This document shows positions 1-64,000 of a DNA stretch of 64,000 nucleotides, piece after piece. How positions within the stretch are numbered: position 1 is the first letter of the stretch; the number at the start of each line of letters is the position of its first letter. The notes beneath the pieces were generated by a model. The model was not told where the DNA came from. It searched no databases and was given only the letters and a program-made list of their open reading frames with translations. The position numbers were made by a program, and so were the translations under genes. The stretch comes from Aurantiochytrium sp. KH105 (Eukaryota > Sar > Bigyra > Thraustochytrida > Thraustochytriidae), in contig BGKB01000208.1 in the NCBI GenBank assembly GCA_003116975.1, forward strand, positions 4,045 through 68,044, written 5' to 3'.

Positions 1-3000
1 TGAACGTGACCGAGCCACCAGTCAGAGCTGAAGTCTCGCCAGCGGTCATCGCCACAGCTCCTCCAGCGCCGCTGTTGCCGCTGCCGACCGTCAACGTGAT
101 GTCGCCACCAGTTCCAGAAGTGGCACCACCAGTCGTAACCTTGAACTCGCCAGTATCGCCGTTGCCAGCACCGCCAGTGGCAATAGTCACAGCACCGGAC
201 TCACCGGTGCTGCCACCAGCACCAGTCACAAGCTCAATCTGGCCACTCGTGGTTGCGGTGCCGACGCCCGTGCTCAATGAAATATCGCCACCAGTTGCGC
301 CAGTGCCAACGCCAGACTTCAAGCTGATCGCACCACCTGCACCAGCAGTACTGCTCGAGCCTTGACCAGCAGTGATCTCGACAGCACCGCCAGCGACGCT
401 GTTGGCGCTCGAAAGACCAGCAGTGATCGTCACCTTGCCACCTGCAGTGGTGTCCCCATTGCCGACAAGGAGAGAGATATCGCCGCCCTTACCCGATGTA
501 GCAGCTCCGGTCGAGATGAATACCTCGCCAGAGTACCCAGCCGTAGTGCCGCCCGTAGTCATCGAGATCGCGCCGCTCGTTCCACTGGATCCAGCAGCTG
601 GTGTGACCAGACTGATATGACCACTGCTTGTGGAGGTACCCTGACCAGCCGTGAATGTGACCGAGCCACCAGTCAGAGCTGATGTCTCGCCAGCGGTCAT
701 CGCCACAGCTCCCCCAGCGCCGCTGTTGCCGCTGCCAACCGTCAACGTGATATCACCACCAGTTCCAGAAGTGGCACCACCAGTCGTAACCTTGAACTCA
801 CCGGTGTCGCCGTTGCCAGCACTGCCAGTGGCAATGGTCACGGCTCCGGACTCACCGTTAGTACCACCAGCACCAGTCACAAGCTCAATCTGGCCACTCG
901 TGGTCGCGGTGCCGACGCCCGTGCTCAATGAAATGTCACCGCCGGTTGCGCCAGTGCCAACACCAGACTTCAAGCTGATCGCACCACCGGCACCAGCAGT
1001 GTTGCTTGAGCCTTGACCAGCAGTGATCTCGACAGCACCACCAGCGACGCTGTTGGCACTCGAGAGACCGGCAGTGATCGCCACCTTGCCACCAGCAACG
1101 GTATCGCCATTGCCAACAAGAAGAGAGATATCACCGCCCTTACCCGATGTAGCAGCTCCGGTCGAGATGAATACTTCGCCAGAGTACCCAGCCGTAGTGT
1201 CGCCCGTAGTCATCGAGATGGCGCCGCTCGTTCCACTAGAGCCAGCAGCTGGTGTGATGAGACTGATGTGACCGCTGCTCGTCGTTGTGCCTTGGCCAGC
1301 CGTGAACGTGACCGAACCACCGGTCAGAGCTGATGTCTCGCCAGCGGTCATCGCCACAGCTCCTCCAGCGCCGCTGTTGCCGCTGCCAACAGTCAACGTG
1401 ATACTTCCTGCGGTGCCAGAAGTAGCACCACCGGTTGTCACCTTGAACTCCCCGGTGTCACCATTACCAGCAGATCCTGTAGATACGGTAATAGCACCTG
1501 ATGTGCCCGCTGAACCACCTGTAGCAGTGAGAATAGCAACATCACCACTGCTGGTGCTCGTGCCTCGACCTGATGCAAAGGTGACGGAGCCACCTGTTAA
1601 TGCGGAAGTTTGACCAGCAGCAAGCGAGATGAAACCACCCGATCCGCTGTCGCCACTACCGACACTCAACGTAATGTCCCCGCCCTTGCCCGACGTAGCA
1701 GCACCAGTTGTCACCTTGAACTCGCCGGTGTCGCCGTTGCCAGCACTGCCAGTTGCAATAGTCACAGCACCGGACTCACCCGTGCTGCCACCAGCTGCTG
1801 TTACAAGTTCAATATTGCCCGATGTTGCACTCGTACTTGCGCCAGTAACAAATCGAATCTTGCCACCCGTCTCGATGTTCGCAGCACCACCAGTTAGCAC
1901 AACTGCACCACCACGGCTGGCCGTAGTTCCAGTACCTGCGCCACCAGTGATCTCCACGGCTCCACCAGCAACTGTGTTTGCGCTCGAAAGACCAGCAGTG
2001 ATTGTAACCTTGCCGCCTGCAGCAGTATCGCCATTGCCGACAAGAAGAGAGATATCACCGCCCTTACCCGATGTGGCAGCTCCGGTCGAGATGAATACCT
2101 CGCCAGAGTACCCAGCCGTAGTGCCACCGGTTGTCATCGAAATTGCGCCGCTCGTTCCACTAGAGCCAGCAGCTGGTGTGATGAGACTGATATGACCACT
2201 GCTTGTGGAGGTACCCTGACCAGCCGTGAACGTGACCGAGCCACCAGTCAGAGCTGATGTCTCGCCAGCGGTCATCGCCACAGCTCCTCCAGCGCCGCTG
2301 TTGCCGCTGCCGACCGTCAACGTGATGTCGCCACCAGTTCCAGACGTTGCCGCACCAGTTGTCACCTTGAACTCGCCGGTGTCACCGTTGCCAGCACTGC
2401 CAGTGGCAATGGTCACAGCACCGGACTCACCGGTGCTGCCACCAGCACCAGTCACAAGCTCGATCTTGCCACTTGTGGTCGCGGTGCCGACGCCCGTGCT
2501 CAATGAAATATCGCCACCGGTTGCGCCAGTGCCAACGCCAGACTTTAAGCTGATCGCACCACCGGCACCAGCAGTGCTGCTTGAGCCTTGACCAGCAGTG
2601 ATCTCGACAGCACCGCCAGCGACGCTGTTGGCACTCGAGAGACCGGCAGTGATCGCCACCTTGCCACCAGCAACGGTATCGCCATTGCCGACAAGAAGAG
2701 AGATATCGCCGCCCTTACCCGATGTAGCAGCTCCGGTCGAGATGAATACCTCGCCAGAGTACCCAGCCGTAGTGCCGCCCGTAGTCATCGAGATCGCGCC
2801 GCTCGTTCCACTGGATCCAGCAGCTGGTGTGACCAGACTGATATGACCACTGCTCGAGGAGGTACCCCGACCAGCCGTGAACGTGACCGAACCACCGGTC
2901 AGAGCTGATGTCTCGCCAGCGGTCATCGCCACAGCTCCGCCAGCGCCGCTGTTGCCGCTGCCAACCGTCAACGTGATGTCGCCACCAGTTCCAGATATGG

Positions 3001-6000
3001 CACCACCGGTTGTCACCTTGAACTCGCCGGTGTCGCCGTTGCCAGCACTGCCAGTGGCAATGGTCACAGCACCAGACTCACCCGTGCTGCCACCAGCTGC
3101 TGTCACAAGTTCAATGTTGCCCGATGTGGCACTCGTACTTGCGCCAGTAACGAACCGAATCTTTCCACCAGTCTCGATGTTCGCAGCACCACCAGTTAGC
3201 ACAACTGCACCACCACGGCTGGCCGTAGTTCCAGTACCTGCGCCACCAGTGATCTCCACAGCTCCACCAGCAACGGTATTTGCACTCGAAAGACCAGCAG
3301 TGATTGTAACCTTGCCGCCTGCAGCAGTATCGCCGCTGCCGACAAGGAGAGAGATATCGCCGCCCTTACCCGATGTGGCAGCTCCGGTCGAGATGAATAC
3401 CTCGCCAGAGTACCCAGCCGTAGTGCCGCCCGTAGTCATAGAGATCGCGCCGCTCGTTCCACTAGAGCCAGCGTCAGGTGTGATGAGACTGATATGACCA
3501 CTGCTTGTGGAGGTACCCTGACCAGCCGTGAACGTGACCGAGCCACCAGTCAGAGCTGAAGTCTCGCCAGCAGTCATCGCCACAGCTCCTCCAGCGCCGC
3601 TGTTGCCGCTGCCGACCGTCAACGTGATGTCGCCACCAGTTCCAGAAGTGGCACCACCAGTCGTAACCTTGAACTCACCGGTATCGCCGTTGCCAGCACT
3701 GCCAGTGGCAATGGTCACGGCTCCGGACTCACCGTTAGTACCACCAGCACCAGTCACAAGCTCAATCTGGCCACTCGTGGTCGCGGTGCCGACGCCCGTG
3801 CTCAATGAAATGTCACCGCCGGTTGCGCCAGTGCCAACACCAGACTTCAAGCTGATCGCACCACCGGCACCAGCAGTACTGCTTGAGCCTTGACCAGCAG
3901 TGATCTCGACAGCACCACCAGCGACGCTATCGGCACTCGAGAGACCGGCAGTGATCGCCACCTTGCCACCAGCAACGGTATCGCCATTGCCGACAAGAAG
4001 AGAGATATCGCCTCCCTTACCCGATGTAGCAGCTCCGGTCGAGATGAATACCTCGCCAGAGTACCCAGCCGTGGTGTCGCCCGTAGTCATCGAGATCGCG
4101 CCGCTCGTTCCACTAGAGCCAGCAGCTGGTGTGATGAGACTGATGTGACCGCTGCTCGTCGTTGTGCCTTGGCCAGCCGTGAACGTCACCGAACCACCGG
4201 TCAGAGCCGATGTCTCGCCAGCGGTCATCGCCACAGCTCCACCAGCGCCGCTGTTGCCACTGCCGACCGTCAACGTGATATCGCCACCAGTTCCAGAAGT
4301 CGCAACACCAGTCGTAACCTTGAACTCGCCGGTGTCGCCGTTGCCAGCACTGCCAGTGGCAATAGTCACAGCACCGGACTCACCCGTGCTGCCACCAGCT
4401 GCTGTTACAAGTTCAATGTTGCCCGATGTTGCACTCGTACTTGCGCCGGTAACGAATCGAATCTTGCCACCCGTCTCGATATTCGCAGCACCACCAGTCA
4501 GCAAAACTGCACCACCACGGCTGGCCGTAGTTCCAGTACCTGCGCCACCAGTGATCTCCACGGCTCCACCAGCAACTGTGTTTGCGCTCGAAAGACCAGC
4601 AGTGATTGTAACCTTGCCGCCTGCAGCAGTATTACCATTGCCGACAAGAAGAGAGATATCACCGCCCTTACCCGATGTGGCAGCTCCGGTCGAGATGAAT
4701 ACCTCGCCAGAGTACCCAGCCGTAGTGCCACCGGTTGTCATCGAAATTGCGCCGCTCGTTCCACTAGAGCCAGCAGCTGGTGTGACGAGACTGATGTGAC
4801 CACTGCTTGTGGAGGTACCCTGACCAGCCGTGAACGTGACCGAGCCACCAGTCAGAGCTGATGTCTCGCCAGCAGTCATCGCCACAGCTCCACCAGCGCC
4901 GCTGTTGCCGCTGCCGACCGTCAACGTGATGTCGCCACCAGTTCCAGAAGTGGCACCACCAGTCGTAACCTTGAACTCACCGGTGTCACCGTTGCCAGCA
5001 CTGCCAGTGGCAATGGTCACAGCACCGGACTCACCCGTGCCGCCGCCAGCACCCGTAATAAGCTCAATCTGCCCACTTGTGGTTGCGGTGCCAACGCCCG
5101 TGCTCAATGAAATGTCACCACCGGTTGCGCCAGTGCCAACACCAGACTTCAAGCTGATCGCACCACCGGCACCAGCAGTGCTGCTCGAGCCTTGTCCAGC
5201 AGTGATCTCGACGGCACCGCCAGCAACGTTGTTTGCGCTCGAAAGACCAGCAGTGATCGCTACCTTGCCGCCCGCAGCGGTGTCGCTATCGCCAACAAGA
5301 AGAGAAATATCACCGCCCTTGCCAGACGTCGCATCTCCCGTCGAGACCATGATCTCTCCCGTGTAGCCATTGCCTGCAGACCCAGTCTCCACAGTGATCG
5401 AGCCACTCGTGCCTGTGCTTCCACCCGTTGCTGTGTCGAGACGCATGTGACCACTGTCGGCCGTCGTGCCTCGACCCGTGGTGAGGGTCACAGATCCGCC
5501 GGTATCCGCGGTCGTTTGGCCTGCCTTGATATCGACAAGCCCACCTGCACCACTGTCGCCGCTTCCAACGGAAAGCGTTACGTCACCGCCCTTGCCCGAC
5601 GTAGCAGCACCAGTCGTCACCTTGAACTCGCCGGTGTCACCGTTGCCAGCACTGCCAGTGGCAATGGTCACAGCACCGGACTCACCCGTGCCGCCGCCAG
5701 CACCCGTAATAAGCTCAATCTGCCCACTTGTGGTTGCGGTGCCAACGCCCGTGCTCAATGAAATGTCACCACCGGTTGCGCCAGTGCCAACACCAGACTT
5801 CAAGCTGATCGCACCACCGGCACCAGCAGTGCTGCTCGAGCCTTGTCCAGCAGTGATCTCGACGGCACCGCCAGCAACGTTGTTTGCGCTCGAAAGACCA
5901 GCATTGATCGCTACCTTGCCGCCCGCAGCGGTGTCGCTATCGCCAACAAGAAGAGAAATATCACCGCCCTTGCCGGACGTCGCATCTCCCGTCGAGACCA

Positions 6001-8640
6001 TGATCTCTCCCGTGTAGCCATTGCCTGCAGATCCAGTCTCCACAGTGATCGAGCCACTCGTGCCTGTGCTTCCACCCGTTGCTGTGTCGAGACGCATGTG
6101 ACCACTGTCGGCCGTCGTGCCTCGACCCGTGGTGAGGGTCACAGATCCGCCGGTGTCCGCGGTCGTTTGGCCTGCCTTGATGTCGACAAGCCCGCCTGCA
6201 CCACTGTCGCCGCTTCCAACGGAGAGCGTTACGTCACCGCCCTTGCCCGACGTAGCAGCACCAGTCGTCACCTTGAACTCGCCGGTGTCGCCGTTGCCAG
6301 CGCCGCCGGTCGCAATTGTCACAGCACCGGACTCACCCGTGCCGCCACCGGCTGCAGTCACAAGCTCAATGTTGCCACTCGTCGTGTCTGTGCTTGCTCC
6401 CGTCTCCAGCCGAATCTTACCACCAGTCAGCTTGTTCGCGGCGCCGCCAGTCAGAAGAATGGAGCCACCTTCACTTGCTGCAGCTCCAGTGCCTGCGCCA
6501 CCAGTGATCTCCACAGCTCCACCAGCAAACGTACTTGCGCTCGAAAGACCGGCAGTGATGGTGATCTTGCCACCGGCGGCGGTGTCACCGTCACCAACAA
6601 GAAGAGAAATATCACCGCCCTTGCCAGACGTCGCATCTCCAGTCGAGACCATGATCTCTCCCGTGTAGCCATTGCCTGCAGACCCAGTCTCCACAGTGAT
6701 CGAGCCACTCGTGCCTGTGCTTCCACCCGTTGCTGTGTCGAGACGCATGTGACCACTGTCGGCCGTCGTGCCTCGACCCGTGGTGAGGGTCACAGATCCG
6801 CCGGTGTCCGCGGTCGTTTGGCCTGCCTTGATGTCGACAAGCCCACCTGCACCACTGTCGCCGCTTCCAACGGAAAGCGTTACGTCACCGCCCTTGCCCG
6901 ACGTAGCAGCACCAGTCGTCACCTTGAACTCGCCGGTGTCGCCGTTGCCAGCACCGCCGGTCGCGATAGTAACAGCACCAGACTCACCCGTGCCGCCGCC
7001 ATCTGCAGTCACAAGCTCAATGTTGCCACTCGTCGTGTCTGTGCTTGCTCCCGTCTCCAGCCGAATCTTACCACCAGTCAGCACGTTCGCGGCACCGCCA
7101 GTCAGAAGAATGGAGCCACCTTCACTTGCTGCAGCTCCAGTGCCTGCGCCACCAGTGATCTCCACAGCTCCACCAGCAAACGTACTTGCGCTCGAAAGAC
7201 CGGCAGTGATGGTGATCTTGCCACCGGCGGCGGTGTCACCGTCACCAACAAGAAGAGAAATATCACCGCCCTTGCCAGACGTCGCATCTCCCGTCGAAAC
7301 CATGATCTCTCCCGTGTAACCATTGCCTGCAGACCCAGTCTCCACAGTGATCGAGCCACTCGTGCCTGTGCTTCCGGCAACGGCGGTTTCAAGACGCATA
7401 TGCCCACTGCTTGCTGTAGAACCGTAACCCGTCGTAAGACCCACTGAGCCGCCTGTAAGTGCACTCGTCTCGCCTGCCGTGATGTCAACGAGGCCGCCTG
7501 CCCCGCTATCACCGCTGCCGACAATGAGTGAAATGTCACCACCTTTGCCAGATGTGGCAGCACCAGTCGTCACTTTGACTTCGCCAGTGTCACCATCGCC
7601 GGCGTCACCAGTTGTCACGGTTACGGCGCCAGAATAACCAGTCGTACCACCATCAGCAGTAATCAGCTCGATGTTGCCACTCGTGGTGTCTGTGCTTGCA
7701 CCTGATGTCAAGGAAATCGTGCCGCCGGTTTCGTCCGTTGCAGCACCACCAACAATCGTCACTGCTCCTCCGCGGCTACCCGTTGCACTCGAGCCCTCGC
7801 CGCCTGTAATTTCCACTGCTCCACCGGCCACCGAATCAGCACTGGAAAGGCCAGCAGTGATCGTGATCTTGCCACCAGCAGCAGAGTCTCCATCGCCAAC
7901 GAGAAGGGAAATATCACCACCCTTGCCGCTCGTTGCAGCACCCGTCGAGAGCTTCACCTCGCCGGTATCACCGTTGCCAGCGCTGCCCGAGAAAACCTCA
8001 ATTGCCCCACTAATACCAGTGCTGCCTGCAACTGCAGTTTGAAGACGCATGTTGCCGCTGCTCGTCGTGGAACCATACCCGGTGGTCATTGTCACCGAAC
8101 CACCTGTAAGCGCGCTTGTCTCTCCGGCGGACACAGCCACAAGGCCACCCGCACCTGAGTCTCCGCTACCAACAGTCAGTGAAATATCGCCACCCGTGCC
8201 CGATGTCGCAGCGCCAGTTGTAACCTGGAATTCACCAGTGTTGCCGTTTCCAGCTGACCCAGTTGTAATTGAGATGGCACCCGAGGTACCTGCGACACCA
8301 CCACTGGCCGTTGCAAGCTCAATGTCGCCGCTGCTTGTGGCTGTGCCCACACCAGAGGTAAGAGTGACCTTGCCACCGGTTGCAGGGCTCGACAAACCAG
8401 CTACAAGAATTACATCTCCACCCTGTCCAGTATTACCATCCCCGACAAGAAGCGAGATATCCCCTCCTTTGCCGCCTGCCGCAGCGCCTGTCGAGAGCAG
8501 AATTTCGCCGGAAGATCCCGCGGTTGCACTGCCCGTTCGAACTTCTGCGGCACCTGATACTCCACTCGTACCTGCATCAGCTGTTGCGAACAGAAGCGCG
8601 CCACTACTTGTCGCCGTTCCTGCGCCAGTAGTAAGCATGA
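1..8640 (-). repeat. Near-identical 651-bp (217-residue) coding super-repeats in the giant gene
   Basis: A recurring ACC/ACG-Thr landmark (antisense of GGSVT) occurs at 9, 660, 1311, 1584, 2235, 2886, 3537, 4188, 4839, 5490, 6141, 6792, 7443 and 8094. All intervals are 651 bp except 1311 to 1584, which is 273 bp, an in-frame partial unit of 91 codons. Each 217-residue unit holds about 14 subunits of 14-18 residues such as GGDITLTVGSGNSGA and SGEVFISTGAATSGK. Two sequence types alternate between 2235 and 4839, giving a local 1302-bp period. Copies are highly similar here; the same order of subunits is still recognisable but diverged toward the N-terminus. Growth by unequal crossing-over is the likely cause. 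Confidence 0.9.
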
Positions 8641-11600
8641 TGTCGCCACCGGTTACATCGCGGGAATCACCAGCGTCCAAGGTGATCGCCCCGCCTTGAG
8701 TGTCGCCCGTGCCAACCAAGAGACTGATAGCCCCGCCATTCGACGAAAGCGCTGTTCCAGTCGAGAGACGAATCTCACCAGAAGCACCGTATGTTGTGGT
8801 TCCAGTTGAAACCAGCACAGGACCGCTCACTCCGGTGAGGCCCGAATTCAGCGTCTTCAACGTGATGGCGCCGCTTGAGGTCGCAGAACCATAGCCAGAG
8901 TACAAGGAGATGGACCCACCTGTTTCGTGCGTGGTGTTGCCAGCGCGGACCTTAACGTCACCTCCTTCATTCAGGGTTCCTTTGCCAACGACCAGGCTGA
9001 TGTCACCGCCCTTGCCACCAAGCGAAGATCGACCAGTCTCCAATTGAATCTCTCCACTCGAGCCGAGGGTCGCAATTCCTGTGCTGAGACTCATGGCACC
9101 ACTCACGCCACTATTTCCAGCGTTGCTCGTAGCAATGTAAATGCTGCCGCTTGAGAACTCTGCCGACTTGCCAGAAACCATGCTAATACCACCTCCGGTG
9201 AGACCAAGCACCCCTCGGGTGGGCCCAGCTGACAGAGTGATGTCGCCGCCAGCGCCAGAGTCCCCGGATCCAACAGTTAAGGAAATGTTGCCGGCGCGAC
9301 CGGTCGAGGCACGACCAGTCGTCAGCTGCACCTCACCTGTGCTTCCAGCACTGGCGTCGCCCGAACGGACCGCAACCATGCCAGTGGCGCCGAGTAAACC
9401 AGCCCGGGCAGTCTCAATGACAATTTTACCGCTAGACGTGGCAGTACCATTTCCCGATTGTAGGTAGATATCACCGCCAGTTAGCTCGTCACTCGTACCG
9501 GCAGTAATGTTCACATGACCACCCTTAATGCCTGTCGAAGCGCCCACGAAAATCTGCACATTGCCTGCAGCACCCTTGGACGAGGTGCCCGTGACGAAGC
9601 TTAAACTTCCAGTTCGACCTGCGGTGGAGTTTCCTGTCCAAACGGCGATATCTCCGCTTTGCCCCTTGACCCCGGCATTTGGCGTGTAGAGATTGATCTT
9701 TCCGCTCGAAGTGGCCTCGCCCGAACCAGAGCGAATGACAATGCCACCGCCAGTAGCCTTGGTGCTGTTTCCGGCTGCCACGAACACGCTGCCTCCTGCA
9801 CCAGAGCCGGAAAGCCCAACTTGCACATGAAAGCGGCCTGCTCGCCCAGCTGGAGCAGACCCGGTCGTAATGTTGATGAGTCCAGTGTTTGCCTTGATAC
9901 TGTTCCCAGTAAAGAGTTGAAGCTCTCCGCTCACGCCAGAGGTCCCTGCCTCACGAGATGCAATTGTCACATTCCCGCTCGAAGAGCTGGTGCCTGAACC
10001 AGAATAAATCTGTACGTTGCCGCCAGCGCGCGAGTTACTCGTACCGGCCACCATTGTGATGTTTCCACCACGCGAATCTGTGGAGTTGCCAACATAAAAC
10101 TCAATGTTACCGGCACTTCCGCTCAGGGCCTTGCCCGTAGAAAAGTGGACTGTTCCACTCGAGCCTTGGGAGGAAGTTCCGGTGCGCAAGAGAATCTGGC
10201 CACTGACGCCAGATCTACCAGCATCACCCGTTGCAAAGAACAAATCTCCACTCGACGTTGCAAGTCCTCGGCCTGTATTGAAGCTCACCTGGCCACCGCG
10301 ATGGGTCGTGCTCGAACCTCCAGTGAATGACACATTGCCACCACGATCAAACTTGCCAAGACCAGGGGAGAACCACATGTTTCCAGAGGCCCCATTGGCA
10401 CTGTCACCCGTCTCGAATGAGATACTACCACTCGCACCGACAGCAGCAGCACCAGTGTAGAACTGAATACTTCCGCTCCGACCAAGAGGACCCGAATCCT
10501 CGGAATGAATGAGAACGGACCCGCTTGTGGTCTTCTGTCCAAAGCCCGCGGCGATCGACACAGAACCCCCCGTTTCGCTTTCGCTGCTACCTGCCTGGAT
10601 GACCACATCGCCTCCAACTCCAGAAGCAGAGTCGCCTACCAGCACAGAAACACCACCGGCGTGGCCGTCTGCAGAGTCACCAGTGGCAAAAAGTAGATCT
10701 CCCGTATCGCCAGCTTCAGCTGACCCAGATGTAAAATGAACCTTTCCACTGGAGCCACTGGACAAAGCGTCAGCGGTGTGCACGATTACATCTCCGCTGT
10801 CACCTGATTCGCTTCCACCCGACAAAAGTTTCATATTTCCGCCGGCCCCCTTTGTCGCGTTACCGCCATAGAACTCCACAGGACCACCGCTGTATCCACT
10901 TCCACCCCAGAACGAAAGATTTCCTCCCGTTGCAAAGTTACCACTCGTGGACCCAGCCTGAAAGACGATTGCAGCTCCATCGTCACTCATTGACTCGCCT
11001 GCTGTGACAAGCACGTGTCCTCCGCGCCCACCAAGGCCGGCACCGGTGCTCATGACAAGATTGCCACCATTAGTCGCACCCTCGCCGGTCTCAAGGGTAA
11101 TGTTACCTCCTGAATAGAGACCAGATACCCCTGCGGCGATCATGACGGCCGCACCGCGGCCCGCAGGCGACTCGCCCGCAGCGACGCGCACACTTCCAGC
11201 ACTGCCGCTCTTGGCCGTGCCCGTTTGCAACGAGATTTCGCCGGATGCACCGGTCGCACCCGATCCGGTTGCGAGTCTAATTCGGCCTGATGTGCTGGAA
11301 GCCGCCGTCTCCACAGAAAACTCCCCACTGGCAGCGCGAGAGCTCGCGCCCGTCGAAACGCGCACAGACCCGCCGCTCAAGCTACTTCCGGATCCACCAA
11401 CCAGCGTGATATTTCCGCCCCCGGCATTGCCATCACCAGAGGCAAGGCGAATCGCGCCACCGTCGCTATCCGCAAGCGAAGTGTCGGAACTCGCTCCAGC
11501 TTGAAGGGAGATTCCGCCACCCGAGCCCTTTGTGGAGTTGCCTGCGGTTGCAACAATCTCGCCGCCGCGACTGCTCTGGCCATTTCCAGAAACGAGAGCA

Positions 11601-14600
11601 ATCCGACCTGCCTGTGCCCCAATTCCGAGACCCGTCTCCAGCAATATGTCACCAGACACGGCGCCCGAGCGCTCAGCGTCTGGGGTGGAAATTTCGACGT
11701 CGCCTGAATCAGAAGTCTCGCTGGCGCCGGATCGAAGCGCCACAGCCCCGCCGACAGCTGACTCGGAAGCACCGGCACTGATTACAATCGCGCCGCCTTC
11801 TGCGGTCGCACTGTCACCGCCATGCACGAGAACCTGGCCACCACGCCGGGTTGCAGAACCTGCTGCAAGTGTTACATTGCCACCATCGTAAATGGACCCC
11901 GCCGATGCGCCCACGGCAATACGAATGTTGCCACCCCTGCCTGCCGAGGTTGCTCCTGAGGCAATTTGAACAGAGCCGCTCGACGGGCCACTTCCAGAGC
12001 TGAGGGTCAGGTTCCCGCTGGTTGTCGCAGTCGACGACCCCGTCGCGACTTCTACGCTTCCGCCCGCTCGATCAGCCGATGAACCAGCAGCGATGCGGAC
12101 ATGGCCTCCGGACCCAGATCCTTGCGATTGGCCGCCCTCGAGAGTCAGGTTTCCAGCTGTTCCGCTTGCTACGACGCCCGTGGCAATGCGAACGGGTCCA
12201 CTTGCTACGCCGGCCGCGTTTGCGTCCGCAGAACTGATCAGGACCTCTCCTGACTGCAGCGTAGAGGACGATCCGCTTTGAACACGAATCGACCCGCCTG
12301 AGGAAGCTCCCGAGCCACCTTGCACCAGGATGTCTCCACCCGAGCCACCGGAGCCACCGGTACCGCTCGTTAAAACTAGATTTCCTCCCGATCCTTTGCC
12401 CGAAGCGGCTCCAGCACGGACGTCAACCATACCGCCGTCGGCGTCACCGCCGAGTGAGTTACCAACTTGCACAGAGATGTCCCCGGCGGAATCCGACGAC
12501 GCGTTGCCCGTTTGAACGAGAAACGCACCTGAACGCTCCGTGCTCGAGTCGCCCGTCTGCAGTACGACAGCGCCGGAAGCAGCGCTAACTGCGGCAGGGG
12601 TCTCGAGCAGAAGGCCCCCGCTCTCGCCGCCAACGCTCGAACCAGAGGCGAGATGGAGGGCCCCACCCTGCGCCGAGCCACCAGTGGCGTTGCCGCCTCG
12701 CAAGACGGCGTTGCCACCCATTCCGCTTGTACTCGCGCCGGCGTGCATGGTCAGCGAGCCACCTTGGCCCCGCGATGTTGATTTGCCGCCAGCCAGGAGA
12801 AGCGCACCCGCCGCGCTGCCCTCGCCCACGGCAATGGCGATACCACCAGATGAGGTTGTGGCGTTACCACTTGCAATGCGAATGGATCCAGAGACGGCTG
12901 ATTTGGGAGTTGAAACGAGCACTGCGCCTGACGCCGCCGTGCCACCTCCAGAAGTAATCGTAACCGTACCACCTGCCGAAGACCCTGCACCCTGCGCAGA
13001 ACCCGCCGCGATGTCGACGCTACCACCGCTGGATGCCGCGGACGAGCCGGCTTGAATGAGAATGCGTCCCCCCACGCGACTTCCGCCGCTAAAGCCACTT
13101 TGCAGGGTAAGATTGCCGCCCTGGCCGGTGGCTGCATCTCCGACCATGACGTCCACATTTCCTGTTTTTGAGGGTGCCATACCGGAGCCCAATTGTACAG
13201 CCCCAGATTCCTGGCTCGAAGCACCACTCGTTAGCGTGATGCCACCGGAAAGCGAGGCAGCGTTTGCGGTGCTCATCACAAGCTCGCCGCTCTCACTAGC
13301 TCCGGCTCCCGACGTCAAACGAATGCTTCCGCCCTCTGCCGAAGAGCTCGCACCAGCCGACACTTGAACGTCTGCACCAGCTTGCTGCTGAGAGGCACCT
13401 GCCTCAACTGTGATGGAACCAGCTGACGCTGAAGCGTCGCCAGTGGCAATGCGAACGGAGCCACTCGCGCCAGCCGCGGCAACTCCGGAACGCAAAGAGA
13501 CACCACCACTAGAGGCTGTGCCATTGGCGCTTCCAAAGCTCGCGCTTCCGGACATGACAGCACCATCACCGGAGAGAACGGCCACTTGACCTCCAGTGCC
13601 TCTCGTTGAACTGCCTGCAGAAACACTAACATGTCCACCGCAGGCCGCTGAGAGCGCATGTCCACCGCCAATGAGGACGTCCCCACCAATGCCTGCGCGT
13701 GTCGCATTGCCGGCATTCACACGGACTTGAGCCCCGTTGGCAGATGCGCTCGACCCAGCAACAACATCAATGTTTCCGGCTGCTCCGGCACTTGCCGTAC
13801 CCGTGGCAAGGGTCAGCTTGCCTGTGCTCCCAGCGCTCGCGGCGCCAGTCTTCAGTGTGGCAGATCCGGACCCAGCGCTGACTGCATCGGCGGTAAAGAG
13901 AGAGAGGGAACCTGATGCACCGTTTGACGCCGCGCCAGTCCCCAGAGTTGCGTTGCCTCCTTGTGTAGCACCCACGCCTCCAAGAATGACGGCACTTCCA
14001 CCCATTCCACCGGTTGACGTACCAGCATTTACCCGCACCGAGCCAGCTGTTGCGGTCGTCGATGTTCGACCGGCATTAATCGTGACATCTCCTCCCGTCT
14101 CACGAGTTGAATTTCCAACAAGCAAAGAAATGGCGCCACCTTGGAGACCCGATCCGGACGCGAGCGTCACACTCCCAGACACCCCGGATGGTGACGCACC
14201 CGATTGAAAAGTTACGGCCCCCGATGCTTCGCTTGCCGCCGAGGCGCTCTCGAGCGTCACCTGACCCGATCCTGAAGGTCCCGAGCCGCTCGACACGAGC
14301 ACCTTGCCGCCCATGTTTTCGCTACTGGAGCCTGCACGGAGAGCAACGGCGCCTCCAACGCCGGTCGACGAAAGCCCTGCGGTCAAGTTGAGGGCCCCAC
14401 CCGTCGCGCGCGAAGCCGTGACTGCCCCCGCATTGATGAGAACGTGCGCCCCGGTGTCGGCAGAAAGCGAAGATCCGGCCTGTACTCGAATATTGCCCGC
14501 GGCATCGCCGGCTTGCCCCGTCTGGATGGTAATGTCTCCAGAGGCTGCGCCGGCAGAGCCGGAAAACAGGCTCAAAGGCCCGCTCGAGCCATCTGCTGCA

Positions 14601-17600
14601 GCCGTACTGACATTCACCAATCCGGAAATGCCTTGCGAGCTTTGACCAGAACGTACAACAACATCGGCGCCCACGGCCGCACCGACTGAGTCACCGGCGG
14701 ATATGTGGACCGATCCTGCACGACTCGTCCCCGCGCTGTCTCCACCAGTGATGCGAACGTCTCCAGCGATGCCCGAAACACTCGCACCGCCTTGCAGTTT
14801 GACGTGGCCGCCTCGACCTTGGCCAAAACCTGCAGCAATAGTTAAGTTGCCTCCTGAACCGGAAGGCGAGTGGCCCGCACTAAGGGTCGCCGTGCCACCT
14901 GTTCCAGTGCCGTTTCCAGCCTGCAAGCTAAGGCGACCGCCCACGCTGCTACCAGCCGTAGCGGTTCCTGACGCAAGATCCAACGCTCCGCCGGAAGGCC
15001 CTGCGGTGGTCTGGCCAACCTTGATTGCAATAGCTCCCGCAGCGCCGCTCGCAGACCCAGTGCTCAGATCGATTGCGCCCGAGGTCGCGTCCGTCAAAGT
15101 TGCCGCTGCGGTTCCGACTGAGATGGCCCCTGATTGCGCAGCTCCGGTCCCCGTGACGACTTCAATTGCGCCACCAAGGCTTGAGCCCTCCCCGGCAGCA
15201 ATTCTAACATTTCCACCAGGCCCAGATGCGCTCTCGCCGGCAACAAGAGTTATCGCTGCGCCTTGGCCCTGTGTCGTGGCACCGGCTTCTAGCTGAATGC
15301 GCCCACCTCCTTGCTGGCCAGCGCCCCCGATGAGATCAACGTTGCCTCCAGACATCGACCACGAGCGCCCTCCTTGCAAGGTTAGATTGCCCGCACCACC
15401 GTCCGAAGCATCACCAGTGGAGATAGTCATCGAGCCCGAAACTTCAGCAGCGTCCCCAGTAGAGAGGAATGCAGAACCGCTGTTGCCATCACCAGCCTTG
15501 CTAGTGGCAAGGTTAAGTTGGCCCGAAGTGGTCGCCCCTGAACCTGTCGTAAGCGTGATGTCCCCGCCAGCACCTTCCTTGGAAGCTCCGGCGAGCGCTG
15601 AAATCGATCCACCTTGGGCTTCCGACAGAGACGTCGCCCCAACAGAAAGAAGAATATCTCCAGCGGCACCCGTACTGGTCGAGTCTCCTGTTCGAATGCT
15701 AACGTCTCCGCTCGAGGCTGGTCCGCTTCCCGACGCTAGCGAAACAGATCCCGTCCCCGATTGCTTGCTATCAGCGCTTCGAATGGAGATCGTTCCACTG
15801 GAGTTGGCACCCGCGTGAGCCCCACTTTCCATCACAATAGCACCGCCTGGTGTTGATCGACCAACAGCATGTCCACCATGGATCCGAAGAGTGCCCGGAG
15901 ACGCCGTGGTTGATGTCGCAGCGCCCACTTCAATCCTGACATCTCCGCTCTTACCCTCGGTTGTGTTACCAGACGCCATGAGCACTGGGCCAGAGACCTG
16001 GCTGCCAATACCGGATCGGATTGTCACATTACCAGAGCCCTGTCCACGGCTGGTTTCGAGCATGATGTCACCGGTTGACCCAGACGTGCTGGCGCCAGAA
16101 AGAAGATGAAGCAAACCGCCTTTTCCAGTTGCGGTCGCACCACCCTGAACTTGCACAGTGCCACCGTAATTGCTGCCTGTTGTGTTGCCAGCAACGATGG
16201 CGACGGTCGAACCCGCTGTCTTAGAGCTCTTGCCCGCAGCGATTTCGACGTTTCCAGCAGCGGCAGAGCCCGAGTCACCCGTGCGGAAACTCAGACGGCC
16301 AGTTGGACCGCCATCGCCAGCACCCGTTGCGAGAGTGATTGCACCGGAGCCGCTCGAGAAACCTTTGGTGGTCTCAATTGAGACGCTGCCGCTCTTTGCG
16401 AGCGAGCTCGCGCCGCCAGAGATGAGAACGTCTCCTCCGGAAAACGCCTCGCCATTTCCTGCGCGGATTTCAACACTGCCAGCGGATGCGCTGCTCGAGG
16501 CATTTCCGGCCAAGAAGCTTACATCGCCGGCAGAACCTTGGGATGCGCCGCCCGCGCGCAAATTGATATTTCCGCCCTTCAAGATCGACGAACCACCAGC
16601 AAGGAAAACAGAGCCACCCTGGCGGGCGCCATAGCCTCCAGTGAGGTTGACAAGGCCAGAAGAACCAAGCTCTGAAGACGCAGTAAAGAGTACAATGTCT
16701 CCCGTCTCGGCGCCAGCGCCCCTGGTTCCACCCGATGCGACCGTCACGCTCGCGCCTTTGGTCGTTGCACGAGAAATTCCGGCCTGGATGAGCACACCTC
16801 CGGCTTGCGTAGAAGCATTTCCAGAAAGAACATGCACCGCACCCGTTTTGATGGACTCGCCCGTCGACAGTACCACATTCCCTGATTGTGAAGTGGCCTC
16901 ACCAGTTCCGGCTTGAAAAGTACCACTCGAGAGACCCTCTCCAGTCGCAAGGCGAATGCTGCCACCATTACGATTTCCATGTCCGCCCGTAACTTCAATG
17001 CTGCCGCCAGTACTAGCAGTGGACGCCCCTCCCGTCAGTTGCACGGTGCCAGCAGCTGCAGAGGTTGAATCGCCTGTTGCCATGAGCAGATTGCCAGATC
17101 CAGACGAAGAAGCGCCGGTTGAGAGAGAGACGCTGCCCGAGGACCTAGCGTCACCGGATTTGAACTCGAGGGACCCCGACTGTTCGGATCTGCTAGAACC
17201 GGACTCGACAAGGACTGCACCCGAATCTCCTTGCGAGGAGTCTGCACTTCGCATTTTAAGAAACCCAGATTCACCTCGGGTCGCAGCACCAGATTCCACT
17301 TCAACGTTTCCGCCACTTTCAAGGGCCTCCCCGCCACGAAACGCAAGAGAGCCGCCCAGTGACTGGCCAACTCCAGCCGTGAGGTTGATATGCCCTCCGA
17401 TGCCCTTAGCGGCTTCACCTCCAATAATGGAGACGGAGCCAGCTTGCGAACCCGACGTAGAGGCACCTCCTGAAATTCGCGTGAGCCCGCCAACACCATC
17501 CTGGCTTGAGCCGGCGTAAAGGTCGATTCCACCTCCCGGGCTTGCCTCGCCTGTGGCTTTTCCAGCGCGCGCAATGATTGAGGCGCCATCACCAGTTGCA

Positions 17601-20600
17601 GTTGCGCCGACCGACAACTCGATGGAACCAGCTGTCTCACCCTCTTCATCAGTGGATCCAGTCGACAGGAGGATGGACCCCGACTGTTCGACAGCATCGC
17701 TCGTTGTGAGCTCGATCGAACCCGACTGTAATGAGTTGGCGCCCGTGGTCAAGCTGATCGAGCCCGAGCCACCGGCATCGTTGCTTCCGGTTGAAACAAG
17801 GACATCCCCGCCCACGCCCCCCTTCTCAGTGGTATCACCACTACGGAGGACAGCATGGCCGCCCCGAAACTTGCGCGATCCTGCGCCGGCCTGCATCGTC
17901 AGATCTCCACCGTTACCCGACGTACCCGCGCTTCCGGCAAAAATGGAGACCGAGCCACCGCTTGCCTCTCGCCCTGTCGTGGAGCCTGCGCCGAGGGACA
18001 AGTCGCCCGCGCCTGTGCTTCCATCTCCGGCATGAATTGCAACGGCCCCACCATTCGCAGAAGAGGAAGTGCCACCAAGGATCTCGACAGAACCGGCTTG
18101 ATCCTCTTTCGACGCACCAGCAGAAAGCGCAACGCTTCCGCCAAATGACTCGTCGCTCGGTCCAGCCTGGAAGTCGAGGCTGCCGCCACCTTGGCCACCG
18201 TGACCTGCCGAAATGGCGATCGACCCCGAGACACCCTCGGTAGCGCTCCCACTGGACAGCGTCAGGTCACCAGACTTTACTCCCTTTTCTTCGCCTCCGG
18301 CAGAGCTGATGGAGATTGCTCCAGTGCGAGAGCCTGTTTCCGTGGCTCCACTAAGAACCTCGATGTCGCCACCGAGACCCCGAGTCGACCGTCCACCGAG
18401 AACTTGAAGCGTCCCCGCATTGCTGGCACCCGCGCCAACGCGGAGACGCAAATCGCCAGAGCGCTGGTCGGCAGCTCCACTCGACACTTCTACGTCTCCG
18501 CTTTGAAGGTTGGCAGTGCCAGAAGTCACAGCAACCGACCCAGAGATTTCTTCAGGAGCTTCGGCCGAGGAGATGATTACCTCACCTGAGGACCCGAGAA
18601 CGCTGGACCCGCTTGCCAGTGAGAGCATTCCGCCAGTAAATTTGTTCGCTGATCCCGCAGAGATCGATACCTGGCCGCCGCGCCCGTCCACGTTGCGAGC
18701 ATGGCCTCCCTCAATGAGAATGTCTCCTCCGGACGCTTCGCCAGAGTCTGAAGCTGCGCGAAGCACGACAGAACCAGCGCTGCCGAGACCTTCGTCGCCC
18801 GACGTACTGTCTCCCGGAGCAATCACGATATCACCGGCGACAGTCTCAGCGCCTGCAATGGTTCGGAGCTCGATGGCTCCACCACGAGCTTCGGTTGACG
18901 CGCCAGCGGAAATACGTACATCTCCGGCGACGACATCTGAGCTACCGCTCTCAATAAAGACGCTCCCGGCCGAGGACTCGCCCGCATTTCCTGCCCGAAG
19001 TGTTACGTTCCCGGATTTGCCACCGTTCGAGTTGCCAGAGGCCACAACAATATTACCACTGTCGAGCTCAGCCGCGGCGCCAGAAGAAATGCGAACGTTA
19101 CCAGTTGCAGACGAAGCCGCAGAAGCAAAGGTGATATTGCCGCTTGAACCCTGAGCGCCGCCTTCGCCAGAGTACATCAAGACAGAACCACCGGAGATGC
19201 GATCGCTCGCTCCGGCACCGGCTCGAAGATCAAGCCAGCCGCCAGTTACCCCAGTCACCCGGGAAGTACCTCCGCGCACGGTGACAGGGCCAGCATTGAA
19301 GGCCGTCGCCTGGCTGTCCAACGTGGCTTCGAGAAGCTCGACGTCTTCTACGAATAGAACATCACCGCCTTGAATAGTGAGGTCGCTCGTAAGACCATTC
19401 GAAGAGCTTCCCGATTTCAGGCTCAGACCACCTCCAATGGCACCATTGCCTCCGACGAGGCTTGCCTGACCACCCGTGCCCAGAGCACTTGCGCCAGCCT
19501 CGATCGTTACCTCACCACCTTGTGCGCTTGCAAGAGTCGTCGCAGAAGAGCCTCCGGCCTGAATTGCAACGGAGCCACCGCCTTCCGCGGTCGATTCCCC
19601 TGCGCTGAAGCTGAGTTTACCCCCAGACGTGCCCGAACCGGCATTTAGGGAAATGTCGCCCGCCGTGCCACCATTCGGTGCAGACCCTGAGGAGAGCGCG
19701 ATGCTTCCGCCTTTGGAGGAAGACTCGCCAGCAGCAAGCACAATTGACCCTGCGGGTCCTTTGCTCGTAGCCCCTGTCCGGAGCGCGAGCTCGCCACTTT
19801 GTGATGACGCTTCGCCTGTTTGAACAAGCACTCCTCCAGACGTGGCGCCCTGAGCTACACCACTGCTCAGCTCTACCCCACCAGAGGACTGATCCGAATC
19901 GGCGCTACGAAGCGCAAGACTGCCCGATTGCCCCTCGGAAAAGCTGGCGCCCGTGGTCACTTCGACGGCCCCTCCCTGACCTTGTGCTTCATAGCTCGAG
20001 CCTCCTGCGAGACGCAGTGCGGCGGCTCCGCTTTGTGAAGACCCCGGGTTGATCTCAACATCTCCCGCGCGACCCTGCGAGCTTCCTGTTCCAAGCGACA
20101 GCATGCCAGAAGTCGCAGCGGAGGAAACTGCGCCTGAAGCAACATGGATAGAGCCGCTACCCTGCGCGCTCGATGCAGCAGTCGCGAGTTCAAGGGCACC
20201 TCCAGTAGCCAAAGCACTTGAGCCTGCCTCGATCACGATATCTCCACCTTGCATCGCTTCGGCTCTGGCCTCACCTGCCCTGAGCGTCAGCTTTCCGCCA
20301 GAGCTGGAATCAGAGACACCAGGGCCAATGTTGATGCTGCCCGCAGCACCGCTGGTCGAAGAGCCCGTTGCAATGTTAACATCTCCTGCTTTGCCCATAA
20401 CCGCATTACCCGTGGTAATGTCGATGTCACCACTTGCGCCCACTCCCGCAGTAGCGGCAGAATAATAGTCTCCGCCATCCGCCGTTGTCACACGAACAGA
20501 AGCACTTTTGTCAGTCTCATCAACGCCAAGCGTGAACCGCTTGTGTTGGACCTGGAATGCGCCGAGAATATCAAGCGTAATCGCTTGCTTGTTCACTTCG

Positions 20601-23600
20601 TGAAACTCCTCGAGCGCGAAGTTTTTGTCCGGGAAAGACAAGTTGGAGATGATATTGATGTACTCGGGGAAGACTTCACGAAGCTGCTGAGCAATCACAC
20701 CACGCACGACCTTGCTTTCCGTCATGCCCCGAATCGAGCGCCACTGCGCGTTGTATTCGTATTGTTTCATCTCGACCTGCTGCAAACGGTGGTAGACGCT
20801 CGCTTGATCGACGTCCTCAATATTCTGCTTGATCCGTCGATCAGACGGGTACACCACGGAGGTAGCTTGGATGGGAACATGCGAGTAAATTTCGTTTTGT
20901 CGGATGCGGAAGGTGATGTTTCCGTCAACCATGTTCTCCGTGTTACCAATGGTAAACTCGGACTCCGAGTTCGAAAACTCGATTCGCGTGTCATGTCCGG
21001 GCTCGAAGACTACGTCCTCGGACGGGCTGGAGCTCAAGCGAACCTCGCCGGCACTCGATACTTCGATCCGGGGCTCCTGCAGAGCATCTTGAATGAAGAC
21101 TCCGCTAGTTGGGCCGTCGCCTGGTGTCATAAGCACCGAGCCAGAAGATGGGCCAGACCCTGCGCGTAATTCAATGTTTCCAGCAGTAGCACCGGTTGAG
21201 TTGCCTGTCTCGAGGACGATTGAGCCACTCGAGCTAGCTGCCCTTCCGGAGGCCAGATAGACATCTCCCGAAGAACCAGCTGCGCTGGCGCCGCTGACAA
21301 CAGAAACACCACCTGTCTCTCCACTACTTACAGCAGATGAGATTTCCACGCGACCAGTTTCTTCCGCTCCAGCGCCAGAAGCGAATACAAGAGCACCTCC
21401 CACTCCTTCTTCAGAGAAGCCGGCCTGTGCAACAAGGTCGCCCCCATCTGTGGACCCGAGACCGCCTCCAGCACGAAGAAGAATTGTTCCACCAAGAGCA
21501 GAGGAGCTTGCGCCTGCGAGAATGGAAACATTACCCGCTGCGGCTCGACCATCACCCGCAATAAGTTCAAGATTTCCGGCATCGAGCCCAGTCGACGCTC
21601 CGCTGGAGATGCGCACACTTCCTCCGAGGCCTGCGGTGGAAGACCCCGCAGCGAATGCAAGGTCTCCGGCCTGCATTGAGCTATCGCCAGATACAAGGCG
21701 AATCGATCCTGCGACGCCAAGGTTGCTCGCGCCCGTAGAGATACTGATGTCACCGCTCTGGGCATTGAGACTTTCAGCGGTGGCGACCGAGATATTACCA
21801 GAGTCCCCGCCGAGAGAACTTCCGCCGCTTTGAAGATGTACGCTTCCGCCTTGGGCGTCCCCGAGCGATGATCCTGCGGTGATATCCACATGTCCACCCG
21901 CGGCGAGACTCGAGTCGCCACCAAGGAGTGAGGCGCGGCCTCCAGCCGCACTGTTGCTGCTGCCTGCGGCAAGACGAATCGCACCTCCTTCTCCCGTGCT
22001 CCCGTCGCCAGCACTCACGCTGGCGGTACCTCCAACTGTGCTTCCCGCGCCGGCAACAGCAATGAAGTCCCCGCCGCGTCCAGATCGTTTCGCACCCGCT
22101 GAGAGACGGAGTGCACCCCCAACATTCGCGACGGTTCCGTTGTCGGTCCCGACCATCACCTCAATATCTCCAACTGGACCCTCGCGAACGTCTCCTGATT
22201 GGATTGAGACGCTACCCGAGGACCCATAAAAGGTTTCGCCCGAGGCCACACGTACATGGCCGGTGTCAGGGCGATCTTCTGTTCCATCAGTAGATTGAAT
22301 GGCAACCGAAGAGCTTCCGCCCACATCAGAAGCGCCAATCGTGAAATGAGCATGCTGTTCCTGCATTGCTGCAACCAGATCGATGATGAGACCAACCTTG
22401 TCGATAACGTGAAAGTCCTCGTACCAGATACCTTGCTCCGGAATACCCCAGGCTTTCACGCTCACGTGCTCAGGAAAGACCTCGCGAAGTTGTTGCGCGA
22501 TGACGCCGCGGACAAAGCTTCCATCATGACGTCTCACCTTGGCCCATTCCTCGGTGTACTTGTACTTTTTCACCTCGATTGTCTGAAGTCTCTGCAAGAT
22601 TTCATTCTTGTCTGCATCCTGAATCTCGCGCTTGATGCGACTGTCTGAAGAACTTTGTGTGCTCGGCGTGTGCAAGGGCACATGGGAGTCGACCTCATCG
22701 TCTTCAATCCGAAACACAGTCTCGTTACCCGTGCTCGACCAAAATCGCGTTCCCGTGGCAGAACGAGCTTGAAAATCGAGGGTTCCAGCTGCGTCGACAG
22801 TGATCGCCTCGCTATTATATGACTTGAGCGCGAGCGCACCGCTGTCGTCAACTGTGACGACCGCATCTCCCGCTGAGGTTTGCAGTTCCACCGTGGAATC
22901 AGTGCCGCCAGACGCGAGGATGACATTGCCGCCAGTGCTGCCACCAGATGGAACAGCACCACCCCGAATGCGCACATCACCGCTCAGCGTTGGTCCTTCG
23001 CCTCCAGTGATGGACACACTGCCGCCTGATGCTGAAGCAGCGCCAGCTGAGAGGACGATGTTCCCGCCTGTTGCGCCAGCACTGTCTCCCACCAGAAGAT
23101 CGATCGAACCAGCTTGAGCAGTTTCTGCTGCTCCAGTGCTGATGCTGACGCCACCCGAGTTCCCGGCAGATCCTGTCGAGAGCGAAAGCTCGCCCGAGTT
23201 GTGCATTGCGTTCGAGCCCGCAGCACCAGTAGCGATACTCACCGTGCCGCTTCCAAGGGAGCTCGAGTCCGCGGATCCGAGCGCGATGCTTCCGGATCCA
23301 TCAATGCCTTCACCCGAGAGGATCGACACATCTCCACCAGTGCTCAACTCCGCAGTCGCGGCACCTGCCTGGATCTCGACGTTCGCGCCACTTGTTGCAA
23401 CACTACTGGAACCAGCTGAAACGTGAACTGCACCTGCTGCTGCTCCATCGCCGGTCACCACACTTGTAATTCCGGAAGACCCACTCGAGCTTGCTCCAGA
23501 ACCAAATGTGACCATTCCCGAGTCGGCAGATGTTGCGTCAGCCGAGGAAATGGCCACACTTCCAGTGGCCCCGCCGCTCGGCGCTTCACCGCTTTGCATT

Positions 23601-26600
23601 AGCAATGAGCCACCAGCAGTTGTGCCGGCGCCGGCAGAAAGCTCAATATTTCCACCGGCACCTTCGTCAGCGCCACCGACTGCAAGTACGATTTTACCTG
23701 CCGCGCCATCAGCAGCGGATGCACCGGTGCTCAGCCTGATTGCGCCAGAAGATGCACCGGTGGCCACACCAGTGACAAGACTGATATCTCCAGTAGCACC
23801 GTCAGTGGAGTCAGCCGTTGACAACGACACTCCACCCGTCGTACCTGAGTCGAGTGAGGCCCCAGATACAATCGACACTTCGCCGCCAGAAGAGGCTCGC
23901 ATGGTCGTCTCGCCAGCGCGGAGAGAAATTCCAGCGCCCTGAGCACTGTCACTGCTTCCTGCCGAAAGGCTGATCGCACCAGCTTGACCTGAAGACCCCA
24001 CGTCACCCGTGCTCAGCTCAATGCTCCCGGTGTCGCCATTTGTCGAGGCTCCGGTTTGCAAGAGCACCTTACCACTCGAACCGCCCTGCACTCCACTGGT
24101 GAGGATCTCAACATCTCCGCTCGAAGAAGTAAGAGATGCGCCGCTACGCAAGGTCAATTTGCCTCCTGACAGAAACTCCGAGTCCCCACCAGCAATGAGA
24201 ACGCGAGCCCCAGCGTGACTCTCACTCGCCGTTGCCCCGGGCACAATATTGATCGCGCCTGCTTCGCCAAGAGCAGAGGAGCCAGTAGTAATTGAGACCG
24301 ATCCAGATTCGGCAGAAGTAGAACTTGCGGCACCTGTGCTTAAAGAAATGCCCCCAGAGCCGAGCCCAGAGGCGTTGGTAGCAAGGAAAATGGATCCGCT
24401 CGAAGCGAAATCGCCACCCCCACCTGCATGCAAGTACACGCTACCTCCAGAACCTCCAGCAGCGCTGGTATTACCAGCAAAAATAACGACATCGCCACCA
24501 TTGCCATCTTGGGACTCGCCTACCTCAAGTTCGATGTTACCAGCCATGCCGTCTGACACCGAAGTGCCTGTTGCAAGGCGCACGGCACCACTCGTGCCGG
24601 CTGCACTACTTCCAGAACCAAGGATCACGGTTCCAGAATTCCCGAGAACAGCCGCGCCAGAGCCTAGAGCGAGAGTTCCCGAATCGCCTGCTGCGCCCCC
24701 CATTGCGGTCTCGATCTGAATTGGACCACTGCTCGCTTCAGAGGAGTAACCAGAACGAATGGCCACGCTTCCGCCGCGAGCACCGTCACGATTTGAGGTG
24801 GTGTTTCCTGCATCAAGAGTAAAATTTCCTCCCGTTCCAACAGACGCCACCCCAATCGAAATGGCAATGTTGCCTGCAGCACCATAATCGGCATCGCCCG
24901 TAGTCAGAGACAGCATTCCGCTGTCGCCCACAGAGGATGTTCCTGTCGACAAGGAGATCTTCCCTGATACACCGGCTTCCCCTGCAGAAGCCGTGGCAAT
25001 GTTCACATCTCCGCTTGTCGACGCCGAACTCGCGCCACTCTGAAGATTGATTGCGCCACCTGTGGTTCCTTCCCCGGTACTCTGCGAGCCAGCGGAAAGG
25101 AAGACATCCCCCCCTGTGCCTTTGGTTCCGGAGCCCGCGCTAATGGTCACGCTTCCGCTAGCCCCATGTGTCGATGCTCCGGATCCGAGGAAAACAGCTC
25201 CGGAATCACCATTTGTGGCTTCGCCAGAGGCCATTTGAACGGACCCACTTTGAGAGCTGGACGAAGATCCGAGGGATACAGAACCACTGATTGCCTCACC
25301 AGGACCAGAGAACAAGCGCAGGCGACCTCCAGAGGCGTCTTCTTCCGTTGCGTTTCCTGCCATGATGGAAACATCAGCTCCAGCGCTGCTGGCATCGGAA
25401 GCACCTGCGACAATCTCGATACCTCCGGCTTTACCTTCGCTCGCGACGCCAGTACGGAGTTGCAAGTTGCCTGAAGAACCCACGGCGGCTCTTCCTGTTG
25501 TCAAACTCAGGGTTCCCGAGGTCTCTTCGGCGCTCCCAGTCGCAATTGCAAGGTTGCCACTGTTCGACGTCAAACTCGCGCCAGATTCGATTGTAAGGTT
25601 GCCACCCAGGGCCTTCCGCGAAAGACCTGCTGAGATATTGAGATTTCCTCCTAGCGAAGTTCTTGTGCTTGTTCCATACGAAGGCCCGGCGCCGATCACG
25701 AGATCGCCACCTTGGTCATCGCCTGCTCCTGCAGAAATGTTCACGAGTCCACCACTTGCTTCGTCAGAAGTTCCCGAGGCAATGAGAATGTCTCCACCAC
25801 TTCCAGACGCACTACGCCCAACTGCAACGCTAATTGCGCCGCCACGACCATTGGTCGCCGCACCGGAGAGAATATCGATCGCGCCACCAGTGCCTGACGA
25901 GGCACCACCGCTGGCGAGGGTGATGCTACCTCCCGATAACGAGGAAGTCGCCGCTCCAACCGAGAGGGAAATGCTGCCAGACGAACCCTTCAAGCCAGCA
26001 TCAGGTGTTGAGATCGAGATCGTTCCGCTAGAGGAGAGGGAGGATTCGCCCGAGCGAAGTTCGATGTTGCCCCCTGTCCGAGACGCGGACGAAGTCAAGG
26101 CTACTTGAGATCCTGCAGATATCTCGACCCCTGATCCAGACCCGGAAGCAGAGGAGCCGACCGCGATAGAGACGGAGCCTGCCTTTCTTGAAGAGGAGTC
26201 ACCCGTCGAGAGTTCGATTCCACCCGTCGCGCCAGAGCCAGAGCCACTTGCAAGCGTGACGGCTCCAGTTCCGCCAGGATGGGCGCCGGCTTCCCCTGCA
26301 GAAGCAATTGAGATGTCCCCTGAAGTCCCGGTTGCTGTGGAAGATGCTCCAGACAGAATATCCACACGTCCGCCCACACTCGACGCACTGTTACCGGCAT
26401 GCAAGGTAATGTCTCCGCCGGCTTCAGCGCTCGCGCCGACGCTGAGATTTATACTACCGGCTGAATCACTCAAAGCACTTCCCGTGGAGATTACAACAGA
26501 ACCCGAAGGAGCCTCCTGGCTATCTCCAGTAGCGAGAGAGATGGCTCCTGTAGTGGCCTCCCCACTCGCCGTTTGCACCGAAAAGCTTCCAGAAGACCGT

Positions 26601-29600
26601 CCCCCGCTCGCGCCAGTTGAAAGGGAAATCGCGCCACCGGGTCGAGCTCCTGCCGCAGATCCGGCATCAAGGCGAATATCCCCACCGCCCAGGGAGCTAT
26701 GGCTCCGCGAGGAGTCATCGTCACCAGCTCGAATGGAGATGCTGCCTCCGCCTCCCGAGGCAACATTTGCCAAGTGATGACCAGCGCTCAGTGTCAGATT
26801 TCCGGCACGGAAGCTTCCAGTCGTGTTGCCCGCAGCAACGTCGACATTTCCACCTTGTTCAGCGGCACCAGCAACCAAAGAGATGGACCCACTGGTGCCA
26901 TCTTCAGAGCCACCCGTGTGCAGCGAAAGCCCACCAGAGCCGCCCGGCCCTTCCGCCGTCGAAAGGGAAATGTCGCCAGATGTCGCAAGTGCACCGGCAC
27001 TGCTGGTGGCAATCTGAATGCTGCCACTTCCTCGAGCGTCGCTCGAACCAGCAACAAGCGAAATTGATCCCCCAGTACTGCTCGAAGAGCTTCCAGCGAA
27101 TATCGAGATGGATCCGCCAGTTCCGGATTCCGAGGCGCCGTTTTCGAGAATGATATCACCCGATGAAGTGGCCGCCGAGCCTGTACGGATGCCGACTGAG
27201 CCCGTTGTGCTTGAAACGGAATCGCCCGTCTCAATCTCAACGCTTCCGCTCATGGACCCACCCGACTCGGACGCCGCGGCCGAGGCAATACGCACCAAGC
27301 CGCTCGTTGCGCTCTTGGTTTCTCCGGACAAAATCTCAATGCTGCCACCATCCGCACCAGGCGCGATAGTTTTCCCCGCCATGAGGGAAATCATCCCACC
27401 GTCACCGGCAGAAGACTCGCCGACCGCGACGATGATGTCGCCAGCCACGCCACGAGACTCAGACGAACCAGTATTCAGAGTTATGCTACCCGAGTCGCCC
27501 TCTTCCGCACTGCCGGTATCAAGCACAATTCCGCCACTATTACCTTGAGAGCCAGCCTGAGCCGTGGAGAGAATGATACGCCCGCTATCTGCTCTGGCAC
27601 TGCCACCAGAAGACAGGATGACACTGCCGCCAGTTGCGGAGTTTCCAGCGCTGTAGCCTGCCGTCAGCGAAATATTGCTACCAGCAGTATCAAAGCTCGA
27701 GCCCACGAGGAGATCTATGGAGCCAGCAGCGCCATCGCTTGGCACGTCGCCCGTGGCAACGTAGATGCCTCCGGAACCCCCCGCGTCGGATCCGCCAAGA
27801 CCGGTCTCGAGGCTAATACGCCCGCTCGATCCACTCGTCCCAGCGTCTTGCGAAGCGATGCTCACATTTCCGCTCGTCGAAGTCTCGCTCGAGCCACCGA
27901 GCACGGAAACGCCTGGGGCAGTGCCATGAGAGACATCACCTGCGGCGATCCGTACCACTCCGTCGTCCGCGGTATCGACGGCGTCGCTGTCGCCAGGTTG
28001 AATAAAGATACCTCCAGCACTGGCGGACGCCGAGTTTCCTGTTCGTACGCGGATAGCACCCGATCCTTGAGCGTCTCCCGTACCAGTAGAGAGGTTGATT
28101 TCCCCACTTTGCCCGGCTGAGCCACCAGAAGCGGTAGCAATAGCCACCCGGCCGCTAGAAGACGAGACACTCGATCCAGATGTGATAGCGATATCGCCGC
28201 CGACGTGATTCACGGCTCGTGTGTGGCCTGCCGTGATGCTTACGCTACCACCGTCACCAGACTCACCAGATCCGACGTTAATGTCGATATTTCCTGCACG
28301 CCCTGCGTCAGCATCTCCCGTTGCAATGCGAATGGCGCCAGACGCGTCTTCCGTCGCAAAGCCGGTGGACAAATAGATGGGTCCACTTGTCCCGCCTGAG
28401 CCGCTTCCAGAAGTTTCAATGCGAATCGCTCCACTTGAGGAGGTAGTGCTTCCGCCGGACTGAATGATGATTTCGCCACCGGTACTACTCGTGGCGTTAC
28501 CAGCATATACTTGAACACTGCCACCTTGGTTTGAAGATCCGAGAGTGCGACCCACGGAAAAGGTCAGGCTCCCGGCTGTCTCGTGCGACGTGCCTGACGC
28601 AAGAACGAGGGAGCCGGATCGACCGTCCAAGTAAGTCGCGTGGCTCGACGCAATGGTGACGTTACCACTCTGCGATCTGCCAGAGCCGGAAGTAATGTTT
28701 ACGCTGCCGCCAGCACCGGTTTGCGATGTGCCAGCAAACAGGGTAAGGTTGCCACCACTTTCACTCGAGGACTGACCAGCTTGCAATAAGATAGAACCAC
28801 CGTCTTCGCTCGCTTGGCCTGCCGACAAGGTGATTGACCCCGATTCGCCCATCGAGGCACCTGCGGTCTCCAGGATGATTTCACCAGAAGACCCCGAAGC
28901 CACTCCGCCAGCACCCGTTGAAAGGCGGAGAGTACCACTGTTACCATTGACACCTCCGCTGGGGGATTCGATGACGACATCGCCGCTGTGCGTTTGCGTG
29001 CTCGACCCGGAGGAGATACTTACATCGCCGCCTGCCGTGTTGGTCATGTCTCCAGCGCTAATCTCAACAGCACCAGCCGTGCCTGAGTCTCCAGATCCAA
29101 CCTTGAGAGTGATGTCTCCACCTTTGCCCTCTGTTGCATCGCCAGTCTGAAGCGAGATCGTCCCAGAGCTTCCCTCGGCAGTTGTACCTGTGTTGATGCG
29201 TACAAGTCCCGAGGCCCCACTCTGTGCGGCATCGCTGGTCTTCAAGGAGATGCTTCCGCTCGAGCTCTCGGAGCTTGAACCACTGCGAAGGACAATCGAT
29301 CCAGCCTCAAAACCACCAGAAGTGACATCGCCGGCACGCAAGTCGAGCGACCCACCTTGGGCATCCGTACTGGATCCCACAGAGAGCGAAATGCGCCCAG
29401 CGCTGCCGTCGCCTGCGTCGCCGGTCGAAAGCGAAACTTCACCGGTATCGCCCTTCGATGCGAAACCTGTGGTGAGCGCGATGCGTCCCGATGTAGCACC
29501 AGCCGACGTTCCAGCGCTCGCGGTCTGCAGCAGGATGCTGCCGCTGCTGACGCGCTCGCTCTTTCCGCTCGTCAGGATCACGCTTCCGCCGGTCTCTGAC

Positions 29601-32600
29601 ATTGCTGCCTGACCCGTGGCACCAGCAGTGATCTCCACATTGGCCGCCTCGCCTTGAGTTGCCTTTCCAGCGGTAAGACTGATCTTCCCGGCGCCGTCGG
29701 CACCCGAGCCGGAAACAATCGAGACGCTACCTGAAGAGTACGTTGTAGCATTGCCTGATGCGATGTGAACGGCCCCGCTTGTGGCCATGGCGTTGGCCGT
29801 GCGGAAAGTGAGAGAGCCACTCTTATGCAACAACGAGTCAGACGCGCCAGAGCTAATGAGGACAGATCCTCCCGTTCCATCATCGCTATCACCCGCACGG
29901 GTGGTCAGGTTCCCGCCTCCCGTGCGGAGCCCGTTGCTCTTCCCCACGAGTACCGAGATACTTCCACTTGCGCCCTTGGGAGAATCGGCTGTTTGGAGAA
30001 GAATCGCACCGCTTGATCCCCCAGTATTGCCGGAGGTTCCGGTCTGAAGGGAAATAAGACCACTGTTCGCTGTCGACGCGTCGACATCTGCAGTGGAAAT
30101 GCTGACGGCTCCAGTGCTGTGGTAGCCACTACGCCCAGAGGTAATTTCGACGTCACCACCCGATGCCCCAGTTGAATATCCAGCATCCAAGGTAATTGAA
30201 CCACCCTTGCCAGAATCACCGTCACCGACACTGAGCTTGATGGGACCGCCATATCCAGATGATGCCGTTCCTGTCTGAAGAAGAATCTCGCCGGAGGGAC
30301 CTTCCTCAGTTTCGCCGGTTGCAACAGTCACCGCGCCACTACGCTTTCCAGTGCTCACCTGAGCGCTCGCAGTGCGAATGAGGATTTCGCCGGTGTTAGC
30401 AGTAGAGGATTTCCCAGAAAAGATCTCCACCGCACCTCCGGTCCCACGGCGAGCCGAGCCAGCTTCGATTGTGACGGATCCACCCACGGAGGAAGTCGCA
30501 GTGGATACAGTTGTTCCACCCGAAATATACACGTGTCCGCCACGAGTTGCAGCGTCGGTGGTGGCATTTCCTGCATCAAGGTAGAGATCTCCGCCGGCGG
30601 AAAGCTCAGAGTTACCTGCAGAGACGCTCACATTCGCGCCTTGCGCGGTCCGCGTGCCACCAGCTGCGATTTGAATGGATCCTGCAACATCAGCTGGACT
30701 GGAGCCATCAACATCGCCAGTGTTCAGCGAAATCCGTCCCGATTTGTCCGAGGCCGCAGAACCTGTAGCGAGACGAATGCTGCCAGTTTCATCCTCGTCG
30801 CTATTTGGTGTCAACAGAGCGATCGAGCCGCTTGCACCGTGTGTGCTCCCTCCTGCAGAAATGATCACATTTCCGCCGTCGCCAGACGACTGGTTTCCAG
30901 CCCGTAGTGTGAGCAGGCCACCTTTGCCTGCAGAGCCAGAGCCGGCGAAAATGTCAAGTGCGCCACCAGCGGCGTCGTCAGAGTCTCCCGTGCTAATCGT
31001 CAGCGTTCCAGAATCTGCGTCAACGCTGCTTCCCGTCGCAAGAAGCATTGATCCGCTTCTTCCTTCTGTTCCTTCGGCGGAGGCAGTCTTCATCTCGATG
31101 ACGCCGCTCTCGCCCTCATCGCTACTACCACTCGTAATGTAGATCGCGCCACCTTGGTCACCGGTTCCCATAGCAGCACCAGCTGTAAGACTAATGTTTC
31201 CAGCAGGTTCCCGTCCACCTGTCGTATCGCCAACGCTGAGGAAGATTGACCCGGCGGCACCTGCGGCGCCGCGTCCGGTGCTGAGGAGCACGGATCCGCT
31301 TCCGCCACTGGCTGCATTCCCAGTGTTCAGACGCAAAGCGCCAGAGTCACCTAGAATTCCAGCATTTGGGGTCGCGATGAGCACACTTCCACTCGTGGTC
31401 GTGCTAGAGTAACCAGAAAGCAGCGAAATGGTACCACCGGTGGTTGCGGCGCTTCCTGTGACGTTGCCAGCTCGAAGATATATTCCGCCGCCGACTCCCG
31501 AGGAGCCTGTACCGACCTGAAGACGAATATTCCCGCCAGAAGTCTGGGCGCTTCCTGTTGAGAGCTCGACTTCTCCCGAGGATCCGCGCGTTGCCACTCC
31601 AGTGAGAACCTGCACCTTTCCAGATACACCGCCTTGGCCAGACACCGCGGCCCCTGCGCTTGAAGTTTGCAGCAGAATCGATCCACTCGAGGTCTGCGAT
31701 GAACGTCCCGTGGTGATATTCACCGACCCGCCCACGCGCGAACTTGCAGTGGAACCCGCGAGCATTGTGATGTTGCTACCCGCTTCATCTGCAGACTCGC
31801 CAACTCGCAGGGAGATCGCTCCTGCAACAGCGCCAGTGCCTTCTGCATCTCCTGTTTGTATTGAGATTTCCCCAGAATCGGCATCATGCGATGCACCTGT
31901 GCGAAGCGAAATTGCCCCACTGACGCCCTCAGAGCCGCCTTCCGCAGTCACGATGCTGACTGCACCGCTGCTCGTGTCATCGGAAGCTCCGCTCGTCAAG
32001 ACGATCGATCCTCCCGTAGTGGATTCGGAGGCGCCCGCCGTGAAGAGTACGTCACCGGCCTGACCGCGGTTTGTTTTACCCGGCTGAAGGCGAATGGAGC
32101 CAGCATCACCCAGATCCGTGTTACCGGTTTCAATCACGACAATGCCCGAATCGCCTGAGTCGGCTGTACCCGTCGCGAAAGCAAGTTGGCCCGTTGACCC
32201 GGAGGAACCTGCGTCGGCGTCCGCTGATGCAAGACTAATCGATCCTGTGGTCCCAAGGCGGGACTCACCACTAAAAATGGAGATGGAACCGCCCTCTCCC
32301 TGCCCCGCAGCGCGCCCGGCTTGAAGATCAATGGCTCCAGCGGTCTTCAGTGAGCCCGCAGAATTTCCTGACCGCAACGAAATGGAGCCACCCTGGCCTT
32401 GCGAGCTCGACGTGCCATTGCCAGCCACCAGGTTCACGTCGCCAGCTTTGTCATCAGAGACAATGCTTTCTGAATTGCCTGCCAAGATGTCCACGTCCCC
32501 AGCGCTCGCCGTCGAAGCTCGTCCCACGGCAATGCGCACGCTACCAGAAACTCCAGCGTTGGTGGCGCCCGTGCCAAGTCGGAGGTTGCCAGATGTAGCC

Positions 32601-35600
32601 TCATCAGACCCAGTGCCAGAAGCAAGGATGATGTCACCGGAACCTTCCTCGCTTGCAGCTTGCGATTCAATGCGAACTGATCCGGACGCGCTGGTCGTAC
32701 TGGCTCCAGAAAGGATCCTAATGGAGCCTCCCACACCAGCGTCGCGAGACGTCATATTGCCCGCCGTCAAAACGACGTCGCCACCTGCACCGGAAACGCC
32801 ATTTCCGACCTGCAACGAGATTGTCCCGCCAGCCGCCGCATCTGACATGCCGGTGAAAAGGCTCAAGGATCCAGAGTTTGCATCGCTCGAATTTCCAGAG
32901 GAAATCTCGATGTCGCCGCTCGAGCCGTCTGAGCCATCTGAGCTATGCGTACGGATAACAACGCTGCCGCTGGAGGCTTCATCGGAAGCGCCGCTCGTAA
33001 GCGTGATATCCCCACCGTTGCCACCGGTTGAAGCGCCGGCATCAATGACAATTTCGCCTCCGTCAGCGTTCTTCGAGCCGGCGCCCACTTGAATTCGAAT
33101 GTCTCCGCCAGCCCCATTCGTTGAGTCGCCAGTCTGAAGAAGAAGTTGGCCCGATTCAGCGCCCACCGTCTCGCCCGTCAGAAGTGAGATGGAGCCGCTC
33201 TTGGCGGTTGCATAAGTAGCAGCAGCGGTCTCAATGAGAATGTCGCCGGAGGAGCCCAATGAAGACGACCCGCTTTCGAGGTGCAGGGACCCTCCACTCT
33301 TTGCAGAGTCACCGGCGACATCGCCTGCCAAGAATTCAATGTTTCCTCCCGCACCGCTCGACCCAGCCCCCACATAGAGCCGGATTCCGCCGGCGGTGGC
33401 ATCCAAGGCATCACCTGTGGCAAGCGTGATGACACCAGAATCTTGGCCCACACTATCACCGGTACTAAGCGAGATAAAGCCACTTGCACCGTCAGCCCCG
33501 CTGTCGGCGGTCGCGATGATCACATTTCCGCTCGTTGTCCGCTCGCTTGCACCCGAGGTGATCGAGACATGGCCACCAGTCTCGCCCTCCTTGGTCAAGG
33601 TGTCGCCTCCGCTGAGAATCAGGTCCGCACCTTGGCCTGACATGGAAGCACCGACATCAAGAGAGATGGTGCCTGCGCGGCCGTTGATTCCATACCCAGA
33701 GGTCAAAGTGATATTTCCTGCATTGCCTTCCGTTGCGTTGCCTGTGGAGAGCGTAATGGACCCAGATGTTCCACCAGCAGACCCACCATTGGGCGTCCGA
33801 ATAATAATCTCGCCGCTGCTTGTGCGTGCAGAAGTACCAGACTCAAGCGTAAGCGCACCGCCAGTTGCGTCAGCTTCATTGTTATCGCGCGACGTGGAGC
33901 CGGCCACGAGGGATAGCACGCCGCCAGGTCCGTCGTCTGCGCCGCCTCCAATGATGGAGATGGATCCACTCGAGCCTTCCGCATCGCCAGTGGAGATTAC
34001 AATGGCACCAGAGTCGCCCTTGGAGGATGCACCCGTGCCGATCGAGATTCCACCGCTGACGCCGCTAATGCCGGCATCTGCAGTTTCGACAGTGATGCCT
34101 CCGCTTGACGTCGCACTGCTTGCTCCGCTGCGCAGTGTCACGTTTCCACCGGTGACAGTTTGCGCGAGGCCTCCTGCAACAAGGACATGACCGCCAGCGG
34201 CATTGGAAACAGACCTGCCGAAAGCGACACCGCCTCGAATTTCAATGTCGCCGCCATCACCGCCTTCAGTTTCATCGATGCTCAAGCCAGCGCCAGCTGT
34301 GAGAGAGAGGCGTCCGCCCTGCCCCTGGGTCGTGTTTCCGGCCCTGAGAAGAATCTGGCCTCCGTCGCCCTGGGTTCCAGGTCCTACGGTCAGACTAATG
34401 TTTGCACCGATCTCTGCAGCCCCGGTGGCCATTTTGATCTCTCCCGCCGGCCCATTCAGAGCAGGACCGGTGCTCAACTGAATGCTACCCGAGCTTCCTC
34501 GCGCGTTGGCGGCCTTGGCCGTACGGATAACGATGGATCCGCTGCTCGAGGCCTCGGACATGCCGGATGCGATCGCAATGGAACCACCCGTAGCTCCCGT
34601 CGCAGTCATGTTACCTGCCTGGATCGTGACATTGCCACCGGTTCCAATAGAACCGGTACCCACGGTCAACGAAATGTTACCTCCATGGCCATTGAGTCGG
34701 GAGGTTCCCGTTGCAATCGCGAGGCTCCCCGATGACCCAAAGGACGAAGTGCCTGTGGCAAGACGAATGTTGCCAGAGACACCCCTAGATCCAGCATCGG
34801 CCGAGGCAATGGTAACGTTGCCACTTGAACCCTCGAGACCTCTTCCGGAAAACATGGTTAGGTTGCCGCCGAAACCACCTTGCGAGAGGCCAGCAGCAAC
34901 ATAAACCTCGCCACCCGTGTTGCTCCGTGCGTCGGACCCAAGCGTCGCGCCCGCGCGAATGAGTACACGTCCGCCAAATCCTGCGCCCGAGTCGGTATTG
35001 TTTCCGCCGAGAATCTCGACCGGTCCGCCGTGCATTCCTTCTTCAGACGTTTCACCAGCCTCGATGCGAACACGTCCGCCGGTACCCTTGGTGGCGCTTC
35101 CAACGCTCAAGTCAATGCGCCCTCCAGCCCCGCTCTTGGTAGCATCGCCCGTGCTGAGGAGAATAGCACCCGAGGAACCCTTGGTGGCTTCGCCTGTGGA
35201 GATGCGAACGAAACCGCTTGCGCCACCAGCACCGGAACCGCCCGAGGGTGTAGAGATTGCAATCGCACCGGATGTGCTCGAAATGCCTTTACCGCTCGTA
35301 ATGTTGATTGAACCTCCCGTGTACGTAGCAGCAGAGGTGTCGCCTGCGTCAATAACAACCGCGCCTCCACTCAGACGCTGCCCAGTTCCAACGAGAAGGC
35401 GGATGTCGCCGCCGTGACCGCCGGTTGAGTTCCCCGACATCAAATCAATTCCACCAGAGGAGTCTCCGGTACCATAGCCAGTCTCAAGCTTGATGTAGCC
35501 GCTTCGGCCAGCGGATCCAGAGTCAGATGTCTGAAGGTTGATGTACCCGCTATCCTCGACAGCACCAAGGCCAGAGGCGAGCTCGATGGAACCACCCGTT

Positions 35601-38600
35601 CGGGAGTCAGAGTTGGTGCGGCCCGCAGCGAGGAGAATATTCCCACCACGGCCCGAGTCGCCAGTGCCAACAAGCATTCGAATGTCGCCGCCGCGACCAT
35701 CCGTTGCATTTCCAGTCGTCACATTAAAGCCTCCAGAGGATCCAGCGAGAGCTTTACCAGTGCTGAAAGACATACCGCCGCTGACTCCGTTGGCGCCCGA
35801 ATCAGGCGTAAGAATCGTGACGGAACCCGACGAGTGAGTTGAACTCCGTCCACTTGCAATATAGATGTTGCCGCCCGTGCCACGCGCAGAGGCACCGGCG
35901 TTGATATTAACGTTTCCGCCCGTGTTGACAGACGCCTTTCCGGCAGCGAGGCCAGCGGTCAGGTTTACGTGGCCGCCCGAGCCGCCGTTCGAGTTGTCTG
36001 TTGAGAGTCCGTTTCCGGCGGTGATTTCCACCGGCCCGCCACGCGTCGCCGGCGACGTCGTGTTGCCTGCTCGCATCGTAATGTTGCCACCAAGATTGTA
36101 TCCCGAGCCAGTGCCCGTGCCGACCTGAACGAGAAAGCTACCGCCTCGACCATCCGTTGCGCGACCAGTAGTAATCGCGTAAAGTCCAGAGTTGCCCATG
36201 CTAGTGGTGCCGGTCCAGAGGCGAATCGCCCCGCTCACGCCCTCCTCGCCTGCATTCGGCGTGGAGATGGAAATATCGCCGCTCGAAGATGCCAAGCTTG
36301 CACCGGATGTGACCGTGATGGTTCCTCCGGAGGCCTCGTTACGCATGTCGGTGGTATTTCCCGCGGTAATATAGACCGCGCCGCCATTTCCAACAGCGCC
36401 AGAGCCAACAGTCATATTGATGTGACCTGCTTTACCGTCAAAGGCAGTTCCCGTTTCAATGTGCACATAGCCAGAATCGCCGTCACTCGCTGTGCCTGTG
36501 CGCAGGACCATGCGACCCGAAACACCTGCTTCGCCGGCATCCGCAGTTTCGAGAATAAATTCGCCGCTGCTGCGACGTGAGGAATATCCAGTCTTCATAA
36601 GAATAGATCCACCCGTGCCCATGGCGCTCGGGCCAGCTTCAAGAGTGATGTTACCACCCCGATCGCGCGCGTTGAGGCCAGCTGCGCGTCCACCGTACAC
36701 GTGCACGTCACCGCCATCGCCGCCGTCGCTATTTGAAGAAGAGGAGCCCGTACCAGCCCGCATTTCAATGCTACCTCCTTGTGTCCTGGCCTGAGAGGTG
36801 TCACCGGCGGTGATGTTAACGTCTCCGCCGTTACCACAGTCGCCCTTGCCGACGTAAAGTTCGATGTTGCCGCCCTTGCCATCTTCCGCGTTGCCGGTCC
36901 GCATACGAACAATTCCAGAGTCCCCGGCTGAAGTATGTCCAGTGACCAGCGAAATGCTGCCAGAGACGCCTTCCTTTCCAGCGTCAGCGGTTGAAATGTT
37001 GACGCGACCGCTCGAAGTCTCGCGTCCGAAACCGGTGGTGAGGAGGATCGATCCACCCGTTCCTTTGTAGGCTTGGCCACCTGTAATGTTGACAAAACCA
37101 CCAAGATCCTCTTCGTCGCCTCCAAGCGCTTCGCCGCCAATAATTGTGACGTTTCCACCATCACCACCGTTGGCGCCGTTGCTGCTGGACCCGAGACCTC
37201 CGCGAATTTCCACGTGGCCACCAGCTTTCTTGTCTGCGCTGGATTCACCGGCAATGAGGCTGACATGCCCTCCATTGCCAGAGTTACCCGTGCCTACTTG
37301 AACAGTGAAAGAGCCGCCGCTGCCGCGGTTTGCCGTGCCAGTGTCAAATGAAATTTGACCCGTGTTGCCCTTGCTCGAAGTTCCAGTGTTAAAGTGCATG
37401 GCGCCGCTGACCCCAGACTTGCCTGCATTTGGCGTGTCGAGGAAGAAGGACCCACTCGAGGTCTCCGTGGAGTAACCCGTTGCCATCCGAATATCACCTC
37501 CGCTACCCGACTTGGCCGTTGTTTCGCCGGCGGTGACAAAGACATCACCACCCGACCCAGAGTTGCCGGAGCCGACAAAAAGTTCGATATTTCCCGCGTT
37601 GCCATTGTTGGCATCGCCCGTTGTTACATAGAAAGCGCCCGAGGGTCCGTCCGAGGTTTCGCCGGTTGCGAGTGAGATTGAACCCGACACGCCCTTGACA
37701 CCTGCGTCAGCAGTGACAATGACGACATGACCACTGGTGGTCTGCTTACTAAATCCTGAGGTCAAGGTGATGTCACCACCCGAAGCCTGGCGCGCGTAAC
37801 CGCCCTGAAGCTCAATGTTGCCACCTGTGTCATAACTCGAGGTACCCTGAGCCGCGCCACCAAAGAGCTGAATTTTACCACCATTGCCACCATTCGAAAA
37901 GTCTTCGCTGGAGCCCTCGCCCGCGGTCAGGATGATGTCTCCTCCCACAGTTGCAGCGTCAGTGGCTTCGCCGGCTGTGATCAGAACGTCTCCGCCATCG
38001 CCCGAATGCCCGGTGCCCACGTACAGGCGAATATCGCCACCGTGACCCTCGTTGGCCTCACCCGTGCCCAGACCGATCATTCCTGAGTTTCCGTCACTTG
38101 TAGTACCTGTGCTAAGCGAGATACCACCCGAAACGCCGATGAGACCAGCGTTGGGGGTGCGCAGCGAAAAGGAACCAGAACTGGTCTGGGCCGAGTAGCC
38201 CGTGGTCATTGCAATGTAGCCACCAGAGGCTCCGGAAGAATCCGTCGTTTTTCCCGCCGAAATGGAGACATGGCCTCCCTCTCCATAATTGCCTTCGCCA
38301 ACGAAAAGATTAATGAAGCCACCTTTGCCACCCATGGCCTTGCCCGTGACAACAGACACAAAGCCGCTGTCCCCGAAGCTTGAAGTGCCCGTGGACAGCG
38401 TCATCGCGCCGCTGATACCTGTGCTGCCGGCGTTACTCGTGTCGATGATGATGTGACCCGAGCTGGTTCCGGTACTCGCACCCGAGGAAATACGGAGCGA
38501 GCCACCCGTACCGGCGAAAGATCGCCCTCCATGGATATCGACGTCTCCACCAGCATCAATTGAAGCCGTGCCGCGAGCCTCTCCACCGTAAATACCCATG

Positions 38601-41600
38601 TGGCCACCATCGCCTCCGTCGGCGGAGTGGGCGCTTGAACCCTGGCCGGCTCGGATCTCGACAGCGCCACCAGCGCTCGCGGCATCGAGGCTGGTGCCTG
38701 CAGTAAGTCGAATGTCACCACCATCGCCCATGTCACCAGCACCTACAGAGAGCACGATGCTGCCACCTTTGCCATCTGTCGCGTACCCGGTTTCAAGTGC
38801 GATGGATCCAGAGTCACCGGCTGTCGCAACGCCAGACTGAAGCACAAGATCGCCACTCACACCACTTGTGCCTGCATTGGAAGATGCAAGCAAGACGGAC
38901 CCGCTGGAGCGCTCCACGCCAGCACCGGAGGTGATGGAGATTGCACCGCCGTTCCCGCCTGCCGAAATACCGCCTGCCAGTTCCACATTGCCTCCGGCGT
39001 CCGAGGTGGACCTGCCCTTGGCCTCACCACCCTGAATGCGCACAAGGCCACCATTTCCGCCGTTGCTGAGATCGTCGTCGCTGCCTTCGCCACCAGTAAT
39101 GAGCACTTGGCCGCCTGTGGCTGCATTCGAGCTTGCCAGTCCAGCCGCGATGATGACGTTGCCGCCATCACCATCCTCGGATGTGCCAACAGCAACGCTG
39201 ATGTCTCCGGCAGACCCTGCGCTAGCCGCACCTGTGGTAATTGCGATGGTCCCGGAGTTGCCAAGAGAGGTAGTTCCCGTGCTGAGCGCGATCGCACCGG
39301 ACACACCGGCGGGGCCGGCATTCGCGGTGGAGATGGAAACGCTGCCACTGGATGTCTCCGTGCCCGTGCCACTCGAGATTCGAATATCGCCACCGAGGTT
39401 GTTGATGCTTTCACCGCCCTCAAGGACCACGGCGCCACCTGGCGAGTCGGTGGAGAAACCACCATGGAGCTGCACCTCGCCGCCTTGACCTTCGGCTCCG
39501 CCATCCGCTGAAACGTCGCCACCAGCAGCACCACCGCGGATGATGACGTCGCCACCGCTTCCGCCTGTGGTTGACGTCCCTGACCCGGCCGTGAGCTCAA
39601 TGTCACCACCCGTGGCTCCGTCACCGCTGGAAAGTCCTGCGTTGAGACTGACAGTTCCGCCCGATCCGGACCCAGAGTCGCCCACGGAGATGACGACAGA
39701 ACCAGACTGGCCGAGGCCTTGAGCAGACCCACTTGCGAGGGTTACATCGCCGGTTACGCCGGACCCAGTGTCTCCCGTCCTGATGTCAATGGAGCCTGTT
39801 CCTGCAGTTGCGTCGTCGCCAAGGCTAGAGGCCGTGTGCATGGACACATCACCGGATGCAGAGTTCTGCGCAGTTCCGCTTTCGATAACGACACTGCCGC
39901 CCGCAAGAGAGGGGTCAAGCGTTCGCCCGGCTCTCAGGGAAAGATCGCCTCCGCGACCCGAGGTGCCTATGCCAACAGCAATGGAGATGGCCCCGCCACT
40001 TCCGGCGGAGGAATTTCCCGTGGCGAGTCGAATCTGGCCCGTGTCACCTTGCGCAGCATCACCGGTCTCCAGGGAAAGAGATCCGGACGTTCCCGTCGTG
40101 TCAGCAGCCGCGGACCGCACCGAAACGTCGCCTGACCCAAGCCCAGTGCTCGTACCACTGCGAATGGTAACGGTGCCGCCGTAGCCAGCACTAGATGATC
40201 CGCCAACGAGTTCGAGAGCCCCGCCAACATCAGCGGAGCCAGTTCCGCTGGCGGAACCACCCGTCAGGTATACGGGACCTCCTCGCGGTCCAGCGCCGCC
40301 ATTCAGATTGACGGCACCACCCGTTCGAGTTGCCTCGGTTGCCTCGCCGGCAACGAGCTCGATGTCGCCACCATGACCAGTCGATGTGGATGTGCCAACG
40401 CTGAGGCGGATTCGGCCAGGCATTTCGTTGAGGGCCTCGCCGGTCTCGAGCACGATCGAGCCGCTGGGACCGTCTGTGGCTGAGCCCGTAAAGAGGTTGA
40501 TGGACCCGGACGATCCACCACTCGCACTCGACGGCGAACTCGTGATGGTGATATGACCCGACGAGGAGCCATCGCTCGCTCCAGAGGCGAAGATAAGGTC
40601 GCCACCCGTGGCAATGGCTGCCCGACCCGCAGAGATTTCGACGTCTCCGCCTCGGTAGACGGAGTCCTCTGCAGAATTGAGCGCACTACCCGCCTGGATA
40701 CGAAGCGCCCCGGGCTGCATGATCGCGTCTCCGGTGGACAGCAAAAGGCTCCCCGAGTTGCCCGCAGAAGAGCTTCCCGAGGTCACGCGAATGTGCCCAG
40801 ACAGGTCCGAGGCGTCCGCAGAGGCAATGTACACGCCGCCGCTGGTAGTGCTCGCGCTTTCTCCGGAGAGAAGGTCGAGGCGACCTCCGGTGGCGCGAAG
40901 CGAGTAGCCCGCGCGCAGCACGACGCGACCACCGGTGGCCTCGGTCGACGAACCTGCAACGAGCTCGACATCTCCACCTGCGCCAGCGCCGCCCTGGGCA
41001 ACCGTTCCAGCACCGGTACCCGCCGCGAGGCGGATGTGGCCTCCGGCGCCTCGGTTGAGACTGTTGCCATCACCTGCGTCGATGTTGACATCGCCGCCGC
41101 GCTCGTTGACGCCAGTTCGGTTTCCTGCAGCGATACTGACGTCCGTGGCAGATTGCAAGGAGAGCTCGGAGTCGGTAAGCTCAAACTCGAATCTGTTGCC
41201 GGTATCCTCTGCGGAGCCTGACACGGAGATATGCCCGCCGCCAAAGACTGGATCCGGTTCCACGACCAGGTTACCGATGACGCGGTTGATGCCGACGAAG
41301 GAGGCCGGGCACGGCGGATCAAAGACGGTTCCGCGGCAGCCGTTGGAAAAGACCTCGGTGAGAATCATGCACGAGTTTTCCGATGGGCACCATGCGCAGT
41401 CCTCGTGAGAGGCACACGACTCACAGTCATCGAATTCGCCGCAGGCCGGCGGGATGGGGCACGAATCCTGGGGTCCGAGCCAGTCGGGGCAAAAGGTGCC
41501 GTTGGCCGTGGGGCCGTGTTCGTCGCCGCCGAGGCATCTGAGCGTTGACAAACAGAACCCGCACCCGGGTGTCTGCAGACAAGGCATGCAGGTGGTCTCG

Positions 41601-41788
41601 ATCTCGTACCAGTACGGGTTGTCTCCGTTACTTTGGTGAGCAGTGCAAGCGTCGTTGCTCGACTGGCCTGTGGCCGTCGCCACGAGGGTGGCCGCCACAA
41701 TGTACTTGAAGAAGGAAATGCTCGTCTGCGCCATGGCCGGTACCGCTACGAAGCGGCGCCGGTTCGAGTGGCTAAGAGGAGCACTCAT
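2..41788 (-). CDS. Giant secreted beta-repeat protein with PSI-like head and two internal Peptidase S74 domains (3' end outside window)
   Basis: One frame stays open from an ATG at 41788 (second in-frame ATG 41734) to the left edge: 13,929 codons without a stop, intron or phase change. I checked the phase at the head, at both S74 domains and in the terminal repeats; it is always the same. An in-frame TAG lies upstream with no ATG between it and 41788. Order: signal peptide (about residues 19-41), Cys-rich PSI-like head (48-165), then Gly/Ser/Thr/Ala-rich units of about 15 residues with the pattern GGxIxLxTGxxxx, S74 domains at 6381-6486 and 6982-7089, and more repeats to the edge. S74 domains are known as C-terminal trimerisation chaperones of phage tail spikes and in eukaryotic MYRF. 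I infer a secreted, oligomeric, self-cleaving fibre, adhesin or wall protein. The C-terminus is unseen, so anchoring is unknown. Codon use is homogeneous throughout. Confidence 0.9.
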   Translation of the reverse strand, partial: MSAPLSHSNRRRFVAVPAMAQTSISFFKYIVAATLVATATGQSSNDACTAHQSNGDNPYWYEIETTCMPCLQTPGCGFCLSTLRCLGGDEHGPTANGTFCPDWLGPQDSCPIPPACGEFDDCESCASHEDCAWCPSENSCMILTEVFSNGCRGTVFDPPCPASFVGINRVIGNLVVEPDPVFGGGHISVSGSAEDTGNRFEFELTDSELSLQSATDVSIAAGNRTGVNERGGDVNIDAGDGNSLNRGAGGHIRLAAGTGAGTVAQGGAGAGGDVELVAGSSTEATGGRVVLRAGYSLRATGGRLDLLSGESASTTSGGVYIASADASDLSGHIRVTSGSSSAGNSGSLLLSTGDAIMQPGALRIQAGSALNSAEDSVYRGGDVEISAGRAAIATGGDLIFASGASDGSSSGHITITSSPSSASGGSSGSINLFTGSATDGPSGSIVLETGEALNEMPGRIRLSVGTSTSTGHGGDIELVAGEATEATRTGGAVNLNGGAGPRGGPVYLTGGSASGTGSADVGGALELVGGSSSAGYGGTVTIRSGTSTGLGSGDVSVRSAAADTTGTSGSLSLETGDAAQGDTGQIRLATGNSSAGSGGAISIAVGIGTSGRGGDLSLRAGRTLDPSLAGGSVVIESGTAQNSASGDVSMHTASSLGDDATAGTGSIDIRTGDTGSGVTGDVTLASGSAQGLGQSGSVVISVGDSGSGSGGTVSLNAGLSSGDGATGGDIELTAGSGTSTTGGSGGDVIIRGGAAGGDVSADGGAEGQGGEVQLHGGFSTDSPGGAVVLEGGESINNLGGDIRISSGTGTETSSGSVSISTANAGPAGVSGAIALSTGTTSLGNSGTIAITTGAASAGSAGDISVAVGTSEDGDGGNVIIAAGLASSNAATGGQVLITGGEGSDDDLSNGGNGGLVRIQGGEAKGRSTSDAGGNVELAGGISAGGNGGAISITSGAGVERSSGSVLLASSNAGTSGVSGDLVLQSGVATAGDSGSIALETGYATDGKGGSIVLSVGAGDMGDGGDIRLTAGTSLDAASAGGAVEIRAGQGSSAHSADGGDGGHMGIYGGEARGTASIDAGGDVDIHGGRSFAGTGGSLRISSGASTGTSSGHIIIDTSNAGSTGISGAMTLSTGTSSFGDSGFVSVVTGKAMGGKGGFINLFVGEGNYGEGGHVSISAGKTTDSSGASGGYIAMTTGYSAQTSSGSFSLRTPNAGLIGVSGGISLSTGTTSDGNSGMIGLGTGEANEGHGGDIRLYVGTGHSGDGGDVLITAGEATDAATVGGDIILTAGEGSSEDFSNGGNGGKIQLFGGAAQGTSSYDTGGNIELQGGYARQASGGDITLTSGFSKQTTSGHVVIVTADAGVKGVSGSISLATGETSDGPSGAFYVTTGDANNGNAGNIELFVGSGNSGSGGDVFVTAGETTAKSGSGGDIRMATGYSTETSSGSFFLDTPNAGKSGVSGAMHFNTGTSSKGNTGQISFDTGTANRGSGGSFTVQVGTGNSGNGGHVSLIAGESSADKKAGGHVEIRGGLGSSSNGANGGDGGNVTIIGGEALGGDEEDLGGFVNITGGQAYKGTGGSILLTTGFGRETSSGRVNISTADAGKEGVSGSISLVTGHTSAGDSGIVRMRTGNAEDGKGGNIELYVGKGDCGNGGDVNITAGDTSQARTQGGSIEMRAGTGSSSSNSDGGDGGDVHVYGGRAAGLNARDRGGNITLEAGPSAMGTGGSILMKTGYSSRRSSGEFILETADAGEAGVSGRMVLRTGTASDGDSGYVHIETGTAFDGKAGHINMTVGSGAVGNGGAVYITAGNTTDMRNEASGGTITVTSGASLASSSGDISISTPNAGEEGVSGAIRLWTGTTSMGNSGLYAITTGRATDGRGGSFLVQVGTGTGSGYNLGGNITMRAGNTTSPATRGGPVEITAGNGLSTDNSNGGSGGHVNLTAGLAAGKASVNTGGNVNINAGASARGTGGNIYIASGRSSTHSSGSVTILTPDSGANGVSGGMSFSTGKALAGSSGGFNVTTGNATDGRGGDIRMLVGTGDSGRGGNILLAAGRTNSDSRTGGSIELASGLGAVEDSGYINLQTSDSGSAGRSGYIKLETGYGTGDSSGGIDLMSGNSTGGHGGDIRLLVGTGQRLSGGAVVIDAGDTSAATYTGGSINITSGKGISSTSGAIAISTPSGGSGAGGASGFVRISTGEATKGSSGAILLSTGDATKSGAGGRIDLSVGSATKGTGGRVRIEAGETSEEGMHGGPVEILGGNNTDSGAGFGGRVLIRAGATLGSDARSNTGGEVYVAAGLSQGGFGGNLTMFSGRGLEGSSGNVTIASADAGSRGVSGNIRLATGTSSFGSSGSLAIATGTSRLNGHGGNISLTVGTGSIGTGGNVTIQAGNMTATGATGGSIAIASGMSEASSSGSIVIRTAKAANARGSSGSIQLSTGPALNGPAGEIKMATGAAEIGANISLTVGPGTQGDGGQILLRAGNTTQGQGGRLSLTAGAGLSIDETEGGDGGDIEIRGGVAFGRSVSNAAGGHVLVAGGLAQTVTGGNVTLRSGASSATSSGGITVETADAGISGVSGGISIGTGASSKGDSGAIVISTGDAEGSSGSISIIGGGADDGPGGVLSLVAGSTSRDNNEADATGGALTLESGTSARTSSGEIIIRTPNGGSAGGTSGSITLSTGNATEGNAGNITLTSGYGINGRAGTISLDVGASMSGQGADLILSGGDTLTKEGETGGHVSITSGASERTTSGNVIIATADSGADGASGFISLSTGDSVGQDSGVITLATGDALDATAGGIRLYVGAGSSGAGGNIEFLAGDVAGDSAKSGGSLHLESGSSSLGSSGDILIETAAATYATAKSGSISLLTGETVGAESGQLLLQTGDSTNGAGGDIRIQVGAGSKNADGGEIVIDAGASTGGNGGDITLTSGASDEASSGSVVIRTHSSDGSDGSSGDIEISSGNSSDANSGSLSLFTGMSDAAAGGTISLQVGNGVSGAGGDVVLTAGNMTSRDAGVGGSIRILSGASTTSASGSVRIESQAASEEGSGDIILASGTGSDEATSGNLRLGTGATNAGVSGSVRIAVGRASTASAGDVDILAGNSESIVSDDKAGDVNLVAGNGTSSSQGQGGSISLRSGNSAGSLKTAGAIDLQAGRAAGQGEGGSISIFSGESRLGTTGSISLASADADAGSSGSTGQLAFATGTADSGDSGIVVIETGNTDLGDAGSIRLQPGKTNRGQAGDVLFTAGASESTTGGSIVLTSGASDDTSSGAVSIVTAEGGSEGVSGAISLRTGASHDADSGEISIQTGDAEGTGAVAGAISLRVGESADEAGSNITMLAGSTASSRVGGSVNITTGRSSQTSSGSILLQTSSAGAAVSGQGGVSGKVQVLTGVATRGSSGEVELSTGSAQTSGGNIRLQVGTGSSGVGGGIYLRAGNVTGSAATTGGTISLLSGYSSTTTSGSVLIATPNAGILGDSGALRLNTGNAASGGSGSVLLSTGRGAAGAAGSIFLSVGDTTGGREPAGNISLTAGAAMGTGDQGGAIYITSGSSDEGESGVIEMKTASAEGTEGRSGSMLLATGSSVDADSGTLTISTGDSDDAAGGALDIFAGSGSAGKGGLLTLRAGNQSSGDGGNVIISAGGSTHGASGSIALLTPNSDEDETGSIRLATGSAASDKSGRISLNTGDVDGSSPADVAGSIQIAAGGTRTAQGANVSVSAGNSELSAGGDLYLDAGNATTDAATRGGHVYISGGTTVSTATSSVGGSVTIEAGSARRGTGGAVEIFSGKSSTANTGEILIRTASAQVSTGKRSGAVTVATGETEEGPSGEILLQTGTASSGYGGPIKLSVGDGDSGKGGSITLDAGYSTGASGGDVEITSGRSGYHSTGAVSISTADVDASTANSGLISLQTGTSGNTGGSSGAILLQTADSPKGASGSISVLVGKSNGLRTGGGNLTTRAGDSDDGTGGSVLISSGASDSLLHKSGSLTFRTANAMATSGAVHIASGNATTYSSGSVSIVSGSGADGAGKISLTAGKATQGEAANVEITAGATGQAAMSETGGSVILTSGKSERVSSGSILLQTASAGTSAGATSGRIALTTGFASKGDTGEVSLSTGDAGDGSAGRISLSVGSSTDAQGGSLDLRAGDVTSGGFEAGSIVLRSGSSSESSSGSISLKTSDAAQSGASGLVRINTGTTAEGSSGTISLQTGDATEGKGGDITLKVGSGDSGTAGAVEISAGDMTNTAGGDVSISSGSSTQTHSGDVVIESPSGGVNGNSGTLRLSTGAGGVASGSSGEIILETAGASMGESGSITLSAGQASEDGGSILLQAGQSSSESGGNLTLFAGTSQTGAGGSVNITSGSGRSQSGNVTIASSHATYLDGRSGSLVLASGTSHETAGSLTFSVGRTLGSSNQGGSVQVYAGNATSSTGGEIIIQSGGSTTSSSGAIRIETSGSGSGGTSGPIYLSTGFATEDASGAIRIATGDADAGRAGNIDINVGSGESGDGGSVSITAGHTRAVNHVGGDIAITSGSSVSSSSGRVAIATASGGSAGQSGEINLSTGTGDAQGSGAIRVRTGNSASASAGGIFIQPGDSDAVDTADDGVVRIAAGDVSHGTAPGVSVLGGSSETSTSGNVSIASQDAGTSGSSGRISLETGLGGSDAGGSGGIYVATGDVPSDGAAGSIDLLVGSSFDTAGSNISLTAGYSAGNSATGGSVILSSGGSARADSGRIILSTAQAGSQGNSGGIVLDTGSAEEGDSGSITLNTGSSESRGVAGDIIVAVGESSAGDGGMISLMAGKTIAPGADGGSIEILSGETKSATSGLVRIASAAASESGGSMSGSVEIETGDSVSSTTGSVGIRTGSAATSSGDIILENGASESGTGGSISIFAGSSSSSTGGSISLVAGSSDARGSGSIQIATSSAGALATSGDISLSTAEGPGGSGGLSLHTGGSEDGTSGSISLVAGAAEQGGNVDVAAGNTTGSFRAGNLTLSAGHHLANVASGGGGSISIRAGDDDSSRSHSSLGGGDIRLDAGSAAGARPGGAISLSTGASGGRSSGSFSVQTASGEATTGAISLATGDSQEAPSGSVVISTGSALSDSAGSINLSVGASAEAGGDITLHAGNSASSVGGRVDILSGASSTATGTSGDISIASAGEAGAHPGGTGAVTLASGSGSGATGGIELSTGDSSSRKAGSVSIAVGSSASGSGSGVEISAGSQVALTSSASRTGGNIELRSGESSLSSSGTISISTPDAGLKGSSGSISLSVGAATSSLSGGSITLASGGASSGTGGAIDILSGAATNGRGGAISVAVGRSASGSGGDILIASGTSDEASGGLVNISAGAGDDQGGDLVIGAGPSYGTSTRTSLGGNLNISAGLSRKALGGNLTIESGASLTSNSGNLAIATGSAEETSGTLSLTTGRAAVGSSGNLQLRTGVASEGKAGGIEIVAGASDASSAGADVSIMAGNATEEDASGGRLRLFSGPGEAISGSVSLGSSSSSQSGSVQMASGEATNGDSGAVFLGSGASTHGASGSVTISAGSGTKGTGGDVFLSAGSQSTGEGTTGGAINLQSGASSASTSGDVNIATASAGEAGVSGKISLSTGTSSVGDSGMLSLTTGDADYGAAGNIAISIGVASVGTGGNFTLDAGNTTSNRDGARGGSVAIRSGYSSEASSGPIQIETAMGGAAGDSGTLALGSGAAVLGNSGTVILGSGSSAAGTSGAVRLATGTSVSDGMAGNIELEVGESQDGNGGDVVIFAGNTSAAGGSGGSVYLHAGGGGDFASSGSIFLATNASGLGSGGISLSTGAASSTSAESGSVSITTGSSALGEAGAINIVPGATASESHAGARVLIAGGDSEFLSGGKLTLRSGASLTSSSGDVEILTSGVQGGSSGKVLLQTGASTNGDTGSIELSTGDVGSSGQAGAISLSAGSSDSAQGAGISLRAGETTMRASSGGEVSIVSGASLDSGTTGGVSLSTADSTDGATGDISLVTGVATGASSGAIRLSTGASAADGAAGKIVLAVGGADEGAGGNIELSAGAGTTAGGSLLMQSGEAPSGGATGSVAISSADATSADSGMVTFGSGASSSGSSGITSVVTGDGAAAGAVHVSAGSSSVATSGANVEIQAGAATAELSTGGDVSILSGEGIDGSGSIALGSADSSSLGSGTVSIATGAAGSNAMHNSGELSLSTGSAGNSGGVSISTGAAETAQAGSIDLLVGDSAGATGGNIVLSAGAASASGGSVSITGGEGPTLSGDVRIRGGAVPSGGSTGGNVILASGGTDSTVELQTSAGDAVVTVDDSGALALKSYNSEAITVDAAGTLDFQARSATGTRFWSSTGNETVFRIEDDEVDSHVPLHTPSTQSSSDSRIKREIQDADKNEILQRLQTIEVKKYKYTEEWAKVRRHDGSFVRGVIAQQLREVFPEHVSVKAWGIPEQGIWYEDFHVIDKVGLIIDLVAAMQEQHAHFTIGASDVGGSSSVAIQSTDGTEDRPDTGHVRVASGETFYGSSGSVSIQSGDVREGPVGDIEVMVGTDNGTVANVGGALRLSAGAKRSGRGGDFIAVAGAGSTVGGTASVSAGDGSTGEGGAIRLAAGSSNSAAGGRASLLGGDSSLAAGGHVDITAGSSLGDAQGGSVHLQSGGSSLGGDSGNISVATAESLNAQSGDISISTGASNLGVAGSIRLVSGDSSMQAGDLAFAAGSSTAGLGGSVRISSGASTGLDAGNLELIAGDGRAAAGNVSILAGASSSALGGTILLRAGGGLGSTDGGDLVAQAGFSEEGVGGALVFASGAGAEETGRVEISSAVSSGETGGVSVVSGASAAGSSGDVYLASGRAASSSGSIVLETGNSTGATAGNIELRAGSGPSSGSVLMTPGDGPTSGVFIQDALQEPRIEVSSAGEVRLSSSPSEDVVFEPGHDTRIEFSNSESEFTIGNTENMVDGNITFRIRQNEIYSHVPIQATSVVYPSDRRIKQNIEDVDQASVYHRLQQVEMKQYEYNAQWRSIRGMTESKVVRGVIAQQLREVFPEYINIISNLSFPDKNFALEEFHEVNKQAITLDILGAFQVQHKRFTLGVDETDKSASVRVTTADGGDYYSAATAGVGASGDIDITTGNAVMGKAGDVNIATGSSTSGAAGSINIGPGVSDSSSGGKLTLRAGEARAEAMQGGDIVIEAGSSALATGGALELATAASSAQGSGSIHVASGAVSSAATSGMLSLGTGSSQGRAGDVEINPGSSQSGAAALRLAGGSSYEAQGQGGAVEVTTGASFSEGQSGSLALRSADSDQSSGGVELSSGVAQGATSGGVLVQTGEASSQSGELALRTGATSKGPAGSIVLAAGESSSKGGSIALSSGSAPNGGTAGDISLNAGSGTSGGKLSFSAGESTAEGGGSVAIQAGGSSATTLASAQGGEVTIEAGASALGTGGQASLVGGNGAIGGGLSLKSGSSSNGLTSDLTIQGGDVLFVEDVELLEATLDSQATAFNAGPVTVRGGTSRVTGVTGGWLDLRAGAGASDRISGGSVLMYSGEGGAQGSSGNITFASAASSATGNVRISSGAAAELDSGNIVVASGNSNGGKSGNVTLRAGNAGESSAGSVFIESGSSDVVAGDVRISAGASTEARGGAIELRTIAGAETVAGDIVIAPGDSTSGDEGLGSAGSVVLRAASDSGEASGGDILIEGGHARNVDGRGGQVSISAGSANKFTGGMLSLASGSSVLGSSGEVIISSAEAPEEISGSVAVTSGTANLQSGDVEVSSGAADQRSGDLRLRVGAGASNAGTLQVLGGRSTRGLGGDIEVLSGATETGSRTGAISISSAGGEEKGVKSGDLTLSSGSATEGVSGSIAISAGHGGQGGGSLDFQAGPSDESFGGSVALSAGASKEDQAGSVEILGGTSSSANGGAVAIHAGDGSTGAGDLSLGAGSTTGREASGGSVSIFAGSAGTSGNGGDLTMQAGAGSRKFRGGHAVLRSGDTTEKGGVGGDVLVSTGSNDAGGSGSISLTTGANSLQSGSIELTTSDAVEQSGSILLSTGSTDEEGETAGSIELSVGATATGDGASIIARAGKATGEASPGGGIDLYAGSSQDGVGGLTRISGGASTSGSQAGSVSIIGGEAAKGIGGHINLTAGVGQSLGGSLAFRGGEALESGGNVEVESGAATRGESGFLKMRSADSSQGDSGAVLVESGSSRSEQSGSLEFKSGDARSSGSVSLSTGASSSGSGNLLMATGDSTSAAAGTVQLTGGASTASTGGSIEVTGGHGNRNGGSIRLATGEGLSSGTFQAGTGEATSQSGNVVLSTGESIKTGAVHVLSGNASTQAGGVLIQAGISRATTKGASVTVASGGTRGAGAETGDIVLFTASSELGSSGLVNLTGGYGARQGGSVFLAGGSSILKGGNINLRAGGASQGSAGDVSFLAGNASSSASAGSVEIRAGNGEAFSGGDVLISGGASSLAKSGSVSIETTKGFSSGSGAITLATGAGDGGPTGRLSFRTGDSGSAAAGNVEIAAGKSSKTAGSTVAIVAGNTTGSNYGGTVQVQGGATATGKGGLLHLLSGASTSGSTGDIMLETSRGQGSGNVTIRSGIGSQVSGPVLMASGNTTEGKSGDVRIEVGAATSTTASPGTLRIHGGHAVGRSTPGGAIVMESGAHAGANSSGTISIRSADSKQSGTGSVSLASGSGPASSGDVSIRTGDSTSTGAAGDILLSVGATSLSEAQGGSISALAGASKEGAGGDITLTTGSGATTSGQLNLATSKAGDGNSGSAFLSTGDAAEVSGSMTISTGDASDGGAGNLTLQGGRSWSMSGGNVDLIGGAGQQGGGRIQLEAGATTQGQGAAITLVAGESASGPGGNVRIAAGEGSSLGGAIEVVTGTGAAQSGAISVGTAAATLTDATSGAIDLSTGSASGAAGAIAIKVGQTTAGPSGGALDLASGTATAGSSVGGRLSLQAGNGTGTGGTATLSAGHSPSGSGGNLTIAAGFGQGRGGHVKLQGGASVSGIAGDVRITGGDSAGTSRAGSVHISAGDSVGAAVGADVVVRSGQSSQGISGLVNVSTAAADGSSGPLSLFSGSAGAASGDITIQTGQAGDAAGNIRVQAGSSLSADTGAHVLINAGAVTASRATGGALNLTAGLSSTGVGGAVALRAGSSSENMGGKVLVSSGSGPSGSGQVTLESASAASEASGAVTFQSGASPSGVSGSVTLASGSGLQGGAISLLVGNSTRETGGDVTINAGRTSTTATAGSVRVNAGTSTGGMGGSAVILGGVGATQGGNATLGTGAASNGASGSLSLFTADAVSAGSGSATLKTGAASAGSTGKLTLATGTASAGAAGNIDVVAGSSASANGAQVRVNAGNATRAGIGGDVLIGGGHALSAACGGHVSVSAGSSTRGTGGQVAVLSGDGAVMSGSASFGSANGTASSGGVSLRSGVAAAGASGSVRIATGDASASAGSITVEAGASQQQAGADVQVSAGASSSAEGGSIRLTSGAGASESGELVMSTANAASLSGGITLTSGASSQESGAVQLGSGMAPSKTGNVDVMVGDAATGQGGNLTLQSGFSGGSRVGGRILIQAGSSAASSGGSVDIAAGSAQGAGSSAGGTVTITSGGGTAASGAVLVSTPKSAVSGSIRIASGNATTSSGGIAIAVGEGSAAGALLLAGGKSTSRGQGGSLTMHAGASTSGMGGNAVLRGGNATGGSAQGGALHLASGSSVGGESGGLLLETPAAVSAASGAVVLQTGDSSTERSGAFLVQTGNASSDSAGDISVQVGNSLGGDADGGMVDVRAGAASGKGSGGNLVLTSGTGGSGGSGGDILVQGGSGASSGGSIRVQSGSSSTLQSGEVLISSADANAAGVASGPVRIATGVVASGTAGNLTLEGGQSQGSGSGGHVRIAAGSSADRAGGSVEVATGSSTATTSGNLTLSSGSGPSSGSVQIASGATSAGRGGNIRIAVGASAGSIYDGGNVTLAAGSATRRGGQVLVHGGDSATAEGGAIVISAGASESAVGGAVALRSGASETSDSGDVEISTPDAERSGAVSGDILLETGLGIGAQAGRIALVSGNGQSSRGGEIVATAGNSTKGSGGGISLQAGASSDTSLADSDGGAIRLASGDGNAGGGNITLVGGSGSSLSGGSVRVSTGASSRAASGEFSVETAASSTSGRIRLATGSGATGASGEISLQTGTAKSGSAGSVRVAAGESPAGRGAAVMIAAGVSGLYSGGNITLETGEGATNGGNLVMSTGAGLGGRGGHVLVTAGESMSDDGAAIVFQAGSTSGNFATGGNLSFWGGSGYSGGPVEFYGGNATKGAGGNMKLLSGGSESGDSGDVIVHTADALSSGSSGKVHFTSGSAEAGDTGDLLFATGDSADGHAGGVSVLVGDSASGVGGDVVIQAGSSESETGGSVSIAAGFGQKTTSGSVLIHSEDSGPLGRSGSIQFYTGAAAVGASGSISFETGDSANGASGNMWFSPGLGKFDRGGNVSFTGGSSTTHRGGQVSFNTGRGLATSSGDLFFATGDAGRSGVSGQILLRTGTSSQGSSGTVHFSTGKALSGSAGNIEFYVGNSTDSRGGNITMVAGTSNSRAGGNVQIYSGSGTSSSSGNVTIASREAGTSGVSGELQLFTGNSIKANTGLINITTGSAPAGRAGRFHVQVGLSGSGAGGSVFVAAGNSTKATGGGIVIRSGSGEATSSGKINLYTPNAGVKGQSGDIAVWTGNSTAGRTGSLSFVTGTSSKGAAGNVQIFVGASTGIKGGHVNITAGTSDELTGGDIYLQSGNGTATSSGKIVIETARAGLLGATGMVAVRSGDASAGSTGEVQLTTGRASTGRAGNISLTVGSGDSGAGGDITLSAGPTRGVLGLTGGGISMVSGKSAEFSSGSIYIATSNAGNSGVSGAMSLSTGIATLGSSGEIQLETGRSSLGGKGGDISLVVGKGTLNEGGDVKVRAGNTTHETGGSISLYSGYGSATSSGAITLKTLNSGLTGVSGPVLVSTGTTTYGASGEIRLSTGTALSSNGGAISLLVGTGDTQGGAITLDAGDSRDVTGGDIMLTTGAGTATSSGALLFATADAGTSGVSGAAEVRTGSATAGSSGEILLSTGAAAGGKGGDISLLVGDGNTGQGGDVILVAGLSSPATGGKVTLTSGVGTATSSGDIELATASGGVAGTSGAISITTGSAGNGNTGEFQVTTGAATSGTGGDISLTVGSGDSGAGGLVAVSAGETSALTGGSVTMTTGYGSTTSSGNMRLQTAVAGSTGISGAIEVFSGSAGNGDTGEVKLSTGAATSGKGGDISLLVGDGDSAAGGKITITAGLSSADSVAGGAVEITGGEGSSATGSRGGAVTIVGGAATDETGGTISLTSGASTDTTSGNIELITADGGTTGYSGAVTVTTGDAGDGDTGEVKVTTGAATSGKGGDISLIVGSGDSGAGGLVDITAGETSALTGGSVGLTTGYGSTASSGHMRLETAVAGSTGTSGSITVETGSAGNGYTGEIMVSTGDATSGKGGDISLLVGDGDTAAGGKITITAGLSSASTFAGGAVEITGGAGTGAAASEGGSILLTGGAANVLTGGKIRLETGASTDTTSGNIELVTADGGGTGESGAVTIATGGAGNGDTGEFKVTTGAATSGKGGDVTLSVGSGDSGAGGLVDIKAGQTTADTGGSVTLTTGRGTTADSGHMRLDTATGGSTGTSGSITVETGSAGNGYTGEIMVSTGDATSGKGGDISLLVGDGDTAAGGKITITAGLSSASTFAGGAVEITGGAGTGAAASEGGSILLTGGAANKLTGGKIRLETGASTDTTSGNIELVTAAGGGTGESGAVTIATGGAGNGDTGEFKVTTGAATSGKGGDVTLSVGSGDSGAGGLVDIKAGQTTADTGGSVTLTTGRGTTADSGHMRLDTATGGSTGTSGSITVETGSAGNGYTGEIMVSTGDATSGKGGDISLLVGDSDTAAGGKVAINAGLSSANNVAGGAVEITAGQGSSSTAGAGGAISLKSGVGTGATGGDISLSTGVGTATTSGQIELITGAGGGTGESGAVTIATGSAGNGDTGEFKVTTGAATSGKGGDVTLSVGSGDSGAGGLVDIKAGQTTADTGGSVTLTTGRGTTADSGHMRLDTATGGSTGTSGSITVETGSAGNGYTGEIMVSTGDATSGKGGDISLLVGDSDTAAGGKVAITAGLSSANNVAGGAVEITAGQGSSSTAGAGGAISLKSGVGTGATGGDISLSTGVGTATTSGQIELITGAGGGTGESGAVTIATGSAGNGDTGEFKVTTGGATSGTGGDITLTVGSGNSGAGGAVAMTAGETSALTGGSVTFTAGQGTSTSSGHISLVTPAAGSSGTSGAISMTTGGTTAGYSGEVFISTGAATSGKGGDISLLVGNGNTAAGGKVTITAGLSSANTVAGGAVEITGGAGTGTTASRGGAVLLTGGAANIETGGKIRFVTGASTSATSGNIELVTAAGGSTGESGAVTIATGSAGNGDTGEFKVTTGVATSGTGGDITLTVGSGNSGAGGAVAMTAGETSALTGGSVTFTAGQGTTTSSGHISLITPAAGSSGTSGAISMTTGDTTAGYSGEVFISTGAATSGKGGDISLLVGNGDTVAGGKVAITAGLSSADSVAGGAVEITAGQGSSSTAGAGGAISLKSGVGTGATGGDISLSTGVGTATTSGQIELVTGAGGTNGESGAVTIATGSAGNGDTGEFKVTTGGATSGTGGDITLTVGSGNSGAGGAVAMTAGETSALTGGSVTFTAGQGTSTSSGHISLITPDAGSSGTSGAISMTTGGTTAGYSGEVFISTGAATSGKGGDISLLVGSGDTAAGGKVTITAGLSSANTVAGGAVEITGGAGTGTTASRGGAVVLTGGAANIETGGKIRFVTGASTSATSGNIELVTAAGGSTGESGAVTIATGSAGNGDTGEFKVTTGGAISGTGGDITLTVGSGNSGAGGAVAMTAGETSALTGGSVTFTAGRGTSSSSGHISLVTPAAGSSGTSGAISMTTGGTTAGYSGEVFISTGAATSGKGGDISLLVGNGDTVAGGKVAITAGLSSANSVAGGAVEITAGQGSSSTAGAGGAISLKSGVGTGATGGDISLSTGVGTATTSGKIELVTGAGGSTGESGAVTIATGSAGNGDTGEFKVTTGAATSGTGGDITLTVGSGNSGAGGAVAMTAGETSALTGGSVTFTAGQGTSTSSGHISLITPAAGSSGTSGAISMTTGGTTAGYSGEVFISTGAATSGKGGDISLLVGNGDTAAGGKVTITAGLSSANTVAGGAVEITGGAGTGTTASRGGAVVLTGGAANIETGGKIRFVTGASTSATSGNIELVTAAGGSTGESGAVTIATGSAGNGDTGEFKVTTGAATSGKGGDITLSVGSGDSGSGGFISLAAGQTSALTGGSVTFASGRGTSTSSGDVAILTATGGSAGTSGAITVSTGSAGNGDTGEFKVTTGGATSGTAGSITLTVGSGNSGAGGAVAMTAGETSALTGGSVTFTAGQGTTTSSGHISLITPAAGSSGTSGAISMTTGDTTAGYSGEVFISTGAATSGKGGDISLLVGNGDTVAGGKVAITAGLSSANSVAGGAVEITAGQGSSNTAGAGGAISLKSGVGTGATGGDISLSTGVGTATTSGQIELVTGAGGTNGESGAVTIATGSAGNGDTGEFKVTTGGATSGTGGDITLTVGSGNSGAGGAVAMTAGETSALTGGSVTFTAGQGTSTSSGHISLVTPAAGSSGTSGAISMTTGGTTAGYSGEVFISTGAATSGKGGDISLLVGNGDTTAGGKVTITAGLSSANSVAGGAVEITAGQGSSSTAGAGGAISLKSGVGTGATGGDISLSTGVGTATTSGQIELVTGAGGSTGESGAVTIATGGAGNGDTGEFKVTTGGATSGTGGDITLTVGSGNSGAGGAVAMTAGETSALTGGSVTF
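8641..20500 (-). repeat. Diverged Gly/Ser/Thr beta-strand repeats, between S74 copy 2 and the homogeneous array
   Basis: This coding stretch continues the GGxIxLxTGxxxx pattern with about 15 residues per unit, but units are individually diverged and the 651-bp period is no longer visible at base level. Alternating Ile/Val/Leu positions suggest one short beta-strand per unit, as in beta-solenoids or triple beta-helices of phage fibres; that fold is an inference. A non-repeat interruption occurs at about 19278-19393. Confidence 0.8.
19278..19393 (-). other. Non-repeat linker inside the giant protein
   Basis: Around residues 7466-7504 the Gly-rich repeats are interrupted by an acidic, Gly-poor segment (DVLFVEDVELLEATLDSQAT) followed by AGPVTVRGG. 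It lacks the GGxI signature and lies about 380 residues after S74 copy 2. It may be the start of a new fibre module, comparable to the linker that follows the N-terminal head. No known domain is recognised. Confidence 0.5.
20522..20845 (-). other. Peptidase S74 / endosialidase-type intramolecular chaperone domain, copy 2
   Basis: Residues 6982-7089 of the giant protein, 601 residues after copy 1. It starts S6982-D-R-R-I-K6987, continues with QNIEDVDQ and contains RGVIAQQLREVFPEYI, nearly the same hallmark as copy 1. The upstream beta stretch (20846-21115) includes ITFRIRQNEIYSHVPIQ, parallel to FRIEDDEVDSHVPLH before copy 1, so the whole stem-plus-S74 module is duplicated, but the two copies have diverged strongly elsewhere. 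The Ser/Lys dyad is intact. Between the copies lie ordinary GGxIxLxTG repeats. Confidence 0.88.
22331..22648 (-). other. Peptidase S74 / endosialidase-type intramolecular chaperone domain, copy 1
   Basis: Residues 6381-6486 of the giant protein. The domain opens with S6381-D-S-R-I-K6386, the Ser-Asp-x-x-x-Lys spacing of the known S74 Ser/Lys self-cleavage dyad, followed by an acidic helix and then VRGVIAQQLREVFPEHV, the family hallmark (GxIAQxVxxxxPE). It ends with a helical segment (DLVAAMQEQHAHF). Just upstream (about 22650-22805) lies a tail-fibre-like beta stretch (TVDAAGTLDFQ, then FRIEDDEVDSHVPLHTPS) that breaks the Gly-rich repeats, as expected before an S74 domain. Cleavage before the Asp would separate about 6.4 thousand N-terminal residues from the rest. 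Cleavage itself is an inference from the intact motif. Confidence 0.88.
22820..41150 (-). repeat. Diverged beta-strand repeats of the N-terminal half of the giant protein
   Basis: About 6,100 residues of GGxIxLxTG units between the head and S74 copy 1. The 217-residue super-repeat is still visible in places, for example around 34-38 kb, where a motif of the form T-x-DAG-x-x-GVSG recurs once per super-unit, followed by TGxAxDGxGGxIxLxVGxGxxGxGG. Base-level identity between copies is low, unlike the left-edge array, so this half is older or freer of recent exchange. Confidence 0.8.
41294..41734 (-). other. Signal peptide and Cys-rich PSI-like head of the giant protein
   Basis: Numbering from the ATG at 41788, residues 19-41 form a hydrophobic signal sequence (FFKYIVAATLVATATG) preceded by an Arg-rich stretch. 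Residues 48-165 hold two cysteine-dense blocks: CMPCLQTPGCGFCLSTLRC at 67-85 and CESCASHEDCAWCPSENSC at 122-140. The spacing CxxCxxxxxCxxC with an aromatic residue before the last Cys is typical of PSI (plexin-semaphorin-integrin) modules. No further cysteine-rich block was noticed in the repeat sections I read. The head is probably disulphide-bonded and extracellular. A short non-repeat stretch (about 165-230) links it to the first repeats. The PSI assignment is by pattern only; another small disulphide fold is possible. Confidence 0.7.
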
Positions 41789-42664
41789 GTTGATCGGGTT
41801 CTTGACGATGCTGATGGTGGCGCACGGAAGATATTCGAGCCTTATGCCCGGTCTCCGATGTGCCACGGTGTTGTCGGTCCGCTTGCAAGTGCACTAACGC
41901 CTCAGACTCTGGGCGTTTAATGCCGCTGCAAGTGCGACCTTGTACTCTTGTTGTTTGTTCTTCGTTCCCCTTGAAAGGAAGGAATCGAAGTAACTAGTAT
42001 CTGCGATACTTTGCGTTCGCGCGTACTTGCTTGCGTACGTACTGCAACAGTAAGGTGCGCAGATCGTCCTCGGAACGTGCCTGATCTCCAACGTTGCCGC
42101 GGAGTTCACCACGCTCGCCTTGCTTGTCCTTTCTGGCTCGGAGAAACAGCAAGCAAAGATTAGAAAAGAAAAGAAAGAAAAGAAAAGATAAGGTCTTCGA
42201 GTGGCCTGGGCAACCGCCGTTGGCCTCTCTCGACGCCGACTCCTCTTCTTTCCCGCTCCTCGCTCGCCCCTGTCCAGAAAGGCCTCGCGACCAGGCGCAG
42301 ACCCTCGCGGGAGGGTCTCCTGCTCGCTCCCTCTCGCGCTCGCGGCCTGCCGCCCGCGCCCTCGCCGAGGGCCGCCGTGCGCCGACCGGCCGGTCGATGC
42401 TCGATCGCCTGCCTCTCTCTGCAATAAGCTCAAGCGCTGCTCGCTCGCTCGCGCGCGGAGCGGACCTCCGCCAGCCGACCAACCGACCGCGCGCGGCCAG
42501 CCAGTCGGCGGCGAGACGCCGCGCCTCCGCCCGCCCGCTCGCTCCTCGCGCGCAGCCGCGCTCGCAGCCGCCGCTCGCTCGCCCGCTCGCCGCGCGCCCG
42601 CCGAGGCAGGCAGCGCGCCGATCGATCGCCTTCTGCAGCTGCTTCTTTCGAGTCTTTCCTCCTT

Positions 42665-42689
42665 NNNNNNNNNNNNNNNNNNNNNNNNN
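42665..42689. other. Assembly gap (25 N)
   Basis: A run of 25 undetermined bases directly abuts the CTTT microsatellite, which probably caused the break. The true array length is unknown. Confidence 0.98.
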
Positions 42690-42840
<151 letters not shown>

Positions 42841-43202
42841 ATCTCGCCCTCCTTGGCCTCCTTGCTAGCTACTACAGCTACTGGCTACTTACTGGCTGCT
42901 GGCGCGGTTCGTCCGTGTTGCCGCGAGCTCGCCTTCCGCTGCCTCCTTCATATCTATGGTCCGCGCCGCCGCCTGTCAATCAGCGCCCCGCAGCGGGCCC
43001 TCGCCGGGCGGGCCACTCGCCGGCGGACGCCCGCAGCGCGCCCGCAGCGCAGGTAGGGCCGCGCCCCGCTGACAGGCCCGATCTGTCCGAGGGCGGACGC
43101 GCTTGCGGCCGCCCAGCTGCGACGCGCGTGTCTTTCGCCGGCGGGTCTTTCTTCCGCCGCCGCCGGACCCGCCCTTCTGCCGTCCTTGCCTTTCGGGTCG
43201 CT

Positions 43203-43230
43203 ATCCTCTCCTCTCCTCTCCTCTCCTCGC
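43203..43230. repeat. (CTCTC)n short tandem repeat
   Basis: Five to six consecutive CTCTC units in the GC-rich spacer. Confidence 0.85.
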
Positions 43231-44260
43231 GCTGCGCACGCTCGCCTCCCTGCCAATCTCCCTGCCTGCCTAACTCACGCCGCCCAAGCAGCTGCAGCGC
43301 AGGCAGCTGCAGCAGGCGCGCTCAGCGTCTGCGCCCGCCCATCATGCTGGAAGGGCCGCAAGGAAGCACGCGCCGCGACGCGCCGCTGCTGCGTGCCACT
43401 GGTTGGCCAGACCGACAAACAGACAGACAGAGAGAGCGAGGTCTTTCGTGCCTTTCGGTGCTTTCGGAGTTACACCTGTCCGGCTGGCCTCGCTCTCTCC
43501 CTCTCCGCGTCTGCGTAAGCAGTAGCAGTAGCAGCAGCGGGTCCCACGGCCTGCAGCAGCTGCAGCAGCCGGCCTCAGCCCAGAACAGAGCAGAGCAGAG
43601 CAGCACATACAGTTGCCTGGCGAGTGGTGCGACAGATGCCGCGGCACGCGCGGCCGAGCGAGCGCCTTCGCCGGTCTTGCCTCGAGGGAAAAAATCCGCA
43701 CCGCCTCCGGGGCCACTCTGTCCACTGTCAGAAAGTAAGTATTTACTCATGTTATCAGTAGTACTACTATACGCATAGTAGGCTAGGAACGAAGGGGAAG
43801 CTCGAAAGGGAGCCGCCTTTGCACCAATCAGCCGTCCTGGCTGACATTGCGGCCAGCAGCGGCAGCGACACGGCTGGCGGCTGGATCTCGCGTCTCCCAC
43901 CGCGGCGGCCCGGAACACACGCAGTCGCGACATTGCAGCGCGCCGCGCCGCGCATGCATGGCGGCTCGGCTCGCCCCAGCTGCAGCTGGCTGCTGGTGGC
44001 TGAGCCTGGCGCATGACTCGGTCGCCGCGCCTCCTTCGTCGTCCATTCATGGCGAGCGATCAAGCACCGCGACGTGCCACGTCCAGGCTTTTGTAAGCAA
44101 AGATCCAGCCTCGCGGGCCGTGCCGCACGTCTGGAGCAGCAGCCAGCAGCTGCAGCAGCAGCAGCAACGTACCGGGGCCAGCCAAACGGACTGTAGCAGC
44201 AGCAGCGACGGCGTCTCCAGATGGGCCTCTGCGCAAGGCCGCGGACGTAGCGGCGATGCG

Positions 44261-44295
44261 GCGCAGAGCAGAGCAGAGCAGAGCAGAGCAGAGAA
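44261..44295. repeat. (GCAGA)n short tandem repeat
   Basis: About six GCAGA units; a shorter run of the same unit lies at about 43583-43602. Confidence 0.85.
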
Positions 44296-44574
44296 GCAAA
44301 GAGCAGTCGTGCTGCATGGGCGGCACGGCCTCCGAGGGCCGAGGCCGCCGAGGCGCACGCGCCGCCCCGGTGCGTCTTTCAGGTCTTTCGCGAGGCGCGC
44401 CCCTCGCCGCAGGCGGCGACGGCTCTGTGGACCGCAGCGCGTCCCGTGTGGGAGATTGCCTGGGACACTTTCGCAGCACTTGCGCCTGCGTCCACTGCGC
44501 GCGCCGAGAGACTAGCCTCGCCAGTGGGGCCTGTCCACTCCGCAAGTTGGGCAGCCCAACAGCTGGCCTGCGTT

Positions 44575-44700
44575 AGCTTGTTGGTCTGCTTGCTTGCTTG
44601 CTTGGTGGCTTGCCTTGTTTGGCTTGGATGCTTGCTTGGCTTGCTTGGCTCGCAGTCACTCACTTCCAGTTCCTCGCTGGCATGTGGCTTGCTTGCTTGG
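44575..44700. repeat. Degenerate (CTTG)n tract
   Basis: Interrupted CTTG/CTTGG units, the same tetranucleotide family that recurs near 49915 and 57860. Confidence 0.75.
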
Positions 44701-45530
44701 CTGGTGCCGAGGCCTCGCTCGCCTCCGAGGTCCGATCGGTACGACACGCCGCGCCGAGCCGGCTCGGGCCGCCACGGATTTTTCCCTTGCCCTGCCAAAA
44801 AAAGGAAAAGCTCGGCCGAGCAGCACAGAGAGTGTTTGGTTGGGCGGGCCGTCACCGTCACCATGCGGCTGCGGAGGCCAGGATAACGAAGACCGTTCAC
44901 ACGGATCGTGACACTTGTCGAGCTAGCGGCTGTCACCTGGCTGGCCGCGCTGCCAGCCACTGCTACTGCCAGTGGCGGCTGCTGCCAGCTACAGCTGTTG
45001 CTAGCTGGAGCTCATCTTGACGGTCTGCCACTGATGTTCATGACGGCTCGTCAGTTGCAGCTGCTTTGTCTTGGGCGTTGAAGGCCGCAAACCGCCACAA
45101 ACTGCGATCGGCAGCGGCCTAATAGCCGGTCAGTAGCCACCCTTCTTTCGGCACCATCGTCGATTGTCATCTCAATGGATTGGCCTATCTTTGATTCTTT
45201 CGTTCTTTCTTTCGTTCAAGCTCTTACCATCATCCACCGGGGCCATTCTTGCCATGCCAGCCTGAGCTGTACACATACAGCAAGTCCTGGCTGGCTAGGC
45301 GAACGGCTACTGTTCGCAGGCTTGAGCCCTGCAAGATTCATTCAAGCAAGCGGATATCGATACAAAAGTTCCAGTGCGCAACCCCGTTCAACGGATAAAA
45401 GCATAATCAAGGATAAGAAGTCATTTTCTCGAGCGACTCAAGTTCAAATTCACGTGCGCACAACTGAGACGAGGCAACGTTAAAATCGCGGTGGACGAAC
45501 AGCGCAATGCAACGGTAGTTAGCAAGCAAA

Positions 45531-47804
45531 ATGCAAAGCGTGGCCCTGCTCTCCGGAAGAATGGCACCTCGCTGCAGGCCTATCGCGAGACGCCAGGCAA
45601 GACGCTGGAACGCTTCGTACGCATCACCTTTGGCCGTCGTCGTCGCCGCCGCCACCGTTTTGATACACCTCGTCGAGCAGAGCCATGCGGCTAGCCAAGT
45701 GGTCTCCGGGATACCTGTCAATTCAACCATTGACGTGGACATGAACTCTGAAATCTTTGTGCCTCTGCAAGCTGCTGTGCCCCTGACGGAGCCCAAGGAG
45801 CGTGGCGGTCAGCTCAATTGGCCAATCTACATTTCCAAGGATACCTTTGGGAACGAGGGCGTCTTTGACGACCTTGTCGTTGACAATATTGCCGTCACGA
45901 TCCGAGGCCTTTATCATGAATGGGCGGGGGACCTTACAATGGTGGTTTCCCACGAGGACACGAGCTCGACCCTCGCAGAAAATCGTGGCGGAAAACGACA
46001 ACTGGGACGACCTGCGCCGCGAGCGTACGAATCTATCTCTGCAGCTAAACTTAAGCGCTCCATGGTTGCCGACCTGAATATGCATGGTCAGGGGTTCGAC
46101 TATCGGTTCGCTGACCTGGTTGGCGACAATTTGGCGGCAGGATGCGAAGGAAGTCAGTCATCTACCATGTCTGGCAACGAAACTGCGGCGTGGCGCGCTA
46201 CTGATGGCGACATCGTCTCCTCGGGCATGGCTACTCACACGGAGAACAATCCGTGGTATCAAGTCGATCTGAACGCGACCCGGGACATTGGCACGGTTGT
46301 GCTATGGACTCCAGATCCAGAAAATCAAATCAACGAGGTTCAAATCGTCAAGTCCACTGGTCTCGTGACCCTTGGCGGAAGCTTTCGTCTCGCACTCACG
46401 CACAACGGTTTTACTGAAATCACGGATGTTATTCAACACAATGCTGTTCCTTCGGTCCTATACGAAGATGACACCTCGAACGAGCTTGGAACGGGTGATG
46501 GAGAGTCGATGCAGTCCAAGATTCAGGGTCTGAACAATGTCGGCCTCGTCGCGGTCACCCGCAGCGATCCGGATCGCACTGGAGGTTACGAGTGGACCAT
46601 TACGTTTCTTACAGAGCACACCGACCTCAACCCCCTCGAGGTGTATGCAAATAATCTCACAGCCGGTCCGCTGAGACTCCCCGAGGATCAGATTGCCGAT
46701 GTGACCGTGACGACGATTGTTAATGGCACACGGAATACCTTTTACAACGCCAACATGCGATCCGGCGTCGTTCTTGTCTCGGACACGCCGTTTGGGGACG
46801 TCGATCTTGCAGGCGCGCGTGCCATTGCCTCGTTCGAGCAGAATTTTGACATTCGCTATAGTCAGCGCCAAATCAACATTCCCATGCCGACCAATACACG
46901 CGGAAGATACGTTCGCGTGGGGCTGCGCCAAGGCATCTCGTACCTGAGCATTGCAGAGCTTCTAGTCTTTGAAGAAGAATTGTATTCTTTTGAGGTATTC
47001 GACGGAGGCTCGCCCATGCCCGAGGGAAGCTACGCCCCCGAGCTTGCCTTTTCCGATATTTTCGGAGGCACCGAGATCTATGGCCAATGGGTTCTCTCTA
47101 TTACGGACTCTGTGCAGAGCTACGTTGTTCACGAGCAAAGCTCGAGGCGCCGGGAGGTGCACCACGGCGTAGGTGCAGTCAGCGATTGGGTATTGCAGGT
47201 GACCCCGCGCAACCGGACCTCGGGCGAGGTTTTGAGTGACGCAGTGATGACCTTTCATGTAGACATGTCTGCCACCATCCTCACACTCCCGAAATACGGC
47301 ACCCTCTATGAAGCGGAAGCCTTTGTCAAGGGAGAGCTCATTGAGGCTGTTGTGGGTATGGAGATTTTCACCGGCCCGTGTTCACCCATTGACTGCGCAC
47401 ACAAATTTGGCCTTGGCAATCTTCTTTCCACGAGTCCGCTTGGTTCTGTAGCCGCGGCGAATAGTATTCATCAATACCGTAAGGTTGTCTATGTGCCGCA
47501 GACAAATTTTCGCGGAACAGACACATTTACGTACCGGCTCAACGTTGGCACCAGACCTGATCCCCGAGTGGGCACTGTCACATTGAATGTCAAGCGTTGC
47601 CGAATTGATTGCATGAACGACCGTCTCTTTGGCATTCGGCCCGCGATCGATGAGACGCTCGTCACGCCCTGGGATGACCGGGTCTCCCCAGCATATCCGC
47701 CAGACAAGGTGCTTCAGCCTGAAAAGTATGGAGCCAGACTTTGGAACGATCCATACTGTGACAATCCACCGTGTAATATTTTTGATGGCACGGAAATCAT
47801 ATAA
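45531..47804 (+). CDS. Secreted protein with nested P/Homo B, discoidin-type and Ig-like domains
   Basis: 757 residues. An Arg-rich start and hydrophobic stretch (residues 31-54, ASPLAVVVAAATVLIHLVEQ) form a signal peptide or anchor. A P/Homo B-like half domain (about 110-200: DNIAVTIRGLYHEWAGDLTM, then FADLVGD) is completed only at 485-558 (FSDIFGGTEIYGQWVLSITD, then SDWVLQVTP). Between them is an F5/8C-discoidin-like domain (about 203-265, resumed 405-480: VLVSDTPFGD and RYVRVGLRQGISYLSIAELL). That in turn is split by an Ig/filamin-like repeat (about 268-400: EVQIVKS, VAVTRSDPD, GGYEWTITFL). Residues 570-690 resemble a cadherin-like/Big_9 fold (GTDTFTYRL), followed by a short Cys-containing tail. 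No subtilisin protease domain is present, so proteolysis is unlikely; sugar or surface binding is inferred. The upstream neighbour on the other strand is the giant surface gene. Confidence 0.85.
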   Translation: MQSVALLSGRMAPRCRPIARRQARRWNASYASPLAVVVAAATVLIHLVEQSHAASQVVSGIPVNSTIDVDMNSEIFVPLQAAVPLTEPKERGGQLNWPIYISKDTFGNEGVFDDLVVDNIAVTIRGLYHEWAGDLTMVVSHEDTSSTLAENRGGKRQLGRPAPRAYESISAAKLKRSMVADLNMHGQGFDYRFADLVGDNLAAGCEGSQSSTMSGNETAAWRATDGDIVSSGMATHTENNPWYQVDLNATRDIGTVVLWTPDPENQINEVQIVKSTGLVTLGGSFRLALTHNGFTEITDVIQHNAVPSVLYEDDTSNELGTGDGESMQSKIQGLNNVGLVAVTRSDPDRTGGYEWTITFLTEHTDLNPLEVYANNLTAGPLRLPEDQIADVTVTTIVNGTRNTFYNANMRSGVVLVSDTPFGDVDLAGARAIASFEQNFDIRYSQRQINIPMPTNTRGRYVRVGLRQGISYLSIAELLVFEEELYSFEVFDGGSPMPEGSYAPELAFSDIFGGTEIYGQWVLSITDSVQSYVVHEQSSRRREVHHGVGAVSDWVLQVTPRNRTSGEVLSDAVMTFHVDMSATILTLPKYGTLYEAEAFVKGELIEAVVGMEIFTGPCSPIDCAHKFGLGNLLSTSPLGSVAAANSIHQYRKVVYVPQTNFRGTDTFTYRLNVGTRPDPRVGTVTLNVKRCRIDCMNDRLFGIRPAIDETLVTPWDDRVSPAYPPDKVLQPEKYGARLWNDPYCDNPPCNIFDGTEII

Positions 47805-48483
47805 GGAAAGTGTGGGCCGGACACGATCTCGAGCTCGCCGTGCAGTCTGCTTTTTGAAATGGCAAGCGAGTCTCGACTCGACTTTGCCGTGGACTGCTGC
47901 AGATGCAATGAGACAAAGCCTCGTCATGGCACTGTATCTAATGCAAGATAGATTTTTTTTTGTTGAAAACACATGAAAGTAACGACGCGAGAAGAAGCAA
48001 GACCTCGAGCCTCAAGCCTCGACTCGACCTGACCTTGTCGAATGCACGCGTGATGAGATGAGGTGTCTTGATGTGCGCTGTACCTGTTACAAGTCTTGGG
48101 CAGCAAGAATATGGAGTACAAGTATTGTGCTACTCTTTTTATTGTTATAAAATGTTACTTTACTTTAACTCATAAAATCGAATGAGACTCCGCAAACGTC
48201 TTGCCTATGCTCTCTGTTTACGTTTCGAGAAGGGCTAATATATTCCCCTTTGCAGTGGCAGTCACCCCCCCCCCCCCCCTTTTTCCATTTGGTGTTTAGA
48301 ATTCTTGTAGGCCTATCGACTCAAAGCTCGCTTAAAATTTTAAAGTTCATTTACTTTCACGCTTTGGTAATCAACAAGTGAATTTGAAAAGAGCTTCCAG
48401 ATACCGCGAATGGCAAAGGGTCAGATGTTGCAGTCAATAGAAATGAAAAGGGGTCGCGTCCTCTCCATCTTAGTGTTTTCTTC
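47805..48483. other. Convergent 3' spacer
   Basis: AT-richer sequence between two converging genes, presumably holding both 3' UTRs and polyadenylation sites. It contains a C15 homopolymer at 48265-48279. No coding potential is recognised. Confidence 0.6.
48265..48279. repeat. C15 homopolymer
   Basis: Fifteen consecutive C bases followed by five T; length is prone to sequencing error. Confidence 0.9.
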
Positions 48484-49290
48484 TTAATGCAGATGACCAT
48501 GAAGAAGCTTTTTGCCGTCAAAGATAAAATGCCCTCTACATGTTTGCTTTTCCAAGACCTGGGGGTACCACCACGCATCATCATCTGGCATGAGATGAAA
48601 AGGGATCTCGCGGCGTGGCCACCATTCGAGACCAGGTGGAGTTGGTGCAGCGATGTCCGCAACGGCGAGAAACTCCAGTTCTAGCGCAGGTTCGTCATGA
48701 ATTTCGATGAAATCCATAACGCCGAACAACTCAGGGTCGGAGGCCGACGCATCTAGAGGGACCCCAGCGCGAAGAGCAGCCTCGCGAGCCGCGTTCGCAG
48801 TCGCGTCTTCCATTCGGTCGACAGGGACAATAAAGCCTGTAAGACGGCCCATGTAAGGACCACTCGTATGGCGGTATAAAAGAACATTCTCTTGTGCGGC
48901 ATCCGTGACGACGGCCTGCACAAGGATGGCTGGGTCTGTATCTTGAATTGGATCGCTCGTGGCAACCTCCATGCCGAGCTCCATGGCCATTTCCACGACT
49001 TCGGGCGAGGGTTCTGCGGTGCACGTGAGACAGAGCTTATCGAGGCCTTTGCGCGACATCTCGCGCAGCGTTTCTCTTGCCCTGGCGATGGCGAGCGCTG
49101 CGAGAGAGCTCTGTCCCTGCGTCAGGTTCCGCCCCGGAACTATCCCGGGCGCCTCGCTTCGCGCGAGGCCCAAAATTCTCGCGTTGCTCTCGTCGACGAG
49201 TGTTACGACGGCTGCGGCTGGCCGCGCAGCCCCCTCTCGCGCAGCAAGCCGCGCCGCTTGCGCCGCCGCCGTGCTCGCCGCCGCGCGCAT
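48484..49290 (-). CDS. MTH1-like Nudix protein with degenerate catalytic box
   Basis: 268 residues. The ATG at 49290 is the first after an in-frame TAG 30 bases upstream. Residues about 120-268 align with MTH1-type Nudix hydrolases: GRLTGF at 148-153 (MTH1-like GRWNGF), the box region 155-177, and the tail REIPFHLMPDDDAWWYP with the PDD substrate-pocket motif and GHFIFDG. In the Nudix box, E161, R169 and E170 are kept, but the paired metal-binding glutamates of REUxEExGU are L173-R174 and the opening Gly is V155. Catalysis of 8-oxo-dGTP hydrolysis is therefore unlikely. Residues 20-115 form a separate domain; CLTCTAEPSPEVVEMAMELG at 87-106 faintly recalls the second zinc motif of cytidine/tRNA-adenosine deaminases (xEPCxxC), also without its cysteines in place. 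That second assignment is speculative. Function unknown; possibly a nucleotide-binding pseudoenzyme. Confidence 0.8.
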   Translation of the reverse strand: MRAAASTAAAQAARLAAREGAARPAAAVVTLVDESNARILGLARSEAPGIVPGRNLTQGQSSLAALAIARARETLREMSRKGLDKLCLTCTAEPSPEVVEMAMELGMEVATSDPIQDTDPAILVQAVVTDAAQENVLLYRHTSGPYMGRLTGFIVPVDRMEDATANAAREAALRAGVPLDASASDPELFGVMDFIEIHDEPALELEFLAVADIAAPTPPGLEWWPRREIPFHLMPDDDAWWYPQVLEKQTCRGHFIFDGKKLLHGHLH

Positions 49291-49920
49291 CTTGCCTGGG
49301 CCAGCTCCTTCTCCTCGATTCTATCTTTGCTCGAGCTTCGATTCTCGATGATGACTTACCGAGACTCACTGTCAATCATTATCTCATGTCGCAGTCGGTA
49401 GCGGCACTACAGCAATGAGTCTACTACATCGTGCACGCCCCGCCCTCATAGCTGCCAAAATCGTTCCGGCAAAAGACGGTGAGCGGCCGACGTCCGACTG
49501 CGATCTGCAGCTGTAGCTGCCACTGCCTGGAGAGCTAAGGCACATACTACCAGTGCCAGCCTTTCTTCGAGCTCACAGAGGGGGGAAAACGCTTCGTCAA
49601 GAGCGACCCGGACCGCTTCAATTTGGTGCCTCCGAATAGCGTTGTGCAGTACCCCAAACCGTGTACGGTGCGGTGCACTCCACGTATAGCCGGGTCCGAG
49701 CCGTGCCCGAGTCGAGTCGGCGCGCGGCAGACCGACAGCCAGCCGCCAGGAGGCAGAAGCCACTCCCGGCGCGGCAGGCCGAGCGTCCTCGCCGACTGGC
49801 CGGTCGCCTGCCCGCGTGCCTGCCCTCGCTCGCTCGCGGCGTGCGCGGCCTGTAGCGCAGGCAGGCGGACTTCTGGCGTCGCGAGTCCAGTCTCGGGCAC
49901 GCGAGTTCACTCGCTCGCTC

Positions 49921-49955
<35 letters not shown>

Positions 49956-50010
49956 CGGAGCTAGCGCGGGAGTTGTGACGCGGGAGTTGTGACGCGGGAG
50001 CGCAGAGATC
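49291..50010. other. Divergent promoter spacer
   Basis: Lies between the starts of the Nudix-like gene (minus) and presenilin (plus). It holds a (TTGC)n array, a doubled 16-base GGGAGTTGTGACGC-type direct repeat at about 49970-50000, and a 5'-splice-like GGTAAGT on the minus strand near 49357 without an evident acceptor. No gene seen. Confidence 0.55.
49909..49958. repeat. (TTGC)n microsatellite
   Basis: About ten TTGC/TCGC units ending roughly 55 bases upstream of the presenilin ATG. Confidence 0.92.
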
Positions 50011-51914
50011 ATGCCTGCGCGAGAGCAGACGACGGCGCTCGCGCCAGCAAGCCTCGAGACCGGGATGAGCGCCCGCGAGGAGCGGAGACGCCAGATGGAG
50101 AGCGAGGAGACGTACCGCGAGCTGCTGTACTCGTTCGCGTCCTTCTTGGCGGTCTTCTTCCCCGTGGCCATCACCATGATTCTCACGGGTCTCACTGTAG
50201 TTTACATCAACGATGGTACTAACGGTGACGGCGCGGGCGACGTGGCGACGCTGCCCACGGTGCGTGATGAGAGCGCGGAGAGCTCAAGCGCCGGCAAGGC
50301 AAGCGCCGCGGCGCTCAACGCACTCGTTATTGTGGGCATCATCACAGGCGTCACTTTTCTCATGGTCCTTTTGTACAAATTCAACTGCTATCGAATCCTC
50401 TTTGGATGGCTCATGTTGAGCACCTGCTCCCTGCTCGTCCTCACGACCTCGTACCCGGTTCAGGTGGCTTTTCTCGTGTACAATGTCCCCTTTGACGCGG
50501 TAACCTTTTGGCTCTTCTTTTACAATTTCGGCATATGTGGCGTGCTCGCCATTTTTTATCAGCAAGGCATGTATCCCCTCGTGGGCCAGTTCTACTTGGT
50601 GACTGTGAGCGTTGTTATGGCCTGGGTTCTTCTGCGTGTTTTGCCAGAATACACGAGCTGGGCTCTCTTGGTTCTTTTGGCGCTCTATGATCTGTGCGCG
50701 GTGCTCACGCCGTGCGGCCCGCTGAACCTTCTCATTGGCATTGCGAGCGAAAAAGAGGAACGCGGAAATACAAACGAGCTCCCTGGTCTCCTTTATGAGG
50801 CTCGCGTTCGACACCACGACGACCTCGAGCGACCTCCGCGTCCAGCACGTCGTCGGCCAGATGCCAACGAAGCTGCTGGCGTTGCGCCCCTAGGTGGCAT
50901 CATGTTCATGGCCAATGCGTCTCCTCCCGGCCCTCAGCGCACTGNAGCACCTGCTCCCTGCTCGTCCTCACGACCTCGTACCCGGTTCAGGTGGCTTTTC
51001 TCGTGTACAATGTCCCCTTTGACGCGGTAACCTTTTGGCTCTTCTTTTACAATTTCGGCATATGTGGCGTGCTCGCCATTTTTTATCAGCAAGGCATGTA
51101 TCCCCTCGTGGGCCAGTTCTACTTGGTGACTGTGAGCGTTGTTATGGCCTGGGTTCTTCTGCGTGTTTTGCCAGAATACACGAGCTGGGCTCTCTTGGTT
51201 CTTTTGGCGCTCTATGATCTGTGCGCGGTGCTCACGCCGTGCGGCCCGCTGAACCTTCTCATTGGCATTGCGAGCGAAAAAGAGGAACGCGGAAATACAA
51301 ACGAGCTCCCTGGTCTCCTTTATGAGGCTCGCGTTCGACACCACGACGACCTCGAGCGACCTCCGCGTCCAGCACGTCGTCGGCCAGATGCCAACGAAGC
51401 TGCTGGCGTTGCGCCCCTAGGTGGCATCATGTTCATGGCCAATGCGTCTCCTCCCGGCCCTCAGCGCACTGCTTCCATCGAGTTCGAATCGCAGCGAGAC
51501 CTTTCGAACGAAGATGGGCCACCAACGTCCGGCCGACGAGATGCTGACAGCGAGCGGGAGGCCTCCCCGCCTCGCGCACCGCGGCCTGCTGCTCCGCTTA
51601 CGCCGGCTGATTTGCTGGAGAGGGACTCTGAGGCTTTTGCTGACCGCAACTCCATCAAGCTTGGCCTTGGTGACTTTGTTTTTTACAGCGTGCTCGTCGG
51701 TCGTGCTGCCTTGCAAGGCTTTTCGACCTTTGCGGCAGTTTTCATTACAGTGTTTGCAGGCCTTGCAGGAACTCTTTTGCTCTTGGCCGTGTACCAGCGT
51801 GCACTTCCTGCGCTGCCAATATCCATTCTCTTTGGTGTTCCGCTCTTCTTTTTATGTGAGCTCCTCGTTTCGCCCATGACTGTTAGCCTCGCACTCGAGT
51901 ACCGTGGAATCTGA
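50011..51914 (+). CDS. Presenilin, gamma-secretase catalytic subunit (interrupted by an assembly duplication)
   Basis: Multi-pass aspartyl protease of the gamma-secretase complex, acting in membranes. The gene is read as 50011-50944 followed directly by 51472-51914, because 50946-51471 is an exact second copy of 50419-50944 after a single N. Skipping one copy restores a single frame of 458 residues, close to the usual presenilin length. All three signatures are present at the expected places: catalytic Asp227 in ALYDLCAVL, catalytic Asp379 in LGLGDFVFYSVLVG, and the PAL motif at 424-426 (PALPISI). A hydrophilic, charged loop (about 250-370) separates the two catalytic segments, as in other presenilins, where autoproteolysis occurs. 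The ATG at 50011 is followed by a cytosolic tail of about 37 residues before the first membrane segment. As written in the window the frame is broken. Confidence 0.93.
50946..51471 (+). repeat. 526-bp exact duplicate of 50419-50944 (contig-join artefact)
   Basis: The block is identical base for base to 50419-50944 as far as I can read and is separated from it only by one N at 50945. Both contain presenilin codons including the YD catalytic segment. A real duplication would break the gene; merging the copies restores it. This is best read as unmerged overlapping contig ends. Confidence 0.93.
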
Positions 51915-52631
51915 GACCATTCCTTTTCATTTTTTGAGAATTACGACATGCCGCGGCGGTGTCTCGAGGTGAGGCCATTTCTTCGTTTCTCTCTCTCCGT
52001 GCGAGCAGGTGAAGGGTTTTTTACTGCTTCTATATGCAAATCCACGCGTAAAGGATACATGTCGCGCTGCTACTACTCCGCTCAGATCAAGCCAATGCAA
52101 ATCGCAGCTTTAAGACGCCAAGAAGACAGATTCGTCTTTTGGCCTAGGTTTATCGCACTTTGGGCGAGCATTGCTTGGCCATGGCATATGTACACGTAGG
52201 CCCACAACGATGCCCCATGTAGACAATGATAACCCCCTTGTGTTTTTTGGCTCTGCATTTGTTCTGTATTCTTGTGTAATTGAATTTTGCCAGCAATGAG
52301 GCTTTTAGAACCGGAGATTCACGTCTGCAGCTGTTACCAGACCAGGGAGCATTTCCAAGTGAGGCCATGGGCAAATCCAAATCTTGGACGGGCTGGCTGG
52401 CTGGCTGGCTGGCTGGCTGCCCGCCTTGCGCGCAAGCGAGCGTTCGCAGGAGCGCACCAGCAAGCAGACAGACAGAGAGACTGTCTGGTTGACTGCAAGA
52501 GGCTATCAGCACGAAACGGCGCACGCGCAGCAAAGACGGGAGCTTCAAGGAAGGCACTGTTGGCTCAACTTCATTTCAACTCGACTCATCTCAACCCGTC
52601 TCGTCTCGACCTGCCACGCGGGGTGAGCAAG
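51915..52631. other. Spacer and 5' region of the OSCA-like gene
   Basis: Holds the presenilin 3' end and the presumed promoter and 5' UTR of the next gene, with a (GGCT)n array and C/T-rich CTCGTCTCGACCT sequence just before the start. An in-frame ATG at 52296 could extend the downstream protein N-terminally, but that extension is encoded largely by the GGCT array and lacks domain character. Confidence 0.55.
52389..52419. repeat. (GGCT)n microsatellite
   Basis: About seven GGCT units roughly 215 bases upstream of the chosen OSCA-like start. Confidence 0.9.
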
Positions 52632-55574
52632 ATGTCGGCGAGCCCCACGGGGACGTTGTCGCCTTCTACAATGCCACCCACGACGATGGCACCAACTACG
52701 ATGTCTCCAACGACTTTCGCTCCTACAACCTTTGGCCCAACGACGTATGCTCCGACGAGCTTGGCGCCAACGACGCTAGCTCCAACGTTGGCGCCGACCC
52801 ACGCGCCCACCATGCCTGGCATCAAGCACCCCACCGACGAGATGCTCATGTGGGGCGGCCTTGCATACGGTGGCACAGCACTCGCGCTCATCATCTTATA
52901 CATGATCTTGGCGAGCTTCACAGGCAGAGAGACTTCGCTGAAGCGATGGCTTTCACCGCGTGGGTCCGTCAAGTGGCGCCAGATTTTGGCGAGAAACTGC
53001 CTTTGTAACTTGTACGTTCGCGAGGCTGACTTTGTGGCACAGTGCGGCATGGATGCGTACATGAGCTTACGCGGAATCCGTTTCCAAGCCGTGGCCATGT
53101 TTCTCGTGTCTCTCTTCGTTTCGGGCGGCCTGCTGCCCTTGTACTATGCGCAGGAGCAGCCCGAAAAATGTATCGATATTTGCGCCGGGGTAAAGCGCAA
53201 CGAGTCCTCCAGTAGTGCAGAATTCTACCACCAGTTTGATTCTGCGTCCATACTTGTCGACCGCCAGAGCGACGCCTTTCATTCGGATTGCGTGTGCTCG
53301 GGTGCCGACAAGCTCAGCATGGCAAGCATTGCACCAGGGAGCCCGCTGCTATGGTGTCCTGTGGCCGGCGTCGCTGTGGCGACGCTCATCCTCCTGCTGC
53401 TCTTGCGCCGCGAATATCGGGAAATTGTTCGCGTTCGCGCCGCGTACTGGCTCTCACAGCCGCCCGAGATGTTCACTGTCCTTTGCGACGACATTCCGAC
53501 GCACCTCGATTTGCATACCACCGAGGGGCTGCGTCGACACTTTGCCGGAATATTCCCCGATCAGATTTTACGCATTGACCCGGTACGCTTTAACGACGAA
53601 TCCTTGCTCAAACAAATGAGAGACGTAGCCAAGCGCCGCATGGCCTGTTATGACCGCATCACGCGCCTCATGGCACTTCGCGATCGGTATGGAAGAGTTC
53701 CGCGCTGTCACGCTGTCTGTTTGAACATGTGCTGCGGCTCCGGGTCAGGCGACGTGAGCTACTCAATCTCTCGCCTCGAGGAAAAGTACGAAGCGCTCAA
53801 CCGCGACTTCGAAGAGCTCTTTTACGCATACAAAAAGGTTGAAGAGGATGAGGCAGCCGGAAAGCTTGCGCGGCCCATTCGTGCATGCTTTATTACCTTT
53901 AGCTCTGCCACGGCCGCGACAATTTCCGCACAGGCGGTTCTGGATCACCGGTACAGCGTAGTTGCCGTGCACGCTTCGGAGCCGGACGATATTATTTGGG
54001 ACTCGCTCGGCTACGGCGCCACGCAGCGCGCCTGCAGCAAGTACGCGGCGCGCCTGGTTTTCTTTTTGCTGGTCATTTTCTGGGGCGCCTTTGCGGCCTC
54101 GGTTGGCGCGCTTACATCGCTCGATGTAATCAAGCGCGAAATCCCCCAGCTGCGCAAATTTCTCGAAGCCAACTCTGCGGTGGAGTCAATTGTTGAGCAA
54201 CTGGCACCGCTCCTGCTGTCCAGTTTGCTCGCCATTGTCAATCCGGTGGTCTGCTTCCTCGCGCGGGTTGAAGCACGAGCGTCGGAGGCGGACGCGGACC
54301 AGCTCGCCACGACCTGGTACTTTGTTTTCCTCGTTGTCCAGGTCTTTATCTTTTACGGTGTATCGGGCCCCATTTTTAACTCGATCGACGTGAGCAGACC
54401 TTCCGAGATTGTGTCTACACTCGCGTCGCGCATCCCGCAAAATGCCTCGTTCTACATTCTCTTTTTCGCGACCAAGTTTGTAACATTTCTGTGCCTGGAC
54501 ATGTACCGTGTCATTGACGTCTTACTCGACTTTTTGCGCAGGTGCCTTCTCGGCGCCGCCCTCTCGCACCGCGACCGCCGCAACGCGCGCTGCGGCTGCC
54601 ACGTTCTCTCTTTTCCGGCGCACCGTAATTTGTCTTCACTCAATGGCCAAATGCTCTTGCTCTTCTTTATTGCCATTTCCTATGCCGTCATTCAGCCTCT
54701 TATTGCACCCGTGGCCTGCGTCTTTTTTTATGTCGCCTACTTTGTCTATGCGCGCATGTTTCTCGCCGTCAACATGCAACGCTTCGATGCAGGAGGTACC
54801 CTGTGGACCCGGACGTACTACTGCTATGTCTCGGCGATACTTGTAGCGCAGCTGACCCTCATTGGTTTGCTCAGTCTTCGCCGCGGCTATGAGCAGTCGT
54901 CGGCTGTTCTGGTGCTCTTTTTGTTGACTGCCTTTGTTGCCGCCATGATTGACTTTCGCTACCGTCCGCTTGTGACAGCACTGCCACTCGATCTTGCGGC
55001 CCGTATCGATCAAAAGATCGACGATGACGAGCCCGCATCAATGTTGGCGGCTTCGGTTTGGCAGTACGGCATGCTGACAGGGGAGGATCCGAACTATTTG
55101 GGTCGACGCATCAAGGCGAACATTCGATTCGACGCACCCTTGGGCCCGGGTGCGGGCGGCAGCGGTGTGACGCCTTCCGGAGGTAGCCATCATCACGGAG
55201 GTCATCACAACAGCAGTAGTAACCTCGACGATACTTTTGATACCGGCGACGATGAGGACGACGACGATGGCATGGACGATCCTATTCTTGCCTCGTACAG
55301 AAATAATAGCGCTGACAGACTGCAGCAGCAGCAGCAGCAGCAACTCGGCCAAGATGGACTTCAAGGTCGACAGCATGCCTCGCCGCCCTCGGCTCGCATT
55401 GCTGGTTCGGGACGGTCGGGGGCCTTTGAATTCTTTTCCTACGAGCTCCCCGTCTTGCGCGAGCCTCCGATCTTGGACCTTCCAGAGTCCGCAACGCAGG
55501 ATGTTGGCAGAGACTCTCGACAGGCTAACTATGATGTGTCATCCAACACGGCACCATTGCTTCGGGAGCCATAA
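52632..55574 (+). CDS. OSCA/CSC1/TMEM63-family mechanosensitive or calcium-permeable channel
   Basis: 980 residues from the ATG at 52632 (context AGCAAGATG). Residues 5-65 are a Thr/Pro-rich mucin-like stretch of TMAPTTMSPTT type, before membrane segment 1 (about 78-101). The CSC1 N-terminal region follows (CGMDAYMSLRGIRFQAVAMF), then a helix pair, and a long cytosolic RNA-recognition-like domain with IPTHLD, SRLEEKYEALNRDFEELFYA and ACFITFSSATAATISAQ. The sequence HASEPDDIIWDSLGYG leads into the conserved multi-helix pore region. The C-terminus (about 840-980) is disordered, with His-rich, acidic DTGDDEDDDDGMDD and poly-Gln runs. Family members are osmo- or mechanosensitive cation channels or scramblases of the plasma membrane; which activity applies here cannot be told. 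The extracellular mucin-like leader is unusual for the family. Confidence 0.88.
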   Translation: MSASPTGTLSPSTMPPTTMAPTTMSPTTFAPTTFGPTTYAPTSLAPTTLAPTLAPTHAPTMPGIKHPTDEMLMWGGLAYGGTALALIILYMILASFTGRETSLKRWLSPRGSVKWRQILARNCLCNLYVREADFVAQCGMDAYMSLRGIRFQAVAMFLVSLFVSGGLLPLYYAQEQPEKCIDICAGVKRNESSSSAEFYHQFDSASILVDRQSDAFHSDCVCSGADKLSMASIAPGSPLLWCPVAGVAVATLILLLLLRREYREIVRVRAAYWLSQPPEMFTVLCDDIPTHLDLHTTEGLRRHFAGIFPDQILRIDPVRFNDESLLKQMRDVAKRRMACYDRITRLMALRDRYGRVPRCHAVCLNMCCGSGSGDVSYSISRLEEKYEALNRDFEELFYAYKKVEEDEAAGKLARPIRACFITFSSATAATISAQAVLDHRYSVVAVHASEPDDIIWDSLGYGATQRACSKYAARLVFFLLVIFWGAFAASVGALTSLDVIKREIPQLRKFLEANSAVESIVEQLAPLLLSSLLAIVNPVVCFLARVEARASEADADQLATTWYFVFLVVQVFIFYGVSGPIFNSIDVSRPSEIVSTLASRIPQNASFYILFFATKFVTFLCLDMYRVIDVLLDFLRRCLLGAALSHRDRRNARCGCHVLSFPAHRNLSSLNGQMLLLFFIAISYAVIQPLIAPVACVFFYVAYFVYARMFLAVNMQRFDAGGTLWTRTYYCYVSAILVAQLTLIGLLSLRRGYEQSSAVLVLFLLTAFVAAMIDFRYRPLVTALPLDLAARIDQKIDDDEPASMLAASVWQYGMLTGEDPNYLGRRIKANIRFDAPLGPGAGGSGVTPSGGSHHHGGHHNSSSNLDDTFDTGDDEDDDDGMDDPILASYRNNSADRLQQQQQQQLGQDGLQGRQHASPPSARIAGSGRSGAFEFFSYELPVLREPPILDLPESATQDVGRDSRQANYDVSSNTAPLLREP

Positions 55575-55610
55575 GTTCTTGGAAACCATGGCATATCATT
55601 TTATAAAAAT

Positions 55611-55616
55611 AATAAA
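55611..55616 (+). terminator. Possible polyadenylation signal AATAAA
   Basis: A canonical AATAAA lies 37 bases downstream of the OSCA-like stop codon in an AT-rich stretch. Polyadenylation signals in this lineage are not known to me, so this is tentative. Confidence 0.4.
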
Positions 55617-55736
55617 CATTGCTTGGGGCAAGCCGATTCATACTCAATCTCTTTATAGTCAGTTTCCAAAGATTATGCGTTGCTTCTGAGTGCGGCTCGT
55701 ACAATTCGCTGTTTCAGACTCGCTGTTTCAGACTCG

Positions 55737-55810
55737 GTTGCGGTGAATCTAGAATCGTCCACTTTGCAGACAGCGCGATGAAGAGTCCAGCAAGAATAGC
55801 TACGCAATAG
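55737..55810 (-). pseudogene. Decayed third fragment of the transporter 3' end
   Basis: GGTTGCGGTGAA, CTTTGCAGACA-GCGATGAA and CAGCAAGAATAGCT blocks match, in order and spacing, the coding end of the transporter at 56338-56402 and 59108-59170. More substitutions than in the 55881-56151 copy indicate an older event. Confidence 0.65.
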
Positions 55811-55880
55811 TTTTTTATTTTAATTAACAATATGATGTGACGGGGACGTTCAACATTGCATAATCGCTTTGAGAGCCATG

Positions 55881-56151
55881 AGTTTTCGAGACCATCGCGT
55901 TGGAACAAGGCGATACACGTACATTTTGGCGACACAAATACCATTTGTGGAGACACATACATTTCGGCGATGCACATACATTTTGATCGAAGTTCTTTGT
56001 TGTTACTTTTCAAAGTCTACTGGATCGACCTCCACTTCTGACATTCTACGGCCCGGTACTGGCTCTGTTGCGGTGAACGTATGACCGCGTTCTTTGCAGA
56101 CAACGCGATGAACAGGCCAGCGAGAATAGCTGCAGAAAAGACCGATCACTG
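55881..56151 (-). pseudogene. 271-bp tandem duplicate of the major facilitator gene 3' end
   Basis: Matches 56152-56422 at an offset of exactly 271 bp with only a few substitutions. On the minus strand it carries the last roughly 49 codons of the transporter (ending with DPVDFEK and TAA at 56003) plus 3' flank with the CACATACATTTTG motifs. It has no start and no membrane core, so it is a fragment. Low divergence points to a recent tandem duplication. Confidence 0.88.
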
Positions 56152-56273
56152 AGTTCTCGAGACCATCGCGTTGGAACAAGGCGATACACGTACATTTTGG
56201 CGACACAAATACCATTTGTGGAGACACATACATTTCGGCGATGCACATGCATTTTGATCGAAGTTCCTTGTAG

Positions 56274-57737
56274 TTACTTTTCAAAGTCTACTGGATCGAC
56301 CTCCACTTCTGACATTCTACGGCCCGGTACTGGCTCTGTTGCGGTGAACGTATGACCGCGTTCTTTGCAGACAACGCGATGAACAGGCCAGCGAGAATAG
56401 CTGCAGAAAAGACCGATCACTGGCCCCGGCCCCAAAAGCACAAATGCGATCCCTGGATCAACGCCCGCGTCCAGCACTGCCCCAAGAACTTGAATCCCAA
56501 CCACAGTGACGGAGAAACCAATGCATGTCGCCAGCGTAAGCGCAGTGCCCATGAGAGTATGCGGTGCGCTTTGGGCCAAGAGTGCGGCGAATTGCCCAGA
56601 GTCAGCGACAACGCTCCAGCCCCATATTGCAATGTAAACAAAAAAACCGACAGGAGTCATGCGTTGATACAATGGTGCAAGAAAACAGCAACACATGGAC
56701 GTAGCGAGTGACAAATTTGCCACGACAGCACTGCCAGGAAGAATGCCTCGACCAGCCCACAGGGCCCATACTCCTGCGACAGCGCAAGCGACTGCGCCGA
56801 TGGCCATGGCGAAGAACGTAAACATGGCCACTGGAAGGACTGGTGCCTGGCCCACTTTTAGGATCGCTTCATGCGCTTCAATTAGATTGGGTACATAGGT
56901 CCACCATGCATAGAGTTCCCAGCAATGCCCAAAATAGCCCATGGCGGCCGCGCGAAAGTCCTTGGCAGAGCAAATTTCCTTGATCGAGGCCCAACCCAGC
57001 TTAAGCACCTGCAACTCATGCGCAGGCGTGGACCAGGTCAACAAGGACCGAAAGGCTGGCCAAATGTCCTTCCAAGGAACAAGCACAAGAACCAAAAGGG
57101 CCCCGCCAATGAGGCTTAGAACTGAGACCGCGAGCAGCGTCATTTCAAAGGGGAGAGTATTGCCGAGACCGCGCAAGAGCCAGGGAAAGGCGGTGCCAAG
57201 CGTGGAAGCGCCGAGAAACAGTCCGAGGCGTGCTCCGAGTCCATGTGGGTACTGTTTGGCAGCAATTTTCATGCCCACTGGGAACACGCCGGCAAGGCAA
57301 ACGCCGACTAGGGTTCGCAAGGTTGCCCACACGACGAAATCTGTGTTGAGCACACAAAGAAAGTTCAAAAGGCTGCCGAGAGCGCACACGACCGCAAAAA
57401 CGACCTCTGCGCGGAACCGATCTGCCACGTTCAGGTATGTGAGCCCAAAGGTACCGACAATGAAGCCTACTTGCACAAGCGACGTAAGTGTGGCGATCTG
57501 AGTATCGCCAGTGCCATCGATCTGAGATGCGACCGCGTTGGGCGCAAACCACAAGGACGTCCCTGCAAACTGCGCAAATATAATGGTCGGGAGAACCGCA
57601 AAGCTTTTTGCTCCAGCGGCATCGCTCTCCATCTTCGCTCGCGAGTTAATCAACGAGTTCGGGGCTACGTCCGCTTCCTTTGTGGCGGCGTCCGACGCCG
57701 CTGCGCTGTCCGTGCTCGTATCAACACCACGAAGCAT
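56274..57737 (-). CDS. Major facilitator superfamily transporter, copy 1
   Basis: 487 residues from the first in-frame ATG (57737); the open frame extends upstream to 57788 but only with a GTG. A polar N-terminal tail of about 50 residues (Ser/Ala/Asp-rich) precedes about 12 hydrophobic segments starting at AVLPTIIFAQFAGTSLWFAP. The loop after segment 2 has LNVADRFRAEVVF, an MFS motif-A-like site, and segments 4-5 have GVFPVGMKIAAKQYPHGLGA. These stretches resemble bacterial MFS permeases of unassigned substrate, so lateral origin is possible. The substrate cannot be inferred. The start-proximal flank carries a (TTGC)n tract. Its paralogue follows at 59040-60506. Confidence 0.87.
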   Translation of the reverse strand: MLRGVDTSTDSAAASDAATKEADVAPNSLINSRAKMESDAAGAKSFAVLPTIIFAQFAGTSLWFAPNAVASQIDGTGDTQIATLTSLVQVGFIVGTFGLTYLNVADRFRAEVVFAVVCALGSLLNFLCVLNTDFVVWATLRTLVGVCLAGVFPVGMKIAAKQYPHGLGARLGLFLGASTLGTAFPWLLRGLGNTLPFEMTLLAVSVLSLIGGALLVLVLVPWKDIWPAFRSLLTWSTPAHELQVLKLGWASIKEICSAKDFRAAAMGYFGHCWELYAWWTYVPNLIEAHEAILKVGQAPVLPVAMFTFFAMAIGAVACAVAGVWALWAGRGILPGSAVVANLSLATSMCCCFLAPLYQRMTPVGFFVYIAIWGWSVVADSGQFAALLAQSAPHTLMGTALTLATCIGFSVTVVGIQVLGAVLDAGVDPGIAFVLLGPGPVIGLFCSYSRWPVHRVVCKERGHTFTATEPVPGRRMSEVEVDPVDFEK

Positions 57738-57859
57738 CTCTTTTCCGAGTTGTTGTCGCAGTGGCGGGCGTCTTCGTGCCCGACTCACGGTCCGAGCGGC
57801 AAGCGCCTCCTCGTGCCCTGCCTACCGCGCGTAGCGCACCAACGCGCGAGCGTCGCCCT

Positions 57860-58025
57860 TGGTTGGTTGCTTGTTTGGTTGGTTGCTTGTTTGGTTGGTT
57901 GCTTGTTTGCTTGCTCGTTTGCTTGTTTGCTTGCTTGTTTGCTTGTTTGCTTGCTCGTTTGCTTGCTTGCTTGCTTGCTTGCTTGCCTGCTTGCTTGCTT
58001 GCTTACTTGCTTGCCTGCTTACTGC
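57860..58025. repeat. Long (TTGC/TTTG)n tract
   Basis: About 165 bases of TTGG-TTGC-TTGT and TTGC units, starting about 120 bases upstream of transporter copy 1. In forward frames it encodes meaningless Leu/Ala/Cys strings. Confidence 0.93.
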
Positions 58026-58904
58026 CTGCGTGTCTTTTTCATCTCTTTCTGCGGACGGCTACGTGCACCCCCCGCAGCTGGGCCGAAAGTAGCGGGCCGC
58101 CGTCCGGCCAACACGCTTATACCTCTCTCCACAATAAAAAGTTTTGGATTAACAGTAAAAATGTAAATTGTCTCGTGTCTACTACGAACAGAAATCTTGT
58201 TTTAGAAGAATCACCTCAAATGATTATAGTATAGTATTATGTTTCTATTTACTCAGATACAAGACTTTTCATGTTCTGGATGCAAATAGCACCTTTATTA
58301 TAACTGTAAAGCCACGGCAGAATAGAAAAAACCGAGCTCATGGGCCGCCATGTGACCTTTTTGACTGCGAAGAAGGCAAGACGTCAATATTCGGCCGGTG
58401 CGTCCGAGACACGCAATGCGCACGGGGTTGTGAGTGCAACGACAAGGGTCCCTTTCGAGCACAGCGAAGCCTGCTGGAGGCCAAGCACTTGCTCTTTCGC
58501 TGACGACGTGACGCTTCATGCTGCCGACAACCCTGAAAGGCCATGCTGGCTTGCGCCACATCTCTGGACCCGAATCGCGTTAGACCTCACTGTCCCGCAA
58601 GGCTGACAAGCATCGACAATGCTACAAGGTTTGCCTTGAAAAGGAGAACCTGCCTCAAACATCTTTAGTCGGTAGGTGCACGCAGTATCCCGTGTGCACG
58701 CTGTGCAAGGGGTGCGCAACCCCCAAATGGTTAATACTTAAAATTAGATTTGGTGACAAGTAGACCAGGGTCGCAATCTGGCTACCAATGAAGCCAAGGA
58801 TTCGGGACGGAACAAGAAGTTGCAGACCGATGCAGGCGCTGGAAGCGACGATAGTCCGCACCAAGGATAGTTCTAGAACAGCACAAAACGCATCTATTAA
58901 AGAT

Positions 58905-59039
58905 CAACGTTGCATAATCGCTTCGAGAGCCACGAGTTCTCGAGACAATCGCGTTGGAACAAGGCATGACAGATACATTTTGGTGATACACATACATTTT
59001 GGCGATGCACATACATTTTGATCGAAGTTCTTTGTACAG
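58905..59039. repeat. Third occurrence of transporter 3'-flank motifs
   Basis: GTTGCATAATCGCTT-GAGAGCCA-GAG then GTTGGAACAAGGC and repeated CATACATTTTGG blocks match 55853-56000 and 56152-56273. The flank was therefore copied together with the transporter gene. Confidence 0.8.
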
Positions 59040-60506
59040 TTACTTTTCAAAGTTTATTGGATCGACCTCCACTTCTGGCATGCTACGGCCCGGTACTTCT
59101 GGCTCTGTTGCGGTGAACGTATGATCGCGTTCTTTGCAGACGACGCGATGAACAGGCCAGCGAGAATAGCTGCAGAAAAGACCGATCACTGGCCCCGGCC
59201 CCAAAAGCACAAATGCGATCCCTGGATCAACGCCCGCGTCCAGCACTGCCCCAAGGACTTGAATCCCAACCACAGTGACGGAGAAACCAATGCATGTCGT
59301 CAGCGTAAGCGCAGTCCCGATGAGAGTAAGTGGTGCGCTTTGGGCCAAGAGTGTGGAGAATTGCGCAGAGTCAGCGACGACGCTCCAGCCCCATATTGCA
59401 ATGTACACAAAAAAACCGACAGGAGTCATGCGTTGATACAATGGTGCAAGAAAACAGCAACACATGGACGTAGCGAGTGACAAATTTGCCACGACAGCAC
59501 TGCCAGGAAGAATGCCTCGGCCAACCCACAGGCCCCATGCTCCCCCAACAGCGCAAGCGACCGCGCCGATGGCAATGGCGAAGAACGTAAACATGGCCAC
59601 TGGAAGGACTGGTGCCTGGCCCGCTTTTAGCGTAGCTTCATGCGCTTCAATTAGATTGGGTACATTGGTCCACCATGCATAGAGTTCCCAGCAATGCCCA
59701 AAATAGCCCATGGCGGCCGCGCGAAAGTCCTTGGCAGAGCAAATCTCCTTGATCGAGGCCCAACCTAGCTTTAGCGCCTGCAACTCATGCGCAGGCGTGG
59801 ACCAGGTCAATAAGGACCGAAAGGCTGGCCAAATGTCCTTCCAAGGAACAAGCACAAGAACCAAAAGGGTCCCGCCGACGAGGGCTAGAACTGAGACTGC
59901 GAGCAGCGTTACTTCGAAGGGGAAATTATTGCCGAGACCGCGCAGGAGCCAGGGAAAGGCGGTGCCCAGTGTGAGAGCGCCTACAAGCAGACCGAGGCGT
60001 GCTCCGAGTCCATGTGGGTACTGTTTGGCGGCGATCTTCATGCCCACAGGGTACACACCGGCAAGGCAAACGCCGACTAGAGTTCGCAAAGTTGCCCAAA
60101 CTGCAAAATCTGTGTTGAGCACACAAAGAAAGTTCAAAAGGCTGCCGAGAGCGCACATGACCGCAAAAACGACCTCTGCGCGGAACCGATCTGCCACGTT
60201 CAGGTATGTGAGCCCAAAGGTACCGACAATGAAGCCTACTTGCACGAGCGACGTAAGTGTGGCGACCTGAGTATCGCCAGTGCCATCGATCTGAGATGCG
60301 ACCGCGTTGGGCGCAAACCACAAGGACGTCCCTGCGAACTGCGCAAATACAATGGTCGGGAGAACCGCCAAGCTTTTAGCTCCAGCGGCAGTGCTCTCCG
60401 TCCTTGCTCGCGAGTTGGTCGACGAGTTCGGGGCTACGTCCAATTCTCTCGCGGCGGCGTCCGACGCCGCTGCGCTGCCCGAGCTCTCATCAACACCACG
60501 AAGCAT
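59040..60506 (-). CDS. Major facilitator superfamily transporter, copy 2
   Basis: 488 residues from the first in-frame ATG (60506). It is collinear with copy 1 over its full length and very similar, including the QFAGTSLWFAPNAVASQIDG and GVYPVGMKIAAKQYPHGLGA segments, the long stretch DFRAAAMGYFGHCWELYAWW and the terminal SYSRWPVHRVVCKER. Differences cluster in the polar N-terminal tail, around the segment 5-6 region and near residues 315-340. One codon is gained near the C-terminus (TEPEVPG versus TEPVPG). Same strand and same order as copy 1, so this is a tandem gene duplication. Substrate unknown. Confidence 0.87.
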   Translation of the reverse strand: MLRGVDESSGSAAASDAAARELDVAPNSSTNSRARTESTAAGAKSLAVLPTIVFAQFAGTSLWFAPNAVASQIDGTGDTQVATLTSLVQVGFIVGTFGLTYLNVADRFRAEVVFAVMCALGSLLNFLCVLNTDFAVWATLRTLVGVCLAGVYPVGMKIAAKQYPHGLGARLGLLVGALTLGTAFPWLLRGLGNNFPFEVTLLAVSVLALVGGTLLVLVLVPWKDIWPAFRSLLTWSTPAHELQALKLGWASIKEICSAKDFRAAAMGYFGHCWELYAWWTNVPNLIEAHEATLKAGQAPVLPVAMFTFFAIAIGAVACAVGGAWGLWVGRGILPGSAVVANLSLATSMCCCFLAPLYQRMTPVGFFVYIAIWGWSVVADSAQFSTLLAQSAPLTLIGTALTLTTCIGFSVTVVGIQVLGAVLDAGVDPGIAFVLLGPGPVIGLFCSYSRWPVHRVVCKERDHTFTATEPEVPGRSMPEVEVDPINFEK

Positions 60507-60775
60507 CTCTTTTCCGAGGTGTCGTCGCAGCGGCGGGCGTCTTCGTGCCCGACCCACGGTCCGAGCGGCACGCGCCTCCTCGCGCCCTGCCTACCGCGCG
60601 TCGCGCGCCAAGGCGCGAGCGTCGCCCTGCTCGCTCGCTCGCTCTCGCTGCTCTTTCATCTGTCGCTCCCTCCCAGCAGACGGCAACGAGCTCCAGCGCC
60701 CAGCGGCAGCTGCCTCCGCCGCGCAGCCGCGCAGCCGCGCAGCCGGCCTCGATGGCCCCGGCGCGCGACGCTCCC

Positions 60776-60801
60776 TGCCTGCCTGCCTGCCTGCCTGCCT
60801 G
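60776..60801. repeat. (CCTG)n microsatellite
   Basis: About six CCTG units, roughly 270 bases upstream of transporter copy 2. Confidence 0.88.
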
Positions 60802-61000
60802 CGCGCCCGCCTGCGCCTCCCTGCGGCGGTTTGGCTCGGGGAGATGCTGGCTCGGGCGATCCGCTCGGGTGATTTGGTTGATCGCGCGACAGAAGATGGG
60901 GTCATCGATCGTGATCGATCGCTCTCGATGCGGCCCGAGCGGGCGGGGCCCTCGAGAAGCGCCGAGGCCCGGCCGAAGCAGACCCCGAACGTGGAGAAGA

Positions 61001-61048
61001 AGCGAAGCGAAGCGAGGCGAGGCGAGGCGAGGCGAGGCGAGGCGAGGA
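61001..61048. repeat. (GCGAA/GGCGA)n short tandem repeat
   Basis: About nine pentanucleotide units ending 17 bases before the ATG of the FN3-thioredoxin gene, so it lies in its 5' UTR or core promoter. Confidence 0.9.
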
Positions 61049-61064
61049 CGCGGGGAGCGGCAGC

Positions 61065-62126
61065 ATGGAGTGCAAGGACGGCGTGTGCTACTTGAAGCCC
61101 AAGGGCGGCGCGAAGCAGCTGCAGCTCGCCGAGTTCGGCCGCGGCAGCGACGGCAGCGTGACGCTGGAGTGGCGCCCGCGCGACGCGGGCGCGAAGTATC
61201 AGGTCGACGTGCGAGAGGAGGGCGCCGAGGAGTGGAGGACGCTCTCGGACAAGGTGGCGACGCCCTTCCTGCGCAAGAAAACGCTCAAGACCAAGGCCAG
61301 CTTCAGAGTACGCGCGGCAAACGCAGACGGTTCGTGGGGACCCTTTTCGGACCCCGTAGAGCTCGAGCCAAACCCAGAAGGTAGTGTGATGGCAGCACCG
61401 ACCGCAGGGACACCTACCGGCCAGGACGACGGCAGGTTCGCCGTGATGATCTCCTGGCCTACCTTGCCAGGTGCAGAGCGATTTGCGGTAGATATGCGCG
61501 CGGCGCAATCCGCAGACTCATTCGAGTGGAAACAACTCTCAGACTCGCTCAAGGGCAACTCGGTCCGCAAGAAGAACCTCGACGCTGGCGAGTACGTCTT
61601 TCGATACCGCGTCTACAAAGACGGCGCCTGGAGCCAGGTCTCAGCGCCAAGCGCGACAGTTGTGACTGTGCGCACACATGATTCCTTTATGCAGCTCTTG
61701 GGTGGGCCCCAGGCGACCTTGCTTCGCGGCAAGGAACGCGTTCCGGCTTCGGCGGCTCTGGCAGGTAAAATTGTGCTCTTTTATTTTTCCGCAGGATGGT
61801 GCGGACCCTGCAGGCAGCAAACGGGTATGATGATGCCCTGGTACAGTCAAGCCAAGGCTGAGGGCTTGCCCGTCGAGGTAGTTCTGATTAGTGCAGATCG
61901 TGACGCTGGCGGATTCACTCAGTACTATGAAGGCACACCAATGCCATGGCTGGCGCTCCCATTCCAAGCTTCCGAGCGAGAACAGTTGATGGGCCGATTT
62001 CAAGTGTCTGGAATTCCCAAGCTCACGGTCTTTGCGCCAAATGGTGCCATGCTTTCAGACAACGCGGCCGGATCCCCGCTTTCCTCTGCCACCGTTCGCA
62101 GCTGGATGTCACGCTGCGGTATGTAA
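61065..62126 (+). CDS. FN3-FN3-thioredoxin (nucleoredoxin/tryparedoxin-like) protein
   Basis: 353 residues with no signal peptide, so probably cytosolic. Residues about 15-105 and 110-205 are two fibronectin type III-like domains (VTLEWRPRDAGAKYQVDVRE, then SFRVRAANADGSWGPFS; second copy with FRYRVYKDGAWSQVSAPS). Residues 215-353 form a thioredoxin fold of the nucleoredoxin/tryparedoxin type: IVLFYFSAGWCGPCRQQ with the redox pair C246/C249, then VEVVLISADRD, and the cis-Pro loop GIPKLTVF with P318. The family reduces protein disulphides or acts as a redox switch. The active-site WCGPC is the classical thioredoxin form rather than the WCPPC common in tryparedoxins. FN3 domains placed N-terminal to it suggest a protein-binding adaptor. 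Divergent from transporter copy 2. Confidence 0.88.
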   Translation: MECKDGVCYLKPKGGAKQLQLAEFGRGSDGSVTLEWRPRDAGAKYQVDVREEGAEEWRTLSDKVATPFLRKKTLKTKASFRVRAANADGSWGPFSDPVELEPNPEGSVMAAPTAGTPTGQDDGRFAVMISWPTLPGAERFAVDMRAAQSADSFEWKQLSDSLKGNSVRKKNLDAGEYVFRYRVYKDGAWSQVSAPSATVVTVRTHDSFMQLLGGPQATLLRGKERVPASAALAGKIVLFYFSAGWCGPCRQQTGMMMPWYSQAKAEGLPVEVVLISADRDAGGFTQYYEGTPMPWLALPFQASEREQLMGRFQVSGIPKLTVFAPNGAMLSDNAAGSPLSSATVRSWMSRCGM

Positions 62127-63908
62127 ATTATAACATTTCCGTATACATTTTCTTTCTTAGCTACGCAGAACCTTTTCGGAAGAGACGGTTACGCCAGACG
62201 CCTTTGACGCGGCTCGGCGAGTGAGGTCTCTTCATAGAGATGAGTTGTAACTAGGAAATGACAGATTCGTTTGAAGCACACACACAACGATGCCAGAATG
62301 AAAGCGCCGAGCCGCGTGAGAACTCTTTGCCAAAAGTCTTGTTCACTTGCGCAATTGATATAATTTTTTTTTTCACACTACAATTTTGCCCATGGATTTA
62401 GCGGTATTCTGGCTTTTGACGTTTATCATACTTCGCTGCGTCATCAAGAAGCTTAAAGAACGATGGAAGCACGTATCAACGGTTTTTGTGATTGCCAGCA
62501 CGGGATGCATTGTCATCATCATGCATCTCATGGTGAATTCCGGCGCAATGAAATGCGCATGCTCATGGCGGATCAACCTGAAGACTCCAATGTCTAGAAT
62601 CTTGGCACTTTTCTTCGTTCGCCTTGGCGAGTCCCAGAAAGCGCAATTTGCCGCAACGCAATTTGCTCCTCCCATATTTTCGTTACTTCCTCACCTGCCT
62701 GGCTGCTCTGCTCGCGCGCCCGTTCAGGCGAAGCGAAGATGCGCGTGAGCATGCGATCATAAAGTTCCGCTGCTCGCGCGCCCGTCCAGGCTCGCGCAAG
62801 CCTTCGGCCCCGAGTCGCGTGTGCTACTTTCCGAGCTTGGCCAGCAAGCCGCGAACGTCAGGCCACAGAGATGGCCCCAAGGGCCATGCGGCGCGTGCGG
62901 CTCGTGCGGTCCGCCAGCTCGTACGGCGCGACGCCGACCCGCCGTGCCACGAGCAAGCAGCACGTGCAGCAGACATGCGTGCGCGAGGAGCGCGTTTACG
63001 CCGTGCGGGCCGCGCGCGTGCTGAACGCATGGCTGGCCGACGCATAGTTGACGGCGAATGAGGCTCCGTCGCTGCGTCAGAGTTGTGCATCGACCAGCAG
63101 CAGCTCCTGCATCCACGGGTGCCCACGGGTGCCCACGGGCACCCACAGGTGTGCTAACGGTGTCCATGGTGTCCACAGGTGTCCATGTGCATCGGCGTGC
63201 GCCAGGCTACGTACAATGACATAATTGGAACCGGGACAAGATCTTGGGCTCATTAACTTGGCAGATAGATCTGCGTATCGATACTTTTGAGAAGCAGAAA
63301 ACTCGAATCTCCTGCAAGCAACATTCGTAGCATTCCTCACAAGCAATCGAAGAACTCTTATTCCAGGCGAAAATGCGCGTGAGCATGTGGTTCGCACGCG
63401 ATCATTAACTTGCGCTACTCGCGCGCCCGTCCAGGCTCGCGCAAGCCTTCGGCCCCGAGTCGCGTGTGCTACTTCCGAGCTTGGCCAACAAGCCGCGAAC
63501 GTCAGGCCACAGAGATGGCCCCCAGGGCCATGCGGCGCGTGCAGCTCGTGCGGTCCGCCAGCTCGTACGGCGCGACGCCGGCCCGCCGTCCCACCGTGCC
63601 CCGAGCAAGCAGCACGTGCAGAGGAGAATGCAAAGCTATGGCGTCCAGGGCGTTCAGGGGTGCCCACGGTGTGCACGGCACGGGTGTCCACGGCGTCCAA
63701 CGGGATGTCCATGTGCACGGTGTGCGCCAGGCTACGATCCTGGGTCGCTTGGGCTCATTACCTTGGCAGGTCTGCGCCATCGATACTTTTGAGAAACAGC
63801 AGCAGCAAACTCGAATCTCCTGCAAGCAACATTCTAAGCATTCTCGCAATCAAAGAACTCTTTCACGCAAAGTAGGAAGTTTTTTTTTTATAAATAAAAA
63901 ATAAGAGA
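62127..63908. other. Spacer with an unexplained tandem repeat
   Basis: The first 600 bases show nothing recognisable; an open frame at about 62386-62748 is short, compositionally odd and unsupported. From 62725 a tandem repeat occupies most of the remainder. AT-rich sequence (63880-63905) precedes the next gene. Confidence 0.55.
62725..63868. repeat. Two-copy diverged tandem repeat (about 640 and 505 bp)
   Basis: Copy 1 runs 62725-63363 and copy 2 63364-63868. Both start CAGGCGAA-ATGCGCGTGAGCATG, share a long block with GCGCGCCCGTCCAGGCTCGC and GGCCACAGAGATGGCCCC, then a GTGTCCA/GGTGCCCAC-rich stretch, and end with CGATACTTTTGAGAA, CTCGAATCTCCTGCAAGCAA and AAGAACTCTT. Copy 1 is longer in its central part. 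Neither copy shows a convincing reading frame, terminal inverted repeats or a transposase. It may be a relic of a non-autonomous element or a regulatory duplication. Confidence 0.8.
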
Positions 63909-64000
63909 ATGAGTTATTATGAGGACTCCTACGACCCCGACGAAGATGTGGCACTCATCGTGAGCTTGATCTGTCTTTTTACGGCACTCCACGCTTCAGC
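63909..64000 (+). CDS. Start of an unidentified gene (truncated by the right edge)
   Basis: An ATG in the context AGAGAATGAG follows an AT-rich leader and opens a frame of 30 codons to the window edge. The peptide begins MSYYEDSYDPDEDVALIVSL and becomes hydrophobic, suggesting a short acidic tail before a membrane segment. The family cannot be identified from this much sequence. Confidence 0.5.
   Translation, partial: MSYYEDSYDPDEDVALIVSLICLFTALHAS

Follow-up and report, generated by a model that had tools for sequence, protein, structure and literature searches.

A giant minus-strand frame encoding a repeat protein

The window, i.e., the whole stretch of DNA that was analysed, comprises 64,000 nucleotides of contig BGKB01000208.1 from Aurantiochytrium sp. 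KH105, and its minus strand carries an open frame of 13,955 codons without a stop (window 2-41866). The frame runs past the window and, counted stop to stop up to the contig end, reaches 15,312 codons. The following features were distinguished, listed in the order of translation:

2-41788, minus strand: giant secreted-looking repeat protein, from Met27; its 3' part lies beyond window and contig
41663-41734, minus strand: signal-peptide-like stretch MAQTSISFFKYIVAATLVATATGQ, from Met45, recognised by eye without a predictor
41363-41443, minus strand: core of a PSI (plexin) domain in the Cys-rich N-terminal part (PF01437)
22877-41266, minus strand: rod 1, about 6,130 aa built from Gly/Ser-rich repeats of 15 residues, [GSA]G-x-h-x-h
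22649-22876, minus strand: cap/stalk segment ahead of the first S74 domain; predicted scissile bond between Ser6406 and Ser6407
22337-22648, minus strand: S74/ICA domain 1 (Ser6407, Lys6412), from PF13884, MYRF 7dc3, AlphaFold and Foldseek
21122-22306, minus strand: rod 2, about 395 aa, repeats as in rod 1, from repeat analysis
20846-21121, minus strand: cap/stalk segment ahead of the second S74 domain; predicted scissile bond between Pro7007 and Ser7008
20531-20845, minus strand: S74/ICA domain 2 (Ser7008, Lys7013), from PF13884 and MYRF 7dc3
2-20506, minus strand: first 6,835 aa of rod 3, which runs on to the contig end

Autocorrelation of rod 1 peaks at lag 15, with 350 copies of the motif, and rod 3 contains a 217-aa super-repeat close to the window end. 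The PSI match has an E-value of 4.6e-05 (24.1 bits versus a cut-off of 23.1). Across the 13,955 aa in the window, the only large non-repeat islands are the N-terminus and the two cap/ICA modules (aa 6333-6590 for the first island), and each ICA domain is preceded by its own non-repeat cap. Judged by its N-terminus, the protein appears to be secreted.

The two haplotypes align gap-free across the 13,955 residues, and the gene is shown to be under purifying selection, with a dN/dS between haplotypes of 0.175 (13,955 codons); aa 45-300 are identical (100%). N- and C-terminal parts of the gene occur as a single copy each per haplotype and the contigs bearing them end within the repeat in both haplotypes, so that the full protein probably measures about 25,000 residues. 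The 3' part of the gene is probably located on other contigs (C91/C79), on which rod 3 probably continues as far as the C-terminal domain. Comparing this C-terminal domain with PHROGs, Pfam, phages and viral contigs gave no lead.

Two Peptidase_S74 domains in mid-protein

The motifs SDSRIK (aa 6407, window 22648) and SDRRIK (aa 7008, window 20845) lie 601 residues apart, and each is followed by GVIAQQLREVFPE. The PF13884 profile matched two stretches of the protein piece (whole-piece E 2e-24), and in a whole-genome search both domains exceeded the Pfam cut-off (E 1.0e-11 and 4.5e-11). The second haplotype (contig C159) encodes both domains in one frame with the identical 601-residue spacing, and each haplotype has two matches above the cut-off and an intact Ser-x4-Lys dyad in both. 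This confirms two genuine Peptidase_S74/intramolecular-chaperone auto-processing (ICA) domains in mid-protein, as the original prediction had claimed and had proposed to check with the Pfam profile; a chance motif is rejected by the profile E-values and the presence in both haplotypes. Genome-wide, ten S74 matches were found; two other proteins of this genome have a C-terminal S74. Since all ten matches could be placed, the 3' portion of the gene that is missing here was judged to contain no third S74, while an unassembled stretch could hold one.

The AlphaFold model of domain 1 has blocks at pLDDT 89-96 across the domain, preceded by low-confidence beta-strands in the cap/stalk. Its best fold match is the MYRF structure 7dc3 (Foldseek E 6.1e-07, TM 0.72 by target length), and the ICA fold, seen for the domain 1 model only, also matches 3gw6 and 3gud. 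A single-sequence model of rod 2 and domain 2 had a mean pLDDT of 40.7 and was not interpreted.

The two cap/ICA modules share 41% identity over 151 aa, extending beyond S74 into the next stretch, and on this similarity they are related by duplication. Between haplotypes, dN/dS is 0.048 for domain 1 and 0 for domain 2 over few sites (aa 7008-7110 hold no nonsynonymous and seven synonymous differences), and with substitutions this few the domains do not differ clearly from the rods (0.07-0.21). The duplication, together with a separate cap before each S74, as at a fibre end, might point to three fibre genes, two of them ending in S74, that were joined by stop loss and left the domains as functionless relics. 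We consider such a fossil fusion improbable, because the active-site residues are kept although the modules share just 41% identity, and because dN/dS between haplotypes is low.

The premise of the original prediction that S74 normally sits at a fibre end agrees with our survey, in which at most 150 residues followed the domain in 136 of 138 viral and prokaryotic frames, although 6 kb flanks clip long frames and some frames begin or stop at the locus end. From Ser to C-terminus, the distance was 87-134 residues in all 88 viral loci, eight of which came from the two-domain alignment and 80 were the best of 208 from a query with this genome's own C-terminal S74. The same query yielded the 40 prokaryote loci, of which eight lacked a recognisable SDxxxK close to the match, one had a frame left open on the 3' side and one (L171) had a frame stopping inside the match. 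In the giant protein, by contrast, the two Ser are 601 residues apart, and the window contains more than 6,900 residues after the second. Two S74 domains in one frame occurred in none of the 138 surveyed frames, and among the matches listed the open-access literature contained nothing on giant proteins of thraustochytrids or on eukaryotic or tandem S74 domains.

Relationship of the two domains to MYRF

By sequence, 7dc3 was the best solved structure for each domain alone (E 2.1e-07 for domain 1 and 2.7e-11 for domain 2) and for both jointly. In a tree of 127 rows, the two domains, MYRF and an S74 fused to ATAD3 formed one clade (98/95), which was recovered at 96/87 in a 70-row tree to which three near-hits from phages had been added; both trees rest on 116-122 columns, a single MYRF sequence and long branches. 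The smaller tree comprised 30 randomly picked viral rows and the remaining bacterial rows, leaving out identical rows and four long-branch rows. Support for MYRF with the two domains alone was 38 in a quick tree, and grouping the two domains with the C-terminal S74s of this genome was not firmly excluded (AU test, p 0.056). Both domains share with MYRF the catalytic Ser and Lys, the equivalent of Lys671, and Y615, Y617, G635, I637 and F666; among those cutting-hole residues of MYRF that were compared, differences occur at 621, where both domains have W, at 657, which is P in domain 1, and at 663 (Y, L). A Pfam scan covering 2,330 of the 13,955 aa showed no Ndt80-type domain, with PF05224 matching neither the genome nor 14 controls.

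Affinities to phages were also found. With viral rows included in the profile, a phage fibre ranks above MYRF, and the stretch of rod 2 and ICA 2 hits tail-fibre families of phages (phrog_1980, E 3.5e-19). More distant relatives exist in phages and viral contigs (25-32% identity), and a bacterial scan with the two-domain alignment gave no lead. The nearest kin found for the two domains is the MYRF ICA and not a phage or giant-virus fibre, contrary to the ancestry initially presumed, and a direct phage-fibre origin is rejected on both trees, not firmly. Phage or bacterial ancestry fits better for the two C-terminal-S74 proteins of this genome.

That the gene itself is an assembly chimera, stems from contamination or belongs to a phage or giant virus integrated in the genome is already disfavoured and seems scarcely credible. 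Such a source would suit the S74 and tail-fibre profile matches, the remote relatives at 8 viral-contig loci (26-31% identity) and those in 33 phage records, and the contig breaks within the gene. However, two haplotypes agree without a gap, scans of viral contigs with each domain singly found no relative, gene GC (0.57-0.63) is inside the range of the window, and the neighbours include ordinary eukaryotic genes, e.g., presenilin and an RSN1_7TM channel, with a Pfam match in six of nine frames. A viral insert is rejected by these neighbours and the agreement of the haplotypes.

Predicted cleavage and assembly

MYRF is cut between P586 and S587, and T5 pb1 between Thr1263 and Ser1264; therefore, the cuts should fall before Ser and the new N-termini should be Ser, rather than the Asp6382 and Asp6983 originally named. 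In MYRF, S587A and K592A each abolish cutting, and K671 is near the cleavage site. Three chains are a straightforward prediction from two intact mid-protein S74 domains, and self-cleavage of both is likely. Numbering from Met27 puts the first Ser at residue 6,381, and the window covers another 6,947 residues after Ser7008. The predicted lengths of 6,381, 601 and more than 6,900 residues thus hold inside the window. Because the frame stays open up to where the contig stops, and other contigs probably carry the rest of it, the third chain probably has about 18,000 residues. An alternative start at Met45 would shorten the first chain by 18 residues.

MYRF processing needs a C-terminal leucine zipper, which is apparently missing from both domains: when the alignment is extended without gaps past V670, G, V and S in domain 1 and G, T and S in domain 2 stand where MYRF has L683, I687 and L690, and repeat-like sequence begins about 13 residues past the V670 equivalent in both. 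The domain 1 model extends a helix to aa 6518, where confidence declines to block means of first 69 and later 52; the helix perhaps reflects the pull of coiled coils in the alignment. As the zipper positions seem not to be kept, the two domains may trimerise poorly or depend on rod 3.

The apparent lack of the zipper would also suit ICA domains acting as internal trimerisation or register nodes of a continuous trimeric rod, either uncut or with cut pieces that remain joined. The shared module running beyond S74 agrees with such nodes, and one C-terminal foldon could hardly hold a 25,000-residue chain in register. Nevertheless, we regard this as rather unlikely, since in either haplotype both domains retain the catalytic Ser and Lys, and both domains also retain the third Lys, residues that a purely structural node would not need.

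On balance, we lean towards a giant trimeric rod cut into three chains by MYRF-type ICA chaperones that trimerise it segment by segment. We infer a secreted, extracellular and probably trimeric giant fibre, in which a signal peptide and a Cys-rich PSI region are followed by three rods, with cap and ICA 1 between the first and second, cap and ICA 2 between the second and the very long third, and a C-terminal domain at the end. During folding, each ICA would align three chains in register and aid trimerisation of the stretch on its N-terminal side, and after folding the Ser-Lys dyad would cleave immediately before Ser. Two cuts would divide the rod into three trimeric fibres with lengths of about 6,380, 601 and about 18,000 residues, the second and third beginning with an ICA domain. 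A more far-reaching version, which we consider possible rather than probable, is that a polyprotein of about 25,000 residues yields three homotrimeric extracellular fibres of very unequal lengths at a fixed 1:1:1 ratio via two MYRF-type ICAs, with the ICA being an old eukaryotic module for trimer-gated internal cutting that would serve fibres, an ATAD3-like ATPase and a transcription factor alike.

To our knowledge, the phage-like ICA of MYRF so far seemed the sole eukaryotic case. If its lineage also occurs in tandem in a giant fibre and in an ATAD3-like ATPase, the origin of the MYRF ICA can be put to the test, and internal cleavage gated by trimerisation may be a device used more widely in eukaryotes. 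Segment-by-segment register would further point to a way of keeping a fibre of repeats, about 25,000 residues long, aligned.

Comparison with known systems

An internal ICA is in itself not new, being present in MYRF and in a fibre from a Chloroflexi MAG (L176, JACQUR010000378.1); of the scheme originally thought undescribed, it is the presence of two per frame that has no counterpart in the survey. Phage tail fibres (endosialidase K1F 3gw6, T5 pb1, GA-1 neck appendage 3gud) share the fold family, the dyad and the succession of repeat or beta rod, cap and S74, but their S74 is the protein end, whereas thousands of residues follow in the giant protein. Like the latter, L176 has a repeat rod, an internal S74 (489 residues follow the match) and a further rod, and its C-terminal domain, which carries a GDxVxVxPP motif, bears a weak resemblance to that of the giant (BLASTP E 3e-04, one pair). 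Unlike the giant, it has a single S74, of bacterial/viral type in the 127-row tree, in 1,037 codons clipped by the contig on the 5' side; an L176-type query of viral contigs gave no lead. The S74-ATAD3 fusion of the same genome (C40/C64) resembles the giant in its non-C-terminal S74 that groups with MYRF, on a long branch, but has it as the N-terminal domain of an AAA ATPase, with Ser replacing the Lys671 equivalent (by eye). MYRF itself differs in being a transcription factor of the ER membrane, whose single ICA is accompanied by a leucine zipper and a DNA-binding domain of the Ndt80 type, whereas the giant is a secreted-looking protein with two ICAs, repeat rods and apparently no zipper. Both nevertheless have an internal ICA with the Ser-Lys dyad, the Lys671 equivalent and an expected cut before Ser, and domain 2 even shares with MYRF the Pro-Ser at its predicted cut bond.

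Two S74 domains within a giant repeat protein

The original prediction had placed two Peptidase S74 domains in the middle of a single reading frame, and this was borne out: the Pfam Peptidase_S74 profile matches both segments above its cut-off, and both motifs are present, in both haplotypes. The protein (the giant) starts with a stretch that by eye resembles a signal peptide, followed by a Cys-rich region that includes a PSI domain and then by Gly/Ser-rich repeats of 15 residues with one hydrophobic motif per repeat, in three stretches (rods 1-3). Apart from the N-terminus, large non-repeat islands of the giant occur in the window only twice, with 258 aa in each case, and both hold a cap and an S74 domain.

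Features of the giant (window positions; aa, residues of the giant)
2-41866, minus strand: open frame, 13,955 codons within the window
aa 6333-6590, minus strand: non-repeat island 1, 258 aa, cap and first S74 domain
22648 (aa 6407), minus strand: SDSRIK of the first S74 domain, then GVIAQQLREVFPE
aa 6894-7151, minus strand: non-repeat island 2, 258 aa, cap and second S74 domain
20845 (aa 7008), minus strand: SDRRIK of the second S74 domain, then GVIAQQLREVFPE
aa 7488-7557, minus strand: small non-repeat island 3, 70 aa

The two modules are 41% identical over 151 aa, a segment that begins at the end of the cap and runs through the S74 domain into what follows, so that they are probably products of a duplication. 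Rod 2 together with the second S74 domain shows matches to tail-fibre families of PHROG (E 3.5e-19 and 2.7e-18).

Considering that six of nine neighbouring frames match Pfam families at E values of 0.001 or lower (presenilin, an RSN1_7TM channel, a thioredoxin-like protein, two MFS transporters and an F5/8-type-C-like protein), the region looks like an ordinary nuclear one; GC is near 0.6 and long uninterrupted frames occur in the window. The two MFS transporters (504 and 505 aa; window 56277-57788 and 59043-60557, minus strand) are perhaps a tandem duplication. A PfaA-like polyunsaturated-fatty-acid synthase match reached 930 bits over positions 6-1035, below the model cut-off of 1,010, and weaker matches were found in 11 of 14 controls. 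This match, the long frames and the GC content would fit a thraustochytrid.

Extent and conservation of the giant frame

The frame spans 15,312 codons from stop to stop and reaches the start of contig C208, which carries the window and whose left end is the run-off point. Its copy on contig C159 stays open almost as far as the right end, with a frame change there around a single N. Repeats of the giant also reach the right ends of contigs C91 (length 299,508) and C79 (length 374,174) or come close to them, and lead into a non-repeat C-terminal domain and a stop. Searched against the genome, the N-terminal 256 residues had two matches, on C208 and C159 only, and the C-terminal 178 residues were complete only on C79 and C91 (two of three matches), the third being a weak one (38%) that falls on the end of rod 1 and on the cap preceding the first S74 domain. 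The simplest reading is that each haplotype has a single gene, which its own repeats have split between contigs: about 15,300 codons and then about 9,900 more, counted from C91:269835 as far as the contig end; this length is an estimate, because C91 has a frame change between its long frames of 5,036 and 4,903 codons and the gap between contigs is unseen.

The contig pairs are read as haplotypes because of the pairing of the S74 matches and the alignment of C208 with C159, which is gap-free over 13,955 residues (13,437 identical); gaps in a further alignment are confined to the two ends. The frame behaves as a genuine gene, and the internal position of the S74 domains is no chimera of a single haplotype. 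Between C208 and C159, dN/dS is 0.175 for the whole frame, 0.048 for the first S74 core, where 1 nonsynonymous and 5 synonymous differences occur, and 0 for the second (0 and 7, respectively); since the rods also gave 0.07-0.21, the S74 domains are constrained, not demonstrably more than the rods. Rod 3 holds a 217-aa super-repeat (window about 2-10366, aa 10501-13955, 65% lag identity), where haplotype divergence is above that of the rest of the gene (dS 0.27). Both haplotype contigs terminate inside the repeat array.

Kinship with MYRF and other S74 proteins of the genome

Both domains are kin to the intramolecular-chaperone auto-processing (ICA) domain of the eukaryotic transcription factor MYRF. 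In a PDB search with each cap and domain piece (186 aa), the only match at E up to 1 was the MYRF structure 7dc3 (2.1e-07 for the first, 2.7e-11 for the second domain). A profile of both domains again found 7dc3 (1.1e-12), with a phage fibre second (0.018); after addition of twelve viral sequences the phage fibre 8jov led (1.3e-20) before 7dc3 (2.1e-16), as expected from the mixed profile. The fold of the first domain agrees: its predicted model, from a 14-sequence alignment, has block means of 89-96 across the domain and a mean of 68.7 for all 217 residues, and a fold search gave 7dc3 as best match (E 6.1e-07, TM 0.72 by target length), with 3gw6 and 3gud next. Distant relatives were found at eight loci in viral contigs and among phages in 33 records, with E 6e-06 at best and an identity of 25-32% among the matches listed.

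The whole-genome search gave ten Peptidase_S74 matches, five per haplotype, four of them in the giant (two on C208 and the corresponding two on C159).

Other S74 matches of the genome
C83/C85: C-terminal, 1,236-codon frame
C25/C199: C-terminal, 445/484-codon frame
C40/C64: near the N-terminus, 1,034/1,046-codon frame

The first two pairs (L017-L020) are smaller secreted-looking proteins. The third (L021, L022; C40:313866-314048 and C64:130239-130421) has its S74/ICA domain, with SDERLK intact, fused N-terminally to an ATAD3-like AAA ATPase (L021: PF13884 1.8e-08, ATAD3_N 2.5e-14, AAA 2.1e-23).

In a tree of 127 rows, 105 of them different, a 98/95 branch separates the two domains, MYRF and the long-branched ATAD3-fused S74 of C40 from all other rows. 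This grouping recurred at 96/87 in a 70-row tree, after the addition of a cyanophage and of two related Escherichia phages, of which one is filed under Kuravirus, and the removal of four long-branch rows; in a quick version of the 70-row tree, MYRF and the two domains alone received a support of only 38. Built on few columns, a single MYRF sequence and no further protists, the trees make a eukaryotic ICA lineage likely without proving it. The C-terminal S74 domains of C83 and C25 sit among bacterial and viral rows in the 127-row tree (AU test against joining them to the domains of the giant, p 0.056), and the genome may carry S74 domains of two separate ancestries.

Active site and proposed processing

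Mapped on MYRF, both domains retain the dyad S587 and K592, as well as K671, Y615, Y617, G635, I637 and F666; position 621 is W in both, and the first/second domain has P/F at 657, Y/L at 663 and V/L at 679 (635 and 679 correspond to human G626 and V670, with an offset of 9). The mutations S587A and K592A abolish cutting in MYRF, where K671 lies near the centre and seems to act like the Arg of phage stalks (PMC8326128). The cut falls at P586|S587 in MYRF (PMC8326128) and at Thr1263|Ser1264 in T5 pb1 (PMC4690869); in the phi29 appendage the Ser is modelled on the mature side (PMC4690869). From the MYRF and T5 cuts, the new N-termini are predicted to be Ser6407 and Ser7008, in place of the Asp residues originally proposed.

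We lean slightly towards segmental chaperoning with self-cutting by both domains, whereby each ICA would align three chains in register, fold the sequence preceding it and cut before its own Ser, with predicted chains of about 6,380, 601 and about 18,000 residues. The analysis shows the domains themselves, their kinship, dyad and selection, and for the first domain the fold, and from these the giant is inferred to trimerise, to be cut and to serve as a fibre. The main doubt concerns the leucine zipper L683, I687 and L690, required for MYRF processing (PMC3742443): in an ungapped extension these positions are G, V, S and G, T, S, with the zipper apparently absent from both domains. This fits a rather unlikely alternative in which the ICA domains are uncut internal nodes of the rod, or means that the following rod provides the trimer contact; as a counterpoint, the model of the first domain runs its last helix to aa 6518, albeit with block means falling to 69 and 52.

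Comparison with known S74 proteins

Among viral loci from IMG/VR (eight found with the two-domain alignment and the best 80 of 208 found with the C-terminal S74 of the genome), the Ser lies 87-134 residues from the C-terminus in 88 of 88 (median 96), and in three phage records S74 is terminal as well (101-104 residues). More than 100 residues follow the match in two of 40 prokaryote loci, from Parcubacteria (L156, 223) and Chloroflexi (L176, 484). A profile search of every frame of at least 100 codons in the 128 loci, 2,412 frames in total, gave 138 S74 frames, none with two domains and two with more than 150 residues after the match, in a survey biased to C-terminal-type queries and with some frames cut by locus ends.

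The scheme had been put forward as undescribed, which stands in part: we found no description of a MYRF-type ICA twice in tandem within a giant secreted-looking repeat protein in the literature, where mostly the best matches were listed, whereas an internal ICA, the feature shared with the giant, is already known from MYRF, and an internal S74 occurs in the Chloroflexi fibre. That fibre, from a metagenome-assembled genome (JACQUR010000378.1; S74 at aa about 459-548 of 1037) resembles the giant on a small scale, with a rod, S74, a second rod and a C-terminal domain that carries GDTVVVGPP and is weakly similar to that of the giant.
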